Positions 1 to 64,000 of a stretch of 64,000 nucleotides of DNA are shown here, in pieces. The position numbers and the translations under genes are program-made. The stretch spans positions 682,001-746,000 of the forward strand of contig NZ_KV917372.1 in the NCBI RefSeq assembly GCF_002019635.1. The letters are read 5' to 3'. A model generated the notes under the pieces. That model was not told where the DNA came from and did not search any database. It saw nothing but the letters and a program-made list of their open reading frames with translations. Positions within the stretch are counted from its first letter, which is position 1, and each line of letters starts with the position of its first letter. Source of the DNA: Metabacillus halosaccharovorans (lineage in GTDB: Bacteria > Bacillota > Bacilli > Bacillales > Bacillaceae).

Positions 1-1365
1 AAAAATCGGAATAACACTTCCCCTGCTTTCTAACACATTTCCAAATCTGACAATAGAAAATTTGGTCTTACTCATTTTAGAGTAATACTGAATAATCAAT
101 TCTCCTATCCTTTTTGTCATCCCCATCATATTAATAGGCTGGACGGCTTTATCCGTTGAGATGAATACAAATCGATCAACATTAAAGCGATCTGAAATCT
201 CTGCCATATTTTTAGTACCGAACACATTATTCCGAATTGCAGAACCTTCACTTATTTCCATTAAAGGTACATGCTTATGGGCTGCTGCATGAAAAACAAT
301 TTGAGGCCGATATTTAGTAAATACTTGCTCTACTAGTCCCCTATCTTGTATGTCAGTAATAATCATCTTCGAATCCAACTCTGGATATTTCTCTTTAATT
401 AACATACCAATATTAAAAATACTGTTTTCACCATGTCCTAGCAGGATAATTCTACTTGGATTACATTCCGCAACTTGTTTAGAGAGTTCACTTCCAATAG
501 AACCACCAGCACCAGTAATTAAAACTGTTTTATTTTTAAGGTATTCCTTTAGCCGTTTAGTTGGCATTATCGGTTCTCTACCAATCAAGTCCTTTAAATC
601 GATTTCTCTTAAATTATCAAGCGAAATATCAGATTGAATTAATTCTTTTACAGGTGGTAAACTTTTTACATTTGCTCCTGTTTTTTTACACTCATTAACA
701 ATTTCAGTCATTTCTGATTTAGTTAAAGATGGAATAGCAATAATAATATCTGTTATTCTATATTTTTCTACAACATTTTTTATATTCCCCCTATTCCCAA
801 TCACCGGAATTCCGAATAACTCCATTTTTTGTTTGGATGGATCGTCTTCAATAAATCCAATTGGGGAATAATCTAAATCTTCTGACCTTAGAATTTGTTG
901 TGCTATACGTGTACCTGCATCCCCAGCGCCAATAATTAGAGCTCTTTTTTTATTAGACTTAGTTGAAGTAAACGATTGTTTTTTTGTCATTTGTAATAAT
1001 CTGCATCCACTAATTGTGACTATTGAAAATATGAATATAAGAGGTAATGTATAAAGCAAGTTAGATCCAGTTAGAAAAATAAATGAGTAAATAAGAAAAA
1101 CAAAGTTAGATATTACAATTGCTGCTATAGATGTACTAAATTCTTGAATACCCGAGTATTTCCACATTGTCTTGTATGTTCTAAATTTAGATAGTGAACA
1201 ATAACTAACAAACAAATAAAAAAACCAGGATAAGAAAATCTCATAGTTTAATACTATGTTATCCCCTTCAACTGATTGAACAAAAAGAAATGATAAAAAA
1301 TAAGAAATACTAAGGAGTAATAAATCCAAGAAAGGTAAAAGAAATGTTTTAAATCGATAATTCAT
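1..1365 (-). CDS. Polysaccharide-biosynthesis nucleotide-sugar 4,6-dehydratase (CapD/EpsC type), partial
   Basis: The first 455 codons of a long reading frame; the C-terminus lies beyond the left edge. ATG at 1365 follows a GGGGG ribosome site. Four hydrophobic segments fill roughly residues 1-110. A first Rossmann motif (IIGAGDAG, near residue 145) and a second (LITGAGGSIGSE, near 285) follow, then STDKAVQPINMMGMTKR, the modified SDR active site (Met for the usual Tyr) of membrane UDP-GlcNAc C4/C6 dehydratases of the EpsC/CapD/PglF group. Such enzymes make UDP-4-keto-6-deoxy sugars for capsule, exopolysaccharide or glycan linkers. It is divergent from the UDP-GlcNAc 2-epimerase gene. The exact product cannot be told. 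Confidence 0.9.
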   Translation of the reverse strand, partial: MNYRFKTFLLPFLDLLLLSISYFLSFLFVQSVEGDNIVLNYEIFLSWFFYLFVSYCSLSKFRTYKTMWKYSGIQEFSTSIAAIVISNFVFLIYSFIFLTGSNLLYTLPLIFIFSIVTISGCRLLQMTKKQSFTSTKSNKKRALIIGAGDAGTRIAQQILRSEDLDYSPIGFIEDDPSKQKMELFGIPVIGNRGNIKNVVEKYRITDIIIAIPSLTKSEMTEIVNECKKTGANVKSLPPVKELIQSDISLDNLREIDLKDLIGREPIMPTKRLKEYLKNKTVLITGAGGSIGSELSKQVAECNPSRIILLGHGENSIFNIGMLIKEKYPELDSKMIITDIQDRGLVEQVFTKYRPQIVFHAAAHKHVPLMEISEGSAIRNNVFGTKNMAEISDRFNVDRFVFISTDKAVQPINMMGMTKRIGELIIQYYSKMSKTKFSIVRFGNVLESRGSVIPIF

Positions 1366-1512
1366 CGTTCAAAATCCCCCGTAGTTTCAGTTTTTAGTTA
1401 ATAAATTTTATTCACTGATTACCATTTACGTAAGGGACAATTATCTACATGATAAAAATTTAGGTATCACTTACCTATTATTATTTATGTTAACCAAAAA
1501 GTTTAGTAACCA

Positions 1513-1563
1513 TTTTTTCTATAAAAAATAGAATATTATACATTCTATTTTTTATAGAAAAAA
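1513..1563. promoter_or_regulatory. 22-bp perfect inverted repeat abutting the wecB ribosome site
   Basis: Arms 1513-1534 and 1542-1563 are exact reverse complements with a 7-base loop. Each arm contains a smaller inverted repeat (CTAT...ATAG). The right arm ends on the first base before GGAGGAG (1564-1570), which serves the TTG start at 1576. It could be a leader hairpin that modulates access to the ribosome site or a DNA operator in the divergent promoter region. It is AT-rich with no free U-tract, so it is not a standard terminator. Confidence 0.6.
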
Positions 1564-1575
1564 GGAGGAGTTTTT

Positions 1576-2652
1576 TTGAAAATCCTTACGGTTGTAGGGG
1601 CGAGGCCACAGTTTATTAAAGCATGTATGCTCTCTAAAATAATAGTACAAGAGCCTGATTTACAAGAGATAATTGTTCATACTGGACAACATTACGATGT
1701 GAATATGTCTGATATTTTTTTTAATGAACTTAAGCTGCCAGTTCCAGATTATCACCTAAAAATTGGTTCTGGATCCCATGGTAAACAAACCTCTAAAATG
1801 CTATGTAAGCTTGAAGAGATTATGGTAGAAGAAAAACCTGATATTGTACTTGTATATGGTGATACAAATTCCACATTAGCAGGTAGTTTATCAGCTGCAA
1901 AACTTAATATTCCTATTGCACATGTGGAATCAGGTCTTAGAAGTTACAATAAAAAAATGCCTGAAGAGATTAATAGAGTTGTAACAGATCATCTTTCAAC
2001 TTTATTTTTTTGCCCTACTCAAACTGCAGTTAACAATTTAAAAAAAGAAGGTATTAATCACGGAGTATATTTGACTGGAGATATTAATTATGATGCACTC
2101 TTATTCTATAAATCGTATGCACTAAACCATTCAACAATTTTATCAGATTTAAATCTAACTAAAGAAGAGTATTATCTTGCTACTATTCATCGGGCAGAAA
2201 ATACAGATAACTATCATCGACTTAAAACAATTCTCGAAGCATTTAATGAATTGGATATGAAAGTCATCTTTCCTATACACCCTCGAACAAAAGAGAAAAT
2301 TAAACAAATGAATTTATTGAATTTACTTCATTCTTCCAATATAAAAACCATTGAACCACTTCCCTATTTTGATATGATTCATATTGAAAATTTCGCAAAA
2401 GCGATATTAACTGACTCAGGAGGTGTTCAAAAAGAAGCATATATGCTACGGGTACCATGTATTACACTTCGTGATGAAACAGAGTGGACTGAAACTGTTG
2501 ATTCTAAGTGGAATACATTAGTTGGTGCATCAAATTTAGGTAACATTTCACATGCTATAGCAAATGTTAAGAAACCTTCTAATTATCCTGCAATCTTCGG
2601 AGACGGTCATTCCTCCAAAATCATGACTAACATTTTATTAAACTTCAAATAA
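1576..2652 (+). CDS. wecB: UDP-N-acetylglucosamine 2-epimerase (non-hydrolysing)
   Basis: 358 residues, a full-length WecB/MnaA family enzyme that interconverts UDP-GlcNAc and UDP-ManNAc in the cytoplasm. The N-terminal VVGARPQFIK, YGDTNST (Asp), HVESGLRS (Glu), PEEINR (Glu) and TIHRAEN (His) contain the acidic and His residues known to be catalytic in the family; DSGGVQKEA near the C-terminus binds the nucleotide. The start is TTG with GGAGGAG five bases upstream; there is no earlier Met in frame. It faces the divergent dehydratase gene and probably feeds the same polysaccharide. In many bacilli a second copy (mnaA) serves teichoic acid, so this one may be dedicated to a surface glycan. Confidence 0.93.
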   Translation: MKILTVVGARPQFIKACMLSKIIVQEPDLQEIIVHTGQHYDVNMSDIFFNELKLPVPDYHLKIGSGSHGKQTSKMLCKLEEIMVEEKPDIVLVYGDTNSTLAGSLSAAKLNIPIAHVESGLRSYNKKMPEEINRVVTDHLSTLFFCPTQTAVNNLKKEGINHGVYLTGDINYDALLFYKSYALNHSTILSDLNLTKEEYYLATIHRAENTDNYHRLKTILEAFNELDMKVIFPIHPRTKEKIKQMNLLNLLHSSNIKTIEPLPYFDMIHIENFAKAILTDSGGVQKEAYMLRVPCITLRDETEWTETVDSKWNTLVGASNLGNISHAIANVKKPSNYPAIFGDGHSSKIMTNILLNFK

Positions 2653-2674
2653 CTGAGTCATTTTTAAACATTAT

Positions 2675-2722
2675 AAATAACAAATCCAGTGTGAAACCAT
2701 GTCGACACTGGTTTTGTTATTT
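2675..2722. terminator. Convergent bidirectional terminator
   Basis: 18-bp stem (2675-2692 with 2705-2722, one mismatch) lies between wecB and the convergent acyltransferase gene, with A and T runs on the outer sides so that it can work in both directions. Confidence 0.75.
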
Positions 2723-2730
2723 ACAATTTA

Positions 2731-3408
2731 TTACTGCTTTTGTTTTGCTGGTACCCCAACAACGATTTCATCATCTAATATATCTTTTGTCACAACTGAC
2801 CCTGCTCCCACAATCGTTCTCTTCCCAATACTTATACCTGGCAAAATAGAAGCATTATTACCAATTTTTGCTCCTTCTTTTATATAAGGACCCTTTAAAT
2901 TATAATCTTTCGCTCCCATATATTTATCATTCGACATCGAGACACATGGACCAATAAAAACTTGATCTTCTAAAACAGTGTCACCAGTTACATATGCTAA
3001 AGTTTGGATGGTACACCTTTTTCCTATTCGAGTATTAAGTTCAATAATGGCCGATCTTCCAACTACAGTCTCTTCCCCTATGATGACATTCTCTCTAATA
3101 CTTGCCTGATCACCAATAAAAACATTTTCATTAATGACAGTATTCGAATAGATTGATACTAAGTTACCTATCCTAACTCCATTATTAATGACTACTGGTT
3201 TATCCACTCTGTTTATTTCCCTCATTTTCCGATTGCCACCCGGGATAATACCTAATACACAATTTGAGCCAATTTCTACATTTTCTCCAATTTGAGTATC
3301 TTTCAGGATTACTGTATTGTGACCAATTTTTACATTTTCACCAATAATAGCTCCCTCTTCTATCACAACATTTTGACCTATTTTAATACTTGCAGGATAG
3401 TTTTTCAT
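2731..3408 (-). CDS. Left-handed beta-helix (hexapeptide) acyltransferase
   Basis: 225 residues made almost entirely of hexapeptide repeats of the [IV]GxNxx type (IGENVKIGHNTV, IGENVEIGSN, VFIGDQASI and so on), the fold of trimeric acyl-CoA transferases such as WbpD/WlbB and PglD. The C-terminus (GAGSVVTKDILDDEIVVGVPAK) is the usual end of sugar N- or O-acetyltransferases. ATG at 3408 follows AGGAGG. It is divergent from the Gfo/Idh gene; in other bacteria this pair makes N-acetylated diamino sugars or uronates, but the matching aminotransferase is not in the window. The substrate is not known. Confidence 0.85.
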   Translation of the reverse strand: MKNYPASIKIGQNVVIEEGAIIGENVKIGHNTVILKDTQIGENVEIGSNCVLGIIPGGNRKMREINRVDKPVVINNGVRIGNLVSIYSNTVINENVFIGDQASIRENVIIGEETVVGRSAIIELNTRIGKRCTIQTLAYVTGDTVLEDQVFIGPCVSMSNDKYMGAKDYNLKGPYIKEGAKIGNNASILPGISIGKRTIVGAGSVVTKDILDDEIVVGVPAKQKQ

Positions 3409-3593
3409 AATTGTCCTCCTATTCTTTTAAAGAAAGGCTGCTATAACTTTCAAAACAGTAAAATCAGTCTAGAAATTCAGAATCTATGTAAGACAATCGC
3501 CAATTTTTCATATGAATCCAACAAAGACAATAACTCTATTTATCCGTACAGCATAAGCTAAGAAGTAGAATTAAGGCAACTAGGAGGTATTAT

Positions 3594-4529
3594 ATGAAAG
3601 TCGGTGTAATCGGAATTGGAAATATGGGAGAAAAACATGTATTAACATATTCCACTTTAGCTCAGTATTGTAATCTGGTTGGAGTCTATGATAATGATCT
3701 AAAAAAATCAACACAAATATCAAAAAAATATAATATTTTAATGTTTGAACATGTAACAGATTTACTAAAAGAAGTAGATGCTGTAAGTATTGCTGTTCCA
3801 ACCGAATTTCATTATGAGATAGGATTATTATGTATTCAACATAAAGTCCATATATTAATGGAAAAACCCATTGCCTTTTCAATTGATCAAGCAAAAATAC
3901 TAAAAGAAAAAGCTGATAAAGCTGGAATAAAATTTCAGGTTGGACATATTGAACTATTTAACCCATTAATTCAAGTTCTAAAAAACAAGATGACACAAGC
4001 TGAAATTCTTGCCATATATATGCACAGAATGAGTCCATATAACGAAAAGCTAAAAAATATTGATGTTGTTCAAGATTTAATGATCCATGATCTTTATATT
4101 TTGGAAGAACTACTTGATGATGAAATTACTACATTTTTTTCGATGGGCAACATAATTGAAAGTACACCTAAACATGCAATGGTACTTCTTAAATCCTCTA
4201 AAGAAGTAGTAGCACATATTACTGCAAGTTTCAAAGCTCCATATAAAAAAAGAATGATACAAATTTTTCAAGAAAATTCATATATAGAAGCCGACTTATT
4301 AAAAAATGAAATTAAAGTGATAAAATCGAATAATGAAACAAGTAACACATCCATTATTCATACAGAAACTCATCATGTTCCATCAACATCTCAACCTCTG
4401 AAAAATCAGCTGCTAAGTTTCATTAATTGTATTAAAAATGATAACGATCCTAGAGTTACAGCAATTCATGGGATTAAAGCACTTGAGATCTCAAATGCGA
4501 TAAGTCGTTCTTTACTAAAACACAAATAA
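3594..4529 (+). CDS. Gfo/Idh/MocA family oxidoreductase (sugar-nucleotide type)
   Basis: 311 residues. The Rossmann motif GIGNMGEKH begins at residue 6 and the family signature EKPI (MEKPIAF) is near residue 90; the C-terminal half is the usual alpha/beta dimerisation domain. ATG follows AGGAGG by seven bases. These enzymes use NAD(P) to oxidise or reduce sugar rings; members next to a hexapeptide acyltransferase (WbpB/WlbA) oxidise UDP-GlcNAcA at C3. That role is inferred from context only, because no other enzyme of that pathway is seen here. Confidence 0.82.
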   Translation: MKVGVIGIGNMGEKHVLTYSTLAQYCNLVGVYDNDLKKSTQISKKYNILMFEHVTDLLKEVDAVSIAVPTEFHYEIGLLCIQHKVHILMEKPIAFSIDQAKILKEKADKAGIKFQVGHIELFNPLIQVLKNKMTQAEILAIYMHRMSPYNEKLKNIDVVQDLMIHDLYILEELLDDEITTFFSMGNIIESTPKHAMVLLKSSKEVVAHITASFKAPYKKRMIQIFQENSYIEADLLKNEIKVIKSNNETSNTSIIHTETHHVPSTSQPLKNQLLSFINCIKNDNDPRVTAIHGIKALEISNAISRSLLKHK

Positions 4530-4695
4530 CTTCTATTTTGATATTGTATGTTCAATTTTTCAAAAAAGTAGTTAAATAATTCCTTGTAAATAAAACTTTA
4601 GACTATATCAATGATTTATTTGTTTAAGGATAAAAGAATATTTTTTAATTGTTCAAAATACTCATTTATTAAACTGAGTTAGAAGGGAGATTATC

Positions 4696-5694
4696 ATGAG
4701 GGTCCTTCATTATGGTTTCGGCGGACAGATGATCACTATGTGTGAATCCCTAAAGAAAATTGGTGTTAATTCTAAATCCTATCATATGATGAGTTCAACA
4801 CAGAAATTTAAGGCAGATGTTTGCTTTGAACAAAAGGAGCTTACAAAAGCACAATTAAATCGCATACTAACAGATGCAAGTAAAGAATTCGATGTATTTC
4901 ATTTCCATTTCGGTAGGACATTTATGTTTGACAGAAGCGATCTTCCCCTTTTAAAGGCACAAGGTAAGAAATTAATTGTTCAACATCGTGGTTCTGATGT
5001 CCGCAGAATTTCTATTGCGAGAAACTTTAATAATCCTTATGTTCAAATAAAAAAAGGATTCTCAGATGAAAATAAGAGAATTTCAATTTTAAAACAATTA
5101 TCAGCTTCAATTGATCACGCTATTGTTGCTGATCATGAACTTAAACCATATATAGAGGGTTTCTATAAAAAAATACATGTCGTTCCCCAAGCGATTCATT
5201 TAGATCATTTTCTTCCAAAATATCCTTCACTACATCAAGAGAAACCTCTAATAATCCATTCTCCAACCCATTATAAAGTTAAGGGGACAAAACATGTATT
5301 AGCAGCTGTTGATCGACTACAAAAAGAAGGGCATCGTTTTAGATTTAGACTTCTAACAAAACTTTCACATGAAGAAGCTTTAAAATTATATCGAACAGCA
5401 GATATCGTGATTGATCAATTGTTAATCGGCTCTTTTGGAGTTTTTAGTTTGGAAGCCATGGCATTAGGTAAACCAGTTATTTGTTACCTTCGGGACGATT
5501 TAATAGAGAAATATCCGCAAGAATTACCTATTGTAAATGCGAATCCTGATACATTGTATTTGAATCTCAAATCTTTATTAGTAGATGCCAAAAAGAGGCA
5601 TCACTTAGGTCAACAAGGTAGAAATTATGCCGAGGCACATCATGATTCGGGAATAATTGCAAAAAAATTAAAGCAAATCTATGAGGAAATTTAA
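4696..5694 (+). CDS. Glycosyltransferase, GT-B fold
   Basis: 332 residues. The N-terminal half carries VQHRGSDVRR, the C-terminal half IIHSPTHYKVKGT and FGVFSLEAMALGKPV, the Glu-containing nucleotide-binding motif of GT4-like retaining transferases. ATG follows AGAAGGGAG. No membrane segment or signal is seen, so it should act in the cytoplasm or at the inner face of the membrane. It stands at the border between the nucleotide-sugar genes and the YheC/YheD island; coat-associated transferases such as CotSA belong to the same fold, so a role in coat or exosporium glycosylation is possible. Donor and acceptor are unknown. Confidence 0.82.
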   Translation: MRVLHYGFGGQMITMCESLKKIGVNSKSYHMMSSTQKFKADVCFEQKELTKAQLNRILTDASKEFDVFHFHFGRTFMFDRSDLPLLKAQGKKLIVQHRGSDVRRISIARNFNNPYVQIKKGFSDENKRISILKQLSASIDHAIVADHELKPYIEGFYKKIHVVPQAIHLDHFLPKYPSLHQEKPLIIHSPTHYKVKGTKHVLAAVDRLQKEGHRFRFRLLTKLSHEEALKLYRTADIVIDQLLIGSFGVFSLEAMALGKPVICYLRDDLIEKYPQELPIVNANPDTLYLNLKSLLVDAKKRHHLGQQGRNYAEAHHDSGIIAKKLKQIYEEI

Positions 5695-5720
5695 ATACTA
5701 TAAAGTACAATATATTTTTC

Positions 5721-6797
5721 TTAATCTTTATCTTCAATATTATTCATTAAAAAATTTGCATATTTTATGGGAGTAAAATAAGTAGCTTTCCATTCATTAA
5801 ATAATGCTGCTTCTTTGAATGTTATCCTCAAATCACGAAAATTGCATTCGATAAACATTGGAATACCTTTTTCTGTGATTCCTATATCCAGTCCTAAATC
5901 AGCAAGGTTCGTTAATTTCCCGTCAAGATGTTGTGCAATCTTTAATGACAATGACCTAATCTTAGCTAGTATATCGTCTGTATTCATTTTTAGATGATTT
6001 AACACAATTTTAGGGTCATAACATCTCCCTCCTGAAGCTACATTCGTTGTATATTTACCTAAATTTGCAACCTTGCATACTATGCCAGTCACTTGCCAAT
6101 TTCCGAGTTCATTTTTTTGGACAGAAACTCTAAAATCAAATGGTTTATCTTCATATGTTCCTAATTGAATTCTTTGTTGAATAATGTTGGTTGGATTAAG
6201 GATAATTTCGTTTACCTCACTAGCCCAGTTGCCATTTAGTGGAATATTGTATTTTTTTTTGCCATTAATTACTAAACCAACATTGTCACTATGCCTCTTT
6301 ATTCGTGTAATCCCTTTACCAAGGGTTCCGTAATTTGGTTTTATGATAAGATCTTCGTACAAATTGATCATCTGTAAGAAGTTATTTTTGTTTGTCTTAC
6401 GGGTTTCAGGTAAAAAACGCTTAAACTTATCCTCCGCTTCTAAGTATTGATGAATTGTAAGCTTAGAAATCTTTGTAAATGCATTATAGAATTTGATACC
6501 TTCTTTTTGAAGTGAAACTATTTTCTCTTGCTCTCTTCTATGGTACAACAAAACCCGGTTATGGATGATCATAGGTGTCTTTATTATTTTGATTGTGTAG
6601 TGATTATGTTCATCTTTAACCAATGACTTTACATGTTTTTTTCCTTTGGCAAGATCAGCTAATCGAAAAAAACATGGTGTCAATCCATATTGAGCACAAG
6701 CCTCTTCATAAAAAGGTATACATTCATTGGTCTCAATTCCCCTTTGAATTTTATTATATAGATAGGCACTTACTAAAATTCCAATATTCTTCTTCAT
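5721..6797 (-). CDS. YheC/YheD family ATP-grasp protein (paralogue 1)
   Basis: 358 residues, close to the length of B. subtilis YheC. N-terminal IGILVSAYLYNKI; the Gly-rich nucleotide loop PNYGTLGKGI near residue 147; QQRIQLGTYEDKPFDFRV in the middle; and the Mg-binding end LADLGLDIGI...FIECN near residues 305-325. It is of the same subtype as the genes at 12386 and 19360 (shared FIECN ending and QERIPLATF-like segment). ATG follows GGGTGAT. The family is known as endospore-coat-associated; by fold it should join a carboxylate to an amine with ATP. The real substrate is not established. Confidence 0.88.
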   Translation of the reverse strand: MKKNIGILVSAYLYNKIQRGIETNECIPFYEEACAQYGLTPCFFRLADLAKGKKHVKSLVKDEHNHYTIKIIKTPMIIHNRVLLYHRREQEKIVSLQKEGIKFYNAFTKISKLTIHQYLEAEDKFKRFLPETRKTNKNNFLQMINLYEDLIIKPNYGTLGKGITRIKRHSDNVGLVINGKKKYNIPLNGNWASEVNEIILNPTNIIQQRIQLGTYEDKPFDFRVSVQKNELGNWQVTGIVCKVANLGKYTTNVASGGRCYDPKIVLNHLKMNTDDILAKIRSLSLKIAQHLDGKLTNLADLGLDIGITEKGIPMFIECNFRDLRITFKEAALFNEWKATYFTPIKYANFLMNNIEDKD

Positions 6798-6869
6798 ATG
6801 TTATCACCCATAATAAATTTTTACCTTACTCTCAATTAGCCTTATAGAATTATGTTAGGAGTAATGAAT

Positions 6870-7622
6870 ATGGAAAAGTATAAGATCAATAACAAATTTC
6901 ATAAAAATGAGCTCATCATGAGAGATCCCTACTTAAAGCAGCATATTCCTGAAACGAATATTTTAACAAAGAATCATCTTACAAATTTATTAATTAAACA
7001 CAAAAAAGTTGTAGTAAAACCAAGTAGAGGTTCTCTTGGAAATGGTGTCATTATGATAAATGAAATCAACCCACAAGAATATGAACTTTTATATCCCGGA
7101 AAAAAAACAAAATATATAAAAGGGATTGAGGTACTCTATACGTACCTAAAAAAATTAGAACATCCTTCCATTCCATGTATTGTTCAATATTATATACCTT
7201 TGGCAAAGATTTTTGGGTCACCATTTGATCTCAGGTATATATCACAGCTATATAAGAATGAATGGCTCATAACAGGAATGTATGGCCGGATTGCAAAAAA
7301 GGGATATGCAGTAACAAATTTTGAACACGGATCTAAAATAATAACTGTAGACGAAGCTCTAAAAATTTCAAATATCAAAAATATTGAACTAATTGAATTT
7401 CAATTAAATTTAGAAAAAATTGTTTTATCTATTTCAAGATGTCTACATGTATATTTTACAAAGCAAACAATTTGGGGCTTAGATATAGGGATTGATGAAA
7501 AAGGTGAAATTTATGTAATTGAAGTAAATGCAGCCCCTCAAATAAAAGGTTTCCTTGAATTAGAATCACTAAAGCCCATGTATAGAAATATACATCGCAT
7601 TCAAAATGAAACAAAAAAATAA
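6870..7622 (+). CDS. Short YheC/YheD family ATP-grasp protein (paralogue 2)
   Basis: 250 residues, about 100 shorter than its neighbours because it has only the ATP-grasp part: KPSRGSLGNGVIM (nucleotide loop) near residue 50, FGSPFDLRYI in the middle and GLDIGIDEKGEIYVIEVN at the end. The complete catalytic core argues that it is a natural short form and not a fragment. I start it at the ATG at 6870, eight bases after AGGAG (6857-6861); upstream ATGs at 6852 and 6864 lie on or before that site. It is divergent from paralogue 1. Confidence 0.8.
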   Translation: MEKYKINNKFHKNELIMRDPYLKQHIPETNILTKNHLTNLLIKHKKVVVKPSRGSLGNGVIMINEINPQEYELLYPGKKTKYIKGIEVLYTYLKKLEHPSIPCIVQYYIPLAKIFGSPFDLRYISQLYKNEWLITGMYGRIAKKGYAVTNFEHGSKIITVDEALKISNIKNIELIEFQLNLEKIVLSISRCLHVYFTKQTIWGLDIGIDEKGEIYVIEVNAAPQIKGFLELESLKPMYRNIHRIQNETKK

Positions 7623-7715
7623 GCAATCAATGTTTTTACTAAGTACTAATGGTGAAATTCCTTATTTCCCCACTATCACTCAAAGAATTTTTAATGTTGT
7701 TGTTTTTAAAGTATT

Positions 7716-7742
7716 GGCCACTAAAGGGTGTTTAAAGTGGCC
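7716..7742. repeat. Small hairpin between convergent genes
   Basis: GGCCACT (7716-7722) pairs with AGTGGCC (7736-7742). There is only a poor T-tract on either side, so it is a weak terminator at best. A related GG-CCACC hairpin lies at about 8940-8970. Confidence 0.4.
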
Positions 7743-7769
7743 CCTTCTATTTAAGAGTGCAATGGTAAA

Positions 7770-8423
7770 TCAGCTATATTTTAATGGATTAAAAGTGGTT
7801 ATTTGATTTGGTAATTGCACTTTCGGATAATGATTTGTTATGAAATCAGATGGTGACATTGATGCTCTTTTCACTTGTTGCTTTATTTTTTTATTTCTTT
7901 TATTGTGATTCTGATTTTCCTTCGAACCTACCCTTTGAATTGTTTCATTAAAACCGTCTCCACTAAGAGATGATAACTGCTTTTTATTCTTAAACTCAAT
8001 TTTTCTTTTTCGATTTAATTTGCTGGGTATTTTAACTTCTTCATTTACTTTGATTTCACCTTCCGGTTTTTTTTCAAGGAGAGCTAATCGTTCCATTAAT
8101 TTATGAATATTTTGTGTATTCGCTTCACTCTTTTCTTTCCATACTTTGATTGCCTCTTCGAGTTCAAAGATTTTTGCCGTATAGCTTTCATCTTTTTCAT
8201 ATATTCCTTGTAGCCTTTCATAAATATCTGATATTTGCTGTCCACTAATCACATCATTTTGTACGTCCTGATGAACCTGAACATCCTGCAAATGTTTAAA
8301 CATATTATCAAAGTGACTTAATTTAATTTCTAATTCACTTACCAAGTTTTGTAAATTGGTTATATCTTGGCTATACTTTTGATCTTCATTAGGTTCCTTT
8401 TCGCTTCTTCCGAATCCAAACAC
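7770..8423 (-). CDS. Coiled-coil protein with basic tail, unknown function
   Basis: 217 residues. Residues 15-125 are heptad-like and rich in Leu, Ile, Glu and Lys (coiled coil); residues 130-185 are strongly basic (KLNRKRKIEFKNKK and HNKRNKKIKQQVKR); the last 35 residues are less charged (SPSDFITNHYPKVQLPN). No known domain is recognised. GTG start at 8423 with GGGAG eight bases upstream. A sigma-K-like promoter can be drawn upstream. The charged tail and coiled coil are common in coat morphogenetic proteins, and the setting among coat-related genes suggests the same, but that is inference. Confidence 0.65.
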   Translation of the reverse strand: MFGFGRSEKEPNEDQKYSQDITNLQNLVSELEIKLSHFDNMFKHLQDVQVHQDVQNDVISGQQISDIYERLQGIYEKDESYTAKIFELEEAIKVWKEKSEANTQNIHKLMERLALLEKKPEGEIKVNEEVKIPSKLNRKRKIEFKNKKQLSSLSGDGFNETIQRVGSKENQNHNKRNKKIKQQVKRASMSPSDFITNHYPKVQLPNQITTFNPLKYS

Positions 8424-8466
8424 CTATTTCACTCCCTTAAGTTCATATTGAAAAGTTCATCTTTTA

Positions 8467-8495
8467 AACTATATGAAGTTACTTAATAAAAAGTG
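8467..8495 (-). promoter_or_regulatory. Candidate sigma-K promoter for the coiled-coil gene
   Basis: On the minus strand CACT, 16 bases, then CATATAGTT resembles the mother-cell sigma-K pattern (AC at -35, CATAnnnTA at -10, one mismatch). It lies 44 bases upstream of the GTG start at 8423. Confidence 0.4.
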
Positions 8496-8624
8496 ATTAT
8501 TATGATGACATATGACTTCGTATCGTTATTATTAAATAATGTACATGGACTATCCTTTTAAACTATTACTTTTATCTATTTTTCAAAACCAATGACACTA
8601 ATACAAGCATAAATTCAAGTATTT

Positions 8625-8637
8625 CATATTGTATAAT
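8625..8637 (+). promoter_or_regulatory. Candidate -10 region of the 78-residue protein gene
   Basis: CATATTGTA (8625-8633) fits the sporulation -10 CATAnnnTA, but TATAAT (8632-8637) overlaps it and would fit sigma-A. No convincing -35 is found at the right distance for either, so the sigma factor cannot be decided. Confidence 0.3.
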
Positions 8638-8682
8638 AGGAAAAACATTTCCTAATATTGTATTGAAAGGAGATTTAAAACT

Positions 8683-8919
8683 ATGGGTGTTGGTGCTCTT
8701 TGTACAGTAACTGTAACTGGTACAGTTACTGGTACTCCTATTGGTCCTTTGGTTGTTCAGGTTCCGATGACAGATGATGGTTTGATAGATGTAACAATTC
8801 CATTAGGTGGTTTGCTTGGAGATCTTGTTCTAGTTAATATTCCTTGCCCAACGATTGACGACATTGAGATTGTTGTTGGAGCTGTCGTAAGTTTAACTAT
8901 TTCTGTTACAGAGGGTTAA
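8683..8919 (+). CDS. Thr/Val/Gly-rich 78-residue protein, candidate spore-surface component
   Basis: A low-complexity protein of alternating Thr, Val, Gly and Ile (TVTVTGTVTGTPIGPLVVQV), with two Cys (residues 7 and 55), five Asp between residues 30 and 61, and almost no Lys or Arg. The alternation predicts a beta-strand-rich, possibly fibrous or amyloid-like fold. There is no signal peptide or membrane segment. AAAGGAG precedes the ATG. I recognise no family. It sits alone between a coiled-coil gene and paralogue 3 of the ATP-grasp set, so it could be a coat/exosporium structural protein or a substrate of the neighbouring ligases; both are inference. Confidence 0.7.
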   Translation: MGVGALCTVTVTGTVTGTPIGPLVVQVPMTDDGLIDVTIPLGGLLGDLVLVNIPCPTIDDIEIVVGAVVSLTISVTEG

Positions 8920-8984
8920 ACTTGTTCTATTATTAAAGAATGGCCACCTCTATTTTTTAGGGGTGGTTACATTAGGTGATGAAA

Positions 8985-10040
8985 ATGAGTCTAGTAGTAA
9001 TTGGAATATGCATTCGTGACGATAAATTGATCGGGTTAACAACAGAAAGAATAAGAAAATACATTGAGTATTTTCCTTATGAATACGTAGATTTTATATG
9101 CTTTCACTGGGATAAAATAGACGTAGTTAATTATTCAGTAGCAGGAAAAAAATTTAATAGGAAATCTCTAGAATGGGACGATGGTATATATCCTCTACCA
9201 CATGTCGCCTTTATACAAGGCTTTTTAAATAAAAATATTATAAATAAATTAAAAGATATATTCGGAGTAAATCTCTTTAATAATTTTTTATTTGATAAGT
9301 GGGAAGGGTGGGAATTTCTCTCAGCTCACAAAATAATTAAACAACATCTACCAATAACTCACAAAATTCAACTTGAGAGATTAGCTTTACAATTAAATCT
9401 ATTCAAAGACTTTTTAATAAAGCCAAGTATCGGCAGTAGTAGTGGTGGGATAATCCGAGTACAGTCTCGAAATGACGGTACCTTTGATGTTTTTCACTCA
9501 ATTAAGAATGAATGTGTATTGATAAAATTCGATACAATAAAAGAATTGATGAATTGGATTGAACCAAAGGTTAAGAATGGACAATATATTCTTCAACAAG
9601 GAATAGAAACCATAAGGTATAAAGATAATGCAACTGATATTCGATTAAACATGAACAAAAATTCTAACGGTGTTTGGGAAAAGTCCATTGTTTTTTTCCG
9701 GATTTCCTCTAATAACAACATTGTTGTTCCAAAGAAAGTATCTCGTATTTATACATTTGACCAATTGCGTAGTTCTTCCTCGTTCCTCCCAGAAGTTGAC
9801 GTAAGAAAATTAGAATCCCAAACTGATTCCATTGGAAATAAAATCTGTCAGGCATTTGATCAAGCTGGATATCATATGGCAGATTTAGGGATTGATTTAG
9901 GGTTAGATATGAAAGGTAAATTATGGATATTTGAAGTTAATCATATTCCTTATCCGGCTTTGGGATCAATTCATGATCCTTCTGTATATAAACCTCTCGA
10001 ATATGCTCTATTCTTAGCAAAAAATAAAAGTAAATATTAG
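8985..10040 (+). CDS. YheC/YheD family ATP-grasp protein (paralogue 3)
   Basis: 351 residues. The N-terminus LVVIGICIRDDKL resembles that of the gene at 16930-17943. The nucleotide loop is KPSIGSSSGGI (about residue 147), and the metal-binding end is MADLGIDLGLDMKG...FEVN near residues 305-325. Start choice: GTG 8976, ATG 8979 and ATG 8985 are all in frame; AGGTG (8974-8978) is six bases before 8985, so that ATG is preferred. A 12-bp imperfect hairpin (about 8940-8970) lies between this gene and the 78-residue protein and could separate their transcripts. Confidence 0.85.
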   Translation: MSLVVIGICIRDDKLIGLTTERIRKYIEYFPYEYVDFICFHWDKIDVVNYSVAGKKFNRKSLEWDDGIYPLPHVAFIQGFLNKNIINKLKDIFGVNLFNNFLFDKWEGWEFLSAHKIIKQHLPITHKIQLERLALQLNLFKDFLIKPSIGSSSGGIIRVQSRNDGTFDVFHSIKNECVLIKFDTIKELMNWIEPKVKNGQYILQQGIETIRYKDNATDIRLNMNKNSNGVWEKSIVFFRISSNNNIVVPKKVSRIYTFDQLRSSSSFLPEVDVRKLESQTDSIGNKICQAFDQAGYHMADLGIDLGLDMKGKLWIFEVNHIPYPALGSIHDPSVYKPLEYALFLAKNKSKY

Positions 10041-10042
10041 TT

Positions 10043-10086
10043 GGTATCCTTATATTCATATAAAAAGGATACCTTTTTATTTTTTT
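10043..10086 (+). terminator. Intrinsic terminator of paralogue 3
   Basis: GGTATCCTT (10043-10051) pairs with AAGGATACC (10065-10073) and is followed by a long T-rich tract. Confidence 0.85.
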
Positions 10087-10091
10087 AATCC

Positions 10092-10109
10092 TGACAGACA
10101 TGTTTGTCA
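10092..10109. promoter_or_regulatory. 18-bp palindrome, possible operator
   Basis: TGACAGACATGTTTGTCA is a palindrome with a single mismatched pair, about 185 bases upstream of the UPF0316 gene. No T-tract follows its weak stem. It may be a repressor site; no regulator can be named. Confidence 0.35.
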
Positions 10110-10295
10110 ATACTTTTTTTGAGGAATATTAAATTGCTATTAATCCATTTCTACATAAATAGTAATTTACTATTTACATCATATTTCCTATTATTTACTA
10201 AAATATGTATAAAAAAATTTAATTAAAAATCATTTTTTATTTTTTAAAATATGTTATGCTTTCGATATATTGATATAAAGGAGATAAACGATCTA

Positions 10296-10859
10296 ATGCT
10301 AGGAGCCTTACTTATTTTTGTACTCCAACTCATATATGTTCCAGTCCTAACGATTAGGACCATTCTTCTTGTAAAAAATCAGACTAAAACTGCAGCAGGT
10401 GTTGGACTGTTAGAAGGAATTATTTATATTGTTAGTCTAATTTTTGTTTTTCAAGATTTATCTAATATATATAATATCATTGCATATGTTGTCGGCTTCA
10501 GTGTTGGCCTCTTGCTTGGTGGTGCATTAGAGCGGAAATTGGCAATTGGATATATTACCTATCAAGCAAATATTCTTGATAAAAATATGGATTTAGTGAA
10601 TTCTTTAAGAACCGCTGGCTTTGGTGTTACTGTTTTTGAAGGAGAAGGAATTAATACCGCTAGATTTCGATTAGACATTGTTGCAAAACGTTCTAGAGAA
10701 AAAGAATTATTACTAATAATAGATCAATTTGAGCCAAAAGCATTTTTAATGTCTTATGAAATTCGTTCATTTAGAGGTGGCTATTTAACTAAATCCATGA
10801 AAAAAAGAGCTATCTCCTTCTTTAAAAAGAAAAAAGCTATTGAAGAAACAAATAAATAA
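10296..10859 (+). CDS. UPF0316 / DUF2179 membrane protein (YebE-like)
   Basis: 187 residues from the ATG at 10296. Three hydrophobic segments (about residues 1-20, 35-52 and 57-75) are followed by a soluble C-terminal DUF2179 domain (residues 90-175, [11 protein letters not shown] near the start). This order and length match the UPF0316 family, to which B. subtilis YebE belongs as I recall. The frame is open to 10251, but the family begins at the hydrophobic [10 protein letters not shown], so the later ATG is used; AAAGGAG is rather far (about 12 bases). Its role is not known; related DUF2179 proteins bind small ligands. It is unrelated to the surrounding ligase genes. Confidence 0.85.
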
Positions 10860-10865
10860 TTGGTG

Positions 10866-10916
10866 ATTAGGCGAAATGAAATTGGTTTTTTCATACCAAA
10901 AGCTCTTTTCGCCTTT
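10866..10916. terminator. Convergent terminator
   Basis: AGGCGAAA pairs with TTTCGCCT around a second inner stem (TTGG/CCAA); it is flanked by T-rich sequence and lies between the convergent UPF0316 and ATP-grasp genes. Confidence 0.7.
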
Positions 10917-10930
10917 TCTTTTACCCAAAA

Positions 10931-12241
10931 TCATGAAAACCCCGCCAACGCCTTAGCATATTCTAATGGCGTCATCATCAATTTTTCATACACCCCTTTA
11001 GGCATATTTTTCTCCTTTATTTCTGCACCATACCCTCCTTGAAGCTCCAAGATCCAAATTTTTAACTCTTTATCGACAATTAAATCAAATGCTACATCAC
11101 CTAAATGGTGTCCACATTCTTCAATATATTCGGCTGTTTTTATGCAAGTTTTTATCATTTCGTTTTGTATAGAGAAAATTTGTTTGTTAGATAACCCGTA
11201 ATATCTTGCAAATGCATAATAACTTGGCAATACGTCTATTCTGTGATTGGCATTTGTTATAATGCTTCCCTTTTTTCCAATTCTCGCCATCATTCCAGGT
11301 GAACCCCATTGTTTTTCCTTACCCTTCTGTAAATATAAACGAAAATCAATTATTGATTCACCAACAGTAAAAGGGATGGCTTGTTGTATTAAATACTTTT
11401 GTTTCATCTTATAGGTTACATATTTCAATAGAATATGCTCCTGAAATATCATTTTAATATGACCATGTATATTCTGTAGCTTATATGCATCACCGCTTTT
11501 TTCAATTTTTATAATCCCCTTCCCTTGGTATGATTGATTTGGCTTTAAATAAACTGCACCAAACTCATTAATCATTTCCAAAAAAGAATGTTTGTTTACT
11601 AACTTTTTTGTCTTAGGAACATAGTTTGAAAGAGATGGATGCTCAGATAGTTTCTTATACTGATACCATTTGGAAAAATGATCACTATAAAAAACTTTTT
11701 GACCTATGATATTCGTAAAATAGTTATAACCTCTTCTGCTCATTGAACTTTTACTAATCATTACTGCATTTGGCAAAGGAAATTCCGCTGCAACCCAAGC
11801 TTGTTTTCGTGGATGAAAATAATACCCCTTTATCTCCTTTTTCACTGAATTCACATCATTTTCTGCAAAGACAAAAAACAAACCATTTTGTTTCCAAGAA
11901 TCTTTTACCCGATATCGCAGCTTTGATAATACTTTCTTTGTCAAATATTTCTTGTCCCTGCATCCCATAATGCCAATAACCGGTCCAACCACTAGTGTGT
12001 CATGATCGAACTTACCTTCATAGTGGAAAACAGACGGAATGACAAATTCATTTATTTTTGCAGGTATCTTAACCTCACTATTCTTAATTGAAGGATCTAT
12101 CTCAATACGACAGCTTTCTTTGCCAGTCCCGAAGTGAAGATTAATAGATGAGTACTTGTCTAGTTTAAGCGAATGAAAAAGTTTACTATTCACATAAATT
12201 GTTTTGTCGTTACTTTTATTTAGGATTATTTTACATTTCAT
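10931..12241 (-). CDS. YheC/YheD family ATP-grasp protein, long form (paralogue 4), with altered metal motif
   Basis: 436 residues from the ATG at 12241, which is six bases after GGAGGT; the frame is open further upstream but the ribosome site decides. An extra N-terminal domain of about 100 residues (beta-rich) precedes GPVIGIMGCRDKKY, then the nucleotide loop KPNQSYQGKGII. The C-terminal signature reads HLGDVAFDLIVD...WILELQGGYG: where all other copies have E-x-N, this one has ELQ, so the Asn that normally binds the second Mg is Gln. The protein may be less active or non-catalytic. The two-domain layout is shared with the gene at 15055 and with YheD-length proteins. Confidence 0.86.
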   Translation of the reverse strand: MKCKIILNKSNDKTIYVNSKLFHSLKLDKYSSINLHFGTGKESCRIEIDPSIKNSEVKIPAKINEFVIPSVFHYEGKFDHDTLVVGPVIGIMGCRDKKYLTKKVLSKLRYRVKDSWKQNGLFFVFAENDVNSVKKEIKGYYFHPRKQAWVAAEFPLPNAVMISKSSMSRRGYNYFTNIIGQKVFYSDHFSKWYQYKKLSEHPSLSNYVPKTKKLVNKHSFLEMINEFGAVYLKPNQSYQGKGIIKIEKSGDAYKLQNIHGHIKMIFQEHILLKYVTYKMKQKYLIQQAIPFTVGESIIDFRLYLQKGKEKQWGSPGMMARIGKKGSIITNANHRIDVLPSYYAFARYYGLSNKQIFSIQNEMIKTCIKTAEYIEECGHHLGDVAFDLIVDKELKIWILELQGGYGAEIKEKNMPKGVYEKLMMTPLEYAKALAGFS

Positions 12242-12385
12242 ATTCATACCTCCAAGTTTCTTACTAAATGTGATTAAGATGGATCGCCCTAATTGCATCT
12301 AACATAGTTACATATCCATACATCAAAATATTACGAGAATAAACTATTAGGAGTTTGAAAGTAATTAAAGGAGTGGATACAGTCT

Positions 12386-13486
12386 ATGGAAGGTGTAGGA
12401 ATCATAGTACCTCGAAAGATTTATAGACAAATTCCTAATCTAAACGGAAACCATAAAACGATGTTTATGCTTTTTGAACGTGCTGCTGCAAGGAATAATC
12501 TAATTCCTTGTTTTATTCGATTAAGACATCTTCACCCGGACAAAAAAAGTGTTGTTGCGTATGTTCGTACAACTGAAGGATATAAATTGATGAGGGTTCC
12601 TCGGCCGAAAGTTAATTATTCTAGAATACTTGATCGACATCCTGTTATAAGGAAAAGAATTTATGACCTTTACCGAGCGGGAGTAACAATTTTTAATGTA
12701 CCTAACTATGACATTGAAAAATTCAACATTCACCAACTGCTTAACCGTGATAAAAGCATACAAAAGCACTTACCACATACAGAACTCCTCACACAGCAAA
12801 ATCTCATGAAGATGCTGTCAATGTATAATAGTGTTATTCTAAAAAAGAATTATGGTGAACGTGGAATTGGTGCAATGAAAATTGACAAGGATATCAAGCA
12901 TTGTACACTTACTTATAAGCCAACAAACAGTACTGTTTTTGAAAAAGTGAAATTTACAACGGAGATACCAAGCGTTGTTCTCGAACATATTGAAAAGAGA
13001 GATTATGTGATTCAGGAAAGAATTCCATTGGCTACTTTCAAAGGAAACTTCTTCGATATGCGTGTTGCCTTACAAAAGGACGGTACCGGTATGTTTAAAG
13101 TTACTGGTATTATGTGTAAAGTGGCTAAAGACAAGAGCTTTTTAACAAATGGATCTCAAGGCGGAAAAACATGTAGACTCGAAGATATTTGTCCGAAATC
13201 ATTCCCTTCCATATCTTGTGATAGACTTAAGCGGGACATTTGCAACATGGCGTTATTGATTGCTAATAATTTAGACAAACATTTTCCGCATCTTGCAGAT
13301 TTGGGTTTTGATATTTGTGTCACAAATAAAGGAACTCCTTATTTTATTGAATGCAATTTTATATCAGATTATGTTGGGGGACTTATTCATCAACAAAAAC
13401 TTCTTCACGAAGAATGGGGTGCAGTTTTTTCTACTCCACTTGATTATGCACGTTATGTGTTAGATCAAAAAAATAAATCAATATAA
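12386..13486 (+). CDS. YheC/YheD family ATP-grasp protein (paralogue 5)
   Basis: 366 residues. N-terminal VGIIVPRKIYRQI; the nucleotide loop KKNYGERGIGAM near residue 153; VIQERIPLATFKGNFFDMRV; and HLADLGFDICVTNKG...FIECN at the end. Closest in the window to the genes at 5721 and 19360. AAAGGAG is rather far from the ATG. It is divergent from paralogue 4 and convergent with the Mur-ligase gene. An ATP-dependent ligase role in the spore coat is expected from the family, with no known substrate. Confidence 0.87.
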   Translation: MEGVGIIVPRKIYRQIPNLNGNHKTMFMLFERAAARNNLIPCFIRLRHLHPDKKSVVAYVRTTEGYKLMRVPRPKVNYSRILDRHPVIRKRIYDLYRAGVTIFNVPNYDIEKFNIHQLLNRDKSIQKHLPHTELLTQQNLMKMLSMYNSVILKKNYGERGIGAMKIDKDIKHCTLTYKPTNSTVFEKVKFTTEIPSVVLEHIEKRDYVIQERIPLATFKGNFFDMRVALQKDGTGMFKVTGIMCKVAKDKSFLTNGSQGGKTCRLEDICPKSFPSISCDRLKRDICNMALLIANNLDKHFPHLADLGFDICVTNKGTPYFIECNFISDYVGGLIHQQKLLHEEWGAVFSTPLDYARYVLDQKNKSI

Positions 13487-13497
13487 TGACGCTTTTG

Positions 13498-13532
13498 AAA
13501 ATAGAGGACTGATCATTCAGTCCTCTATTTTT
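13498..13532. terminator. Convergent bidirectional terminator
   Basis: AAATAGAGGACTG pairs with CAGTCCTCTATTT around ATCATT, with A and T runs outside, between paralogue 5 and the Mur-ligase gene; it touches the latter's stop codon. Confidence 0.85.
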
Positions 13533-14896
13533 TATCCCTTGAGCTTACTTAATAATCCTCTAAATGAGTTTCTCATCGATGTTTTGATTAAGATGATGGT
13601 ATTTTTGTCTGCATGGTTCTTTAAAATTCTCATTAGATGATCTTCATGTTTGACAGAGTATATACTGTTTGGGTCCATTCCCAATTGTCTTGCTTTCGTA
13701 CCAATTTCTTTTGCTTGATCGCCTATTGTAATAAGGTAGTCAATATTATGCTTTACTATAAGTGTTCCGATTTTTTGATGTTCTTCTTGGGAATGTGCTC
13801 CCAACTCTTCTATATCACCTAAAACTGCAATCGATTTTTTTTCTTTCGATACTTGCTCCAACACTTCCAGTGCTGCTTCGATTGACGTTGGATTTGTATT
13901 CCACGTATCATCGATGATTGTACTGTTGTTAATACCAGGACTTAATTCTAAATGTCTTTGAACTGGTTTATACGTTTTTAACCGTTCAATCGCAGTATTG
14001 ACATCAATACCTAATAACTCAGCAGCTGCAATAGAGAAGACAGCATTATAGACATTATGTTTACCAAATCCAGGTACATATCCTACATATATTCGCCCAC
14101 GATTTCCGATCATATATTTCATCCCAGCTTGATCATATTTCATCTTAAGAATTTTGTAATCAGCAACATCTGATTCTCCAATGTAAATCAGCTTACCTTT
14201 AAATTTGTTCGTCCTTAGTTTTCTGGAATAGTGATTATCTGCATTTAAAATCATTGTTCCACCAGGATGAACAGCTTTCAGCATACTTTCTTTTTCTTTA
14301 AAATATTCGTGATGATTTTTAAATCCTTGTAAATGATCTGTACCTATGGTCGTAATCAACCCAATGGTTGGCTTAAAATAACTTGCTGTTTGCAAAATAT
14401 GACCTGGTGAATTCACACCCATTTCAATAATTGCCGCATCGGTTTTGTCATTGATTTCAAGTAAATAGTTTAGATTATGAGATAATCCGTTTTGACTTAA
14501 TACTGTTTTAACAATATTTCTTTCAGGTGACAAAATATGTGCAATCATTTCTTTCGTTGTTGTTTTTCCACATGTCCCAGTTACACCAATTACCGGAATT
14601 CGAAACATCTTGCGATAATAATGAATAAATTTATAGAATGCTACCCACACATTTTTAACATAGACAATCGTATAAGATGTTGGAAAAAATGCTTCAACCT
14701 TTTTTTGATCAGTCACAATGATACAGGAGGGTAAATTAGTTGGAACTTTAAGTTTTTCACGGTAAAACACTAACGTATCTTTTGTTATTTTATGATTATT
14801 TCGTGTAGCTACGTTTCCAATCTTTGCATCTGCATCTCCCCTTACTAAAACACCACCTATAAGAGGACCGACCTTTCTAAGCAGCAAGCTTTTCAT
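13532..14896 (-). CDS. Mur-ligase family protein, MurF-like
   Basis: 454 residues. The P-loop GVTGTCGKTTTKE (about residue 105), the Mur signature EMGVNSPGH, TIGTDHLQGF, the KEKESML segment and DDTWNTNPTSIEAAL (compare MurF DxYNANPxSM) show a complete ATP-dependent amide ligase of the UDP-MurNAc-tripeptide:D-Ala-D-Ala type. The essential murF normally sits beside ddl in bacilli, so this looks like a paralogue. The N-terminal domain is short. Start codon: ATG 14896 is preferred; an in-frame GTG at 14914 is possible, and neither has a good ribosome site. Mur ligase plus ATP-grasp is the domain pair found fused in cyanophycin synthetase, which makes its place inside the YheC/YheD cluster notable. 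Confidence 0.85.
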   Translation of the reverse strand: MKSLLLRKVGPLIGGVLVRGDADAKIGNVATRNNHKITKDTLVFYREKLKVPTNLPSCIIVTDQKKVEAFFPTSYTIVYVKNVWVAFYKFIHYYRKMFRIPVIGVTGTCGKTTTKEMIAHILSPERNIVKTVLSQNGLSHNLNYLLEINDKTDAAIIEMGVNSPGHILQTASYFKPTIGLITTIGTDHLQGFKNHHEYFKEKESMLKAVHPGGTMILNADNHYSRKLRTNKFKGKLIYIGESDVADYKILKMKYDQAGMKYMIGNRGRIYVGYVPGFGKHNVYNAVFSIAAAELLGIDVNTAIERLKTYKPVQRHLELSPGINNSTIIDDTWNTNPTSIEAALEVLEQVSKEKKSIAVLGDIEELGAHSQEEHQKIGTLIVKHNIDYLITIGDQAKEIGTKARQLGMDPNSIYSVKHEDHLMRILKNHADKNTIILIKTSMRNSFRGLLSKLKG

Positions 14897-15054
14897 AATA
14901 AACAACACACTCACAATGTTTTTTATTATTAGTGTATTAGCTCCCCCCTATAATTGTATCGGCATATATATCGATTTTTACCAATTCTTTATTTAAACAG
15001 ACACTTTAATAGTAAATACATATAGTAATACATAAACGAAAAGGAGATAAAAGT

Positions 15055-16389
15055 ATGATTCACATTCACTTAGATAAAAAACGTTCAATGTCTATCCATT
15101 TGCATTCATCCTTTAAAAAACACGTTCAAAGGTGGAAACAACTAAAGATTCTTTATGGAATAAAAGAAGTGTCTGTCACTCCCTTGTTCTCAGGTGCTGT
15201 TCCTGAGGATAAATGTTACTTAACGTTAGATGTTATCAGGATTCTGGATTTACCTGTTAGCACACCTTATGAAATCAAATTTGATAAGAATAAGATGATT
15301 ATCGGTCCCTATATAGGAATCCTTGCTGCCGTTACAAAGGAGAACTTACAGCAAAGCATTCCTTATCTATCAGTCTATGTAAAAAATTATGAGGAAATTG
15401 GGGGTACAATCATTGTCTTTTCCTTGGATGGGATCGACCATGAAAACGAAACAATCACCGGACTTATGTTTGATCCCAATAGTAATAATTGGATAGAAGG
15501 AATTTTCCCCTACCCACGCTCTGTTTTTTCATGTGTGGAGACCAGCTTAACAGAGAACTGGTCTACGTATTTATATACAATGGAACATCTTCAACAAAAA
15601 CTCGGTAAAAGAATTTTTAACTATCCTAATTTTGATAAATGGCAAATGTATCAACTTTTAAAAGGGAGATTACAAAAATACTTACCTAAAACAGTGATCT
15701 ACTATGAACCCGAAGTTGTATGGAAGATGTTAAAGGAATATCCTTCACTATATATAAAACCAATTAACGGGCGGTTAGGTAAATATGTCCTGAAAGTCAC
15801 GCGTATTTCTAGTGGAGTTATCGTAAAGTATGGTCGTCATTCAAAAAAAGTTAAACATTTCAAATCATGGAGTTTATTCAAATTTTATCTTCGAAGAATA
15901 TTAAAAGAGGAGACTTATCTCATTCAACAAGCCATTGATTTAGTTAAATGTGATGACCAAATCATTGATTTTCGAATTATTATGGTTAAAAATAACCAAG
16001 GGAAATGGGAAAATATCGGTGCATTTTCAAGATATGGAGGAAAAAACAGTATTGTAAGTAACATTACAGCCGGTGGAAAAGCAGAGATTGGCGGAACAAC
16101 TTTAAAAACAGTTTTTGAACTATCGATCAAGGAAATGATTGATTTAATAAACCATATTCATAATCTCATGATGGATGCCATTGCAATCCTTGAAGAGGAT
16201 GGTTATCATCTTGGAAACCTTGGATTTGATATTGGAATTGACCAAAGCGGTAAGATTTGGATTATTGAAATTAATAATCAAAATCCTGATCATTATATTG
16301 CGGTAAAAGCTAACAAACCAAACATCTTATTTCAAGCAAAATTAACAAATATTCTTTATGCAAAAACTCTTTCAATGAGCTTCGAATAA
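15055..16389 (+). CDS. YheC/YheD family ATP-grasp protein, long form (paralogue 6)
   Basis: 444 residues. An N-terminal beta-rich domain of about 85 residues precedes GPYIGILAAVTKENL (compare GPVIGIMG in paralogue 4). The nucleotide-loop region is KPINGRLGKYVLK (about residue 239); the metal-binding end is HLGNLGFDIGIDQSG...IIEIN. All expected acidic residues and the Asn are present, unlike paralogue 4. AAAGGAG lies eight bases before the ATG. It converges on the CotZ-like gene sixteen bases away. Confidence 0.87.
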   Translation: MIHIHLDKKRSMSIHLHSSFKKHVQRWKQLKILYGIKEVSVTPLFSGAVPEDKCYLTLDVIRILDLPVSTPYEIKFDKNKMIIGPYIGILAAVTKENLQQSIPYLSVYVKNYEEIGGTIIVFSLDGIDHENETITGLMFDPNSNNWIEGIFPYPRSVFSCVETSLTENWSTYLYTMEHLQQKLGKRIFNYPNFDKWQMYQLLKGRLQKYLPKTVIYYEPEVVWKMLKEYPSLYIKPINGRLGKYVLKVTRISSGVIVKYGRHSKKVKHFKSWSLFKFYLRRILKEETYLIQQAIDLVKCDDQIIDFRIIMVKNNQGKWENIGAFSRYGGKNSIVSNITAGGKAEIGGTTLKTVFELSIKEMIDLINHIHNLMMDAIAILEEDGYHLGNLGFDIGIDQSGKIWIIEINNQNPDHYIAVKANKPNILFQAKLTNILYAKTLSMSFE

Positions 16390-16404
16390 AGATTATGTCG
16401 CTTC

Positions 16405-16857
16405 TTACCATTTAGGTTCTATGACAACCTTTTTCATCAAATTTATATCAAGACACTGCACAGCACAAATGCAGGTTAAATCCACCTTCACACATATTTC
16501 TGTTCGTTCAAGCCTTTCCACATCGCAAATTTCTTCAGCAGGGTATCCAGTTAAAGAAAGTGGACGGAGCAGCGAAAGGATCCCAAACTTTTCTCTTGTA
16601 TCTACATGTTCGATTCTAAAAAAAGGTGTACAAAAATCATCATCTTTTCCATTATCATTAGCCTTCACTCCTGAAACCTGAAACAAACCGCTATCTGTGT
16701 ATAATAAAAACGGAATCGTATCTACCTTAATAAGTTTTGAAAGAAGGGTACTAAAACAACTTGTTGGACAACCGCCCAACGAATCTTGTTGACGTTTTAA
16801 TTCAAGAATTGCATGATATACTGATTTTGTTTTTTCATGTTTATTGTTGTCCTTCAT
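16405..16857 (-). CDS. CotY/CotZ family spore coat (or exosporium) protein
   Basis: 150 residues, eight Cys. GGCPTSCFSTLLSKL near residue 28, FFRIEHVDTREKFGILSLLRPL near residue 80 and the C-terminal RLERTEICVKVDLTCICAVQ match the CotZ/CotY/ExsY pattern of Cys-rich crust and exosporium basal-layer proteins, which self-assemble into disulfide-linked lattices on the spore. AGGAAGGGAG precedes the ATG. Its place inside the ATP-grasp island is the strongest local sign that the island acts on the spore surface. Confidence 0.9.
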   Translation of the reverse strand: MKDNNKHEKTKSVYHAILELKRQQDSLGGCPTSCFSTLLSKLIKVDTIPFLLYTDSGLFQVSGVKANDNGKDDDFCTPFFRIEHVDTREKFGILSLLRPLSLTGYPAEEICDVERLERTEICVKVDLTCICAVQCLDINLMKKVVIEPKW

Positions 16858-16929
16858 CGTCTCCCTTCCTTTCCTACGCCCTTTCTTTTATGTTATTACT
16901 TGGTATGGGCATTTGTGCAGAAAAGGTAT

Positions 16930-17943
16930 TTACTTGTTCGCCTTGGCTAAATAGACAGCATATTGAACTAGTTTTTTGGCAACATCCATTTCTCGATGCT
17001 TTGAACCGGGGCGCCAATTCACTTCATAAATCCATAGTTTTTGATTTTCATCAATACCGATATCAATTCCAAGTTCATCAAATTTATGATGATACAGACT
17101 TTCAAAATGCTGTGAAAAACAAATGGAAAAATGCTCTAATAATCTTTTCATATTATAATATTCATCACCAAATTCTTCGATTAAAAATGGTTGAAGTTCA
17201 CCTCTAAACCCACCGCTTGAAATATTGCTTATCATTTTTCTATTTGCACTAATTCTTGGATATATAAGAGTTGTTTCCCATTCACCTCTTCCATTTTTTT
17301 GAACATGCAGCCTAATATCATACACCAATCCTTCTTTTGTTGAGCTTTTAATAAAAGGTTGAATGATGTAGCGAGTTGTTAATAAATAATCAAGATAAAG
17401 GATAAGTTCATTCTTTTCAAGAGTTTCGTTATGATTTCCATTAAGCACAAGATATTGATTTGTGGTTATTTTATCTATAAAAATTACTCCCTTTCCCCCA
17501 CTACCTTTAATAGGCTTGATTACTAGTCTTATATGGTTCTCAAAATGATCAAAGATCTCTTCTCCCCTATTCAGAATAAAAAAAGGAATAACATAATGAG
17601 AAAATTGTTTTCCTTCTATAATTTTCTGATAAACCTTTAATTTATTTCCTACTGAATAACTTGTAAATAGACATCTATTTTTCAAATAACTCCATATTTG
17701 TTTTTGTTTATCATTCTTAGGAGATTTACTGTTTATAATAATATCCGGCAAGTCTCGTAGCTGTTGAATCCACTTTCCATTATCATATCTCCATCCATTA
17801 ATTTTATGGTCAACCATATCAACTGTTCCAAAAGAAAAATAAAAGAAATCAACACCTTCCATTTTAGAAACCGCCGCACACGCATAAGCCTTTTTTACAT
17901 ATACAGGATCTTTTCTTGAATGAAGCATTCCAATAACAGTCAT
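16930..17943 (-). CDS. YheC/YheD family ATP-grasp protein (paralogue 7)
   Basis: 337 residues. N-terminal MTVIGMLHSRKDPVY, the nucleotide loop KPIKGSGGKGVIF near residue 140, YIIQPFIKSSTKEGLVYDIR in the middle and ELGIDIGIDENQKLWIYEVN at the end. ATG follows AAAGGGTGATT. It begins eleven bases after the stop of the frameshifted ATP-grasp gene, so the two form one transcription unit. Same subtype as the gene at 8985. Confidence 0.87.
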   Translation of the reverse strand: MTVIGMLHSRKDPVYVKKAYACAAVSKMEGVDFFYFSFGTVDMVDHKINGWRYDNGKWIQQLRDLPDIIINSKSPKNDKQKQIWSYLKNRCLFTSYSVGNKLKVYQKIIEGKQFSHYVIPFFILNRGEEIFDHFENHIRLVIKPIKGSGGKGVIFIDKITTNQYLVLNGNHNETLEKNELILYLDYLLTTRYIIQPFIKSSTKEGLVYDIRLHVQKNGRGEWETTLIYPRISANRKMISNISSGGFRGELQPFLIEEFGDEYYNMKRLLEHFSICFSQHFESLYHHKFDELGIDIGIDENQKLWIYEVNWRPGSKHREMDVAKKLVQYAVYLAKANK

Positions 17944-17954
17944 TTAATCACCCT

Positions 17955-19177
17955 TTATAGTGGCTCAATAATAAATTTCATTTCCTTTAATGCTTGAAGA
18001 GCAAACTGTTTAGCTTCTTCTTGAGAATGTGCTGTTGCCAGAACATAGGCATATCGGTCACCCATCGATAATGGAGGTGTTAAGATACTCCCTTTTCTAG
18101 GTTTTACATAAACCTCTTTTACACCAACATGTTTTTTTGCACGGTTTTTACCGGTAACCTTTAGAAGAACACCTTTCGTTTCAACTGTTACATATCGAAC
18201 ATAGACATATTCAGTCCTAGTTTTTTCGATAATAGGCTCCTTACCCAAATGCAGTTTTACGATTTCTTTTACGTAATTGATTCCTGTACCGTGATAAATG
18301 ATTTTATTCATTGCTCCACCAGATATGCGCGGGTTTATTTCAATCAACTTCCATTCTTTGTTCACATAACGGAACTCTAAATGACAACTTCCATTTTCAA
18401 GTCCGATCTCTTTTATAATCGTATTTATCGCTATTTCTAAATCAGCATATTGATCCGAGCTTAAATTTGCAGGGAACTGGTAGCCTAAAACAATAAACCT
18501 TTTCTTTCTTAAAACGTCTTGTTCAAGGATGCATACAATTGTTAGTTTTCCTTTGCAAACAATAATTTCGGCCAAATATTGGGGACCGTCAATATATTCT
18601 TCTACTAAAATAGGATCCTTGTCTGACACTTTATTCAATTCTGTTAAACCTTTTTTAAATTCAAGAAGATTTGTAGCAAGAATGACATCTTTCGATCCGT
18701 TAGATTTAGGAGATTTAAGTACTAATGGTAAGTATTTTTCCTTCGATTGGGAAAATTCTCTGATAGATTGTTTTTTATCGTAAAAAAAAAATGTGGTGTG
18801 TAAGATAGAGATTTGAGTTTTTCTCTAAACAAAGCCTTATCCTCCATTATTACGATTGCTTCTTTTGTAATCCGCCCTACTTGTAAAGTTTCAGAAATAT
18901 CAACTGCGATTGAAACAAATGGATCGATTAAACTTAAGCATGCTTTTACATTTTTGCCTGCAGTCATAAGTTTTTGAATTTCTTCTATTAATAAATTCTT
19001 ATCTTCTAGACTCTTTATATATATTAACTGATGAACTTCAGGAAATTCCTTACGTTGGTTAAGAAATTTTAACCGATCTGTATATAATACCGTAAAATAT
19101 CCCATTTCTGATGCAGCCTTTAATGCTTCTCTACTCGTGCCTGACTTGTTACATCCAATGAAAACAATCGTGTCCAT
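17955..19177 (-). pseudogene. L-amino-acid-ligase-like ATP-grasp enzyme split by a homopolymer frameshift
   Basis: Two frames make one protein of about 407 residues. The first (ATG 19177) holds the N-terminal domain (TIVFIGCNKSGTSREA) up to SYTPHFFF; the frame then changes at ten consecutive T bases (18782-18791 on the plus strand as A) and runs into a stop near 18722. One more T restores YDKKQSIREF..., the ATP-grasp loop LVLKSPKSNGSKD, LVEEYIDGPQYLAEI and the metal-binding HLEFRY...IEINPRISGG. The IEINPR/GG ending is that of BacD-like dipeptide ligases and carnosine-synthase relatives. It may be a real mutation, a phase-variable tract or a sequencing error; outside the tract there is no decay. 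Confidence 0.8.
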
Positions 19178-19359
19178 TTTCTCATCTCCAATAAAAGTAC
19201 CTCTTCTTATAAGAACGAATACATTAGGTATAGGTAAACCAATAAGTAGAAGTGAATGGTTGAGCTATTTCACAAAACACCCATCCTGCATCCTTATAAC
19301 CACCTATATTCATCCTTTATGATATGGGTGTTAGTACTAATTTAGAATGGAGCAAGTTT

Positions 19360-20448
19360 ATGTATAGAAGAATGATAGGTATTTTTATTCCTAAGCACCA
19401 TTATGAATCAATGAAAAATGAATATTCCCTTCATCCATCCTATGCCCAATATGAATCTACTGCAGAATTTTATCAACTTTCCGTTTGTTTTCTTTGTTCA
19501 GATTGCAGATTATACTCCAATGATATCCATGCCTTACTAAGAGATACGGAAAGCAATAAGTTCAAGGAAAAGAGTATACCTATACCAAAAGTTGTTTATA
19601 ATCGAGCTCATTTAAATAACAAAAAAGTACGGCAAACACTATTTCATTTTATTCAATCAGGTTCAAAGGTATTTAACTATATATCAATAATGAATAGTAA
19701 ATATTTTGTTCACCAATTATTAGAAAAAGAAGAACATCTTATTCGTTACCTTCCAACTACTTTAAAAGGCAACGGCAAAAACTTAGAAAAAGCTTTACAG
19801 CATATGGAGAATTTTTTTGTAAAACCTTGTTACAGCAGTATCGGGAAAGGAATCATGAATATACAAAAAGAAGTGGACGGTGATTGGTATCTTTATAAAA
19901 AGCATACGACAAAAAAAAGCTGGGAAAAAAGTTTATTTAATTCGGTCGAGATAAATAGGGTAAAAAGACTGTTTAAACAACATCCTTTTATTATCCAAGA
20001 AAGAATACCTTTAGCGACTTTTCAAAACAGACCATTTGATTTAAGAGTTGTCGTTCAAAAAGATGGTATAGGTAAATGGGTCATCAGCGGAATTGTTGCA
20101 AAATTAGCACCAGAAGGTCATGTCATTACAAATGTGGCAAGAGGAGGAGAAATTGGATTACTTCAGGACTACTTTACACACAGAGAAATCTCTATTCAAG
20201 ATATCCAAAAAAATATCAACACACTTGGTGTTGATATAGCAAAAGCACTTGAAAAGAATTGGCCTCACATAGCAGATTTAGGATTAGACGTTGGTATTAC
20301 TGAAAATGGTACTCCATATTTCATTGAATGCAACTTAAGAGGTCAATATGGTGCATTTAGAAAAAAAAGGGATTACTTGCCATTTTGGGAGAAAATACAT
20401 GATACACCAATTGAATATGCGAATTATTTGATGAATCAGATTGATTGA
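19360..20448 (+). CDS. YheC/YheD family ATP-grasp protein (paralogue 8)
   Basis: 362 residues. N-terminal MIGIFIPKHHYESM, KPCYSSIGKGIMN as nucleotide loop, IIQERIPLATFQNRPFDLRV and HIADLGLDVGITENG...FIECNLRGQYG. The ATG at 19360 has TGGAG seven bases upstream; the in-frame ATG at 19324 has none and would add residues unlike the family. It ends six bases before the convergent PAP2 gene. Same subtype as paralogues 1 and 5. Confidence 0.87.
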   Translation: MYRRMIGIFIPKHHYESMKNEYSLHPSYAQYESTAEFYQLSVCFLCSDCRLYSNDIHALLRDTESNKFKEKSIPIPKVVYNRAHLNNKKVRQTLFHFIQSGSKVFNYISIMNSKYFVHQLLEKEEHLIRYLPTTLKGNGKNLEKALQHMENFFVKPCYSSIGKGIMNIQKEVDGDWYLYKKHTTKKSWEKSLFNSVEINRVKRLFKQHPFIIQERIPLATFQNRPFDLRVVVQKDGIGKWVISGIVAKLAPEGHVITNVARGGEIGLLQDYFTHREISIQDIQKNINTLGVDIAKALEKNWPHIADLGLDVGITENGTPYFIECNLRGQYGAFRKKRDYLPFWEKIHDTPIEYANYLMNQID

Positions 20449-20454
20449 ACAAAA

Positions 20455-20958
20455 TTATCTGCGTATTATTATATTTAATTTATTTACAAATAGGCTAGCC
20501 ATACTTCCAAGTATTGAACTTCTTATAATATCATATGGATAATGTACTCCTGCCCATACACGAGATAAACCGATGAAGAAAGAGGAAGTAAATAAAAATT
20601 TGCCCAAAGATTTGTTATACAAATAGGCTGTTGTTGATACAGCAAATGCCAAGAGTGTATGTTTGCTTAAATAAGAAGAGTCTTGCAAAGATGATAACAA
20701 GACATTCGCATTGCGAGTAAGATAAGGTCTGGGACGGTACTTAATTTGATTCAAGAGCTTTTTGAGACCTAATGTCATGATTACTGATGCGATAGATTCA
20801 ATTGCAATCTTTTTATTTGAGTGTTTCGTACCGAATTGTAAGACGAGAACAAAAATAAACAAGTAGCGTAATTCATTTGATGCAAATACCATGAGTCGAT
20901 CTAAGAAAAGATTTCTGCCTGCAAATCCATTGATGATGGAAAATAATTTTTGATCCAT
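20455..20958 (-). CDS. PAP2-family membrane phosphatase
   Basis: 167 residues with about four to five hydrophobic segments. The three phosphatase motifs are present: KYRPRPY (K-x6-RP), LSKHTL (where most members have PSGH) and SRVWAGVHYPYD (SR-x5-H-x3-D). Such proteins dephosphorylate lipid pyrophosphates, for example undecaprenyl-PP, or phosphatidate at the membrane. AAGGAG precedes the ATG. The substrate cannot be settled from sequence. Confidence 0.85.
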   Translation of the reverse strand: MDQKLFSIINGFAGRNLFLDRLMVFASNELRYLFIFVLVLQFGTKHSNKKIAIESIASVIMTLGLKKLLNQIKYRPRPYLTRNANVLLSSLQDSSYLSKHTLLAFAVSTTAYLYNKSLGKFLFTSSFFIGLSRVWAGVHYPYDIIRSSILGSMASLFVNKLNIIIRR

Positions 20959-21064
20959 TTATTCTTCTCCTTATGTAAAACATTCCCCAGATATTATTCT
21001 CAAATAAAACATAGGTATGCAAAAGAAAATTCATTTCGAAATGATAAATAGCTTAGCCAACGAG

Positions 21065-21071
21065 CATAATA
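21065..21071 (+). promoter_or_regulatory. Candidate forespore (sigma-G/F-like) -10
   Basis: CATAATA fits the forespore -10 pattern CATnnTA; a partial -35 (TGATAA) lies 17 bases upstream. It would drive the 41-residue protein that follows. Confidence 0.3.
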
Positions 21072-21102
21072 GGTATTGAAAAACAAAAGAGGAGGACATA
21101 AA

Positions 21103-21228
21103 ATGACAAACCGTAATGATAATCGTGAACGAAAAAACAAATATCCAAATAACAAGAAACAAGATGCTGAATTTTCGAAGGATCTTTCAATTAGAAGTGA
21201 GATCACAAAGAAGGATTTAAATAAATAA
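21103..21228 (+). CDS. Small hydrophilic protein, 41 residues, YfhD-like
   Basis: MTNRNDNRERKNKYP...AEFSKDLSI...: very polar, rich in Lys, Asn, Asp and Arg, with an EFSKDL motif like that of the small YfhD-type spore proteins. GAGGAGGA precedes the ATG, and a strong terminator follows eight bases after the stop. A longer frame on the opposite strand over the same bases is a shadow. A sporulation role is inferred. Confidence 0.65.
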   Translation: MTNRNDNRERKNKYPNNKKQDAEFSKDLSIRSEITKKDLNK

Positions 21229-21236
21229 CTAAAAAT

Positions 21237-21260
21237 AACGGGTATCATTTGGTACCCGTT
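21237..21260. terminator. Bidirectional terminator
   Basis: AACGGGTATC pairs with GGTACCCGTT (one G-T pair) between the small protein and the convergent helicase gene. Confidence 0.85.
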
Positions 21261-21265
21261 ACTTA

Positions 21266-22567
21266 TTATCTCCTTTTTGATCGGCGATTTCTTGACACTG
21301 GTCTTTGATGATTTTGTTGATTTTCCTCTTTTCTATTACCATTGTCAGATCTGTTTTCTCTTTTCACTCTACCTCCACGCTCATTTGGCCGCTTTGCCTT
21401 TTTTACCTGCTCTTTTCTCTCTTGTTCATAATCCTCCCGATCAGGAACACTAATTCCTTTTATCACTTGTTTTTCCAAGTTTAGATGAATTCCTTTTTCA
21501 ATCATTCGTAAAAAGTCCATATCCTTCGGAGCAACTAATGTATAGGCAACACCTGTTCCGCCTGCACGACCAGTCCGGCCGATTCTGTGAACATAGCTCT
21601 CAACATCATGAGGAATATCATAATTATAAACATGTGTAACACCTTCTACATCAAGTCCTCTTGCGGCTACATCTGTTGCTACTAAAAATTGAATTTTGGC
21701 TTCACGAAATCGCTTCATAGCTTTTTCTCGTTTTGCTTGCGTTAAATCACCATGAAGTTCATCTGAATCATAGCCATTAGCAAGTAATGCCTCTTGCAGT
21801 TTTTTGGCACGAATTTTTGTCCGACAAAAGATAATCCCTAAGAAAGGACGATGCTCTTGTAATAAATGCAGCAAAGTAGCTTGTTTTCTCCGGTCTGTTG
21901 TTTCAACAGCTATTTGCTTTATTTCATCAACTGTTATTCTCTTTGCCTGTACTTGTATGTTTAAAGGTTCTATCATATATTTTTTTGCAAGAGATTTGAT
22001 TTCGTTTGGCATTGTTGCAGAGAATAACATCGTTTGTCTTGTTGAGAGTGTTTCATAAATAATGTCCTCGACTTCAGGAAGAAAACCCATATGTAACATT
22101 TGATCTGCTTCATCTAATACAAGCATTTGGACAGTCGATAAATCAATCGTTGCGCGGCGAATATGATCTAATAACCGACCTGGTGTTGCTACAACAATGT
22201 GTTGAGCTCCTTTTAATTTCTTCAACTGATGTTCAACATCCTGACCACCATAAACAGCCAAAACGTTGAGTCCTTCCACATTTTCAATCATCCGTTTTAT
22301 TTCTTTAGAAATTTGCTGAGCTAATTCCCTTGTTGGAGTTAAAATAAGGGCTTGTACTTCGTCATTTTGTATATTAATTTTTTCAATAATTGGAAGGACA
22401 AAAGCAAGGGTCTTTCCTGTCCCGGTTTGGGCCTGTGCGATAACATCTTTACCTTCTATAACCTTCGGAATGGTTTGTTCCTGGATTGGTGTCGGTTGTG
22501 TAAGTCCTAATGATTTTAATGTATAATTAATTTCTTTTCGTATTCCTAATTGTAAGAAATCAGCCAA
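21266..22567 (-). CDS. DEAD-box ATP-dependent RNA helicase
   Basis: 433 residues. The Q motif ([13 protein letters not shown]), Walker A (AQTGTGKT), PTRELAQQ, the DEAD box in [13 protein letters not shown] (LFSATMPNE), and the C-terminal motifs ARGLDVEGV and [10 protein letters not shown] are all intact. The tail after residue 370 is basic and Arg/Lys/Asn-rich, as in Csh-type helicases that act on ribosomes or mRNA decay. The start is TTG: an in-frame stop lies two codons upstream and no Met occurs for about 90 residues. Similar in size to CshE/YfmL-class proteins, but the exact orthologue is uncertain. Confidence 0.92.
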
Positions 22568-22681
22568 GGTTTATCACATCTTCTTTCTATTCATACTAAT
22601 TGTTAGTTTTTCCAAACAACAGCTAAATAACTATACCATATTAACAACCTGATTTCATAAAATCTTATGGAAATAGAAAAG

Positions 22682-22704
22682 AGGCAGACCTTTTCAGACT
22701 GCCT
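22682..22704 (-). terminator. Terminator of the acyl-CoA ligase gene
   Basis: AGGCAG pairs with CTGCCT, with a T-rich continuation on the minus strand, just downstream of the ligase stop. Confidence 0.7.
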
Positions 22705-22722
22705 AACATTACTCTTGTATAA

Positions 22723-24285
22723 CTAAAACTGAAACTTATCTTGAGACATTGTTTCTCTTAATAAATATTTTTGAATTTTTCCGCTTGCATTTCGAGGGAG
22801 CTCGTTAACAAAAACATATCTTCTTGGTCTTTTAAATGGCGCAAGCTTATCTGAATTCTTTAAGAATTGATCAAGCTGCTCCCCTGTAATCTGCTGATCT
22901 TTTTTTACTATAACAGCAATTACTCTTTCTCCCCAAAACTCATCAGGTTCACCTAAAACGGCCACATCTAAAATTCCTTCATGCTCGTATAAAGCATCTT
23001 CTACTTCCCTTGGATATACATTTTCACCACCGCTAATGACCATGTCGTCTACTCGATCTGCCACAAACAAATAGCCGTCCTCGTCGAAGTAGCCTAAATC
23101 ACCTGAATGATACCATCCTTTGTACATCGCTTCCTCGGTAGCTTCTTCTCTATTATAATACCCAATCATCATACAAGGACCCTTTACAATAATTTCTCCA
23201 ATTTCTCCAGAGGGAAGGATGTCATCTGGATCTGATGGTCCTTCCTCATTTGGTTTGACTACCCTTATCTCATGATTAAAACAAGCTCTTCCAGCAGATC
23301 CTGCTTTAGATAATTGCTCATCTGTTTCTAAAAATGCAATAGCAGGTCCCATTTCTGTCATCCCGTATGCTTGAACAAGTTCGATTCCTAATTTTTCTTT
23401 ACAAGCTTTGACTAATACCGGAGCCATTGGAGCTGCACCATACAAGCCAACTTGTAGTGTAGACAATTCATATTTCTCCAATTCTTCCTGAAGAAGCATA
23501 TTCCACATTGTAGGAGCAGCAAAGAGCATCGTGATTTTTTCATTCTCAATTGTTTCTAATGCCTGTTCAGCATCGAAATGATGCAGGATGACATTTTTAG
23601 CACCTGAATGTACCCGTGGTAAAAAGCTGCAATGCAGCTCTGCGCAATGGAACATCGGCGCTGTTACTAATCCGATATCCTTTGAAGTAATTTGCAGCGC
23701 ATTGATACAAATTAAACTTTGTTCAATCATATCCCGGTGGCGGTGCATAACCCCCTTTGGTCTTCCGGTTGTACCACTAGTGTACATAATAGCATACGTA
23801 TCATTTTCACTAATTTCACAATTTGGATTTGTTGTAGGAGAATACTTGATGATGTCTTGATAAGAAGAAGCATAAGGTGATGTTGTCTCATCGATGCTCC
23901 AAAACAGTATCGTTGGAAATCGATCGTGTATTTTCGTGATTTGTTCTTCTAATTCTTTCTCGTAGATCACGATTTTTGGAGCAGCATCCATTAATATATA
24001 CGAAATTTCATCAGGCTTTAAACGAAAGTTAATCGGATTAATAATCGCTCCTATTTTTGCTGCTGCAAAGTACGCTGTTCCCAATTCAAAACAGTTAAAT
24101 AACAATGTAGACACCCTGTCCCCGTTTCTGACACCGGAAGCTAACATGGCATGTGCAAGTTGATTGACTTCAATATTCCATTCTTCAAATGTACTACGTA
24201 CTCCTCTCGTTTTGTCTACTATAGCTTCTTTATTCTTATATTTACTTACCGTTTGTTCAAATAACTCACCGATTGTAACATACAT
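22723..24285 (-). CDS. AMP-dependent acyl-CoA synthetase (long-chain fatty acid type)
   Basis: 520 residues, full length. ANL motifs in order: YTSGTTGRPKGVMH (AMP loop, about residue 170), YGMTEMGPA (near 310), GWYHSGDLGYFDEDGY (near 395) and the C-terminal lysine motif PRNASGKIQKYLLR. It activates a carboxylic acid to acyl-AMP and then acyl-CoA in the cytoplasm. ATG follows GAGGTTGAGAG. A near-perfect cre site 24 bases upstream (24309-24322) points to carbon catabolite repression, as for fatty-acid degradation genes in bacilli. It stands alone, flanked by terminators. Confidence 0.9.
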   Translation of the reverse strand: MYVTIGELFEQTVSKYKNKEAIVDKTRGVRSTFEEWNIEVNQLAHAMLASGVRNGDRVSTLLFNCFELGTAYFAAAKIGAIINPINFRLKPDEISYILMDAAPKIVIYEKELEEQITKIHDRFPTILFWSIDETTSPYASSYQDIIKYSPTTNPNCEISENDTYAIMYTSGTTGRPKGVMHRHRDMIEQSLICINALQITSKDIGLVTAPMFHCAELHCSFLPRVHSGAKNVILHHFDAEQALETIENEKITMLFAAPTMWNMLLQEELEKYELSTLQVGLYGAAPMAPVLVKACKEKLGIELVQAYGMTEMGPAIAFLETDEQLSKAGSAGRACFNHEIRVVKPNEEGPSDPDDILPSGEIGEIIVKGPCMMIGYYNREEATEEAMYKGWYHSGDLGYFDEDGYLFVADRVDDMVISGGENVYPREVEDALYEHEGILDVAVLGEPDEFWGERVIAVIVKKDQQITGEQLDQFLKNSDKLAPFKRPRRYVFVNELPRNASGKIQKYLLRETMSQDKFQF

Positions 24286-24308
24286 TTTCTCTCAACCTCC
24301 ACATGAAG

Positions 24309-24322
24309 AGTAAGCGTTTACA
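24309..24322 (-). promoter_or_regulatory. cre site (CcpA) upstream of the acyl-CoA ligase
   Basis: On the minus strand TGTAAACGCTTACT matches TGWAARCGYTWWCA at 13 of 14 positions, 24 bases before the start codon, where CcpA would block transcription. Confidence 0.65.
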
Positions 24323-24397
24323 CAAGTCTTATATATGTATTTCAAGAAAAAGAAAAAAATTCCTCTGTTTGACAAGAACATTTTTCTACGTACACAA

Positions 24398-24423
24398 AGA
24401 GTCTGCCTTTTATGACAGACTCT
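24398..24423 (-). terminator. Terminator of the SGNH esterase gene
   Basis: AGAGTCTG (24398-24405) pairs with CAGACTCT (24416-24423) directly after the esterase gene. Confidence 0.75.
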
Positions 24424-24431
24424 GAATGACT

Positions 24432-25223
24432 TTAATCTTGTTTTACATATTCTTTAAGAGGTGAATTGATTTCTACTAATCCTTCAACAACCAGTGAGGC
24501 GATCGTATATGCACCTTGTTCTTGTAAATGTGTATTATCTTTTTTTCCTTCTGGAAAATGTTTATATTCAAATGGTTCCAACCACAAAAATATTTTTTTA
24601 GTATTTTCCGGTCCAATTTTATTAAATAGCTGCTTGCTTTTAGTTGTTAAATCTATTAGTTCCACATTTTCTTCAACAGCTAATTCCTTCATTGCACTAG
24701 GATAATTTCCATGTGAATCTATAATGTTCCCCTGCTTTGAAAAATTTCTTCTTTCAACTGGAGTAACGAGTATAGGAATTGCTCCTTTTTCCCTTGCTTC
24801 GTCAATGTATTTTTTTAAATACATCTTATATGTTGTAAATGGATCTGTGTACCGCTTGACATCTGCCTTTTTTGCATCATTATGACCAAATTGTATGAAT
24901 AAATAATCGCCTTTCCTTATCTCTCTTTTCACCTTTTGAAATCTTCCCTCATCATAAAAGCTTTTTGAGCTTCTTCCTGGGATGGAAGCATTGTGAACAA
25001 CAACCCGTTCATGAAAAAAATCGTTTAATTTTTGTCCCCAGCCCATTCTAGGTGCTAACTTTGGTTTATAAGTGGAAACTGTCGAATCTCCAATAAGATA
25101 AATATGAATTGAATCTTTGTCTCTTTTTTTCATTATAGCAACCGAATCATCTGAAAATAGGAACAGAAAGATCATTAAACAACTAAATATAATAACAGTA
25201 AAACACCAAAACTTCCGTTTCAA
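24432..25223 (-). CDS. SGNH-hydrolase, rhamnogalacturonan-acetylesterase-like
   Basis: 263 residues. A hydrophobic N-terminus (residues 8-25) looks like a signal peptide or anchor, so it acts outside the membrane. Block I LIGDSTVSTY (Ser nucleophile), block II NASIPGRSSKSF, block III QFGHNDAK and block V DNTHLQEQGA (Asp/His) are complete. This set resembles B. subtilis RhgT/YesY-type deacetylases of pectin side chains. Start is TTG with AAAGGAGG upstream. No other pectin gene is near; the natural substrate may differ. Confidence 0.82.
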   Translation of the reverse strand: MKRKFWCFTVIIFSCLMIFLFLFSDDSVAIMKKRDKDSIHIYLIGDSTVSTYKPKLAPRMGWGQKLNDFFHERVVVHNASIPGRSSKSFYDEGRFQKVKREIRKGDYLFIQFGHNDAKKADVKRYTDPFTTYKMYLKKYIDEAREKGAIPILVTPVERRNFSKQGNIIDSHGNYPSAMKELAVEENVELIDLTTKSKQLFNKIGPENTKKIFLWLEPFEYKHFPEGKKDNTHLQEQGAYTIASLVVEGLVEINSPLKEYVKQD

Positions 25224-25323
25224 TCAGGATTTCCCCTCCTTTAACCTTATTTTTCTCAAATACACTATAAAAAATGTACCTTGAATAGGGCTTTAAAGTA
25301 AAGAAAAAATAGACTAAAGAGAG

Positions 25324-25371
25324 TTGACATGAGGATAAAATTTATATATCATATATTTGTAAACGCTTTCA
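25324..25371 (+). promoter_or_regulatory. Sigma-A promoter with a perfect cre site at the transcription start
   Basis: TTGACA (25324-25329), 17 bases, TATCAT (25347-25352). TGTAAACGCTTTCA (25358-25371) fits the cre consensus at all 14 positions and covers the expected start of transcription, a geometry that gives direct CcpA repression. Confidence 0.7.
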
Positions 25372-25388
25372 AATATGAGGTGATTTTA

Positions 25389-25550
25389 ATGTGTGAAATT
25401 GCAAAAGAAAAATCCAAATCTGAAATTATTACAGCCTTAATCGACCATAATGTATTTAAAATGCCTGATGGAAGACAATTTTATGAAGCTTCCGAAAATG
25501 AGCTTAAATCGATTCTTTATACACATTCTGATATAAAGCATATATGTTAA
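25389..25550 (+). CDS. FbpA-like small protein (Fur_reg_FbpA family)
   Basis: 53 residues from the ATG at 25389 (GAGGTGAT seven bases upstream; longer in-frame starts would overlap the promoter). The core IITALIDHNVFKMPDGRQFYEASENELKS resembles the short FbpA family (LIxxGxFKxxxRQLYExSxxELE). B. subtilis FbpA is a Fur-controlled helper of the iron-sparing response. Here no Fur box is evident and a cre site overlaps the promoter, so the control seems to be by carbon source. Confidence 0.65.
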   Translation: MCEIAKEKSKSEIITALIDHNVFKMPDGRQFYEASENELKSILYTHSDIKHIC

Positions 25551-25654
25551 CTTATATATTTAATCAAGGCCATAATTAAGGCTATTATTTTTTTGGGTAT
25601 AGCACCTCCTTTTCATACAAACGATAAAGAATAACATGACAAGGAGGTCCATCA

Positions 25655-25786
25655 ATGAAAAAAGAACACTGTGAGGAAGAGATGGATTATCTCAATCATT
25701 ATCTCAATGAACAAATTACTCGGATATGTGTTATCGAGGAAGATGAAAGAATGAGAGAAGAATTAGTAAAAAAAGATAATGAGTAA
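25655..25786 (+). CDS. Small acidic protein, 43 residues, unknown
   Basis: MKKEHCEEEMDYLNHYLNEQ...: Glu-rich and helical, without a membrane segment. AAGGAGGT stands five bases before the ATG, and an intrinsic terminator starts at the stop. No family recognised. It follows the FbpA-like gene by about 100 bases and may share its transcript. Confidence 0.55.
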   Translation: MKKEHCEEEMDYLNHYLNEQITRICVIEEDERMREELVKKDNE

Positions 25787-25805
25787 GCACCCATTATCTT
25801 TTTTT
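25775..25805 (+). terminator. Intrinsic terminator
   Basis: GATAATG (25775-25781) pairs with CATTATC (25792-25798) and is followed by seven T. Confidence 0.8.
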
Positions 25806-25837
25806 GCTTTTTTATGTCCCAATGTAGTTGTTTTGAT

Positions 25838-27004
25838 TCACTCATACACTTTTGCAACAAAAATAGATTGTTGTTCATTCTCTTTTGCCAATTCTTTTGA
25901 GATGGTACTTGTTAAACTATAATTGCCTTTAGCATCATGCCCTAATTCCCATATCATCATACCGCCAAATCCATGATCAAGAGCTAGATCTGTTTTCTTA
26001 TTAATTGTTTGTATTCCATTATAATGATAAGTTGTTCCATGCATCTTTACAGTATCACGTTGAGCGTTTTCCGGATTTTCTTTTACAATGGCTCCATATG
26101 ACATTTGGTTTATTGAGACATCTTCCGGTTGTGCATAAAAAGGAACACCTAAGATCAGTTTTTCTTTTGATAATTTGTGTTTATCAAATAATGTTGACCA
26201 GTAGACTACAATATCTTCAGCAAATGGATAGGGAGATAAATTTGCGGCATTATATTCTCCGTCCCATTGTCCGTCATATGCCATAATATTTACATAATCA
26301 ACATAGTTGAACATCTCCGGTTTAAACACTACTGATTGAATTTCTGTGCCTGTTACACTATGAATCTTTGAATATACGGCGATCGATAATTCTTTATCAA
26401 GCTTAGACAACTTTTCATCTAGTGCTTGAATGAATATATTCAAGTTTTCTGCATCCTCATTCGATCTCGGATGTTCAAAATCAATGTCTATTCCATCAAG
26501 GTTTTCTGTCTTTGTTAGTGAAATAAGTTCATCTACTAATTTTGTTCGTGAAGTGCTGTTTGAAATTGCTGCCCGAAAATAATCATACGACTCTCCACCT
26601 TCAATGTGATACCAGCCACCGACTGCTAATAAAACTTTTGTTTTTTGTTCATGTGCTTTTTTTACCATCGCCTTTAAGTTCGTTTTAGCTGTTTCTCCGT
26701 TCAATAAGACTCGTCCATCCTTTGCAGGGTGTGCGAATGAAAAAATCACATGTGTAAGATCTGCATAGTCAATTGAGGACGGATCTCTAAAGTCCTGCAC
26801 ATAACCAATTAATACTTTTTTCTTTTCTTCTTGAATTTGGGGTGTTTCCTTTAAAGTAGGGTTTTTTTCTGACTTTGGTGCCTTTGTTAAGACCTTAGAA
26901 ACATTCGATTTCTTTTCACTATTATTTTGATATAGGATACCGGAGAAGAAGCCTCCTGTAAATATGATCAAGATCATTAGAATTTTGATGATGTTTTTCC
27001 TCAC
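25838..27004 (-). CDS. Glycoside hydrolase family 18 protein, membrane-anchored or secreted
   Basis: 388 residues from the GTG at 27004, eight bases after AAGGAG (the frame is open three codons further, on top of that site). One N-terminal hydrophobic segment, then a Lys/Ser/Glu linker to about residue 65. The GH18 barrel shows LLAVGGWY, the catalytic LDGIDIDFEHPR (DxxDxDxE), VNIMAYDGQWD and GGMMIWELGHD. Such enzymes hydrolyse chitin or N-acetylglucosamine-containing wall polymers; no LysM repeats are present, unlike the cortex enzymes YaaH/YdhD. Confidence 0.9.
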   Translation of the reverse strand: MRKNIIKILMILIIFTGGFFSGILYQNNSEKKSNVSKVLTKAPKSEKNPTLKETPQIQEEKKKVLIGYVQDFRDPSSIDYADLTHVIFSFAHPAKDGRVLLNGETAKTNLKAMVKKAHEQKTKVLLAVGGWYHIEGGESYDYFRAAISNSTSRTKLVDELISLTKTENLDGIDIDFEHPRSNEDAENLNIFIQALDEKLSKLDKELSIAVYSKIHSVTGTEIQSVVFKPEMFNYVDYVNIMAYDGQWDGEYNAANLSPYPFAEDIVVYWSTLFDKHKLSKEKLILGVPFYAQPEDVSINQMSYGAIVKENPENAQRDTVKMHGTTYHYNGIQTINKKTDLALDHGFGGMMIWELGHDAKGNYSLTSTISKELAKENEQQSIFVAKVYE

Positions 27005-27092
27005 ATATTTCACTCCTTAGAAAAACAAAGTTATCCTAAAGATCGTAACAAAAAAACACTCATCCTTTCGATGGTAATATTAGTTAAAATCC

Positions 27093-28415
27093 TTACGTCT
27101 TTACAAGAAGTTCAACTATGACATTTTCAATCCGCTTCCTTTTGCGATCGGATGCCATTAAGTCGTACGCTGTAAAAGTAAACTTAGGCAGGACAAGCAT
27201 GTTTTCTTTCCATAATTTCTCCAATTCTTGTAAAACCATTGCTTCTGCTACTGACTTTTCATTCTTCACTTTCAACTTAATATCAATTAAAAAAAGCTCC
27301 TTCTGTGTTACCTTATATTCGAGTATATCATCAGATGAAAGCATGATTGCTCTCCGAATAAAATCAGGGAATAGCATATGTTTCTTCCCTGTTTGTTCAT
27401 GAATTCCATGAAAAATATCATCACATCGGCCATCAATCCGCTCCAAGGCTAAAAAATGTGAACCACAAGGACAAGGTGTTTTCCTCTCAATTAACACATC
27501 ATTTAATCGATAGCGTATTAATGGCTGTGTCCTTCTAGTAAAATCAGTAATTATAGGAACAAAAATCCCTTTTTCTTTATCTAAATATTCCTTTTGAATA
27601 GCTATTATATCTTCGTTCATATGTAAAACTCCATGTGAGCAGGTTGTTGCTAAAAATCCTTCTGTTGCTTGATACACTTGATGTAGATTTTGTTGAAATA
27701 TCTCCTCAATAAAAGTTTTATCAACATCCTCTAAAACCTCTGCAACAGAAATGATCTTTCCTGGAGTAATATCAATGAGGTTGTTTCCTTTCCACTCTGC
27801 GATCATACGCAGCATAGATGGTGGTGCAATGATAATCGTCGGTTTCAATTCATGCAACCTTTTTTGGTGAGTTTTCAGATCTTCAACTAAATCAAAAAAA
27901 TGGAAACTTATTTTACTACTTTTTGTTGATTCATATAAATTATTGTTAGCACGTAAGAAAAAAGCGATTTTATGCTCATCCATTAGACTTCCTGGTAGCA
28001 GCTTTGCAAGGACCTCTCCAGCCCACATCGCTGATTCTTTTTCGCTCACTAAAAACAACCCTCGATTTCCACTTGTTCCGGAGGATAAACCAATTGAAAC
28101 ATGATTGATTTTCGGAGAAAAATCCCTTGTTTTCTCAGCTTTTGCTGCCAATTGAAAGGCTTCTTTTTTTGTTATACCTGCTGTGTTTAATTCGTCAAAA
28201 TGATCCATCATTTCTCGCTTAGATATGACGGGTAAAGTTTCCCATTCAAGCTGATGATTCTGGTAATAGTTTTGATAAAAAGGAGAATGTGTTAAAACAA
28301 ATGCTAAATGCTTTTTAATTTTTTTATTTTGATAAACTTGAATGGCCTTTCTTGATGAAAAACGCCTTATATGTTTTGACAGAAGATATTGTTTTAGGAG
28401 TACAAGTTTATTCAT
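27093..28415 (-). CDS. CapK / F390-synthetase-like adenylate-forming enzyme
   Basis: 440 residues. SSGTSGNRGLFLVSE (about residue 108) is the nucleotide loop; YQATEGFLATTC and RRTQPLIRYRLNDV follow, then CPCGSHF. This is the PaaK/CapK/coenzyme-F390-synthetase branch of the ANL superfamily, which activates acids as adenylates. The start overlaps the end of the MBL gene by eight bases, so translation is coupled. Last gene of the KAS III - reductase - MBL - ligase operon. By position it could play the part of OleC (beta-lactone synthetase) for a beta-hydroxy acid; inference. Confidence 0.82.
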   Translation of the reverse strand: MNKLVLLKQYLLSKHIRRFSSRKAIQVYQNKKIKKHLAFVLTHSPFYQNYYQNHQLEWETLPVISKREMMDHFDELNTAGITKKEAFQLAAKAEKTRDFSPKINHVSIGLSSGTSGNRGLFLVSEKESAMWAGEVLAKLLPGSLMDEHKIAFFLRANNNLYESTKSSKISFHFFDLVEDLKTHQKRLHELKPTIIIAPPSMLRMIAEWKGNNLIDITPGKIISVAEVLEDVDKTFIEEIFQQNLHQVYQATEGFLATTCSHGVLHMNEDIIAIQKEYLDKEKGIFVPIITDFTRRTQPLIRYRLNDVLIERKTPCPCGSHFLALERIDGRCDDIFHGIHEQTGKKHMLFPDFIRRAIMLSSDDILEYKVTQKELFLIDIKLKVKNEKSVAEAMVLQELEKLWKENMLVLPKFTFTAYDLMASDRKRKRIENVIVELLVKT

Positions 28416-29259
28416 ATATATATCCCTCTTTCACCAAGTTCCATGTCTTTTGACAATGGGTTGGCAAAATATCAATTTCAGGTGAATTTTTTGAAAGTTG
28501 ATGTAGCATATTAATGTTTTTCTTATATGCCGTTCCATCCTCAATGAGCAAATTAGTGATTTTATGAGGAAATAGCAGCTCTTCATATGCCTGACTAGTC
28601 CAGACTGCATCCGCACATAGTAATACTTTTTTTCCACTTTCCAAGGAAACAAAAATCCCCAGTTGACCGATTGCATGGCCTGTTAAATCGATAGCAAAGA
28701 GGGATCCATCCCCAAATACATCAAAACCTTTATGAAACGGTTGAAACTGACTGCTTAATGATATCTCAGGAAGTTCATCAATAAAGTCCATTCTTTTATC
28801 CATGTCTTCAGGTAGTAAATAAACTAAGCAACCTTTTGTTAAAGCTTTAACTTTATTAAATTGTCTAATATGGTCATACGCCTTTTTAAAGGTTAAAATT
28901 TTCGCAGATGGAAAGTCCTTTAATCCTGCTGTATGGTCACCATGGAAATGAGATAGAATAATATATCGTATTTCTGATGAATGAATCCCTTCATTCCATA
29001 ATTGGTTTTTTATCGATTGTGCTTCCGAGAAAAAAACAGGAGTTAATTTTGCATATATAGAATAAGGAAATGATTTGGTAGCTTCTAGAAACTTCATTGA
29101 ATATCCTGTATCAAATAAAATGTACCCTTTAGTTGGATGCCTCAATAATGCTACTGTTGCAGGGAACTTCATTTTCTTTAAAGATCCTTTAGGGTTAACA
29201 ATCTTTTCAGGATGTGTGCAATATCCGCATTCAAAGAGCTTAAGCATTTCAATTGGCAT
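28408..29259 (-). CDS. MBL-fold metallo-hydrolase (lactonase-like)
   Basis: 283 residues. ILSHFHGDHTAG is the HxHxDH metal site; LTGHAIGQ, CADAVW and PTHCQ give the remaining His/Asp/His ligands, as in lactonases of the AiiA type. The ATG at 29259 overlaps the preceding reductase gene by eleven bases; the frame is open upstream inside that gene, but the residues there do not resemble the family. Hydrolysis of a lactone or thioester made by the neighbouring enzymes is a reasonable guess. Confidence 0.85.
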   Translation of the reverse strand: MPIEMLKLFECGYCTHPEKIVNPKGSLKKMKFPATVALLRHPTKGYILFDTGYSMKFLEATKSFPYSIYAKLTPVFFSEAQSIKNQLWNEGIHSSEIRYIILSHFHGDHTAGLKDFPSAKILTFKKAYDHIRQFNKVKALTKGCLVYLLPEDMDKRMDFIDELPEISLSSQFQPFHKGFDVFGDGSLFAIDLTGHAIGQLGIFVSLESGKKVLLCADAVWTSQAYEELLFPHKITNLLIEDGTAYKKNINMLHQLSKNSPEIDILPTHCQKTWNLVKEGYIYE

Positions 29260-30241
29260 GATTTTTCCACCATTCAATAAATTCATTTGTGCCTTGTTCA
29301 ATCGAAATAGCCGGTTCATACCCCAATTCATCTCTGGCTTTTTCAATTGAAAGTGTTTGTGATTGTGATAATACACTAACTGTATATCGAGTTAATAGAG
29401 GCTCTTTTCCTCCTATCACAAAGGTGGAGATATACTCTAACATGTTTGCTAGAAAAAACGCTTTGTTAAATGAAATTTCTTTGTACGTAAAGGATTTCCC
29501 TAATCTTTCCATAACCAATTCTATCATGCTATATAAATTGACTCGTTCACCATTTGTAATATTGTATTTATGTCCAAGTGTAGCATCACTAGATGTTAAA
29601 CAGAGAAGTATGGCATCCACTACATTTTCTATATAGGTCATATCAATTTCGACTTTCCCTGAACCAATCTTCGGAAACATTCCTTTTTCACACACTTTAA
29701 TTAATCTAGGGAAAATAGCTTGATCACCAGGTCCAAATAAAGCCCGTGGCCGAAGAGTAATTGTCGCAAGACCATTTTGAAATGCTCGATCGATTTCAAG
29801 CTCTGCAAGATATTTCGTTTTAGCATAATGGTTTACAAATTTGCTTGGTAATGCTTGATTTTCTTTTACATCTATTCGTTCGTCATAATGAAAATAAATA
29901 CTTGGTGTTGAAATATGTATTAATCGTTTTACTTTCCATTTTAAACATCCTTCAATCACATTCTGCGTTCCAACCACATTTGCCTGATAAAAATCCTTGT
30001 ATTTTCCCCAAGGTGAGGACAGTGCTCCACAATGGATCACATAATCCTGCTTTTCACAAAGAGCCAAGATCAAATCTCTGTTGTCCAATGCACTCGGAAC
30101 AAAACGGATACCATTTTTGATTAATTCGTCACCGATCTTTTCATTTCGACCAGTCCCTGTTACGTCATATCCCATTGAAGCAAGGCGTTTAGCTACTTTC
30201 AACCCTAAAAATCCTGTTGCTCCTGTAACAAGCACTTTCAT
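29249..30241 (-). CDS. NAD(P)-dependent epimerase/dehydratase, 3-beta-HSD (OleD-like) type
   Basis: 330 residues. N-terminal VTGATGFLGLKVAKRL (Rossmann), HCGALSSPWG, ISTPSIYF and the catalytic YAKTKYLAE (YxxxK), then TLRPRALFGPGD: an extended SDR of the 3-beta-hydroxysteroid dehydrogenase / 2-alkyl-3-oxoalkanoate reductase group, of the length usual for OleD. ATG follows GGTGATG. It starts about 40 bases after the KAS III gene and overlaps the MBL gene, so it belongs to the same operon. Confidence 0.85.
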   Translation of the reverse strand: MKVLVTGATGFLGLKVAKRLASMGYDVTGTGRNEKIGDELIKNGIRFVPSALDNRDLILALCEKQDYVIHCGALSSPWGKYKDFYQANVVGTQNVIEGCLKWKVKRLIHISTPSIYFHYDERIDVKENQALPSKFVNHYAKTKYLAELEIDRAFQNGLATITLRPRALFGPGDQAIFPRLIKVCEKGMFPKIGSGKVEIDMTYIENVVDAILLCLTSSDATLGHKYNITNGERVNLYSMIELVMERLGKSFTYKEISFNKAFFLANMLEYISTFVIGGKEPLLTRYTVSVLSQSQTLSIEKARDELGYEPAISIEQGTNEFIEWWKNHAN

Positions 30242-30283
30242 ATTTCATCACCGTGTTTTAGTTCAGTTACAAATACTTTTAAT

Positions 30284-31273
30284 CTAGTATTCAAGAATAA
30301 TACCTCCGATAGATAAACCTGCAGATGTTCCTAATAATAATACTAGGTCTCCCCGTTCCAATTTTCCAGATCCAATAGCCTCATGGAAGGCCAGTGGAAT
30401 AGATGCTGCTATGACATTTCCGTAATTCTCGATTATGCTCATAAACCGCTCTTCTTTAACACCCAGTTTTTTTCGGATAATTTTCATTGCGGACTTACTA
30501 GCTTGATGAGGAATGACCATTTGCATATCATGTATAGTTAATCCAGTTTGTTGAAACAATCCTTCTAGAAAATCAGGTAACTTTTTATAGGATAATTTAA
30601 ATATTGCCCGACCATCCATATCAAATAAAAAATCATTCGCAGATTGATCACTATAATTTCTTGGGTGAATTTTTGTTCCACCGCCTCTTATCTCTGAAAA
30701 TATAGCCCCTTCACTGTACGTTTCCATTTTCGAGGCGATGATCCCCGATGCTTCATTACTGTGAGACAAAATAAATGCACAAGCACCATCTCCAAATAAT
30801 ATACTGCTTTCATGTTGACTCCAATTTAAACCAACAGAGGATATCTCGGAAGAAACGATTAGCACATGTTGAAATCTTTTTTGATCAATTGCATATGACA
30901 TCATGTCCAGAGCTGTTACAAAGCTAAGGCATGTTGAGTTAAAGTCAAAGCAAGGAATTCCTGAGTCTTCTAAACCTAATTGTTTTTGTATTAATGAAGC
31001 ATTACATGGTATAGCCTGTTCATTTGTTCCGCTTGCACTAATAATACAATCTAGATCTGACAATGATATATTTGCATCTTCGATGGCTGACTTTGCTGCT
31101 TCTGCCCCCATGTATGATGCTGTTTCGTTCTCAACAAAATACCTCTGTTTCACACCAGATTTTTTCTCAGACCAGCCTTCTGTTTTTCCAATTATTACAT
31201 CAATTTCTTGAGCATTCACGATCCGTTTAGGTACATAGGATCCAGTACCAAGTATTTTTACTTTTCGTTTCAT
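30284..31273 (-). CDS. Beta-ketoacyl synthase III family protein (FabH/OleA-like)
   Basis: 329 residues. N-terminal ILGTGSYVPKRIV; the nucleophile Cys in FNSTCLSFVTA (about residue 115); VIPHQASKSAM (His) and IENYGNVIAAS (Asn) complete the Cys-His-Asn triad. It condenses an acyl thioester with a second acyl or malonyl unit. It is not next to other fatty-acid-synthesis genes and leads an operon with a 3-oxo reductase, so it is more likely specialised (OleA-like) than housekeeping FabH. Start: ATG 31273; GTG 31279 is also possible after GAGGTG. Confidence 0.87.
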   Translation of the reverse strand: MKRKVKILGTGSYVPKRIVNAQEIDVIIGKTEGWSEKKSGVKQRYFVENETASYMGAEAAKSAIEDANISLSDLDCIISASGTNEQAIPCNASLIQKQLGLEDSGIPCFDFNSTCLSFVTALDMMSYAIDQKRFQHVLIVSSEISSVGLNWSQHESSILFGDGACAFILSHSNEASGIIASKMETYSEGAIFSEIRGGGTKIHPRNYSDQSANDFLFDMDGRAIFKLSYKKLPDFLEGLFQQTGLTIHDMQMVIPHQASKSAMKIIRKKLGVKEERFMSIIENYGNVIAASIPLAFHEAIGSGKLERGDLVLLLGTSAGLSIGGIILEY

Positions 31274-31429
31274 TTTCACTTACACCTCATTCATCCAATC
31301 CATCTTATCTATATCTTTATGATTCAGATTCTTAATTTTACCATTTTTTCCACTAATTAAGGAGGGATATTTACTTAACAATAAAAGAAAAAGGACGTTT
31401 CCCATAAGGATAACGCCAAAATATATATC

Positions 31430-31999
31430 TTATTTAACTTTTTCACCAGCTTTAAATTGTTTCAAGATTTTTGTGAAAACATATGCAGTTATTGCAATCC
31501 CAAAATCAATGAAAAATAAAAATAGTTGATTCATTCCATTATTAAATTCAATGAATCCTATTTGAGTTTCTAATGTTGCAAAACCAAATGCAAAAATAGC
31601 ACTTAATACAATCGAATATAGGATAAAACTTTTGTTATGATTTGTACAATATTGATAGACAAGTAAAAATCCTACAGGAAGTGCAGAAGCAGTCATGTTG
31701 AGAGCATAAGGCAATAAAGGCGTTAAGAAAAATTTATGAACAAATAAACCATTTCTTGAGATCATGATATCTATATATGTCCAAAGCACGTGAACAGTGT
31801 ATCCAAAAAAGAATACTTCAAACAATCTTTCTCGATCTACAGTGAAGTAAAGTAGAAATAGAGGAATGATCATTAAGGAAGCAATTATCCAGAACTGCCA
31901 TGTTCCAAAACCGGAATACTCATTCCAGAATGAAGAAAATAATGAAATTAACTGTTGATTATTTTCTTCAATTTTCTGCCAGTATTCATTAATAGTCAT
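31430..31999 (-). CDS. Polytopic membrane protein, CBO0543-like
   Basis: 189 residues with five to six hydrophobic segments (for example FWIIASLMIIPLFLLYF at about 37-53) and a short charged C-terminus. It resembles the CBO0543 group of small membrane proteins in bacilli, whose function is not known. AGGGTGG precedes the ATG. It lies 156 bases upstream of the KAS III gene on the same strand and may be the first gene of that unit. Confidence 0.65.
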   Translation of the reverse strand: MTINEYWQKIEENNQQLISLFSSFWNEYSGFGTWQFWIIASLMIIPLFLLYFTVDRERLFEVFFFGYTVHVLWTYIDIMISRNGLFVHKFFLTPLLPYALNMTASALPVGFLLVYQYCTNHNKSFILYSIVLSAIFAFGFATLETQIGFIEFNNGMNQLFLFFIDFGIAITAYVFTKILKQFKAGEKVK

Positions 32000-32318
32000 A
32001 ACCTAACCACCCTAACAGCTCAATTGATGTCAAGCATAATCATGTTTTTAACTTGTCTTTGATTGAATTAATCTCCTTTATGTACGTCAAGTGTAGTAAA
32101 TATAAACTTAGTTTGAATGAATGATTGTTCTTCTATTCAAAAATTACTCGCCTCTTTTTTCTAATTCATTCCCTATATCGATGTTCGTTCATTTCCTTCA
32201 ATGATTACTTCACCCAATCTAAATAATTTCAAACAGTTGTATAAAATTCTTGACTAGTTTCTTCATTTCATTAGATAATACTCATAAGTAATATAATTTC
32301 AATATGGAGTTTTTCATC
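32000..32318. other. Intergenic region between divergent membrane-protein and TetR genes
   Basis: About 319 bases without a gene. It holds the TetR gene promoter (32250-32279) and must hold the leftward promoter. Several AT-rich imperfect repeats (ATTCATT-like, 32100-32190) occur, but no clear TetR palindrome can be fixed by eye. Confidence 0.5.
32250..32279 (+). promoter_or_regulatory. Candidate sigma-A promoter of the TetR gene
   Basis: TTGACT (32250-32255), 18 bases, GATAAT (32274-32279), about 40 bases before the ATG at 32319. Confidence 0.5.
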
Positions 32319-32912
32319 ATGGGACAAAGAGGACGAAAACAAGGTTCAATTGGAGTAAAAAGTAAAGCGATATTACTTTCTATTGCAACCGATGAATTTG
32401 CTACAAATGGCTTTCATGAAACAAAAATTAGTACCATCGTAAAAAAAGCGGGTGTAACTCAACCTACTTTTTATTTATATTTTCATAGCAAAGAAGCTAT
32501 ATTTCAGGAACTAGTCTCCCATTTTCGAACTAAGCTGACAGACTTAACTAAAGAAAGCAGACTTGAATCAGGTCTAGATGTAAACACCCTTCCAGGGAGA
32601 ATAGTCGTTGGACTTTCTGCTATCTTCCACTTTTTAGACGAGGATCATCAGTTAACCAAGATCGGCTTTTTTATTTCAACAGAAGCTGATGATATAAAAA
32701 GTCAAATTGCAGATCTAATAGCAAGTAATTTGGTTTCAGAACAGAAAGATGGATATTTTCGTAAAGATATTGATATGAGAATTGTTGCGGATGGATTAGT
32801 CGGTGTAATTGAACGACTTACTGTAACAAGTCTTTTTAAAGGACTTAAAAAACCTGATGAATTAGCAAGAGAAATTGTAGATCTTTTTTTGTATGGCTTG
32901 CAGAATCAATAA
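32319..32912 (+). CDS. TetR/AcrR family transcriptional repressor
   Basis: 197 residues from the ATG at 32319, nine bases after GGAG; an earlier ATG at 32304 lies before that site. The helix-turn-helix is at residues 15-60: FATNGFHETKISTIVKKAG, then TQPTFYLYFHSKEAIF. The C-terminal ligand domain resembles fatty-acid-responsive members such as FadR/YsiA in length. It is divergent from the 31.9-27.1 kb operon and is its best candidate regulator (inference). Confidence 0.87.
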   Translation: MGQRGRKQGSIGVKSKAILLSIATDEFATNGFHETKISTIVKKAGVTQPTFYLYFHSKEAIFQELVSHFRTKLTDLTKESRLESGLDVNTLPGRIVVGLSAIFHFLDEDHQLTKIGFFISTEADDIKSQIADLIASNLVSEQKDGYFRKDIDMRIVADGLVGVIERLTVTSLFKGLKKPDELAREIVDLFLYGLQNQ

Positions 32913-32942
32913 CTTCGATACCTTATATAAATGGGGATGATC

Positions 32943-33077
32943 ATGATGAATTCATTGGAATCGATAAAAAATGAAGGTTTGGATTTAGAGTGGATTAAAC
33001 TGATGAAATTTGCTTTAGAAATTGGTTTGTCAATAGAAGAAGTTCAGAACTTTTTAAATAAAAATCGAAAAAGTTAA
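32943..33077 (+). CDS. SinI-like anti-repressor peptide
   Basis: 44 residues. LDLEWIKLMKFALEIGLSIE, followed by EVQNFLNKNRKS, matches the SinI dimerisation domain (LDxEWxxLxxxAxxxGxSxEEIRxFL), which binds SinR and frees biofilm-matrix genes. GGGGAT precedes the two adjacent ATG codons (32943 and 32946). It follows the TetR gene by about 30 bases and is probably co-transcribed with it. No SinR gene is in the window, so it is an orphan copy here. Confidence 0.75.
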   Translation: MMNSLESIKNEGLDLEWIKLMKFALEIGLSIEEVQNFLNKNRKS

Positions 33078-33115
33078 TTTCACTATTACATATATGTATA
33101 ATTAGTAATTAGCAT

Positions 33116-33142
33116 AAAAAAAGGATCGTTATGAACAATCCT
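33116..33142 (-). terminator. Terminator of the His-rich peptide gene
   Basis: On the minus strand GGATTGTT pairs with AACGATCC (one G-T pair) and is followed by seven T. Confidence 0.7.
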
Positions 33143-33155
33143 CAAGAATTTCACA

Positions 33156-33329
33156 TTAACTGCTATATGAACTAAAAAAACCACTAGATTTCCCTTTTCT
33201 TTTATAATACTGATGCCCGTGCTTTGATGGATGATGATGCTTTGAGTATTTTCTTCGATTAAAATCACTTGAGCTATGTTTTCCATGAGATTTTTTGTCT
33301 AATAAAGATTTTAGTATTTTATTTAACAT
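33156..33329 (-). CDS. Small His/Lys/Ser-rich basic protein, 57 residues
   Basis: MLNKILKSLLDKKSHGKHSS... then YSKHHHPSKHGHQYYKRKGK and SSGFFSSYSS. Eight His and thirteen Lys/Arg. AAGGGAGAG precedes the ATG and a good terminator follows. Another reading frame over the same bases (33086-33286) is longer but has no ribosome site. The composition recalls small coat proteins or a metal-binding peptide; no family is recognised. It is next to the Mn riboswitch/kinase locus, which may or may not matter. Confidence 0.6.
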   Translation of the reverse strand: MLNKILKSLLDKKSHGKHSSSDFNRRKYSKHHHPSKHGHQYYKRKGKSSGFFSSYSS

Positions 33330-33365
33330 GCTATTATCTCTCCCTTTTTATACTTACTTTCAAAT

Positions 33366-34037
33366 TTATTTCCAAAATACTTTTAACTTTAATACATCTT
33401 TTATAAACTCTTCAATTGAAGAGTTATTTCTTTGGTTATACCATCTTTGAATGGTTTCCAAAAGCCAAATCGGGATCGCCTTTCCATCAACTAAGTGATA
33501 ATATTCATCATAGGCTTTTTTCAAATGTTCCCATCGATGATCATTTCCCGGTTTTAAGTATTCTGATACATCAATTACTTTTGCTCTGCCGTTCTGAAGT
33601 AAGATGTTTTTCAAATGAATATCTCTTGGATTTAGATTCTGTTGTTGTGCATAAATTCGTGCATCCTCAACATCTGCAATTGCCTGTGACGGAATATGGA
33701 TACCTTGAAGTAGGCAGTCATAAAGTGTAATACCAGATTCAAAACTTAATACTAAATATCTATCATAAGCTCCAAAACATTTGGAAAAGTAAGGTGAGCC
33801 ATTTAATTCTTTATAGACTTTCGCTTCTGTTTGAATTTTATCCCTTTTCTCCTCTGCATATAGCTTAAAAGCATATGATGGTTCATGAACATATTGAAAA
33901 ACAGCAGCGTCTGTACCAATACCAATACAACTTAGATCATGAACATTTCCTGAAATCGTTACTGGTTTATTGTTAGTATTTGATGTAATTTTTATTTGTG
34001 ACAATAGTTCATCTACTACTAATATATCTTTCTCCAT
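33366..34037 (-). CDS. Protein-kinase-like protein (YrzF-like)
   Basis: 223 residues from the ATG at 34037 with GGGTGAT upstream; a TTG at 34049 is in frame. The kinase fold is recognisable: GIGTDAAVF (Gly-rich loop), FKLYAEEKR (Lys), LNPRDIHLKNILL (catalytic loop, Asp and Asn) and AKVIDVSEYL (metal Asp, DFG replaced by DVS). It is smaller than Hanks-type kinases and resembles B. subtilis YrzF/YbdM-like small kinases. The gene lies 160 bases downstream of a yybP-ykoY riboswitch on the same strand, which would make it Mn-responsive. Confidence 0.75.
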   Translation of the reverse strand: MEKDILVVDELLSQIKITSNTNNKPVTISGNVHDLSCIGIGTDAAVFQYVHEPSYAFKLYAEEKRDKIQTEAKVYKELNGSPYFSKCFGAYDRYLVLSFESGITLYDCLLQGIHIPSQAIADVEDARIYAQQQNLNPRDIHLKNILLQNGRAKVIDVSEYLKPGNDHRWEHLKKAYDEYYHLVDGKAIPIWLLETIQRWYNQRNNSSIEEFIKDVLKLKVFWK

Positions 34038-34158
34038 ACTATCACCCAATTTCTCCTATAGTAACATTTCGTTTTTGTTGGAAATTAATTATGCTGCTAA
34101 ATATGCTTTTCACTCACTCCCATTCAATAGTATAAGCTAAAAGAAAGAATTCCTTACT

Positions 34159-34195
34159 AAAAGAAAAAGACCTTTACCGATGATGGTAAAGATCT
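34159..34195 (-). terminator. Second terminator of the Mn riboswitch leader
   Basis: On the minus strand GATCTTTACC pairs with GGTAAAGGTC around ATCATC, followed by TTTTTCTTTT. The stem is almost the same sequence as the first terminator next to it. Confidence 0.75.
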
Positions 34196-34196
34196 A

Positions 34197-34240
34197 AAAA
34201 AAGACCTTTACCAAATTGAAAAATCAATTGGCAAAGGTCT
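34197..34240 (-). terminator. Expression-platform terminator of the Mn riboswitch
   Basis: On the minus strand GACCTTTGCCAATTGA pairs with TCAATTTGGTAAAGGTC (minor mismatch) and is followed by seven T. Its 5' arm contains the CCTTT that closes P1 of the aptamer, so ligand binding and termination exclude each other. Confidence 0.85.
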
Positions 34241-34322
34241 CGCTAGCAATAATTATTGCCAACAAAGCCGGGGTATGAACCCGAAATGACGACTTTGTTT
34301 AACAGCTACTCCCCTTTGGAGG
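34232..34322 (-). ncRNA. yybP-ykoY (Mn2+) riboswitch aptamer
   Basis: Read on the minus strand: AAAGGGGAGTAGC, then ACAAAGTCGTCATTTCGGG, CCCCGGCTTTGTTGGC, and GCGAGACCTTTGCC. These are the conserved pieces of the yybP-ykoY class (GGGGAGUAGC, the CAAAGUCGUC/CCGGCUUUGUUG helix and the closing ACCUUU of P1). The class binds Mn2+ and usually turns on Mn exporters (MntP, YkoY/TerC type) by antitermination. Here the next gene on this strand is a kinase-like protein and no exporter is present. Confidence 0.9.
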
Positions 34323-34412
34323 AATTAACGTTCATTTAACTTACTACCATTTTAACAGAATTTTCACATTAAGTCAATTTTGAATAAGCCAAAGAAATTT
34401 CTCATCTATTCT

Positions 34413-35246
34413 TTATTTTAACCAATGGGAAGGAATATCTAAAGATGAAGGTAATTTTGTATGAAGATCTCCATTGGCCGAATTAATTTGCGCTTGTGTT
34501 AAAAAAATACTCCCACTTAAATTTGCTCCACTAATATTTGCGTCTCGAAGGTCAGCACCAATAAAATCAACATACCTTAAGTCAGCATCTCTTAGATCAC
34601 ATGCAATAAGAAAAGCTCCCCTTAAATTTTCTCCTCTAAGATTTGCGCCCCTTAAATTTGCGCCAATCAGTTCGATTCCTTTTTTCAATTTCACCTTTTG
34701 TTTTTGACCGTTCTTTTCTGTAGTACGCACAAATACACTCGTACTATTTAATACATCATTAACAAATGCTCTATGTTGTAATAGATCTATTTTTAATATA
34801 GACTTCGGATTTAAATAGGTGAGGTGTTCAGTCTGTTCTATTGCTTGATGTATATCTTTATGTATTTCTCTTGCTTCTTTTCTATTTAGAGCTTCATATA
34901 AATAACGAAGCATTTCATGAAGTTGTTGCATGATTGGGAAGACATCAAACATTTCTTTTGCAATTTCTTTTTTGTTTTTCCACTCATTCCCATTATATGT
35001 TACTTGTGAAACCTTTTGACCTGCACCGAAACATTCGTAAACAGTACAACCGCGAAATCCATTACTTCTTAAATTCTTATGAATGCTACATCGATAATCC
35101 GACTGAAGGTTACCACATGGTATGCCACTGTCCTTATCATAGGCAAAATCTGCGGATTTCATATAAGGCAAAGCTACACAACACAAGCCAAAGCAATTTT
35201 CACAATCTGCACTTAGGTCTTTTAACTCTGTTGCTTTTATACTCAA
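34413..35246 (-). CDS. YkgJ-like Cys cluster fused to pentapeptide repeats
   Basis: 277 residues from the TTG at 35246 (AAGGAAG eight bases upstream; an ATG at 35315 has no spaced ribosome site). N-terminal third: CENCFGLCC, GIPCGNLQ, YRCSIH and GFRGCTVYECFGAG, a Cys-cluster metal-binding pattern like that of the YkgJ family. Residues 200-260 are pentapeptide repeats (ANLRGANLRGENLRGAFL and on), a right-handed quadrilateral helix that in some proteins mimics DNA. The combination is known in bacilli, but its function is not. Confidence 0.82.
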   Translation of the reverse strand: MSIKATELKDLSADCENCFGLCCVALPYMKSADFAYDKDSGIPCGNLQSDYRCSIHKNLRSNGFRGCTVYECFGAGQKVSQVTYNGNEWKNKKEIAKEMFDVFPIMQQLHEMLRYLYEALNRKEAREIHKDIHQAIEQTEHLTYLNPKSILKIDLLQHRAFVNDVLNSTSVFVRTTEKNGQKQKVKLKKGIELIGANLRGANLRGENLRGAFLIACDLRDADLRYVDFIGADLRDANISGANLSGSIFLTQAQINSANGDLHTKLPSSLDIPSHWLK

Positions 35247-35295
35247 AACTTCCACTTCCTTATTACTTCTACTGGGAAATTTTAACAATAAGAAT

Positions 35296-35323
35296 AACCG
35301 GAGTATGTTTACCATCTCCGGTT
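35296..35323 (-). terminator. Terminator after prs
   Basis: AACCGGAG (35296-35303) pairs with CTCCGGTT (35316-35323) between prs and the pentapeptide gene. Confidence 0.75.
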
Positions 35324-35342
35324 AATTCTTCATTAAACATTA

Positions 35343-36296
35343 TTATTGCACTAACTCGTCCACTGATTGCTTTTCGTAAATTCGTTTGATCGCTTCACTA
35401 ATTAATGGCGCGACGGATAACTCAACTAATTTGTCAATACGCTTTTCTTCCGGAATTGTAATTGAGTCGGTTATAACCAATTCCTTTATTTTAGAACTTT
35501 GGATTCGTTCAATTGCAGGGCCGGATAAAACCGGATGTGTACAACATGCATACACTTCTTTTGCCCCATGCTCTACTAGTGCATTTGCGGCTAATGTTAT
35601 GGTACCAGCTGTGTCGATAATATCATCAATTAAGATTGCTGTTTTCCCTTCAATATGGCCTACGATATTCATAACCTCTACAACATTTGGTCTTGGACGT
35701 CTTTTATCAATTATCGCAATTGGAGCTTTCAAACGATCTGCTAATTTACGAGCTCGTGTAACACCGCCGTGGTCTGGTGAAACAATGACAATATCCTCTA
35801 AGTTCTTATTTATGAAGTATTCCCCTAAGATTGGAACACCTAATAGATGGTCTATTGGAATATCAAAGAAGCCTTGAATCTGGGGTGCATGTAAATCAAG
35901 AGCAATCACACGAGTAGAGCCTGCTCTTTGAAGTAGATTTGCCACTAGCTTTGCAGTAATTGGCTCCCTTGCTCTAGCTTTACGGTCCTGTCTGGCATAT
36001 CCGTAATATGGAATAACCAAGTTGATTGTTTTTGCAGATGCGCGCTTTAAGGCATCTACCATAATTAATAGTTCCATTAAATGTTCATTTACAGGATTGC
36101 TAATCGATTGGACGATGTACACCTCATCTCCACGAATACTTTCCTCAATGTTAATTTGAATTTCTCCATCACTAAAACGAGTAACAGAACTCTTCCCTAA
36201 TTCAATCCCAAGAATTTCGGCAATCTTCCTCGCTAACTTGGGATCAGAGTTAAGCGAAAATAGTTTTAAATTAGAATCTGCATAACGACTAGGCAT
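35343..36296 (-). CDS. prs: Ribose-phosphate pyrophosphokinase
   Basis: 317 residues from the ATG at 36296, exactly the usual length; the frame is open 24 codons further, with no homology. It makes PRPP from ribose 5-phosphate and [21 protein letters not shown] at the N-terminus, [15 protein letters not shown], the PRPP signature [14 protein letters not shown] and [13 protein letters not shown], and the ribose-phosphate loop [10 protein letters not shown] are all intact. GGAGG is about 14 bases upstream, a long spacing. In bacilli the main prs lies in glmU-prs-ctc; here it stands alone beside metE, so it may be a second copy. Confidence 0.93.
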
Positions 36297-36524
36297 GGTA
36301 AAGTGAAAACCTCCAGTTGGACTTATAATTTGTGGCCATGTTATTGATAAGAATTGATTTTTTATCATTATTAAATGAAACGGAAATCAACAGGAAATTT
36401 AAACAAGCCTCAAAATGAGTAATTTACATACCTATTTTACACTATTCGGTTTGTATTCAACAGAGACTTCACTATAATTCTTTTATTTTTTGTGAACTCT
36501 TTTTCATAAAGTAGTCATTGGCCG

Positions 36525-36560
36525 TAAAAAATACGGGACCTAATGAGATCCCGCATTTTG
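36525..36560. terminator. Bidirectional terminator after metE
   Basis: GCGGGATC pairs with GGTCCCGT (minus strand) with A/T runs on both sides. Confidence 0.75.
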
Positions 36561-36569
36561 ACTTTTTTT

Positions 36570-38867
36570 TTATCTATTGTTTACAAGCAGTTTTTTTCTC
36601 GTGTACTCAGCTGCTAGTACCATTACCTTTAACGCTGCAATCGTTTCTTCTATTCCGCGTGTCTTTAATCCACAATCAGGATTTATCCAGAACAATTTTG
36701 GATCCAACACTTGAAGTGCCCGATCAATATTTCTTAAAAGCTCCTCAACTTTTGGCACTCGTGGACTATGTATATCATATACACCCAGTCCAATCCCTTT
36801 ATTATATGTGGTTTCTTCAAAAGCTTGGATTAATTCTCCGTGACTTCTTGAAGTTTCAATAGAAATAACATCTGCATCAAGCTCATCAATGGTTGTAATA
36901 ATATTTTTAAAATCTGAATAACACATATGTGTATGAATTTGTGTCTCATCTTGCACGGATGTTGTTGCAAGCTTAAATGCATAAACTGCTTCATTAAGGT
37001 AACGATCCCAATTTTCACGTTTTAGAGGTAATCCTTCTCTAATTGCAGGTTCATCAACTTGAATCATTCGGATACCGTTTTTCTCAAGGCTATCAACCTC
37101 TTTTCTCAGTGCCAGGGCAATTTGATTGGCCACATCGAAACGGGAAATATCATCACGAACAAATGACCAATTTAATATAGTTATCGGGCCAGTCAGCATT
37201 CCTTTAACAGGTTTTGATGTTAGTGATTGAGCGAATACCGTTTCCTTTACCGTCATTGATTCCTTCAAATCAACATCACCATAGATAAGTGGCGGCTTCA
37301 CACATCGTGATCCATATGATTGAACCCATCCAAACTTTGTAAATTGGAATCCTAATAGTTTTTCTCCAAAATATTCAACCATATCTGTACGTTCGAATTC
37401 CCCATGAACCAAAACATCCAGACCTAATTCTTCTTGAATATCTATCCATTTTTTAATCTCTGCTTTTATATATTCCTCATATTCCGCATCGGTTAACTCA
37501 CCTTTACGCCATTTTAAACGTTGATTTCTTACTTCTTTTGTTTGAGGAAAGCTTCCGATCGTTGTCGTAGGAAGTATTGGTAACCCAAAGGTATTAGCCT
37601 GTAATTCCTGACGAACCGAAAAATCCGCTCTCCGGCCTACATCATATACATGAATGTTTTTTATCGCATCTTGTACATCCGAATTGTTTCTAAAAGAAGA
37701 ATGGTTTAAAGATTGAATAGCTGTAGTACTCTCTTTCAGTTGTTCTTGTATGGATTCAATGCCATTATTTATTGCTTTTGTTAAGACAACAACTTCATTT
37801 ATTTTTTCATCAGCAAAGGATAGGGCATTTTTGAGAACCTCATCAAGTGCTTCTTCATTTTTTACAGTTACTGGTACATGTAACAAACTTGATGAAGGTT
37901 GGACGATTAAACGGTCGTTTGACACAAACTCTGATATTTCTGTCAAAAGTGAATGTTGCTCTTCGAGTTTACAGCGCCAAATGTTACGGCCATTGACTAC
38001 ACCAGCTGCTAACACTTTATCATTCGGAAAACCAAAGCTTTTTAAAGCATTAAGGTGATGGCCGCCATCATGGACAAAATCAAGTCCTATACCATGAACT
38101 GGTAATGAACAAACTTCTTTGAAATATTCAATATGATCAAAATACGTTTGTAAAATCACATGAACATTTGGTGCTGCTTCATGTAACTGCTGATAGACTT
38201 CACGGAGCAGTTCAAGCTCTTCATAAGTAATATTTGTCGCTACTATTGGTTCATCGATTTGAACCCACTGGACACCTTCTGTTTGTAATTGCTGCAGGAT
38301 TTCAGCATAAAGCGGGACAAATCTCTTTACTAAATCATGAAACTCAGACTTTTTGTATCCTTTTGATAGTTTTACAAAAGTCACCGGACCTAAAATGACT
38401 GGTTTTCCTTCAATATTCAACTTCTGTTTTGCTTCTTTATAAAATGTAAGTGGACGGTTTTCCACAAGTTTAGGCTCAGCATTATTTAACTCAGGCACAA
38501 TATAGTGATAATTTGTGTTAAACCATTTTGTCATTTCACAAGCAACTGCACCTTTATTACCTCTTGCCATATCAAAATATGTTTCTAAAGAAACTGGGCC
38601 AGTCGTGTAATCAAAGCGATCTGGAACAAGACCAAACATTACAGCTGTATCAAGAACATGATCATAAAAGCTGAAATCTCCTATCGGAATTAAATCAATA
38701 CCTTGCTCTTTTTGTTTTTTTAGATGTTGTAAGCGGATCTCTTCCATTTGGTTTATAAAAGTCCCTTTATCAAGATTACCTGCCCAGTATTGTTCAAGCA
38801 CCTTTTTCCATTCACGTTTTTCACCAATACGGGGATATCCTAAGTTCGAGCTTTGTATTTGACTCAT
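36570..38867 (-). CDS. metE: Cobalamin-independent methionine synthase
   Basis: 765 residues. It transfers the methyl group of 5-methyltetrahydropteroyl-tri-glutamate to homocysteine. [16 protein letters not shown] at the N-terminus, [11 protein letters not shown] opening the second half, and the Zn ligands in [10 protein letters not shown] and [10 protein letters not shown] are present. The start is ATG 38867, which aligns [10 protein letters not shown] with known MetE; ATG 38876 is in frame but only three bases from AGGAG. The 600-base leader carries a SAM-I and a B12 riboswitch in tandem, each with a terminator, so that either plenty of methionine/SAM or of cobalamin should shut it off. 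Confidence 0.96.
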
Positions 38868-38908
38868 TGTATTCATGCACTCCTATCATTTGTATTATTG
38901 CCCCAAAC

Positions 38909-38944
38909 AAAAAATCTCTCTTTTCAAATTAGAAAAGAGAGATT
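38909..38944 (-). terminator. Terminator of the cobalamin riboswitch
   Basis: On the minus strand AATCTCTCTTTTC pairs with GAAAAGAGAGATT around TAATTT and is followed by six T, about 40 bases before the metE start. Confidence 0.85.
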
Positions 38945-39035
38945 CATACGCATAGCTAACTAGAGTTGAGACATTCCGGCTTTCTCAACACGTATTCCTC
39001 ACTCCTCCCTATACATCCGTAGGTACAAGCGCATA

Positions 39036-39200
39036 TAACAGGCAGGTCTCCTGACTTAGGTTCATGGCTTCTTATTCCTTCCCATTTCATATTGAAATAG
39101 TGGTTATTAATAAGTTGCTCCCCATTACAGTGGCGGGACCGTGCCGGATTTTCACCGAACTTCCCTTTTAAGCTGTGATAGTATTCACAGCACCTGTTAC
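39036..39200 (-). ncRNA. Adenosylcobalamin riboswitch
   Basis: On the minus strand TAACAGGTGC opens P1 (closing with CCTGTTA). Inside are GGGAAGTTCGGTGAAAATCC, CGGTCCCGCCACTGTAA, GGGGAGCAA and AAGTCAGGAGACCTGCC, the conserved core (GGUGAAAUUCC, CCCGCCACUGU, B12 box AGUCAGGAGACCUGCC) of the class. It lies between the SAM-I terminator and the metE terminator. Confidence 0.95.
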
Positions 39201-39241
39201 ATTTGATATGTAATTTTCAGACGATTTCTTCTTCTAGTATC

Positions 39242-39275
39242 TAAAAGACCTCTCTATTTTAAATAGAGAGGTCTT
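39242..39275 (-). terminator. Terminator of the SAM-I riboswitch
   Basis: AAGACCTCTCTATTT pairs with AAATAGAGAGGTCTT and is followed by TTTT on the minus strand. Confidence 0.88.
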
Positions 39276-39292
39276 CATTTCAATGAAATCCC

Positions 39293-39405
39293 CTCTTATT
39301 TGTCAAAGCCATACACTTTGCAGGAATTAGCACCTTTTCAACGAATAAAAGTTGAATGGTTGCCGGGCTTCATCGGGCCAGTCCCTCCGCCACTCTGAAT
39401 AAGAG
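39293..39405 (-). ncRNA. SAM-I (S-box) riboswitch
   Basis: On the minus strand P1 is CTCTTATT/AATAAGAG; GTGGCGGAGGGACTGGCCC, GATGAAGCCCGGCAACC and AAGGTGCTAATTCCTGCA follow, which are the S-box hallmarks (GAGGGACUGGCCC, GAUGAARCCCGGCAACC, GGUGCUAAUUCC). High SAM would favour the terminator at 39242-39275. Confidence 0.96.
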
Positions 39406-39562
39406 TATTTTGATAATTAATGATATTTTGAATTTAATAGCATATTAGCATGAGAAAGGTAAAACTGTCAAAAAGATTTTCATTATTTCACCAATTTAAA
39501 ATAATATTTCAAGTAAATAGTAGAATCGTGAGCATTTTTACTTTTCGTTTAATTTCTTAAAA

Positions 39563-41074
39563 TTATAATTCCCCCACTGATGAAGGCCGTTCTTTTGCCT
39601 TATCTGCAGCACTTGCATTTTTCGTTGCTTCTTCTTTATTTTCAGCCATTTCTTCGACTGTTTTAATTTTTAATCGAGCAGCACCTTTATAATTTTTCGT
39701 TGGGATAAGTTGTTCTGTTTCGAGACGATATTTTGCTTCCGAAATTGCTTTAGAATATTGTGGTAACCATTTTTCCTGTGCAACTAATAGTTCATCTGTC
39801 ATTTGCCATATTTCTTTCGGATTACATACCGCTCCTACTAATGGGTCCATCATCATCGCTTGACGTAATAGAAAGTCATCTCCCTTAACAGCTGCTTCCA
39901 CTGCTAATCGTTGAACAGAAATACTCACATTACATACAGCAGCACACCCAAGCGGAAGATCACCTACATGTGGCATATTGATTCCATTTCGATCGACATA
40001 ACCTGGGGCTTCAATTATTGCATCGTCAGGAAGATTTGTGATAACCCCGTTATTCACTACATTAAAATGTCCTCGATAAACTCTTCCTGTTTCAAGTCCT
40101 TCAATAATGTACGAACCATGTTCCTCACTGCGGTTCTCCTGTTTATATGTAAGAGAAGGCTCCTTCATCCAATTTGGGAAATCTGTCTCAAACCAATTCC
40201 TTCCCTCTGTGCACACACGTAAATATCCACCTGTTTCACCATTTATCCATGAGCCTAAATCTATCCATTCCTTAATCTCATCCGTGCGTTTTCGATACCA
40301 TGGGATATATTCACTTAAATGTCCATTTGATTCTGTAGAGTAATAGCCAAATCTCCTTAACATATCAATTCTAACTTTTTCTGTTTTACGAAACTCAGGA
40401 TGTTCCTCAAATGCTTCTAAAAGATTTCCTGTTAAATCTTCTCCCTGATGTTTCACACTAATGTACCAAGTTTGATGATTGATCCCTGCACAAATAATGT
40501 CGATCTCTTCTTTTTTATAGCCTAACACTTCTGCAATTTGTCTATGTCCGCCTTGAACTCCATGACAAAGTCCGATTGTTTTCACACCGCCATATACATT
40601 ACAAGCCCAAGTAATCATAGCCATTGGATTTGCATAGTTTAAAAGGATACAATTCTCCTCTGCTACTTCTCTAATATCCTTACAAATCTCCAACATTTCT
40701 GCAATTCCGCGTTGACCGTACATAATTCCACCAGCACACAATGTATCACCAACACACTGATCGATTCCATACTTAAGTGGGATATCAATATCTAATCCAA
40801 AGGCCTCAAGTCCACCGATTCTTACAACCGAAAAAATATATCTTGCTCCTCTTAAGGCTTCCTTGCGATTAGTTGTAGCATGAATCTTTATATCCAATCC
40901 ATTTTCATTAATATCGCGTTGACACAGTTCTGTTACCATTTGAAGGTTTGAAGGATTAATATCTGTAAAAGATACTTCAATATCTTGAAATTCAGATACA
41001 GATAACAAATCACGTAAAAGTCCTCTAGTAAACCCTATACTTCCTGCGCCGATAAAAGAAATTTTAAATGACAT
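39563..41074 (-). CDS. Glycoside hydrolase family 4 protein (alpha-glycosidase)
   Basis: 503 residues. N-terminal ISFIGAGSIGFTRGLLRDLL (NAD), VGDTLCAGGIMYGQRG, LLNYANPMAM (Asn) and IGLCHGVQGGHRQ (metal Cys-His) mark the NAD- and Mn-dependent GH4 family. The Cys-His motif reads CHGV; from memory, alpha-galactosidases of the family have CHSV and glucuronidases CHGx, so a uronide substrate is possible. The last 30 residues (KEEATKNASAADKAKERPSS) are a low-complexity tail longer than usual. GGAGTG precedes the ATG. It is the downstream end of a catabolic cluster with an AraC regulator and a Zn-alcohol dehydrogenase. Confidence 0.87.
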   Translation of the reverse strand: MSFKISFIGAGSIGFTRGLLRDLLSVSEFQDIEVSFTDINPSNLQMVTELCQRDINENGLDIKIHATTNRKEALRGARYIFSVVRIGGLEAFGLDIDIPLKYGIDQCVGDTLCAGGIMYGQRGIAEMLEICKDIREVAEENCILLNYANPMAMITWACNVYGGVKTIGLCHGVQGGHRQIAEVLGYKKEEIDIICAGINHQTWYISVKHQGEDLTGNLLEAFEEHPEFRKTEKVRIDMLRRFGYYSTESNGHLSEYIPWYRKRTDEIKEWIDLGSWINGETGGYLRVCTEGRNWFETDFPNWMKEPSLTYKQENRSEEHGSYIIEGLETGRVYRGHFNVVNNGVITNLPDDAIIEAPGYVDRNGINMPHVGDLPLGCAAVCNVSISVQRLAVEAAVKGDDFLLRQAMMMDPLVGAVCNPKEIWQMTDELLVAQEKWLPQYSKAISEAKYRLETEQLIPTKNYKGAARLKIKTVEEMAENKEEATKNASAADKAKERPSSVGEL

Positions 41075-41202
41075 ATAAAGAAAGCACTCCTTTTCATTTT
41101 ATTATTATCATTTTAACAACAGAAGATTGAATACGTTTCCAATATCATAACTTTCTCAAAGGATTTCATGTCAAAAATCCTAACTTTTATAATATAAAAA
41201 TA

Positions 41203-41226
41203 GGATGACCATTCCATTGGCCATCC
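41203..41226 (-). terminator. Hairpin after the AraC gene
   Basis: GGATGACCA pairs with TGGCCATCC (one mismatch) between the AraC stop and the GH4 promoter region. Confidence 0.5.
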
Positions 41227-41231
41227 CAAAT

Positions 41232-42131
41232 TCAGTAATTTATTTTTTGAATTGACTTTTTTGCTAATTTTCTGTATTCATTAGGAGTTTGCCCTGTATA
41301 TTTTTTAAATAACATACTAAAATATTGACGACTATTTACACCAACATAATGTGTAATCTCAATTACAGGTATCTCTGTTTCTTTTAACAACATTTTTGCT
41401 TTTTGGATTCTGAGCCTGGTTAAATAGTCCAAAATCGTACACTTCATTTGTTGTTTAAAAATACGGTGCAGATAGCCTGAATGAAGGCTCACCGCTATGG
41501 CAACATCTTTGATTTGGATATCACGATCATAATTTTGATGAAGGTAATCAACCGCTTGTTTCACATAAACATTTGATTGCTGACTTAAGTCATATTGCTC
41601 ATTTTCATCCTTGTTAATGATCATTCTCGATAGCTGAATTAAAAGCTGACTAAATAATAAATAGACCATCGGATCTTGTATAGATCTTTCATTATCAAGT
41701 TCCAAAACTAAAGTCTTTAAAGAATGATAAATCTCATCCGGGTCCTTAAAAACAACATATGGTCTTTTTAATACTAGAAATCGATTTAAACTAACGGAAT
41801 GGTCGGTTAATTCCTTTATCGATGGAAAACTTTCCACTTTTGAAACAAAAGTGAATTCAATGTTTAACATTCGACACGGGCTACCTTCTTCAACAAGTAA
41901 ACGATGGGGAACATTTGCATCAAGGAGAATCACATCCCCCTTTTTCATCTGAATCGTTTCTTGCTCAGCCTCTACTACACATTGACCGTTTATCACATAC
42001 ATAATCTCAACTTCTTTATGAGCATGGAAATCCATGTGATGAAAATCCCACTGTTTAAAATAATAAGCGTTTACTTTTGGATGATAGTGATTGGTGAGTA
42101 ATTCATGCTGATAAAGACTAAAATTACTCAT
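41232..42131 (-). CDS. AraC-family transcriptional regulator
   Basis: 299 residues. The N-terminal cupin (EIMYVINGQCVVEAEQ, then LLDANVPHRLLV) binds an effector sugar; the C-terminal double HTH (VSLHSGYLHRIFKQQM and THYVGVNSRQYFSMLFKKYT) binds DNA. GGAGG is three bases from the ATG's upstream CAT. It lies between GH4 and the alcohol dehydrogenase and probably activates them in response to the cluster's sugar. Confidence 0.9.
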   Translation of the reverse strand: MSNFSLYQHELLTNHYHPKVNAYYFKQWDFHHMDFHAHKEVEIMYVINGQCVVEAEQETIQMKKGDVILLDANVPHRLLVEEGSPCRMLNIEFTFVSKVESFPSIKELTDHSVSLNRFLVLKRPYVVFKDPDEIYHSLKTLVLELDNERSIQDPMVYLLFSQLLIQLSRMIINKDENEQYDLSQQSNVYVKQAVDYLHQNYDRDIQIKDVAIAVSLHSGYLHRIFKQQMKCTILDYLTRLRIQKAKMLLKETEIPVIEITHYVGVNSRQYFSMLFKKYTGQTPNEYRKLAKKSIQKINY

Positions 42132-42171
42132 ATGTCCTCCATATTCGAATCGATCGTATTTTCGTAACCTA

Positions 42172-43272
42172 CTATTCTATTAAACCATTTGGATACACAA
42201 TAACTTTTAAGCTTTCTTTTTTATTAAGTCTAGCCCGTTCCATCGCTTCTTTCGTTTCGTCAAGAGTATAGCGATCTGTAATTAAACTATCTAAATTGTA
42301 ATTTTGCGATGCTAAAAACTCAATTCCTTGATTATACGTATTTGCATATCTAAAGATTCCGAAAATATCTAATTCATAATCCGCGATAAGTGGTACATTT
42401 AATGGGATTTCATCTTGTGGCGGTAACCCAACAATTGCTAATTTGCCACCTCTTTTTAATGATTTTAGAGCTGTTTGAAGCGCTTTGGGATTACCAGCAG
42501 TTTCAAAGCAAACGTCAACACCTTTTCCTGCAGTGATATGCGCAATTTCTTCATTTGGATCCTGCTCCAAAACGTTTATAACATGTGTAGCACCTAGCTT
42601 TTTGGCAGCCTTCAATCGATTATCCTCTAAGTCCGTTACGATAATTTTCGAAGCTCCAAAAGCTTTTACTGCCGCTATGGCTGTAAGACCAACAGGTCCC
42701 ATTCCCATTATAGCCACTGTTGAACCAGGTTGAAGTTTAGACCTTTTTGCTGCATGAATCCCCACTGAAAAAGGCTCAACAAGTGATGCTTCTTCAAATG
42801 ATAGTTCGTCAGGTATTGGAAATAAGAAATCTTCTCTGTGCTTTATATATTGAACAAAGGCGCCGTCGATTGGAGGGGTTGCTAAAAATTGTACATCCGG
42901 ACAAAGGTTATATCTCCCTTCCTTGCAATATTCACATTGTCCACATGTAATCCCCGGTTCAATCGCCACACGATCACCGATTTTCAACCTGGAAACTTGA
43001 TCTCCAACCTCTACAACTATACCTGCACATTCATGACCCAAGATAATCGGTTTTTCAACAACATATCTTCCTATTTTTCCATGTTCATAATAATGAATAT
43101 CAGACCCACATATTCCAACAGCCATTACCTTGACTAAAACTTCATTTCCTTCAACCTTTGGAACAGAAATTTCTTGGACTTCAATCTCATAGGGTCTTGT
43201 CATTACTGCCGCTTTCATGATAGTTGGAACCTCTACCTTTTCTACACTTTTGATAACAGATTGATTCGACAT
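42172..43272 (-). CDS. Zinc-dependent alcohol/polyol dehydrogenase (MDR family)
   Basis: 366 residues. GICGSDIHYYEHGKIG (catalytic Zn), GHECAGIV, the structural-Zn lobe CGQCEYCKEGRYNLC, and the NAD loop IMGMGPVGLTAI with VTDLEDNRLKAAKKLG (Asp favours NAD). This arrangement resembles sorbitol/xylitol and related polyol dehydrogenases (GutB type). A cre-like site lies 33 bases before the ATG. The substrate is probably a sugar alcohol or an oxidised sugar of this cluster. Confidence 0.88.
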   Translation of the reverse strand: MSNQSVIKSVEKVEVPTIMKAAVMTRPYEIEVQEISVPKVEGNEVLVKVMAVGICGSDIHYYEHGKIGRYVVEKPIILGHECAGIVVEVGDQVSRLKIGDRVAIEPGITCGQCEYCKEGRYNLCPDVQFLATPPIDGAFVQYIKHREDFLFPIPDELSFEEASLVEPFSVGIHAAKRSKLQPGSTVAIMGMGPVGLTAIAAVKAFGASKIIVTDLEDNRLKAAKKLGATHVINVLEQDPNEEIAHITAGKGVDVCFETAGNPKALQTALKSLKRGGKLAIVGLPPQDEIPLNVPLIADYELDIFGIFRYANTYNQGIEFLASQNYNLDSLITDRYTLDETKEAMERARLNKKESLKVIVYPNGLIE

Positions 43273-43304
43273 ATCTCTACCTTCCCCTTTCTTAATCCCT
43301 ATAA

Positions 43305-43318
43305 CGAAAACGCTTTCT
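43305..43318 (-). promoter_or_regulatory. cre-like site upstream of the polyol dehydrogenase
   Basis: CGAAAACGCTTTCT (plus strand) fits TGWAARCGYTWWCA at 12 of 14 positions, 33 bases upstream of the start. Confidence 0.5.
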
Positions 43319-43501
43319 ATTTTACTTTTAAAAGAAATATCATCGCTGAATAGCTGGGTGTATCTAAGATTTTAATTCTTGTCCCTACTAGAATAACACC
43401 ATTTTCAAGAACAAAAAAGTGAAAAATCATCATTCAGGTGAAACAATCGATTAACATCATTCGTTTCATAGATGAATAACAAACAAAGGGAGCTGTTTCA
43501 C

Positions 43502-44062
43502 TTGAAAAACATTAAAAAATTATCAGCAACTGTGTTAACTGCATCTGTCCTATTATTAGGAATTCCTGCTGGGGGAGTAAGTGCTCAAGAAAATGTCAAT
43601 TATTCTATTTTTGACCTATCGGGTACATTAAAAGAAGGATCCAAGGGAGAAAATGTAAAAATCATGCAACGTGCATTAAATAAAGAAATGGGTGCTGAAT
43701 TATCTGAGGATGGTATTTTTGGTCCTAATACAAAAACAGCTGTAATTGCCTTTCAAAAATCAACGAAATCGCTAAAAGTCGATGGAATATACGGACCAAA
43801 AACACATGAAGAACTTTCGAAGAAAATCAACTCTTTCGGCTTTGAAAACACTATTTTAAAAATGGGCAGCAGAGGTGAAGCAGTGAAAACACTTCAAAAA
43901 GCATTAAATGATATGAGCTATGACGTGAAAGTAGATGGAATATATGGAGCGGAAACGAAGGAAGCTGTTATTACATTTCAAAAACGCTTCCCGGACCTTG
44001 TAAATGATGGAATTTTTGGACCTAAAACTAAGGCAGTTATGGATAAGGTTTTAAATGACTAA
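43502..44062 (+). CDS. Secreted protein with two peptidoglycan-binding domains
   Basis: 186 residues from the TTG at 43502, nine bases after AAAGGGAG; an ATG at 43472 precedes that site. Signal peptide: KNIKKLSATVLTASVLLLG with cleavage after VSA. Two PG_binding_1 repeats follow: GSKGENVKIMQRALNKEMG...DGIFGPNTK (about 40-95) and GSRGEAVKTLQKALNDMSYD...DGIYGAETK (about 115-170). There is no catalytic domain, so it probably coats or targets the cell wall. Confidence 0.87.
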   Translation: MKNIKKLSATVLTASVLLLGIPAGGVSAQENVNYSIFDLSGTLKEGSKGENVKIMQRALNKEMGAELSEDGIFGPNTKTAVIAFQKSTKSLKVDGIYGPKTHEELSKKINSFGFENTILKMGSRGEAVKTLQKALNDMSYDVKVDGIYGAETKEAVITFQKRFPDLVNDGIFGPKTKAVMDKVLND

Positions 44063-44072
44063 TATGTAGTAA

Positions 44073-44098
44073 AAGGCGATCAATTTTCTGATCGCCTT
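44073..44098. terminator. Convergent terminator
   Basis: AAGGCGATCA pairs with TGATCGCCTT between the wall-binding protein and the TIM-barrel gene. Confidence 0.85.
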
Positions 44099-44107
44099 CA
44101 TTATTCT

Positions 44108-44938
44108 CTAGATGTTGTTAAACACTTTATCAAACCCTATTTTAGAACGTTTAATCAACTCTTCACCTGATTCACTCGGTTGTTTAGGAGTTAATACTTC
44201 TTGTGATATTGGACCGCTATAGCCAGTTTTCTTTATACTTTTCAAGAATAAAGGTAAATCAATTACGCCTTCGCCTGTATAAAGCCGATCATTATCCTTA
44301 AGCCCCTCCACAGGTAAATCTGCTGCATCATTTATATGAACATGAACAATTTGCTGCTCATTTAAGTTGGATAAGTCTTCACTCGAGAGGCCTGTTGTAT
44401 ACCAATGATACGAGTCTAACAATAAGCCTACATTCGGTAATCCTATCGCATCAATTAATTGCAGTGTTTCCTCTTGTGTCCATATAAAAGGATTTGTCCA
44501 GGTGTTTCTTAAATGGTGTGGACCAACATACTCCAAACCAAGTCTCACATCATATGAACCTAGAATTTCCGCACAAATTCTCAGACGTTTTACTGCTAAA
44601 CTCATAAATTGGGCTGATTTTAAGTCAGTTGAAGGTAAAATATACGTACAACATCGAGTACAACCTAAATCTTGTGCTGCCTTAGCTGCCGAAGCAAGAT
44701 TGACTAAATCCTTTGAAAATTTTTCATGAGAACTTCTCCATTCAACTGGTAATCCTATCGCTCCTAATTGAATATTATTAACTTGTAATATCTCTTTTGC
44801 TCCTATTAGTCCATAGACTTCAATTATATCCTTTGCATCAAGATCAACAGATTGAAAAGAGTATTCTGATGCTAACTCAATAAATTGTTTATCATCTGTG
44901 AATGATCCTAATCCGGCTTTTGTTAATCCCCTTAACAT
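44108..44938 (-). CDS. Sugar-phosphate isomerase/epimerase-like TIM-barrel protein (first copy)
   Basis: 276 residues. LGLEYVGPHHLRNTW (Glu), LLLDSYHWYTTGL (Asp/His), VHVHINDA and GPISQEVL give the Glu, Asp, His and Glu metal ligands of the AP-endonuclease-2-like barrel found in xylose-isomerase-like and IolE/IolI enzymes. ATG 44938 follows GAGGGTGAT; a TTG directly before it is possible. It lies 90 bases downstream of the Gfo/Idh gene, in the same direction. Such pairs act in inositol catabolism and also in glycoside cleavage through 3-keto sugars. Confidence 0.83.
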   Translation of the reverse strand: MLRGLTKAGLGSFTDDKQFIELASEYSFQSVDLDAKDIIEVYGLIGAKEILQVNNIQLGAIGLPVEWRSSHEKFSKDLVNLASAAKAAQDLGCTRCCTYILPSTDLKSAQFMSLAVKRLRICAEILGSYDVRLGLEYVGPHHLRNTWTNPFIWTQEETLQLIDAIGLPNVGLLLDSYHWYTTGLSSEDLSNLNEQQIVHVHINDAADLPVEGLKDNDRLYTGEGVIDLPLFLKSIKKTGYSGPISQEVLTPKQPSESGEELIKRSKIGFDKVFNNI

Positions 44939-45027
44939 CAACTATCACCCTCTTTAAGGAAATTTGAAAAACATACTCGTCTTAAACCTATGATCATCAT
45001 TTGCTTAGCTAAGGAATTTCTCAATAA

Positions 45028-46101
45028 CTAAATCTCCCAATCTAAAATGACTTCACGTCCTGTTTGGGATGATTCATAGATCGCATCTAAAATAAGATTG
45101 TTCGTTAACCCTGACATTACAGAGGTAATCGGTTGTTTTTCTTCAAGAATACACTCAATAAAATGTTTGCTTAGTTGAATGCGTTCATCTTCTTCAAGAT
45201 CCTTCGGGGTAAGCTCGAGATCAATAGCACGATCGAACTGTTCAGTTAAAATCTTTGCTGAATTCCCATCAAGTGATGCCCCGCCTTCAGTACCCATTAA
45301 GTGAATAAAAGGGTTATTGCTAGTAGCCATATGTACAGCCCAGCTAACTTCCAGGGAAAGTGTTGATCCATCCTCCATTTTGATTAAAGCTGTGGCCAGA
45401 TCTTCAACATCATATTGTCCATTCCAATTTGGAGTTCCCCAGGTTCCTATTCCTTTCTTTCTTGGTCCGAATTCAGCATAGGTAGACCCGTAAACGGAAA
45501 CCGGTTTTGGATTACCCATTAAATATAGCCCTAAATCTAACATATGAACACCGATATCAATTAATGGTCCCCCACCAGCTTCTGATTTGGTCGTAAACCA
45601 GCTTCCCCAACCCGGGATCCCTTTTCTACGATACCAGCCTGTTTTGGCATGATAAATCTTTCCTAACGAGCCCTTTTCTACCTGTTCTTTAATTTGCTGG
45701 ATTTGCCATTGCCATCTCATTTGATGTGCAACCATGACGATCCTTCCTGAATCCCGCTGAGCCCTTACAATTTCTTTTGCCGCTTCGCTATCGATTCCCA
45801 TCGGTTTTTCTATTAACACATGCTTACCTGCTTTTAACGCTTGTAATGCTAGTGGAGCATGCCATTTATTAGGTACTCCAATGATTACTGCATCTATGTT
45901 GGAATCATGAATTAAATCCTCTGCACTATTAAACACTTGATGTACTTTATATTCAGTTGCCCTTTGTTCTGCCAGTGGAAGATAAGCATCAGTAATCCCT
46001 TGCAGAATGATTGAATCGGTTAATTGTGAGAATGTACTTAAATGAACATTTCCAATAGCCCCTGCACCTATGATACCTAATCTAATTTTTTGACTATTCA
46101 T
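45028..46101 (-). CDS. Gfo/Idh/MocA family dehydrogenase (sugar catabolism)
   Basis: 357 residues from the ATG at 46101, eight bases after AAGGAGG (the frame is open upstream through that site). GIIGAGAIGNVH (NAD(P) loop), LIEKPMGID (catalytic Lys) and GGGPLIDIGVHMLDL are the family marks. It probably oxidises a sugar or cyclitol hydroxyl. Together with the TIM-barrel gene downstream it makes a two-step module. A cre-like site lies in the divergent promoter region with the AraC gene. Confidence 0.87.
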   Translation of the reverse strand: MNSQKIRLGIIGAGAIGNVHLSTFSQLTDSIILQGITDAYLPLAEQRATEYKVHQVFNSAEDLIHDSNIDAVIIGVPNKWHAPLALQALKAGKHVLIEKPMGIDSEAAKEIVRAQRDSGRIVMVAHQMRWQWQIQQIKEQVEKGSLGKIYHAKTGWYRRKGIPGWGSWFTTKSEAGGGPLIDIGVHMLDLGLYLMGNPKPVSVYGSTYAEFGPRKKGIGTWGTPNWNGQYDVEDLATALIKMEDGSTLSLEVSWAVHMATSNNPFIHLMGTEGGASLDGNSAKILTEQFDRAIDLELTPKDLEEDERIQLSKHFIECILEEKQPITSVMSGLTNNLILDAIYESSQTGREVILDWEI

Positions 46102-46142
46102 GTAAAAAACCTCCTTACTCATAATTCCTTTTTTCAATGTAA

Positions 46143-46156
46143 AAAAAACGCTTACA
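46143..46156. promoter_or_regulatory. cre-like site between divergent Gfo/Idh and AraC genes
   Basis: AAAAAACGCTTACA fits TGWAARCGYTWWCA at 12 of 14 positions; it lies 41 bases before the Gfo/Idh start. Confidence 0.45.
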
Positions 46157-46239
46157 GATATGGTAAAATATAATGGATAAAAAAGCAGATCAGTTTTTCA
46201 TCTGTTTATCTCATTTTTTCTGATAGGAGGAAACGGTTA

Positions 46240-47115
46240 ATGACCACTTTTCCCATGTATTTATCTGAATATCCTAATATGAACACATCATTTCCGTTTC
46301 ATCTATCTATTCATAGAATTAAAGATCAGTTTCCTTCACACCGTCATGATTATCTTGAATTCTCATTCGTTATTGATGGATTCGGAACTGAAATGATCAA
46401 CGGAAAAAACCATAAGATGGAGCCCGGTACCTTCACGTTTATTCTCCCTTACCAAATACATAAACTATCTGCTGAAAAAGAATCAACATTGGTTTTATAT
46501 AATTGTATGTTTGATTTAGCATTACTTCATCATTTAGGATTACAAGACGCATTAATTAATACAGAAGATCTTTTTTTAGATCCGTTTATCAAGATAGATG
46601 CTCAAGATTTCCTAAAAATGAAGAGCATCTTAGAAGAAATGCTTGAAGAATACACACAAAATAAACCGTATAAAGACATTTTAATAAAAGCTAAGCTTGC
46701 TGAAATTATGGTCATTTTTGAACGATTGAGACGTACGCAAAATGCCTCTGCAGCCACTAGTAAAAAGGCAACAAAAAAAGGAATCATTTGGGATGTTATT
46801 CAATACATTCATATACATTATCAAGATGATATTACTTTATCCAATTTAGCAATTAAATTTCATGTGAGTGTTCCATATTTAAGTGAACTTTTTAAAGAAC
46901 ACGTAGGTCAAAACTTTGTTCATTTCTTACACGAAGTCAGAATTCGTCATGCATGCAGCCTATTAACATCAACAACCATTTCTGTTACAGATATAGCTTT
47001 AGAGGTCGGATATCGTTCTTTCCAGACATTTTCACGTGTTTTTCGTGATCAAAAAAAGGTTTCACCAACAACTTATCGTAAAAAAAACCTACAACATAGG
47101 AGCATGGAAATGTAA
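46240..47115 (+). CDS. AraC-family transcriptional regulator
   Basis: 291 residues. The N-terminal cupin (HRHDYLEFSFVIDGFGTE, then GTFTFILPYQIHKL) and two C-terminal HTHs (LAIKFHVSVPYLSELFKEH and ALEVGYRSFQTFSRVFRDQ). AGGAGG lies nine bases before the ATG. It is divergent from the Gfo/Idh gene and is its likely regulator. It is a different AraC protein from the one at 41232, so this is a second, separately controlled unit. Confidence 0.9.
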   Translation: MTTFPMYLSEYPNMNTSFPFHLSIHRIKDQFPSHRHDYLEFSFVIDGFGTEMINGKNHKMEPGTFTFILPYQIHKLSAEKESTLVLYNCMFDLALLHHLGLQDALINTEDLFLDPFIKIDAQDFLKMKSILEEMLEEYTQNKPYKDILIKAKLAEIMVIFERLRRTQNASAATSKKATKKGIIWDVIQYIHIHYQDDITLSNLAIKFHVSVPYLSELFKEHVGQNFVHFLHEVRIRHACSLLTSTTISVTDIALEVGYRSFQTFSRVFRDQKKVSPTTYRKKNLQHRSMEM

Positions 47116-47179
47116 ACAAGAAGCCAATTCTTCTTTTTGAAAAAACTACATCATCCAACAAAACTACTAATCTATAAAA

Positions 47180-47216
47180 AATGAAAGCACCCTTGTTTAG
47201 AGTGCTTTCATTTTTT
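47180..47216. terminator. Convergent terminator
   Basis: AATGAAAGCAC pairs with GTGCTTTCATT and is followed by TTTTTT, between the AraC gene and the TIM-barrel gene. Confidence 0.88.
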
Positions 47217-47223
47217 AATTAGA

Positions 47224-47976
47224 TCAATTTACTTTTGAGAGTTGATCTTTTAAATAATTAATGCTTATTTCCACACTTTCAAGTGGGGAACGTTTACATT
47301 TATCTTGTTCTACAACCACCCATTCAACTTTCGCTTCATCAAGAGTATGTAAGATTGCTTCTAGATTAACCCCACCAGTTCCTAATTCTGCAAAAGTTTT
47401 ATCAGAATCAGTTGTCATATCCTTTAAATGGATCAATGGCATACGTCCTGTATATTTTTTCATCCAATCTACCGGATCTTCACCAGCTAGTGTTAACCAA
47501 TATACATCTAATTCAGCCTTAACATACTCTGGATTTGTCTCATCAAATAATCTTTCAAGATGTGAGCAGCCTTCTCTTTTTTCTAATTCAAAATCATGAT
47601 TATGATAGCTTAGTGCGATTCCTTCTTCTGAACAGCGTTCTCCAACTTTATTTAAAGTTTGCGCAAGTTGATCATATTCATTTCTTCGATCCTCAACTAA
47701 GTATGGACAAACAATGTTTTTACAATTAAGCGTTTTCAAATAAGCTAATTCATCTTCTAAATGTTGTTCCATTCTTTCTAATGAGACATGACTGCTCACA
47801 GCAACTAATCCAAGATTATCCAGAGTTTGTTTTAATTCAACAGCTTCCTTGCCATAATACCCAGCCAATTCAACTCCATTAAATCCCAGTGCTGCTACTT
47901 TTTCTAAAGTACCATAAAAATCTTGCTCACACTCATCTCTTAGTGTGAATAATTGAACAGCTATTAATTTTCCCAT
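47224..47976 (-). CDS. Sugar-phosphate isomerase/epimerase-like TIM-barrel protein (second copy)
   Basis: 250 residues. LSYHNHDFELEK (His), AELDVYWLTLAG (Glu/Asp), PLIHLKDMTTD and WVVVEQDKC (Glu) are the metal ligands of the xylose-isomerase-like barrel; QLFTLRDECEQDF at the N-terminus is common in the group. A purine-rich AAGGGAAG stands before the ATG. Only low similarity to the copy at 44108, so they should act on different intermediates. Confidence 0.83.
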   Translation of the reverse strand: MGKLIAVQLFTLRDECEQDFYGTLEKVAALGFNGVELAGYYGKEAVELKQTLDNLGLVAVSSHVSLERMEQHLEDELAYLKTLNCKNIVCPYLVEDRRNEYDQLAQTLNKVGERCSEEGIALSYHNHDFELEKREGCSHLERLFDETNPEYVKAELDVYWLTLAGEDPVDWMKKYTGRMPLIHLKDMTTDSDKTFAELGTGGVNLEAILHTLDEAKVEWVVVEQDKCKRSPLESVEISINYLKDQLSKVN

Positions 47977-48204
47977 TATTTTTTCTTCCCTTCATGCTAG
48001 TCTCATTTTTATCATAACAGAACTATTTAATAAATACATATAAAAAATATCAAATCAATTTTTTGTGTTTTGTATATCTACTCAATACATTTAATCCCAT
48101 AATGAAACACTTAGAATGACATTTCCTCGTATAATGTATTCAATCCATTATTAACCATATAAACAATTCTTTACATTTTTTAAAAAATTGACTACACTAA
48201 CAAT

Positions 48205-48303
48205 ATCCCTTCCGAAACATTCGCTTGTTGCGGGACACTTAACCAATGTACGGATCGGAAGGGATTAGAGGAGGTTAAACATATGTTTAACCTCCTCTTT
48301 TTT
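48205..48303 (+). ncRNA. Structured small RNA or riboswitch of unassigned class
   Basis: ATCCCTTCCG (48205-48214) pairs perfectly with CGGAAGGGAT (48256-48265). Inside, ACATT (48217-48221) pairs with AATGT (48245-48249), and CGC/GCG closes a TTGTT loop (48222-48232), leaving an unpaired GGACACTTAACC. A perfect terminator follows at once. A promoter TTTACA-17-TACACT ends at about 48198, so the transcript would begin at the first base of the stem. The architecture recalls the Bacillaceae-1 RNA motif, which I cannot confirm. The next gene (48455) lies 150 bases beyond the terminator, so it may be a free sRNA. Confidence 0.65.
48267..48303 (+). terminator. Perfect 16-bp palindromic terminator
   Basis: AGAGGAGGTTAAACAT and ATGTTTAACCTCCTCT are exact complements with no extra loop bases, followed by six T. 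The 5' arm contains AGGAGG spaced eight bases from an ATG at 48283 that opens a 17-codon frame. Confidence 0.88.
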
Positions 48304-48454
48304 CTAGAATATGTTGATAAGCATTTGTTTGTTTAATAATGGAAAATTTTTAGGAAAATTAGTGCTTATTAAAACGTTTTCTGCTATTATTAGAATATAT
48401 ATTTATTTTTAAATAGCCAACTTATGATTGGTGTCTTCTTTGGGAGGAGCTATT

Positions 48455-48661
48455 ATGTCACGTACATATGAATTTGTATACTTACCAACAGATGTTGGGA
48501 CGATTCGACTTGATATTTTTTATAAACATTCCATGTTTCACGTTCAAGCTGAATTGAATGATTTGATGACGTCTTCTTATGATCGAAAGAAAGTGGAAGC
48601 TGTTAAAAAGTCATTACTCCTCTTAGCGAAAGAGCATCATGCTTTTGGCCATCATGAGTAG
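48455..48661 (+). CDS. Conserved-looking 68-residue protein, unknown
   Basis: MSRTYEFVYLPTDVGTIRLD..., acidic/basic mix, with a C-terminal helix (KVEAVKKSLLLLAKEHHAFG). GGGAGGAG precedes the ATG at 48455; a TTG at 48428 is in frame but has no site. No family recognised; a soluble cytosolic protein is expected. Confidence 0.65.
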   Translation: MSRTYEFVYLPTDVGTIRLDIFYKHSMFHVQAELNDLMTSSYDRKKVEAVKKSLLLLAKEHHAFGHHE

Positions 48662-48782
48662 GTCAAACAAAATATATTAAGTTAAATATCAAATAATTAT
48701 AGGCAGTAATGCAATAAGTATTATTAATTGCGTTAGCTGCTTCTTTTAATCCTTTATATGGTTAGGACAAGAGGTGAATAAA

Positions 48783-49208
48783 GTGTTAGAAGGTTGGTTC
48801 CTTTGGTTTATCTTGTTTTGGGTTGTATTTCTTGTATCTATGCTTGCTATTGGCGGCTACTTTATGTTCCGGAAATTTTTACAAAGATTACCTAAAGAAG
48901 ATGGAAAATCAGATTTGGATTGGCAAGACTACTATTTAGAAAAGACAAGACATATGTGGAATGATGATGAAAAAAACTTGCTAGAAGAGTTGGTAGAACC
49001 CGTACCGGAGCTGTTTCGAGATGTTGCAAGAGCTAAAATCGCAGGAAAAGTTGGTCAATTAGCCTTAAAAGAGCAAGCATCATCAATCAATTTAGATTTA
49101 ATTATAAGAGGTTATATTATGGCAACTCCTAAACGTGATCATAAATTTCTTATGAAAAGACTTACTGAAAAACAAATTGACTACTCTGAATATAAAGCTC
49201 TTTTTTAA
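48783..49208 (+). CDS. yneK: DUF2621 membrane protein (YneK-like)
   Basis: 141 residues from the GTG at 48783, six bases after GAGGTG. One or two N-terminal hydrophobic segments (GWFLWFILFWVVFLVSML) are followed by a soluble domain with EKTRHMWNDDEKNLLEELV and AKIAGKVGQLA. This matches the DUF2621 family, and in B. subtilis yneK closes the ccdA-yneI-yneJ-yneK row, as here, although here it faces the others. Function unknown. Confidence 0.78.
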   Translation: MLEGWFLWFILFWVVFLVSMLAIGGYFMFRKFLQRLPKEDGKSDLDWQDYYLEKTRHMWNDDEKNLLEELVEPVPELFRDVARAKIAGKVGQLALKEQASSINLDLIIRGYIMATPKRDHKFLMKRLTEKQIDYSEYKALF

Positions 49209-49224
49209 TGACTAAAGCCAATAA

Positions 49225-49260
49225 AGAGATCCGAAATCTAATGATTCCGGATCTTTTTAT
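49225..49260. terminator. Convergent terminator
   Basis: AGATCCGAAATC pairs with GATTCCGGATCT (one bulge), followed by TTTTT, between yneK and ccdC. Confidence 0.75.
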
Positions 49261-49278
49261 GTAATTCAGCATGATAAA

Positions 49279-49773
49279 TTATTTATGGTTATGGTTATTC
49301 GATAAATGATGTTCTTTCTGGACTCGTAAAAAAGCACGATACATAGCAATTCGCCATGGAACAATCATTCCAAAAGCTAAAATCCAAAACATTCCACTTA
49401 GTTCCCCTACATCAATTGTAGTGCTAAGAAAGGACTTCATGATGATTCGAATAATTAATAAACCTATTAATATGAAAGCAAATGCCTTAGATCGTTTTAA
49501 ATAAATGTTATTATCTCTAATTTCAAAATTTGAAGTTTTAATTAAAAAAATAGAAAAAAACATTCCTACAAATAATGCCTCAAAAAATTCCGCTGCTGTT
49601 ACGCGAAAAAAAGGATGAATAAACATCAACGCACCTGTACTCATAAAGATCGGTGGCAAAATAATCTTTTTAGCTGATGCAGGTTTTTTAGCAGATTTAA
49701 AACGAATGAATAATACAAATAAGGCCATTGCCACAGCAATGAACGATGAAACAACCGTTAACAATAATATCAA
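49279..49773 (-). CDS. ccdC: Cytochrome c biogenesis-associated membrane protein CcdC
   Basis: 164 residues, four hydrophobic segments, and a central pattern FFRVTAAEFFEALFVGMFFS. The size, topology and position (ccdA - response regulator - this gene) match YneJ/CcdC of B. subtilis. In that species ccdC is linked by name to cytochrome c maturation but is not essential for it. The C-terminus is His/Asn-rich (EHHLSNNHNH). Confidence 0.82.
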   Translation of the reverse strand: MILLLTVVSSFIAVAMALFVLFIRFKSAKKPASAKKIILPPIFMSTGALMFIHPFFRVTAAEFFEALFVGMFFSIFLIKTSNFEIRDNNIYLKRSKAFAFILIGLLIIRIIMKSFLSTTIDVGELSGMFWILAFGMIVPWRIAMYRAFLRVQKEHHLSNNHNHK

Positions 49774-49922
49774 TCCTTTACTAGTTAACTCTACATGTAC
49801 TAGTATAAACGAATTTCGAAAGGATACCTAGAAAATCTCTAATAAAAATAACATAACACACAGAATAAAAATTTCTCCAAATAGATCTGTTCGGACTTAA
49901 AGTAGGAAAACATCTAAAGATA

Positions 49923-49959
49923 AAAACCATTTAAGAAATAAATATCTTAAATGGTTTTT
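49923..49959 (-). terminator. Terminator after the response-regulator gene
   Basis: AAAACCATTTAAGA pairs with TCTTAAATGGTTTT, followed by T-rich sequence on both strands. Confidence 0.85.
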
Positions 49960-49965
49960 AATCTA

Positions 49966-50325
49966 TTATCCTAATACTCGATCAATCGCTTCTAATACAC
50001 GATTTTCATCAAACGGTTTTACAATGAAATCTTTAGCTCCTGCTTCAATCGCTTCCACAACCATTTTTTGTTGTCCCATTGCAGAGCACATAATAATTTT
50101 TGCATCTGAATATTGCTGTTTGATTTCTTTTAGAGCTTCAATTCCATTTTTCTCTGGCATTGTAATATCTAGAGTAACCAAATCTGGCTTTTCCTTTTCG
50201 AAAAGTTCAATAGCCTGAATCCCATTTTCAGCTTCTCCTACAATTACATGGTTTGCCTTTTTCAATATATTTGACAAAGTCATTCTCATAAACTTGGCAT
50301 CATCAACAATTAAAATTCTAGCCAT
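49966..50325 (-). CDS. yneI: Single-domain response regulator (CheY-like, YneI/CcdB)
   Basis: 119 residues, a receiver domain only. ILIVDDAKFMRM (acidic pocket), TLDITMPEKNGIEAL (phosphorylated Asp near residue 53), IIMCSAMGQ (Ser/Thr switch) and DFIVKPFDENR (Lys). The ATG at 50325 has GAGGAGGAG upstream. Encoded between ccdA and ccdC as in B. subtilis; no histidine kinase is near, so the phosphodonor is unknown. A hairpin (CGTCTG/CAGACG, about 50369-50389) in the 290-base gap to ccdA may separate the two transcripts. Confidence 0.9.
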   Translation of the reverse strand: MARILIVDDAKFMRMTLSNILKKANHVIVGEAENGIQAIELFEKEKPDLVTLDITMPEKNGIEALKEIKQQYSDAKIIMCSAMGQQKMVVEAIEAGAKDFIVKPFDENRVLEAIDRVLG

Positions 50326-50615
50326 GCCTAGCTCCTCCTCATACATGATGAGAAAAACCCAGCTGATCGTCTGTATATTTATCAGACGAAAGCCTTAGTT
50401 TTTCTTATACTATCAGATTTGATCTAAAATTCTGATAATATAAAAGAAAGATTGAACCCTCAATCCCTCTTATAGAAGGCGATTGACATTTGACTTAATT
50501 GGAGGCTATCTCTAATTTCTTTTAACCTTCAATGCAATATCTATCACACATATGACCATTATATCAAATTTATGTCTTAAATATAGTAAAAATGTCACTA
50601 AAATAGAGCAAAAGA

Positions 50616-51323
50616 TTAAAAACCAGTGAATCCCCCAAAAATCCTTGTTAAGAATATAATAATAGATGTCATTATGTCAAAAAATAACAGAATCCCCATA
50701 AAAATCATGAGATATCCTCCGATTTTCATTATAGCCATGTTATGCTTTTTAATCCAACCAAGCTTCCCGATAAAAAAGGATAATACCAGAAATGGAACTG
50801 CAAAGCCTAATATATAGGCAATCATATAAAGCATTGCGGATCCTGGATTTGTTGCTGCTAACCAAATTACTGCAGAAAGTATTGGTCCCGTGCATGGTGT
50901 CCAGCCTGCTGCAAAAGCCATGCCAATAAAGAATGTACCTATATAGCCTGTAGGACGGTTTTTAAATTCAAACCGGTGCTCTTTCATTAAAAATTTCGGG
51001 TTAAATACTCCAATTATCATGAGTCCAAATACGATAATTAACAAAGCTCCAATTTGTCTTATTAAATCTTGATAATTTTGAAAAAATTCTCCTATAAAAG
51101 AGGTGCCAAACCCAAGTGCTATAAAGATTGAAGAAAATCCTAATAAAAAGAAGACTGTATGTAATAAACTTCTTTTATGTAATAATGCATTTTCAGATTT
51201 TAATTCACCAACCGATACTCCTGTTATATACGATAAAAATGCCGGATATAGTGGTAAACAGCATGGAGAAATAAAAGATAAAAAACCCGCTCCAAAAGCT
51301 AAAAATATATTCACATCTGTCAT
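50616..51323 (-). CDS. ccdA: Cytochrome c biogenesis protein CcdA
   Basis: 235 residues with six hydrophobic segments and the redox Cys motifs [11 protein letters not shown] (segment 1) and GWTPCTGP (segment 4). It carries electrons from thioredoxin across the membrane to extracytoplasmic thiol proteins such as ResA (cytochrome c maturation) and StoA (spore cortex). GAGGAG precedes the ATG. Confidence 0.93.
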
Positions 51324-51546
51324 ATTACTCCTCCTAAAGAGAATGTCTTCTCTATTCTAGCAAAAGTTCTATTATTTTAAATGTTTCTTTATGTGACATT
51401 TTTATGTCAATTCCATATCTTATGGTAAATTTTCCTTTTCATTCCACCTTATAACCATTTATAATAGAATCATTGCTGTTTATATCATATGTTTGAAAAT
51501 GATATAATAGAAATAGCTAATCTATTCAAAGAAAGGACAAGTTCTC

Positions 51547-51723
51547 GTGTCTAAACAAGAAATGCTTCAAATGATTGAAAAGAAACGAGCCGAGCTAATT
51601 GACATTGTCCTACAAAATGGGCTGAATTCTAACATATCAATTAAATATAGCCAAGAGCTTGATGTATTATTAACACAATATATAAAAAAAGATTTACCTC
51701 ATAAAAAACAGGTTTGTTCATAA
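51547..51723 (+). CDS. ynzD: Spo0E-like aspartyl-phosphate phosphatase (YnzD)
   Basis: 58 residues, GTG start with AAAGGA upstream. The two-helix pattern MLQMIEKKRAELIDIVLQNG...YSQELDVLLTQY carries the SxxLD signature of Spo0E-family phosphatases, which dephosphorylate Spo0A-P (or related response regulators) and delay sporulation. Its place next to ccdA matches ynzD. A terminator (51732-51759) follows. Confidence 0.82.
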   Translation: MSKQEMLQMIEKKRAELIDIVLQNGLNSNISIKYSQELDVLLTQYIKKDLPHKKQVCS

Positions 51724-51731
51724 ATCAAAAT

Positions 51732-51759
51732 GAAAAAGCACATTAAACGTGCTTTTTTT
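51732..51759 (+). terminator. Terminator of ynzD
   Basis: AAAAGCAC pairs with GTGCTTTT and is followed by a T run. Confidence 0.85.
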
Positions 51760-51910
51760 ATTTTAACCAATACGTTTGAGCGTATCTTCAAATTCCTCAT
51801 TCTTAAGTTCTTAAATATTATTTCCCCTTTAAAAAATGCTTCTTTAGATATGTATAATAACCATAATTAAGACATATAATCTAACAACCCATTAGGAAGG
51901 AGGAAAAACC

Positions 51911-52096
51911 ATGAATAGTCGGATTTTCTTATTCCTAGCAACAATTTTCAGTGGTTTTGCACTTATTCGAATTCCTTTAGCAGACACATTTCTAGCTAGT
52001 ATCGAACCTGTTACAACGATAATTGGTGTATTAGCGATTCTCATATTCTCACTTGTACTTATTTATTATGGTGTTAGAAATTTGTTTAGTAAATAG
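51911..52096 (+). CDS. Small two-helix membrane protein, 61 residues
   Basis: Two hydrophobic stretches (IFLFLATIFSGFALI and TTIIGVLAILIFSLVLIYYG) with a short basic end. AGGAAGGAGG precedes the ATG; a strong terminator follows (52103-52134). No family recognised. Confidence 0.65.
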   Translation: MNSRIFLFLATIFSGFALIRIPLADTFLASIEPVTTIIGVLAILIFSLVLIYYGVRNLFSK

Positions 52097-52102
52097 AAGT
52101 AT

Positions 52103-52134
52103 GGGAAAGTACTCCTTGAGTGCTTTCCCTTTTT
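52103..52134 (+). terminator. Terminator of the small membrane-protein gene
   Basis: GGGAAAGTACTC pairs with GAGTGCTTTCCC (one G-T pair), followed by five T. Confidence 0.88.
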
Positions 52135-52153
52135 ACATACGTGCTAACTACTA

Positions 52154-52187
52154 AACAAAACCGCAATCAATTGATCGCGGTTTTGTT
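52154..52187. terminator. Bidirectional terminator
   Basis: ACAAAACCGCAATCA pairs with TGATCGCGGTTTTGT (one mismatch). It serves the PH-domain gene from the right, and readthrough from the left. Confidence 0.8.
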
Positions 52188-52294
52188 ATCTATATCATCT
52201 TTCGTTTAACTTTTTCAGAAATTCTAAAAAGTGATGATTAAACTAGAATAAGACTTCAATTAGGCATGATCATTTAAAAAAACTTCTAAATCAT

Positions 52295-52675
52295 TTATAA
52301 TTTTGACACATACGTCGCTATTGCTCTTTGCACATCATAGATACTTTTGTCTTTTTTAAATTGTTTCGAAACTGGATTTGCCGTACTAGATATCCAGATT
52401 TTTAACTCTGCATCTAAATCAAAGCTCCCAGCAGTCTCTACGCTAAAATGTGTAATACTCTTATAAGGAATAGAGTGATATTCAACTTTTTTACCAGTAA
52501 CTCCTTGCTTGTCGATTAGAATTAACCGAGTATTAGTGAAAACAATTAAATCACGGATTAATTTATAAGCTTTTTCAACTTTTTCATTTTCAATAATTAC
52601 TAACTCTAATTCTTTTTCCACTGATTTTATATCAACTTCTGAAACATTACCCATTAACCCATCTAAAATACCCAT
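52295..52675 (-). CDS. Bacterial PH-domain protein (bPH type)
   Basis: 126 residues from the ATG at 52675 (GGAGG upstream). LIVFTNTRLILIDKQGVTG and YHSIPYKSITHFSVET are the typical strands of the small bacterial pleckstrin-homology family, followed by LDAELKIWISS. It is soluble and probably oligomeric; the ligand is unknown. Confidence 0.8.
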   Translation of the reverse strand: MGILDGLMGNVSEVDIKSVEKELELVIIENEKVEKAYKLIRDLIVFTNTRLILIDKQGVTGKKVEYHSIPYKSITHFSVETAGSFDLDAELKIWISSTANPVSKQFKKDKSIYDVQRAIATYVSKL

Positions 52676-52881
52676 ATAAACCTCCAATATTAAAGTGATT
52701 AGAATTAATATTCTTTATAGCTTAAATTTCCCCTTCTTTACATGATTATTTTATTCCTAAGTATTATGTTTTAAGCCTCTTACAGTATATTCATTCATAT
52801 TACTGGTTAGAAAGTGAATGAATCAAAATAATATTAAGTAAAAGAAAAACTGGAACAATAAAAACCACCTTATTTGAACTG

Positions 52882-52921
52882 CACCCCAAAAGTTAGAGTA
52901 AAGAATCTAACTTTTGGGGTG
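52882..52921 (+). repeat. 16-bp perfect hairpin at the IS left end covering the orfA ribosome site
   Basis: CACCCCAAAAGTTAGA (52882-52897) and TCTAACTTTTGGGGTG (52906-52921) are exact complements. The left arm is part of the terminal repeat; the right arm ends in GGGGTG, the only ribosome site for the ATG at 52930. Confidence 0.8.
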
Positions 52922-52929
52922 TTTTATTA

Positions 52930-53496
52930 ATGTCTAGATATGATGAAAAATTTAAGCTTATGGAAGTGAAAGAATATCAAGAAGGACAACTTGGATATAA
53001 ACTGTTAGCTAAAAAACATTACATTAAGTCACATAAGCAAATGATTAATTGGGTGAAAAATTACGAGAAGTTTGGACCTGAAGGGTTAATGAGGAAAAAG
53101 CAGAACAAAACTTATTCTGTTCAATTCAAGCTGGATGTTATAAGCTTTATGGAAAGAACAGGATCTTCAGTAATCGACACAGCCCTGGAGTTTGGGCTAA
53201 CAAATCCTCCTATGATAACTGCGTGGAAGAAAGCCTTTTTGGAGGGTGGTGCTGTGTCTCTGGATAGACCGAAAGGACGGCCACCTATGTCTGATAAAGC
53301 TAAGAATAAAGAAAGTAAAAAAACAATTCAAGATAAAGAAATGACCTACGAACAAAAGTTGGAGAGAGAAAACGAGCTTCTTCGGTTAGAGGTAGAATAC
53401 TTAAAAAAGTTACAAGCTTTTCAGATGAATCCGGAAGGTTATCTCGAAAAGCACAGGCGGCATTATCGTCTGAACTCAAAGAAAAGTTCAAACTAA
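52930..53496 (+). CDS. IS3-family transposase OrfA (helix-turn-helix protein)
   Basis: 188 residues. Two HTH units: an N-terminal one (EYQEGQLGYKLLAKKHYIK) and a second (SVIDTALEFGLTNPPMITAW), then a leucine-zipper-like helix (YEQKLERENELLRLEVEYL). It binds the terminal repeats. AAAAAAG at 53403-53409, after the zipper, allows about 160 codons of OrfA to be joined to OrfB by a -1 shift. Confidence 0.92.
   Translation: MSRYDEKFKLMEVKEYQEGQLGYKLLAKKHYIKSHKQMINWVKNYEKFGPEGLMRKKQNKTYSVQFKLDVISFMERTGSSVIDTALEFGLTNPPMITAWKKAFLEGGAVSLDRPKGRPPMSDKAKNKESKKTIQDKEMTYEQKLERENELLRLEVEYLKKLQAFQMNPEGYLEKHRRHYRLNSKKSSN
53403..53409 (+). other. Programmed -1 frameshift site (A6G)
   Basis: The bases are A AAA AAG in the OrfA frame, the canonical slippery heptamer of the IS3 family. 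A -1 shift leads straight into the OrfB frame, which is open from 53400 on without its own early start codon. Confidence 0.85.
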
Positions 53497-54320
53497 AAGA
53501 CGTTCTAAAAATAGTAGGAATTCCGGAATCTTCCTACCATTACCACATGAAAATGATGATGAAGGAGAATCCCAATCAGGAACTTGAAGAATGTATTCAA
53601 TCCATATTTGAGGATCATGAGGGTAACTATGGGTATCGTCGTATCTATTCGAACTTAAAGCAACGTGGTTTGATAATTAATCACAAGAAGGTACAGCGCA
53701 TAATGAAAAAACTTGGGCTCAAATGTGATAAATTCAGTAGAAAAACACGTAAGTATAGTTCTTATAAAGGAACTGTTGGAACAATTGCCAAGAACCGCAT
53801 TAACCGTCGTTTTCACACAAGTTTGTGTCATCAAAAATTAACAACAGATATCACAGAATTCAAGTGCTCAGATGGTAAACTTTATTTTAATCCAATCATG
53901 GATATGTTCAATAGTGAGATTGTTTCGTATGGGATAGGTATGCGACCAAACTTAGAATTGGCCATAAAACCTCTCGAAGAAGCTTTGGAAATTGTAAAAG
54001 AATCAAAGTACAGAACCACTATTCATTCCGATCAGGGCTGGCATTATCAACATAAGAAATGGACAAAGACCCTAAAGAAACATAAGGTGTTCCAGAGTAT
54101 GTCACGAAAGGGAAACTGTTTAGATAATTCACCGATGGAAAACTTTTTCGGATTAATAAAACAGGAAATGTATTATGGGGAAGCAGCCTGCTCATTTGAA
54201 GAATTAAAAAAGAGAATTGAAGAATATATCATTTATTATAATAACAAGCGCATAAAGCAAAAATTGGCAGGCATGAGTCCGGTTCAATTCCGTATCCATA
54301 CCAGCCAATTAGCCGCTTAA
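53409..54320 (+). CDS. IS3-family transposase OrfB (DDE integrase domain), expressed by frameshift
   Basis: About 303 codons after the shift; the first ATG in this frame is at 53547. HTH_21-like segment GNYGYRRIYSNLKQRG, then the integrase core: TTDITEFKCSDGKLY (first Asp), IHSDQGWHYQHKKW (second Asp) and SRKGNCLDNSPMENFFGLIK (Glu), the DD35E triad. The C-terminus GMSPVQFRIH is the family end. No stop or frameshift disrupts it. Confidence 0.93.
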   Translation, partial: VTSFSDESGRLSRKAQAALSSELKEKFKLKDVLKIVGIPESSYHYHMKMMMKENPNQELEECIQSIFEDHEGNYGYRRIYSNLKQRGLIINHKKVQRIMKKLGLKCDKFSRKTRKYSSYKGTVGTIAKNRINRRFHTSLCHQKLTTDITEFKCSDGKLYFNPIMDMFNSEIVSYGIGMRPNLELAIKPLEEALEIVKESKYRTTIHSDQGWHYQHKKWTKTLKKHKVFQSMSRKGNCLDNSPMENFFGLIKQEMYYGEAACSFEELKKRIEEYIIYYNNKRIKQKLAGMSPVQFRIHTSQLAA

Positions 54321-54490
54321 TATAAAACTCTAACTTTTAGGGGTCACCACAATTGTTAGTTTCCAACAAAATAGTGGTTTTGGATTGGTCTAATGAAAAA
54401 TACAGCAAAAATAAGATCAAAATTCCAATAAAAAACCCTTTATCCTTTTTCATGAAAGATTACGCATAATATATATCAAAACAAGAACAT

Positions 54491-54592
54491 TATTTCTTGT
54501 TATAGCAACGCTTTTCTTATTTTTCAATTTATACATTTGTGACATCATTTGATTAATTTTCTTTTAAGATGGTTTCATTCCCATTTACATCA
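54491..54592 (-). pseudogene. Degenerate second copy of the yneF 3' end
   Basis: About 102 bases match 56761-56864 (end of yneF and its downstream bases) at roughly 90 percent by eye, in the same orientation. On the minus strand it reads [18 protein letters not shown], where yneF has [15 protein letters not shown], so it cannot code. It marks one border of a 2.2-kb stretch that ends in true yneF. Confidence 0.8.
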
Positions 54593-54948
54593 AAACGTTG
54601 ATATAAGGGTTTCTTATAACATTTCCGACCACTTTTCTGATAAGAAAAAAAATATAACATACTGTCATTCTATTTATCCATATTATATAGTAGTTTTCGG
54701 TTGTTTATGCAGCACCATTATTTCTTATACTCTCCAAAAGCCAACAACACCTGTATGGGCTAAGACAGTTATAATAGGAGCAATAGTCTCTAAGTAGCCT
54801 TTTTTATTACGATAAAATTGAAATTTTTAAAATTAAATATTATTCCATATTTTCTACAAAAAGTTATTGTTGGATTTAATAGGAAGTTGTATAATAAACT
54901 CTGTTATTATAAATTTAATAGTATTTTAGTACTAGGACGGAGAGAGAA
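54593..54948. other. Gap of about 350 bases before the TM2 gene
   Basis: A plus-strand frame (to a stop at about 54797) ends in IISYTLQKPTTPVWAKTVII and looks partly protein-like, but its open part runs backward through the yneF remnant and has no ribosome site. It may be a gene remnant. Promoter-like AT-rich DNA follows up to the TM2 gene. Confidence 0.35.
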
Positions 54949-55266
54949 ATGAGTCAGAATATCCATTTAAAACAGAATCTTGATCAACAACAACAAGCAA
55001 TTTTAGCATCAGAGTTTGACAAAAGAAAAAAATCAAAAGTCGTTACCTTCTTATTATGGTTTTTCCTAGGCACATTCGGAGCACATCGCTTCTATACAGG
55101 TCAAACTGGTTATGCTATTGCAATGTTACTTTTAGGATGGGCAACACTAGGAATTTGGCCATTAATTGATGGAATTGTTTGTCTAGTCAGCAAAGTTGAT
55201 AGTATCAACGAAGAAATCGAAAGAGATATTATCGCACAACTTTCAACAATCAATAAGGCAGGATAA
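54949..55266 (+). CDS. TM2-domain membrane protein
   Basis: 105 residues. The TM2 domain is clear: FLLWFFLGTFGAHRFYTGQT (first helix and the conserved DRF-like loop, here GAHRFY), then GYAIAMLLLGWATLGIWPLI and DGIVCL. A charged N-terminal cytoplasmic part of about 30 residues (QQQQ) precedes it. GGACGGAGAG precedes the ATG. A terminator (55273-55304) follows. It is inside the insert between the yneF remnant and yneF. Confidence 0.88.
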   Translation: MSQNIHLKQNLDQQQQAILASEFDKRKKSKVVTFLLWFFLGTFGAHRFYTGQTGYAIAMLLLGWATLGIWPLIDGIVCLVSKVDSINEEIERDIIAQLSTINKAG

Positions 55267-55272
55267 GTTTTT

Positions 55273-55304
55273 AACACACGATTTAACAAGTCGTGTGTTT
55301 TTTT
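55273..55304 (+). terminator. Terminator of the TM2 gene
   Basis: AACACACGA pairs with TCGTGTGTT and is followed by eight T. Confidence 0.88.
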
Positions 55305-55561
55305 ATTCCCTTCATAAATAATATCCCACCCTTAATACAATTAGGAAACATTACTCATGAAATAGTCCATAAAGTAATTATAAGTTAGGATTCAGCAAAA
55401 GTTAGCATAGTGGCCTAAATGGCTCAACTTCCTAAATCATGTGAACATTTTGTTAAAAATTTCCTTCCCCTGATTTTCGACAACAAAATCAATCTCAATA
55501 TTTTACAATCAGATAGTGTTTTTTAATCAACACAATATTCAAAAGTGAGGATGGTTTGCAA

Positions 55562-55696
55562 ATGAAAAAATTTGTCTTTACGATTGACTCCGATGAGGTT
55601 GTAATTTATGCAAATGGTATTCTTAATGCTTCTGCTGAGATAATAAGAATCGCAGATAGTAAATCAAAAATTAAATTTATAGGTGTTAGATATTAA
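55562..55696 (+). CDS. Small protein, 44 residues, unknown
   Basis: MKKFVFTIDSDEVVIYANGI..., short beta-like segments and no hydrophobic helix. GAGGATGG precedes the ATG. No family recognised. The preceding 295 bases (55267-55561) hold only the TM2 terminator and AT-rich sequence with nothing else that I can support. Confidence 0.5.
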   Translation: MKKFVFTIDSDEVVIYANGILNASAEIIRIADSKSKIKFIGVRY

Positions 55697-55855
55697 AAAT
55701 ATTAATTGAATCGCTTTGGGCACATAGACTACAAACACTGTGTGCCTATTCCTCTGTAAACAAATTATCTCAACTAAAATTAGCCCTTTCCATTTTTTCT
55801 CATGACATAAATTTACAGATGATTCAATCAAAATAAATACACCCTAATTTGGGTG

Positions 55856-56152
55856 TTAAATAGCTCTTATAAAATTTTTATAAGTATATGTTTCTTTACC
55901 TTCAATTCCATTTTGATTTTTAAAAATGATTTGAGATCGCACAATATTCTCATCATAAGAATACACTAAATATCCTCTGGTTTTCCCACTTGGTAATACC
56001 TCAACTAGATCAAATTCCGGGTTAACCTCAGATATATCTTCAAAACGATTAATAAACCTTTCTTCTATTACTTTTAAATCCCTATCTTATAACCTTATAG
56101 GTGGAAATAATCTTAAATCAAGAATAAGAGTAAATAAGACTTTTTTCATCAT
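55856..56152 (-). pseudogene. Small exported-protein gene with an in-frame stop
   Basis: One continuous minus-strand frame of 99 codons: MMKKVLFTLILDLRLFPPIR (degraded signal-peptide-like start), TAA at 56087-56089, then DRDLKVIEERFINRFEDISE...FIRAI to a normal stop that overlaps a terminator hairpin (ACACCC/GGGTGT, 55839-55856). The long second part without stops suggests recent decay. GGGGAAT precedes the start. No family recognised. Confidence 0.5.
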
Positions 56153-56280
56153 TATTCCCCTCTTTATGTAAAGACATTGATAATTATACAAGAAGTAAAT
56201 TTTTGTATAGTTTTGATTACTTATAAACGTGGATTTAAATGCTAAAATACACCTTTAATCATGACTAAGAGATGTAAGCA

Positions 56281-56448
56281 GTGAAAGACAACAACGAGTC
56301 AACAACTCAGAAGTATAAGATTAACCAATGCTCAACTATAGGTACGAATGGTATTAATATCACATGGTTCTTTACTGATATTCCAGAAGATGATCGTATG
56401 TCTAGGGAAATATTTAAGGACCTTCTTATTAAAGAAATTATGAGATAA
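56281..56448 (+). CDS. Small protein, 55 residues, unknown
   Basis: GTG start; the sequence has ITWFFTDIPEDDRMSREIFK followed by DLLIKEIMR, a coding-like composition with a helical C-terminus. The ribosome site is weak (AAGAGATG). No family recognised. It lies in the insert region between the pseudogene and yneF. Confidence 0.45.
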   Translation: MKDNNESTTQKYKINQCSTIGTNGINITWFFTDIPEDDRMSREIFKDLLIKEIMR

Positions 56449-56787
56449 AACACTTACTTTTTGATCTTAGGTCTTTTCATAATTACTCTTTTTTTCAACA
56501 AGGAAAATTCTAATTTGTTTTAACTGCTGACGTTTGTTTATCATATTCTTTTTGGTTTAACCTTTAGCAAAAAAATGATAAAGATACTCTTCATATACAT
56601 CTTCTAATAACACAAAAAAACACCTTCCTGATTAATCTATCATCAGAAAGGTGCTCGAATCCATGCTATAAGAAAGATAAAGCAATCTATTTTAAAAATC
56701 CAGAAGAAAGATTCACCCAAAAAGGTTTTTTAACTTAGGATTTTAAATTATATAATCGCATATTATCTTGTTATACCAACGCTTTTC
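56449..56787. other. Gap of about 340 bases downstream of yneF
   Basis: It contains a strong leftward terminator (56614-56653) and the yneF 3' flank that is also found at 54491-54592. No gene is seen. Confidence 0.5.
56614..56653 (-). terminator. Leftward terminator downstream of yneF
   Basis: CACCTTTCTGAT pairs with ATCAGGAAGGTG on the minus strand and is followed by seven T. Confidence 0.85.
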
Positions 56788-57006
56788 TTATTTTTGCATT
56801 TTATTCATTTGCGACATCATTTGATTAATTTTCTTTTGGGATGGTTTCATTCCCATTTGCATCATCATCATTTTTAGCATTTGTTCGTTAATTGGTGGAT
56901 TTTTCTTCAGGTAATTCATCATATATTTACGCGCAATGAAAAATCCTAGTGCAACTCCAGCAAGTAGAGCTAGAATGCCTACTAGAATAACAACCCATAA
57001 TTCCAT
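56788..57006 (-). CDS. yneF: UPF0154 membrane protein YneF
   Basis: 72 residues. One N-terminal helix ([21 protein letters not shown]) followed by [20 protein letters not shown] and the Met/Gln-rich end [20 protein letters not shown], the typical UPF0154 sequence. AGGAGG precedes the ATG. Function unknown. Order sirA-yneF is as in B. subtilis. A degenerate copy of its end is at 54491-54592. Confidence 0.93.
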
Positions 57007-57092
57007 TGGTTTTCCTCCTTCATGTTGTCTATCTTACAGTGTACTAAATCAATAGCTATTATACAACATTTGAACTATAATTTCTCTATTTT

Positions 57093-57542
57093 TCAGCCAA
57101 AATTTCTTTCTTTTATAGGGTTTAACCAACCATATCTTTCACCTTTAAAATCCATTGCTAAAAAACAAGGATCAAACTTTCTTAATACTTCAAAAAATAT
57201 CGTCTCTGCTTCAAAACTTCCATCAGAAGAAAGTTCAAGATGCCGGTTTTTTACAATGAGGGTAGCGTTTCCGACATTTCCTTTTAATGCAATCTTATGT
57301 ATATGATGGAACATTTGATAATCTGTACGTTTTGATAAATGAGTTCCTAGTAATTGATGTATAAATAAAGCTGGTACTGGTTTAGAAATATACTGAATTT
57401 GTTTTTCAATTGTACTTCCATGAGCTGAACGAGCTGTTGTCCAGTGAAAGTCTTGAAACAGATGGTAGATTTTAGATTCCCGTCCAAAATAGTGACTTGC
57501 AAACTCTTCTTCTATTAAATAAATATAATAGTGTCTCACCAT
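57093..57542 (-). CDS. sirA: Sporulation inhibitor of replication SirA
   Basis: 149 residues from the ATG at 57542 (GGGGAGAG upstream; an in-frame ATG at 57560 precedes that site), almost the length of B. subtilis SirA/YneE. HYYIYLIEEEFASHYFGRES and the C-terminal FDPCFLAMDFKGERYGWLNP fit the family. It binds DnaA domain I and blocks new rounds of replication when Spo0A-P rises. Confidence 0.88.
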   Translation of the reverse strand: MVRHYYIYLIEEEFASHYFGRESKIYHLFQDFHWTTARSAHGSTIEKQIQYISKPVPALFIHQLLGTHLSKRTDYQMFHHIHKIALKGNVGNATLIVKNRHLELSSDGSFEAETIFFEVLRKFDPCFLAMDFKGERYGWLNPIKERNFG

Positions 57543-57710
57543 TTCACTCTCCCCAACCATTCTATTTCTCTAATTATATAAGAAGTCAAAAGAAATAATT
57601 GTCTTAAACTGGAGAGAGAAGCCACTATTTTTGTCGAACAGTTCTAGTTAGAATCTGGTTAAACTCATTTTCAATAAGAAATAGGAGGAATAATAGTCCT
57701 CCTCCTGTTT

Positions 57711-57944
57711 TTAGTGAAGATCTTTCCTTCTCTCATTTTTGATTTTTTGAGGTGTTACATCATTCCCATTTGGATCAACAACTGTAACTCCTTTAAGTGT
57801 AGTTTTCATAGAAGAGCGAAAAGCATCTAAATATTCCCTACGTAAAGCCTGTTGTTCAACTTTTTCTTTATCTGTTAAGCCTTCTGTCTTTGATTTCTTA
57901 GATAATTTGTTTATTCGATCTATTTTAGATTTTGGTAACATCAT
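57711..57944 (-). CDS. ynzC: DUF896 protein YnzC
   Basis: 77 residues from the ATG at 57944 with GAGGAG upstream. SKIDRINKLSKKSKTEGLTD and EKVEQQALRREYLDAFRSSM are the two-helix bundle of DUF896; the C-terminus (DPNGNDVTPQKIKNERRKDL) is the usual tail. In B. subtilis it belongs to the SOS-controlled yneA-yneB-ynzC operon, same order here. tkt, expected next, is absent. Confidence 0.92.
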   Translation of the reverse strand: MMLPKSKIDRINKLSKKSKTEGLTDKEKVEQQALRREYLDAFRSSMKTTLKGVTVVDPNGNDVTPQKIKNERRKDLH

Positions 57945-58060
57945 TTTACTCCTCACATTATTAGTATATACTTTGTACATTGTGTAAATAGTTATAGAAT
58001 ATAAGCATTGCCACAAATGTCATCATACTAAATAGAGAAAAAAATAACAACTTTCTAAAC

Positions 58061-59069
<1,009 letters not shown>

Positions 59070-59083
59070 AATAACACCCCGTA

Positions 59084-59162
59084 AGAATATTTGTTCGTAT
59101 TTATATTTTAAGTATAGTGCGAACAACTGTTCTAGTCAAGCGTTTTTTCGAACTTATGTTTG
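59084..59162. promoter_or_regulatory. Three LexA operators between yneA and lexA
   Basis: AGAATATTTGTTCG (59084-59097), CGAACAACTGTTCT (59120-59133) and CGAACTTATGTTTG (59149-59162) each fit the Gram-positive SOS box CGAACNNNNGTTCG with one or two changes. They control both divergent genes. Confidence 0.88.
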
Positions 59163-59223
59163 TATATATAGGTAAATGATGCTATAATAAACATAAATTA
59201 GAGGATCCGAGGTGTCACAGAGG

Positions 59224-59844
59224 ATGACAAAACTATCAAAAAGACAACAAGATATTTTAAGCTTCATAAAAGATGAGGTCCAAAAGAAAGGATATCCACC
59301 TTCTGTCCGGGAAATCGGTGAAGCTGTAGGTCTGGCATCAAGTTCAACTGTCCATGGACATTTAGCTAGATTAGAATCCAAAGGATTAATTAGAAGGGAC
59401 CCAACAAAACCTAGAGCAATTGAGATTTTAGAAGAAGAAACACCCCATATTCCAAAGAGTAACGTGGTAAATGTTCCGGTTATCGGAAAAGTCACTGCAG
59501 GGCTTCCTATTACTGCTATCGAAAATGTAGAAGAGTATTTCCCTTTACCAGATCGCTATATTTCTGAAGATGAACATGTCTTTATGCTAGAAATAATGGG
59601 TGAAAGTATGATTGAAGCCGGTATCTTAGATGGCGACTTAGTGATTGTTCGCCAGCAACAGACCGCAAACAATGGTGATATTGTTGTTGCTATGACAGAA
59701 GACGACGAAGCGACGTGTAAGAGATTTTTCAAAGAAAAAGATTATATTCGTCTGCAACCTGAAAACTCTACTATGGAACCTATCATTTTACGAAATGTTA
59801 GTATCTTAGGTAAAGTAATTGGCGTTTATCGTACAGTACACTAG
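59224..59844 (+). CDS. lexA: SOS repressor LexA
   Basis: 206 residues from the ATG at 59224 (GAGGTG nine bases upstream; a GTG at 59212 lies on that site). N-terminal winged helix ([39 protein letters not shown]), the cleavage site VTAGLPIT (Ala-Gly), the catalytic Ser in [14 protein letters not shown] and the Lys in EATCKRFF. RecA-stimulated self-cleavage relieves repression of yneA and the rest of the SOS regulon. Confidence 0.97.
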
Positions 59845-59846
59845 GC

Positions 59847-59872
59847 TTATCTTAAATGATAAGCTTTTTCTT
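59847..59872 (+). terminator. Terminator of lexA
   Basis: GGCTTATC pairs with GATAAGCT and is followed by TTTTTC. Confidence 0.8.
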
Positions 59873-59888
59873 GTTTTAATATAAAAAC

Positions 59889-59921
59889 AAAAAAGCCTCA
59901 ACAAATTGGCGAGGCTTTTTC
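59889..59921. terminator. Bidirectional terminator between lexA and the glnA end
   Basis: AAAAAGCCTC pairs with GAGGCTTTTT. Confidence 0.88.
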
Positions 59922-59928
59922 TATTCTA

Positions 59929-59985
59929 TTAATACATTGACATGTATTGTTCTCTTTCCCATGGGTGTACTTGAGTACGGAACAT
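59929..59985 (-). pseudogene. glnA: 3'-terminal fragment of glnA; probable phage attachment site
   Basis: On the minus strand the bases code MFRTQVHPWEREQYMSMY and a stop, which is the C-terminus of Gram-positive glutamine synthetase. Right before the Met the frame reads Ile and then a stop, so homology breaks at 59985/59986. glnA follows lexA convergently in B. subtilis, so the place is right. The rest of the gene must lie elsewhere; the neighbouring DNA becomes phage-like. Confidence 0.8.
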
Positions 59986-60200
59986 AATTTATATCTAAAA
60001 TACACTATATAGAGATATCTATATAATAGTAGAAACTCGGATTTTATTGATAAAAAATCATCTATTCGAAAATGGGATATAAATAAAAGTGAATGGTTTT
60101 TGGTCATTGTTTGGTCTCGATTTTGGTCAGTCTAACCGATTACAAAATGGTGCCACTTTCCATTGGACGCATTACAAGTAAAGCCCGGGGGAATGCAGAA
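59986..60200. other. First bases of the inserted element
   Basis: No gene is seen. Short AT-rich inverted repeats (TATATAGAGATATCTATATA, around 60006-60026) and a doubled TTGGTC/TTTTGGTCA motif (60096-60130) occur, which may be integrase arm sites or a promoter region. Confidence 0.4.
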
Positions 60201-60410
60201 ATGAATAAAAAAAAATATATATTTGTTTGGCTTTTGGTTAAAGTTACACTTGTTTTATTTACATTATTTTGCGGCTTAACAGTTTGGGCTTTGTTCCAAC
60301 ATGAAGCGTATGAAGTTTCCTCTGTATTTTTTATTTTGTGGTTAACTTTCGTTTTATTTATAAATTTCAAGGAGCATGAATATTTCAAAATCAAAAGCCC
60401 CTCCAATTAA
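60201..60410 (+). CDS. Small membrane protein, 69 residues
   Basis: Two hydrophobic helices (IFVWLLVKVTLVLFTLFCGL and VSSVFFILWLTFVLFINF) joined by a short loop. The ATG at 60201 follows GGGGGAATG. The last codons form the left arm of a terminator (about 60390-60422, AAAAGCCC/GGGCTTTT), a compact arrangement that supports this as a gene. No family recognised; the first gene inside the presumed prophage end. Confidence 0.6.
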   Translation: MNKKKYIFVWLLVKVTLVLFTLFCGLTVWALFQHEAYEVSSVFFILWLTFVLFINFKEHEYFKIKSPSN

Positions 60411-60578
60411 GGAAGGGCTTTTTGTTTTGGCTCTGTTTGATTTTCTTGTTAAACTAACTAGCAAATTTTTTTAACAAATATGGTATATTTTTTAACCACT
60501 TCACTCAAAATATACTGAAAAGAATATGTATAAGTATCTAATTTGTTCGTAAGAAAAAATAAATAAAAAGGTGAGTTA

Positions 60579-61058
60579 ATGGAATTCATGAAGTATGAAG
60601 GTGAATGGTATGTCTGGATATTAGTAATAATTTCGGTATTTTCTGTATTACTTATGCCTAAAAAAAATTTAACATGGGTGGGAATATTTATTACTTTTGG
60701 AGTATCAGGGCACATAACTTGGTTGTCCGATTCCATTGTAGGGGGTGCAATAGACTTATTCGACCTAGCAAAGAAAAACAGTATCGAACTTAGTGATGCT
60801 TTTTTAATTAGCTTCGTTCCTCCATGTATATCGACTATTTATGTTAATTTCTATACCCCCCAGAAAAAGTGGGCTTTTGCATTAATTTTCACATTGTTGT
60901 CTTTTGTTTTGGAAATAGGCTTAGTTAAATTCGGATACATGGAAAATAAAAATTGGGAAACACTATATGGAATACCTGTTTATTTTATATTTTATAGATT
61001 CTTTTTTCCTTGGTTTTTAGGGTTACTTTCAAAAAAGAAAGTCAAAATAGATTCTTGA
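60579..61058 (+). CDS. Polytopic membrane protein, CBO0543-like
   Basis: 159 residues with four to five hydrophobic segments and the ending WETLYGIPVYFIFYRFFFPW, like CBO0543-family proteins. A ribosome site AAAAGGTGAG lies before the ATG. It is the second member of this poorly known family in the window (see 31430). It sits at the prophage end, opposite in direction to the lysis genes, a usual place for cargo ('moron') genes. Confidence 0.65.
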   Translation: MEFMKYEGEWYVWILVIISVFSVLLMPKKNLTWVGIFITFGVSGHITWLSDSIVGGAIDLFDLAKKNSIELSDAFLISFVPPCISTIYVNFYTPQKKWAFALIFTLLSFVLEIGLVKFGYMENKNWETLYGIPVYFIFYRFFFPWFLGLLSKKKVKIDS

Positions 61059-61085
61059 ACAAACGTGTGCTTTAATAAACAAGAA

Positions 61086-61112
61086 AAAAAAGGACTAATT
61101 GAGTCCTTTTTC
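61086..61112. terminator. Convergent terminator at the prophage end
   Basis: AAAAAGGACT pairs with AGTCCTTTTT between the membrane-protein gene and the endolysin. Confidence 0.85.
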
Positions 61113-61147
61113 TATTAAATATCAAGATTAAAATATAACAAAACAAT

Positions 61148-62128
61148 TTATTTAAATAATGTTTCGAAAGTATTCTTACCACATATACCATCGACAGTTA
61201 AATTCTTATCTCCCTGAAATGTTCTCACTGCATAATAACATCCATTCCCAAAGATTCCATCAAAACCTTTAGGATCATAACCTAAGCAATATAGCATTCC
61301 TTGGATAATTCTTGTTATATCCCCTACTGCACCTCTTGACACTGTACGAATTTCAGACTTTGTCTTTGAACCCCATATACCGTCGATAACTAACTTTGCT
61401 CTAAATTGAAGGTTTAACTCAGTTTGTAGCCCTTTAATTGCTGCTTTTTTTGTTTTCGCACCAAATAGACCATCAACTACTAATTCAGTACGATAGTTAT
61501 TATTTAACCATTTTTGAAAATTATCGATATATCCTTTTTTATCTGTTATTGTAGGATTTTTAACGACTTCGGATTTTACTTGCTCTTTTCGATTAATCGT
61601 TTTACTGCTGCCGTTCATTGTTTTCACAACATCATTAATGAATTGATCCCAAGTGATACCATGTTTATTTAAAGCATTATGTGGATCACTTCTGCGCTGT
61701 GGATCAAGTGTCGCATGTGCAACAATTTCTTTCTTTGGATCTAAATCAAACTTTTTACAAAGGTATGCGTGATACCATACATATCGCTTATAAGCTTCTC
61801 CAAAGTTAATACTACCACCATAGCAAAGCTCTGTACCAATCATACAATCATTGGCATCATCACCAAATAAACGGTTGTCATTCGGCTTAGTATATCGAAC
61901 ATGCCATGCTTTTTCATTAAGTGGAACAATCTCTAAAATATATTTATCATCGATGAAAGTATGTGCGCTTGCTGAAGGTTGATGATTATTAAAATAATCC
62001 CTATTATTATAAGCTGTACTTCCGGGGTTTCCGGTATCGTGAGCGACTGCTGCTCTAACCTTTTCGATTTTTTGACCACTTCTCGCTTTACCTTTTTTTA
62101 TATAATCTCTAGTAATTTGATAAGACAT
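61148..62128 (-). CDS. Phage endolysin: N-acetylmuramoyl-L-alanine amidase with wall-binding repeats
   Basis: 326 residues. Amidase_2 domain (1-160): AAVAHDTGNPGSTA (Zn His), ASAHTFIDD and HATLDPQRRSDPH (second His and Asp). Two to three PG_binding_1-like repeats follow (VDGLFGAKTKKAAI, IDGIWGSKTKSEI, FDGIFGNGCYYAVR). It cuts the amide between MurNAc and the stem peptide. The ATG overlaps the holin stop (TGATG), with GGGAGG inside the holin end. Closest in type to PlyB/XlyA-like Bacillus endolysins. Confidence 0.92.
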   Translation of the reverse strand: MSYQITRDYIKKGKARSGQKIEKVRAAVAHDTGNPGSTAYNNRDYFNNHQPSASAHTFIDDKYILEIVPLNEKAWHVRYTKPNDNRLFGDDANDCMIGTELCYGGSINFGEAYKRYVWYHAYLCKKFDLDPKKEIVAHATLDPQRRSDPHNALNKHGITWDQFINDVVKTMNGSSKTINRKEQVKSEVVKNPTITDKKGYIDNFQKWLNNNYRTELVVDGLFGAKTKKAAIKGLQTELNLQFRAKLVIDGIWGSKTKSEIRTVSRGAVGDITRIIQGMLYCLGYDPKGFDGIFGNGCYYAVRTFQGDKNLTVDGICGKNTFETLFK

Positions 62129-62349
62129 CACTCATTACCTCCCTTTTTATCTTTCAATCTTTCTTTTACATTTGTGTTCTTCCAAACTGCATATATATTA
62201 ATAGCCAAAGCTATTGTAGCTGCTACCAGAACAACAAAAGCATCAATGCTTTCCTGTGTAAACCATTCAAAAGAAATTCCAATTGTTCCAAAGAACATTA
62301 ATAAAGCTGTTAAAAATCCACCTAATAAAGTAGCAATATCCTTTTTCAT
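62128..62349 (-). CDS. Phage holin
   Basis: 73 residues with two hydrophobic helices (IATLLGGFLTALLMFFGTIG and DAFVVLVAATIALAINIYAV) and a Lys-rich end (KERLKDKKGG), like class II holins of the SPP1/phi29 type. One-base overlap with the endolysin shows the lysis cassette. Confidence 0.87.
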   Translation of the reverse strand: MKKDIATLLGGFLTALLMFFGTIGISFEWFTQESIDAFVVLVAATIALAINIYAVWKNTNVKERLKDKKGGNE

Positions 62350-62351
62350 AT

Positions 62352-62642
62352 TTAAGCATCTCCTTTATTTTCAATTGTGTCTAATCGCCTATGTGCTTGC
62401 TTTGCGGATTCCTCAACCCTTGTAATTCGTTCACTGTGATCATTTAATTGTATTTCTTTAGCTTTTAAATCAAGCAAAATATTATCCACACCCCTACGGA
62501 TATATCCTAGTTCAACTTTTAATTCTGCCCTTTCTTGTCCATCATCTTTAACTGATTTTGTTCTATTGAGTTGGTAAACCTGATAACTAATTACCAATCC
62601 AAATGCTGCAATTAATATCCCTACTTCTATTGTCAATGTCAT
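62352..62642 (-). CDS. Membrane-anchored coiled-coil protein of the lysis cassette
   Basis: 96 residues from the ATG at 62642. One N-terminal helix (IEVGILIAAFGLVISYQVYQ) and a long coiled coil (ERAELKVELGYIRRGVDNIL ... ITRVEESAKQAHRRLDTIE). The position next to the holin recalls XhlA-type proteins, but the membrane helix is at the other end, so the name is not assigned. It may help the holin or form a tail or membrane link. Confidence 0.7.
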   Translation of the reverse strand: MTLTIEVGILIAAFGLVISYQVYQLNRTKSVKDDGQERAELKVELGYIRRGVDNILLDLKAKEIQLNDHSERITRVEESAKQAHRRLDTIENKGDA

Positions 62643-62695
62643 CAAAACCTTTCATAAAATATAAAAACCTAGCCATAAAGACTAGGTTCGATAGT

Positions 62696-62884
62696 TTATT
62701 CTTTTACAAGAGATACTGTTTTAACACTTCTTGAATCAATGATCACTTCACCGATTAGGACAACATGATCATTGGTTTCACTGTTCTGCGCTTCCTTTAA
62801 TTGTGTGAATATCTCTTGGACATTGTAATTATCAACCTCGGTTGTATGAACTTCACCACTATGTTCAATGATGATGATTTTCAT
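62696..62884 (-). CDS. Small phage protein, 62 residues, unknown
   Basis: MKIIIIEHSGEVHTTEVDNY..., alpha/beta-like, soluble. It starts in a TAATG overlap with the stop of the coiled-coil gene upstream, so the two are translated together. No family recognised. Confidence 0.6.
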   Translation of the reverse strand: MKIIIIEHSGEVHTTEVDNYNVQEIFTQLKEAQNSETNDHVVLIGEVIIDSRSVKTVSLVKE

Positions 62885-63156
62885 TATTTATCTTCCCCTT
62901 TCGCTTTTTCAGCTTTTAATGTATCAATCTCTTTTTTCAACTCTTCGTTTTCAACTTTTAGATTTTCATATTGTTGTAATACATTTTGTAATCTTTCTTG
63001 GAAATCTGCTGATTGTGCCGCAAAAACCGCTCTTTCTCTTGAAATTCTTGCTAGATCATTTGAAATTGCATTCATCGCTTTTTCATTTAGAATATTTTGA
63101 TGTTGTAATAATAAATCCTTTTCATCGAATTGTTGTTGTGGTTGTTGTTCTGTCAT
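62884..63156 (-). CDS. Phage coiled-coil protein, 90 residues
   Basis: Gln-rich start (TEQQPQQQFDEKDLLLQHQN) and a coiled coil from residue 50 (VLQQYENLKVENEELKKEID). AGGAGAGG precedes the ATG. It lies between the tail-fibre gene and the lysis cassette; perhaps a fibre-associated or assembly protein. Confidence 0.65.
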   Translation of the reverse strand: MTEQQPQQQFDEKDLLLQHQNILNEKAMNAISNDLARISRERAVFAAQSADFQERLQNVLQQYENLKVENEELKKEIDTLKAEKAKGEDK

Positions 63157-63171
63157 TTTAACCTCTCCTTT

Positions 63172-64000
63172 TTATGCGATTTGTCCTAAGACTTCAATGA
63201 CATCATTATATTTTTCTTTCAATTCCTCGATTTCTCTTTTTTGTATTTTTACAACATGCCATAGAGTTGAAATCATTGAATAGGTATCTACGTTGCTACC
63301 ATTACTGATTGGTGCTGGCATCATTTCAGCAATTCCACCTATTCTAGGTTTATCATATACCCCGGATTCAACATCAGAAATCATGTGATATTTGGATATA
63401 TTAACGCTATCCAATAACATTAGCGCCTCTTCATCGGTAAGATCTGTTATGTTAGTTTTCAATAATGCCGATGAGTTATTTCTAAAAGCAGATGCTATTA
63501 AAGCAACACCATATGTTGCTACAGGACTATCCTTTCTAGCACTAAACTCTAATTCTTTGTTTGTTCCGTCATAAAAAAATCTTCCATATGAACCATCATC
63601 ATATTGAGAACTATAAGGATAAACCCTTGCATAGCCACTGATATGTTTTAAAGTACCTTCAACACCGCCACTAGAGATAAGATTACGACTAGCAACAATA
63701 TCCCCATTAGTGTTGATATAAGCCTTACGTACATTATCCCAACGCCATTCATATATGTTATTAACAGAATCATCATTTCGGACTGTCCATGTTCCACCAG
63801 GTGCAGTTAAAGAAATTGTTGGATCATATCCAGAAGATTGTGAAATGATTTCAATACCACCAAATGTTGAAGGATCTAAATACTGCCTAAAAGAGCTAGA
63901 ATTGATAGTTACATCATCATTTAGGTTTGTTATTCCATTAAGATTAATTGCCCCTAAACCTACATTCGGACTGTAATCATAAGGAGTTAAATTAATATCA
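63172..64000 (-). CDS. Phage tail fibre/spike protein, C-terminal part
   Basis: 276 codons of a longer gene that enters from the right edge; the frame is open throughout. The middle is beta-rich with Gly, Asn and Ser (APGGTWTVRNDDSVNNIYEW, YDDGSYGRFFYDG). The end SVNISKYHMISDVESG..PRIGGIAEMMP with a terminal helix (KIQKREIEELKEKYNDVIEV) resembles the S74-type intramolecular chaperone domain of tail spikes, so the end may be removed by self-cleavage. The TTG at 63462 is internal and not a start. Confidence 0.78.
   Translation of the reverse strand, partial: DINLTPYDYSPNVGLGAINLNGITNLNDDVTINSSSFRQYLDPSTFGGIEIISQSSGYDPTISLTAPGGTWTVRNDDSVNNIYEWRWDNVRKAYINTNGDIVASRNLISSGGVEGTLKHISGYARVYPYSSQYDDGSYGRFFYDGTNKELEFSARKDSPVATYGVALIASAFRNNSSALLKTNITDLTDEEALMLLDSVNISKYHMISDVESGVYDKPRIGGIAEMMPAPISNGSNVDTYSMISTLWHVVKIQKREIEELKEKYNDVIEVLGQIA

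Follow-up and report, generated by a model that had tools for sequence, protein, structure and literature searches.

In Bacillus subtilis, yheC and yheD are under SigE/SpoIIID control (PMC517825), and YheD interacts with itself and makes a shell around the spore, its function being given as unknown (PMC7911427). The window that we analyzed, a stretch of 64,000 nucleotides from Metabacillus halosaccharovorans (NZ_KV917372.1, positions 682,001 to 746,000), holds at 5721-20448 eight ATP-grasp genes of the same family (YheC/D, copies Y1-Y8; PF14398, which also matches B. subtilis, our control genome). These differ from the B. subtilis genes in being linked to a MurF-like ligase (MurX), a split L-amino-acid-ligase-like ATP-grasp gene (LAL), and a gene for a CotZ-like coat protein. 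Cyanophycin synthetase (CphA), the enzyme that makes an Asp/Arg polymer, resembles gene fusions that we found in relatives, in that an ATP-grasp part is followed by a Mur ligase in one polypeptide. Work cited in PMC5532821 connects CphA with the assembly of C. perfringens spores. It differs in having its own ATP-grasp type instead of YheCD; moreover, the window's genes are separate, and the relatives' fusions occur in both orders. The archaeal pseudomurein genes also combine Mur ligases and an ATP-grasp protein in one locus, but these belong to other families by the classing of the paper describing them (PMC11915815). Where it treats the Mur family, that paper names CphA as the fused member and does not mention YheCD-Mur fusions (PMC11915815). 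The Ddl-MurF pair of peptidoglycan synthesis follows the same logic as LAL and MurX, an ATP-grasp dipeptide ligase lying beside a MurF-type ligase, but LAL is BacD-like rather than Ddl-like, MurX is without the GHxF loop, and the genome has a separate, adjacent ddl-murF pair. Finally, RimK and the tubulin-tyrosine ligases belong to the ATP-grasp enzymes and attach amino acids to the C-termini of proteins. Weak profile matches tie the cluster to them (TTL/TTLL6 for YheC/D, RimK for Y2); in the first of these, the YheC/D profile scored best among solved structures with tubulin-tyrosine ligase and with tubulin polyglutamylases (E 5e-6, C-terminal stretch only). A Pfam scan of 20 window proteins gave no match to TupA, the ATP-grasp type of teichuronopeptide.

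Composition of the cluster

The features of the interval, in window coordinates, are the following.

5721..6797, minus strand: Y1, YheC/D ATP-grasp, 358 aa (PF14398, 197.7 bits)
6852..7622, plus strand: Y2, YheC/D ATP-grasp, core only, 256 aa (PF14398, 154.0 bits)
7770..8423, minus strand: 217-aa protein without Pfam match
8976..10040, plus strand: Y3, YheC/D ATP-grasp, 354 aa (PF14398, 167 bits)
10251..10859, plus strand: DUF5698/DUF2179 protein (Pfam)
10931..12298, minus strand: Y4, long YheC/D ATP-grasp, 455 aa (PF14398, 186.3 bits)
12386..13486, plus strand: Y5, YheC/D ATP-grasp, 366 aa (PF14398, 189.1 bits)
13532..14914, minus strand: MurX, MurF-like Mur ligase (PF08245 and PF02875, Mur_ligase_M and Mur_ligase_C)
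15055..16389, plus strand: Y6, YheC/D ATP-grasp of the long type, 444 aa, in divergent orientation to MurX (PF14398, 215.5 bits)
16405..16857, minus strand: CotZ-like coat protein, C-terminus -VVIEPKW (PF10612, 63.7 bits, cut-off 24)
16930..17943, minus strand: Y7, YheC/D ATP-grasp, 337 aa (PF14398, 184.6 bits)
17955..18638, minus strand: LAL C-terminal part (Pfam ATP-grasp_4 and LAL_C2)
18638..18791, minus strand: LAL bridging stretch with T10 tract (18782-18791), open in the -1 frame (sequence)
18722..19177, minus strand: LAL N-terminal part (ATPgrasp_N, E 1.1e-5, 26.4 bits, just under the cut-off of 27)
19324..20448, plus strand: Y8, YheC/D ATP-grasp, 374 aa (PF14398, 208.3 bits)

All eight YheC/D genes scored above the curated PF14398 cut-off (153-217 bits against 26.8), which confirms the eight paralogues within about 15 kb described in an earlier, sequence-only reading of this DNA; the MurF-like ligase and the CotZ-like coat gene that it named were likewise recovered by their profiles. 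It had also proposed at least three YheC/D subtypes, in agreement with the three types of length that we observed: 256 aa (Y2), 337-374 aa (Y1, Y3, Y5, Y7, and Y8), and 444-455 aa (Y4 and Y6). Four further PF14398 genes are grouped on another contig of the genome (C3:183.5-187.8 kb), giving a total of 12. Its BacD-like ATP-grasp gene stands as to family and not as one intact ORF: LAL consists of two ORFs in different frames, split at the T10 tract in the window and in two relatives, and is a single intact ORF in others. The gene is of the BacD/BL00235 type, and the intact orthologue from locus L061 matches the structures 3vot and BacD. Among the loci compared, the 217-aa protein has relatives in the two nearest genomes only. 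The DUF5698/DUF2179 protein, present among the neighbour loci in the nearest relative only, probably lies outside the module. GC content is 30-34% across the cluster and 30-38% across the window, without a sharp island edge.

Links to the spore and a candidate acceptor

We propose, giving about equal weight to its being right and being wrong, that the genes of the interval form a ribosome-independent pathway of amide ligation, linked to sporulation and serving the spore surface; the tail of the CotZ-like protein would be its likely acceptor or docking site. The pathway would be located in the mother cell, where LAL, as a BacD-type ATP-grasp enzyme, would make a short peptide. Y7 and a Mur ligase, in relatives parts of one polypeptide or near neighbours, would then join amino acids or this peptide to an acceptor, most likely the C-terminal tail (-VVIEPKW) of the CotZ-like protein, and Y1-Y6 and Y8 would extend or vary the chain. 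The tail is suggested by analogy with RimK and the tubulin-tyrosine ligases, whose site of action is the C-terminal end of proteins; we infer the timing, chemistry, substrates, and role of the tail in this scheme.

The CotZ-like protein that accompanies the cluster has -EPKW, or a sequence close to it, at its C-terminus, and EPK followed by 0-2 final residues was found in 16 of 64 distinct fetched CotZ-like proteins (those sharing their last 60 residues being counted once). We surveyed the tails in a sample of 398 genomes, of which 31 matched and 30 had their best locus read (G360 was without a locus). With one locus per genome, and a tail class defined after the data were seen, strict EPK-tailed CotZ-like genes adjoined YheC/D in 11 out of 11 cases (p=8e-8), variant-tailed ones in two out of three, and those with other, unrelated tails in 0 out of 16. 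Ten of the 11 strict-tail loci entered our tree, each with a neighbour from the Y7 clade. In the same 398-genome sample, SpoIVA was present in 25 of 25 MurX genomes, compared to 266 of 398 overall (p=3e-5). Because the genomes and loci are related, our p values overstate independence.

For transcription, the sequence-only reading had suggested a check for sigma-E/sigma-K control. Sigma-E control was not supported: such sites were not enriched (16/109 cluster genes, 48/431 others, redundant loci removed). Sigma-K control drew support from the pooled loci and not from individual genes: a sigma-K-like -10 site lay upstream of 22 of 101 cluster-type genes and 27 of 393 others (p=4e-5; redundant, C3-type, and CphA loci left out), and no single window gene was significant, Y6, which has such a site, included. 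A two-part motif gave 18/101 and 26/393, and three permuted control motifs gave little or no excess. Other genes also exceeded shuffles, with sigma-K-like sites at 30 out of 431 against 11.2 (redundant loci removed), and among LAL genes 2 of 17 had a site. Overall, the proposed link to the spore was strengthened by the CotZ linkage and tail, the co-occurrence with SpoIVA, and the pooled sigma-K-like sites.

A possible though rather doubtful alternative is that the ligases amidate a glycan of the spore or cell surface, in a teichuronopeptide-like manner, placing amino acids or peptides on uronic-acid carboxyls and not on protein. This would fit the genes to the left of the cluster (a glucuronyl C5-epimerase, a UDP-sugar dehydrogenase, two DegT aminotransferases, and a glycosyltransferase) and a UDP-GlcNAc 2-epimerase and further glycosyltransferase inside the window. 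It would also fit genome G001, in which a UDP-sugar dehydrogenase, a nucleotidyltransferase, and glycosyltransferases lie among the YheC/D genes and an LPG_synthase_C (GNAT) protein lies beside Y6; the former families recur in G003, G004, and G020, where members of the latter family occupy the same place. However, it leaves the association with the CotZ tail unexplained. It is unlikely that the product of the cluster is a diffusible peptide natural product without relation to the spore: NRPS, exporter, and resistance families were matched by none of the 14 scanned interval ORFs, and the CotZ and SpoIVA associations and the pooled sigma-K-like sites also oppose it, despite the BacD/BL00235 type of LAL and the phosphonate genes (PEP mutase, TPP decarboxylase, and nucleotidyltransferase-aminotransferase) that follow MurX in L041 and L105.

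Conserved linkage, fusions, and the Mur ligase

Across genera and families, YheC/D stays linked to the Mur ligase, the amino-acid ligase, and CotZ. The gene set sought in other Bacillaceae by the sequence-only reading was found, and its contrary case, single genes scattered in relatives without conserved Mur linkage, was not what we observed. Specifically, YheC/D lay within 8 kb of MurX in 37 out of 45 loci, YheC/D or LAL in 41, and CotZ in 13 only, leaving four loci without nearby YheC/D or LAL; this count drops second copies from the same genome (L046, L047, and L110) and MurX-less loci (L118-L121), and keeps close relatives (such as G000/G005/G019, G001/G004, and the Pseudalkalibacillus loci). 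In the class sample, which has 24 MurX genomes besides the window's own, neighbourhoods were fetched from 16. A further MurF-like group (L097-L101; neighbourhoods L128-L133) had no YheC/D, LAL, or CotZ matches in six loci, so the linkage is particular to MurX. Conversely, four genomes (G177, G352, G402, and G420) have a CotZ-Y7-LAL trio without a MurX match among the best four candidates scored per genome, so MurX seems not to be obligatory for the system.

In addition, the partners occur as fusions. We found YheCD-Mur fusions in six fetched loci, and the same order in 120 of 120 database proteins among the matches listed (of 375); the reverse order, Mur-YheCD, occurred in two loci and in 56 of 93 database rows, both orders being checked by profile. 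LAL is fused to MurX in L057, and a COOH-NH2-ligase-YheCD fusion adjoins MurX in L041 and L105. By our trees, Y7 is orthologous to the ATP-grasp half that the YheCD-Mur fusions contain, and Y5 orthologues adjoin MurX in other genera. Together, linkage and fusions argue that the association of YheC/D with MurX is not a coincidence. In L102, which like L104 and L111 bears a fusion, the one flanking gene annotated is for an NlpC/P60 protein.

Since true YheCD-Mur fusions exist, the comparison with the domain pair of cyanophycin synthetase made in the sequence-only reading is apt, and in Foldseek a fusion model aligned to CphA1 (7lgj) with the domains in the same order, across 772 columns (E 4e-21, rmsd 24). 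Kinship of the Mur parts, on the other hand, was rejected. The Mur domains of the cluster type grouped on the MurF side, with the CphA Mur domain far off, in a tree that holds three CphA and one plain MurF only (14 near-identical or redundant rows dropped) and whose long branches, CphA among them, may join falsely. MurX scored 72 bits against the TIGR02068 cut-off of 850, and the window's genome had no CphA match at E<=1e-120. Given this placement of the Mur domains away from CphA, the likeness looks convergent.

Among known families, MurX is closest to MurF, yet it misses the curated murF cut-off (TIGR01143, 266.4 bits against 288.6). In MurF, the N domain carries a GHxF loop with a role in UDP-substrate binding. 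This motif is present in the genome's own MurF and was found in 0 out of 57 MurX proteins from the loci and 0 out of 120 database relatives among the matches listed; the further MurF-like group likewise lacks it. The T112-K121 P-loop (position 115 excepted), Glu164, His194, Lys208, Asn290, and Asp336 were invariant in 20 MurX sequences, these positions being P-loop, carbamylated-Lys, and nucleotide-site residues; the predicted structure has a pLDDT of 92. Many proteins annotated as MurF today are probably something else. It is quite unlikely that MurX serves peptidoglycan as a MurF paralogue specific to sporulation and keeps company with YheC/D by chance. Its nearness to MurF and the presence of SpoIVA in all 25 MurX genomes of the sample would suit such a role, but the separate ddl-murF pair, the missed cut-off, and the missing GHxF motif, shared though this is with another group, speak against it, as do the linkage and fusions against coincidence.

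Age and conservation of the YheC/D paralogues

The phylogeny suggested by the sequence-only reading revealed divergent copies. Identity to Y1 is 20-33% for the seven remaining window copies, and in a 131-row tree each window copy grouped with genes of other genomes and none had a window copy as sister; in a 62-row tree, from which many of those genomes are absent, Y5 and Y1 shared one open fork. On the identities and the 131-row tree we rejected a recent tandem duplication; judged by sequence comparison, the eight genes are old, divergent paralogues. They form clades apart from the four found at the C3 locus, which we take for canonical YheC/YheD. Among 59 sampled relatives (the window's genome excluded), YheC/D numbered 6-18 per genome with MurX (n=10) and 0-8 without (n=49; Mann-Whitney p=5e-7), an excess also seen within the genus alone (p=4e-4), both values being uncorrected for kinship. 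The class search, which scored the best six YheC/D per genome, supplied no copy numbers above six. YheC/D is also present in genomes without a SpoIVA match, for example G104 and G111.

In an alignment of the genome's 12 YheC/D proteins and one fusion, a Lys, an Asp-x-Arg, and an Asp were invariant (13 out of 13), and a Glu and an Asn were each kept in 12 out of 13, the Asn being replaced by Gln in Y4. These are the ATP-grasp catalytic residues, with the Asn a Mg-site residue, and the genes compared are under purifying selection. Such conservation, with the fusion to Mur ligases and the linkage to LAL, makes it very unlikely that YheC/D are mainly structural shell proteins whose expansion reflects coat variation with no common pathway, as the self-interaction and shell of B. 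subtilis YheD might suggest.

We return to the amide-ligation pathway and tentatively extend it: many Bacillaceae and their kin might build part of the spore surface with a ribosome-independent amide-assembly line. In it, a CotZ variant with an -EPKW/-EPKK end would serve as primer, Y7 would begin the chain, and ligases derived from MurF and fused to YheC/D domains in either order would make it longer, a system evolved independently of cyanophycin synthetase that B. subtilis lost or never had. YheC/YheD, a spore family of unknown function, thereby gains a set of partners, a probable reaction class, and a candidate substrate in the CotZ tail. If true, this would mean non-ribosomal amide chemistry on the spore surface, and that the cyanophycin-type fusion of ATP-grasp and Mur ligase arose more than once.

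Gene set and its conserved linkage

Between positions 5721 and 20448, the window holds eight YheC/D ATP-grasp genes (Y1-Y8, PF14398), the MurF-like Mur ligase MurX, a gene for a CotZ-like coat protein and an L-amino-acid-ligase-like ATP-grasp gene (LAL), confirming the family content given in the sequence-only reading. The seven other copies share 20-33% identity with Y1. Four more YheC/D genes lie at a separate locus on another contig, C3. Their four clades are found again in seven further genomes fetched for this locus, and we therefore regard it as the canonical yheCD locus. In both YheC/D trees (FastTree, 131 domains; IQ-TREE, 62 domains), the C3-type genes form four clades common to the order, and the window copies belong to different ones. 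The eight window genes are old paralogues. In other genera, orthologues of Y4, Y5, Y6 and Y7 lie next to MurX or close by. The window MurX shares 98% identity with its M. niabensis counterpart and 93% with that of Bacillus sp. J37; in the comparison with J37, dN/dS lies between 0.15 and 0.28 for Y4-Y8 and MurX and reaches 0.49 for CotZ.

We found MurX (E<=1e-60) in 11 of 60 relatives, the window's own genome counted. Across 59 relatives, own genome excluded, those with MurX carry 6-18 YheC/D genes (n=10) versus 0-8 in those without (n=49; p=5e-7). The linkage is kept: within 8 kb of MurX, YheC/D occurs at 37 of 45 loci, LAL at 21 and CotZ at 13, with neither YheC/D nor LAL at four. By our own estimate, for a maximum of 18 copies per genome, a random locus would lie within 8 kb of a YheC/D gene in fewer than 1 in 10 cases. 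Several layouts recur: the order LAL-Y7-CotZ-MurX is found in Neobacillus terrae (L061) and genome G012, LAL-Y7-MurX in Rossellomorea, Y6/MurX/Y5 in Robertmurraya and Pseudalkalibacillus, and CotZ-[YheCD-Mur]-LAL-MurX-MurX at loci L102, L104 and L111.

Other genes adjoin these sets. In Pseudalkalibacillus, a second, MurE-like Mur ligase adjoins the Y6-MurX-Y5 set (L055:13435-14949, with an N-terminal Mur_ligase domain; L056:12638-14152). An LPG_synthase_C (GNAT) protein adjoins Y6 in genome G001 (L023:10380-11357), and family members hold the equivalent position in G003, G004 and G020. Left of the window, a glycan cluster (L022:11648-19535; glucuronyl C5-epimerase, UDP-sugar dehydrogenase and two DegT aminotransferases) runs on into window positions 1576-5694.

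A 2009 amidoligase survey reportedly predicted spore-protein modification by YheC/D. Full-text searches, mainly of open-access papers, returned no publication combining ATP-grasp, Mur ligase and spore, and the accessible text of those on ATP-grasp, Mur ligase, fusion and Bacillaceae does not describe the gene set. The one match for cyanophycin synthetase, Mur ligase and sporulation concerns pseudomurein and, in its accessible part, does not describe the set either; nor does the YheC/YheD literature found, and the CotZ search returned no publication.

MurX, fusions and cyanophycin synthetase

MurX retains intact catalytic residues and gives a confident model (pLDDT 92, pTM 0.91), and scores below the murF cut-off. 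It differs from ordinary MurF in lacking GHxF (0 of 57 locus proteins, 0 of 120 listed database relatives) and in carrying DDTW (55 of 57) at the position of NDAY in the genome's own MurF; the genome with MurX also has a ddl-murF pair. MurX is not an ordinary MurF. GHxF is likewise missing from another MurF-like group, which shows no linkage to YheC/D: at six of its loci (L128-L133) no YheC/D, LAL or CotZ match lies nearby, and in five of them two ligases stand some 5-9 kb apart.

Fusion proteins of the gene families
Type 1, YheCD-Mur, 707-744 aa: L037, L102, L103, L104, L111, L114
Type 2, Mur-YheCD, 802-810 aa: L118, L119
LAL-MurX: L057
COOH-NH2 ligase-YheCD, beside MurX and phosphonate genes: L041, L105

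A protein search with the type 1 fusion gave 375 clusters at E<=1e-20; all 120 listed have PF14398, PF08245 and PF02875, YheCD first, and the matches listed include Neobacillus, Peribacillus, Psychrobacillus, Sporosarcina, Lysinibacillus and others. The type 2 order was seen in 56 of 93 database rows (profile check). At L108 the type 1 halves are two adjacent genes, and P0153 (552 aa; LAL_C2 and Mur ligase domains) is another LAL-Mur form. A five-gene run common to two families (L041:6635-15190; L105:5418-14060) encodes the COOH-NH2 ligase-YheCD fusion, MurX, PEP mutase, TPP decarboxylase and a nucleotidyltransferase-aminotransferase fusion, which suggests an amide of an aminophosphonate as product; judged from the map alone, L042 starts with the same two genes.

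A tree of 71 Mur domains separates MurX (46 rows, SH-aLRT 91) from a set that contains MurF together with the fused and the short Mur domains; these fused and short domains make up a clade of their own (98). The three cyanophycin synthetase (CphA) Mur domains are distant (branch 3.1, a length at which the tool warns that long branches may join falsely). CphA is present in 41 of 250 class genomes and, in the same search, had no match in the window's genome. Because of this distance and absence, the YheCD-Mur fusion is most likely convergent with CphA. Its model (pLDDT 84, pTM 0.55) can be aligned to CphA1 across 772 columns with the domain order preserved, but with rmsd 24 and TM 0.37; domain placement therefore differs or is unsure. 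Both the earlier observation and its strongest conjecture stand, except that the likeness to cyanophycin synthetase is probably one of convergence rather than kinship.

The split LAL gene

LAL (17955-19177, minus strand) changes frame at a T10 tract kept in three genomes: the window's, M. niabensis and J37. After the tract, the -1 frame is conserved over 33 codons (dN 0.013, dS 0.166) and is under purifying selection; in J37, frame 0 is soon interrupted. With dN/dS of 0.41 and 0.15, both halves look to be under selection. It is possible that LAL is a freshly broken gene. The tract is also a candidate slippage or frameshift site, at which slippage or -1 frameshifting on the U run would yield a full-length enzyme.

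The spore link and the CotZ tail

Scoring four candidates per genome, we found MurX at >=494 bits in 25 of 398 class genomes (own included; next match 388 bits). All 25 encode SpoIVA, versus 266 of 398 overall (hypergeometric p=3e-5); YheC/D also occurs in genomes without a SpoIVA match. Sigma-K-like -10 sites are enriched, preceding 22 of 101 cluster-type genes versus 27 of 393 others (YheC/D 11/55, MurX 6/25, LAL 2/17, CotZ 3/4); no single window gene is significant, and sigma-E-like sites show no enrichment. For B. subtilis, the accessible text of two papers places yheC and yheD in the SigE regulon, raised by SpoIIID (PMC517825), and has YheD forming a shell (PMC7911427).

The 12 linked CotZ-like proteins are 27-87% identical to the window's, and nine, the window's included, end in EPKW (the rest in EPR, NPK or HPKC); no unlinked CotZ/CotY protein read in the same genomes has an EPK tail. 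Of the distinct CotZ-like proteins fetched, 16 of 64 have a strict tail (EPK plus 0-2 residues). A CotZ-like match (E<=1e-12) is present in 31 genomes of the 398-genome sample; for 30 of them, a single locus was read. YheC/D lies within 1.5 kb at 11 of 11 strict-tail loci, two of three variant-tail loci and none of 16 others (Fisher p=8e-8 strict, 1e-7 with variants). At all 10 strict-tail loci placed in the tree (10 of 11), a neighbour belongs to clade Y7 (21 rows, SH-aLRT 100); that clade also contains the type 1 fusions included in the tree.

Genomes G177, G352, G402 and G420 (L173, L176, L171, L170) carry a CotZ-Y7-LAL trio with CotZ tail -EPKK. Each has a single PF14398 gene, and MurX had no match in any of them. 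The trio would be a minimal core, and the CotZ tail paired with Y7 is the most specific new lead.
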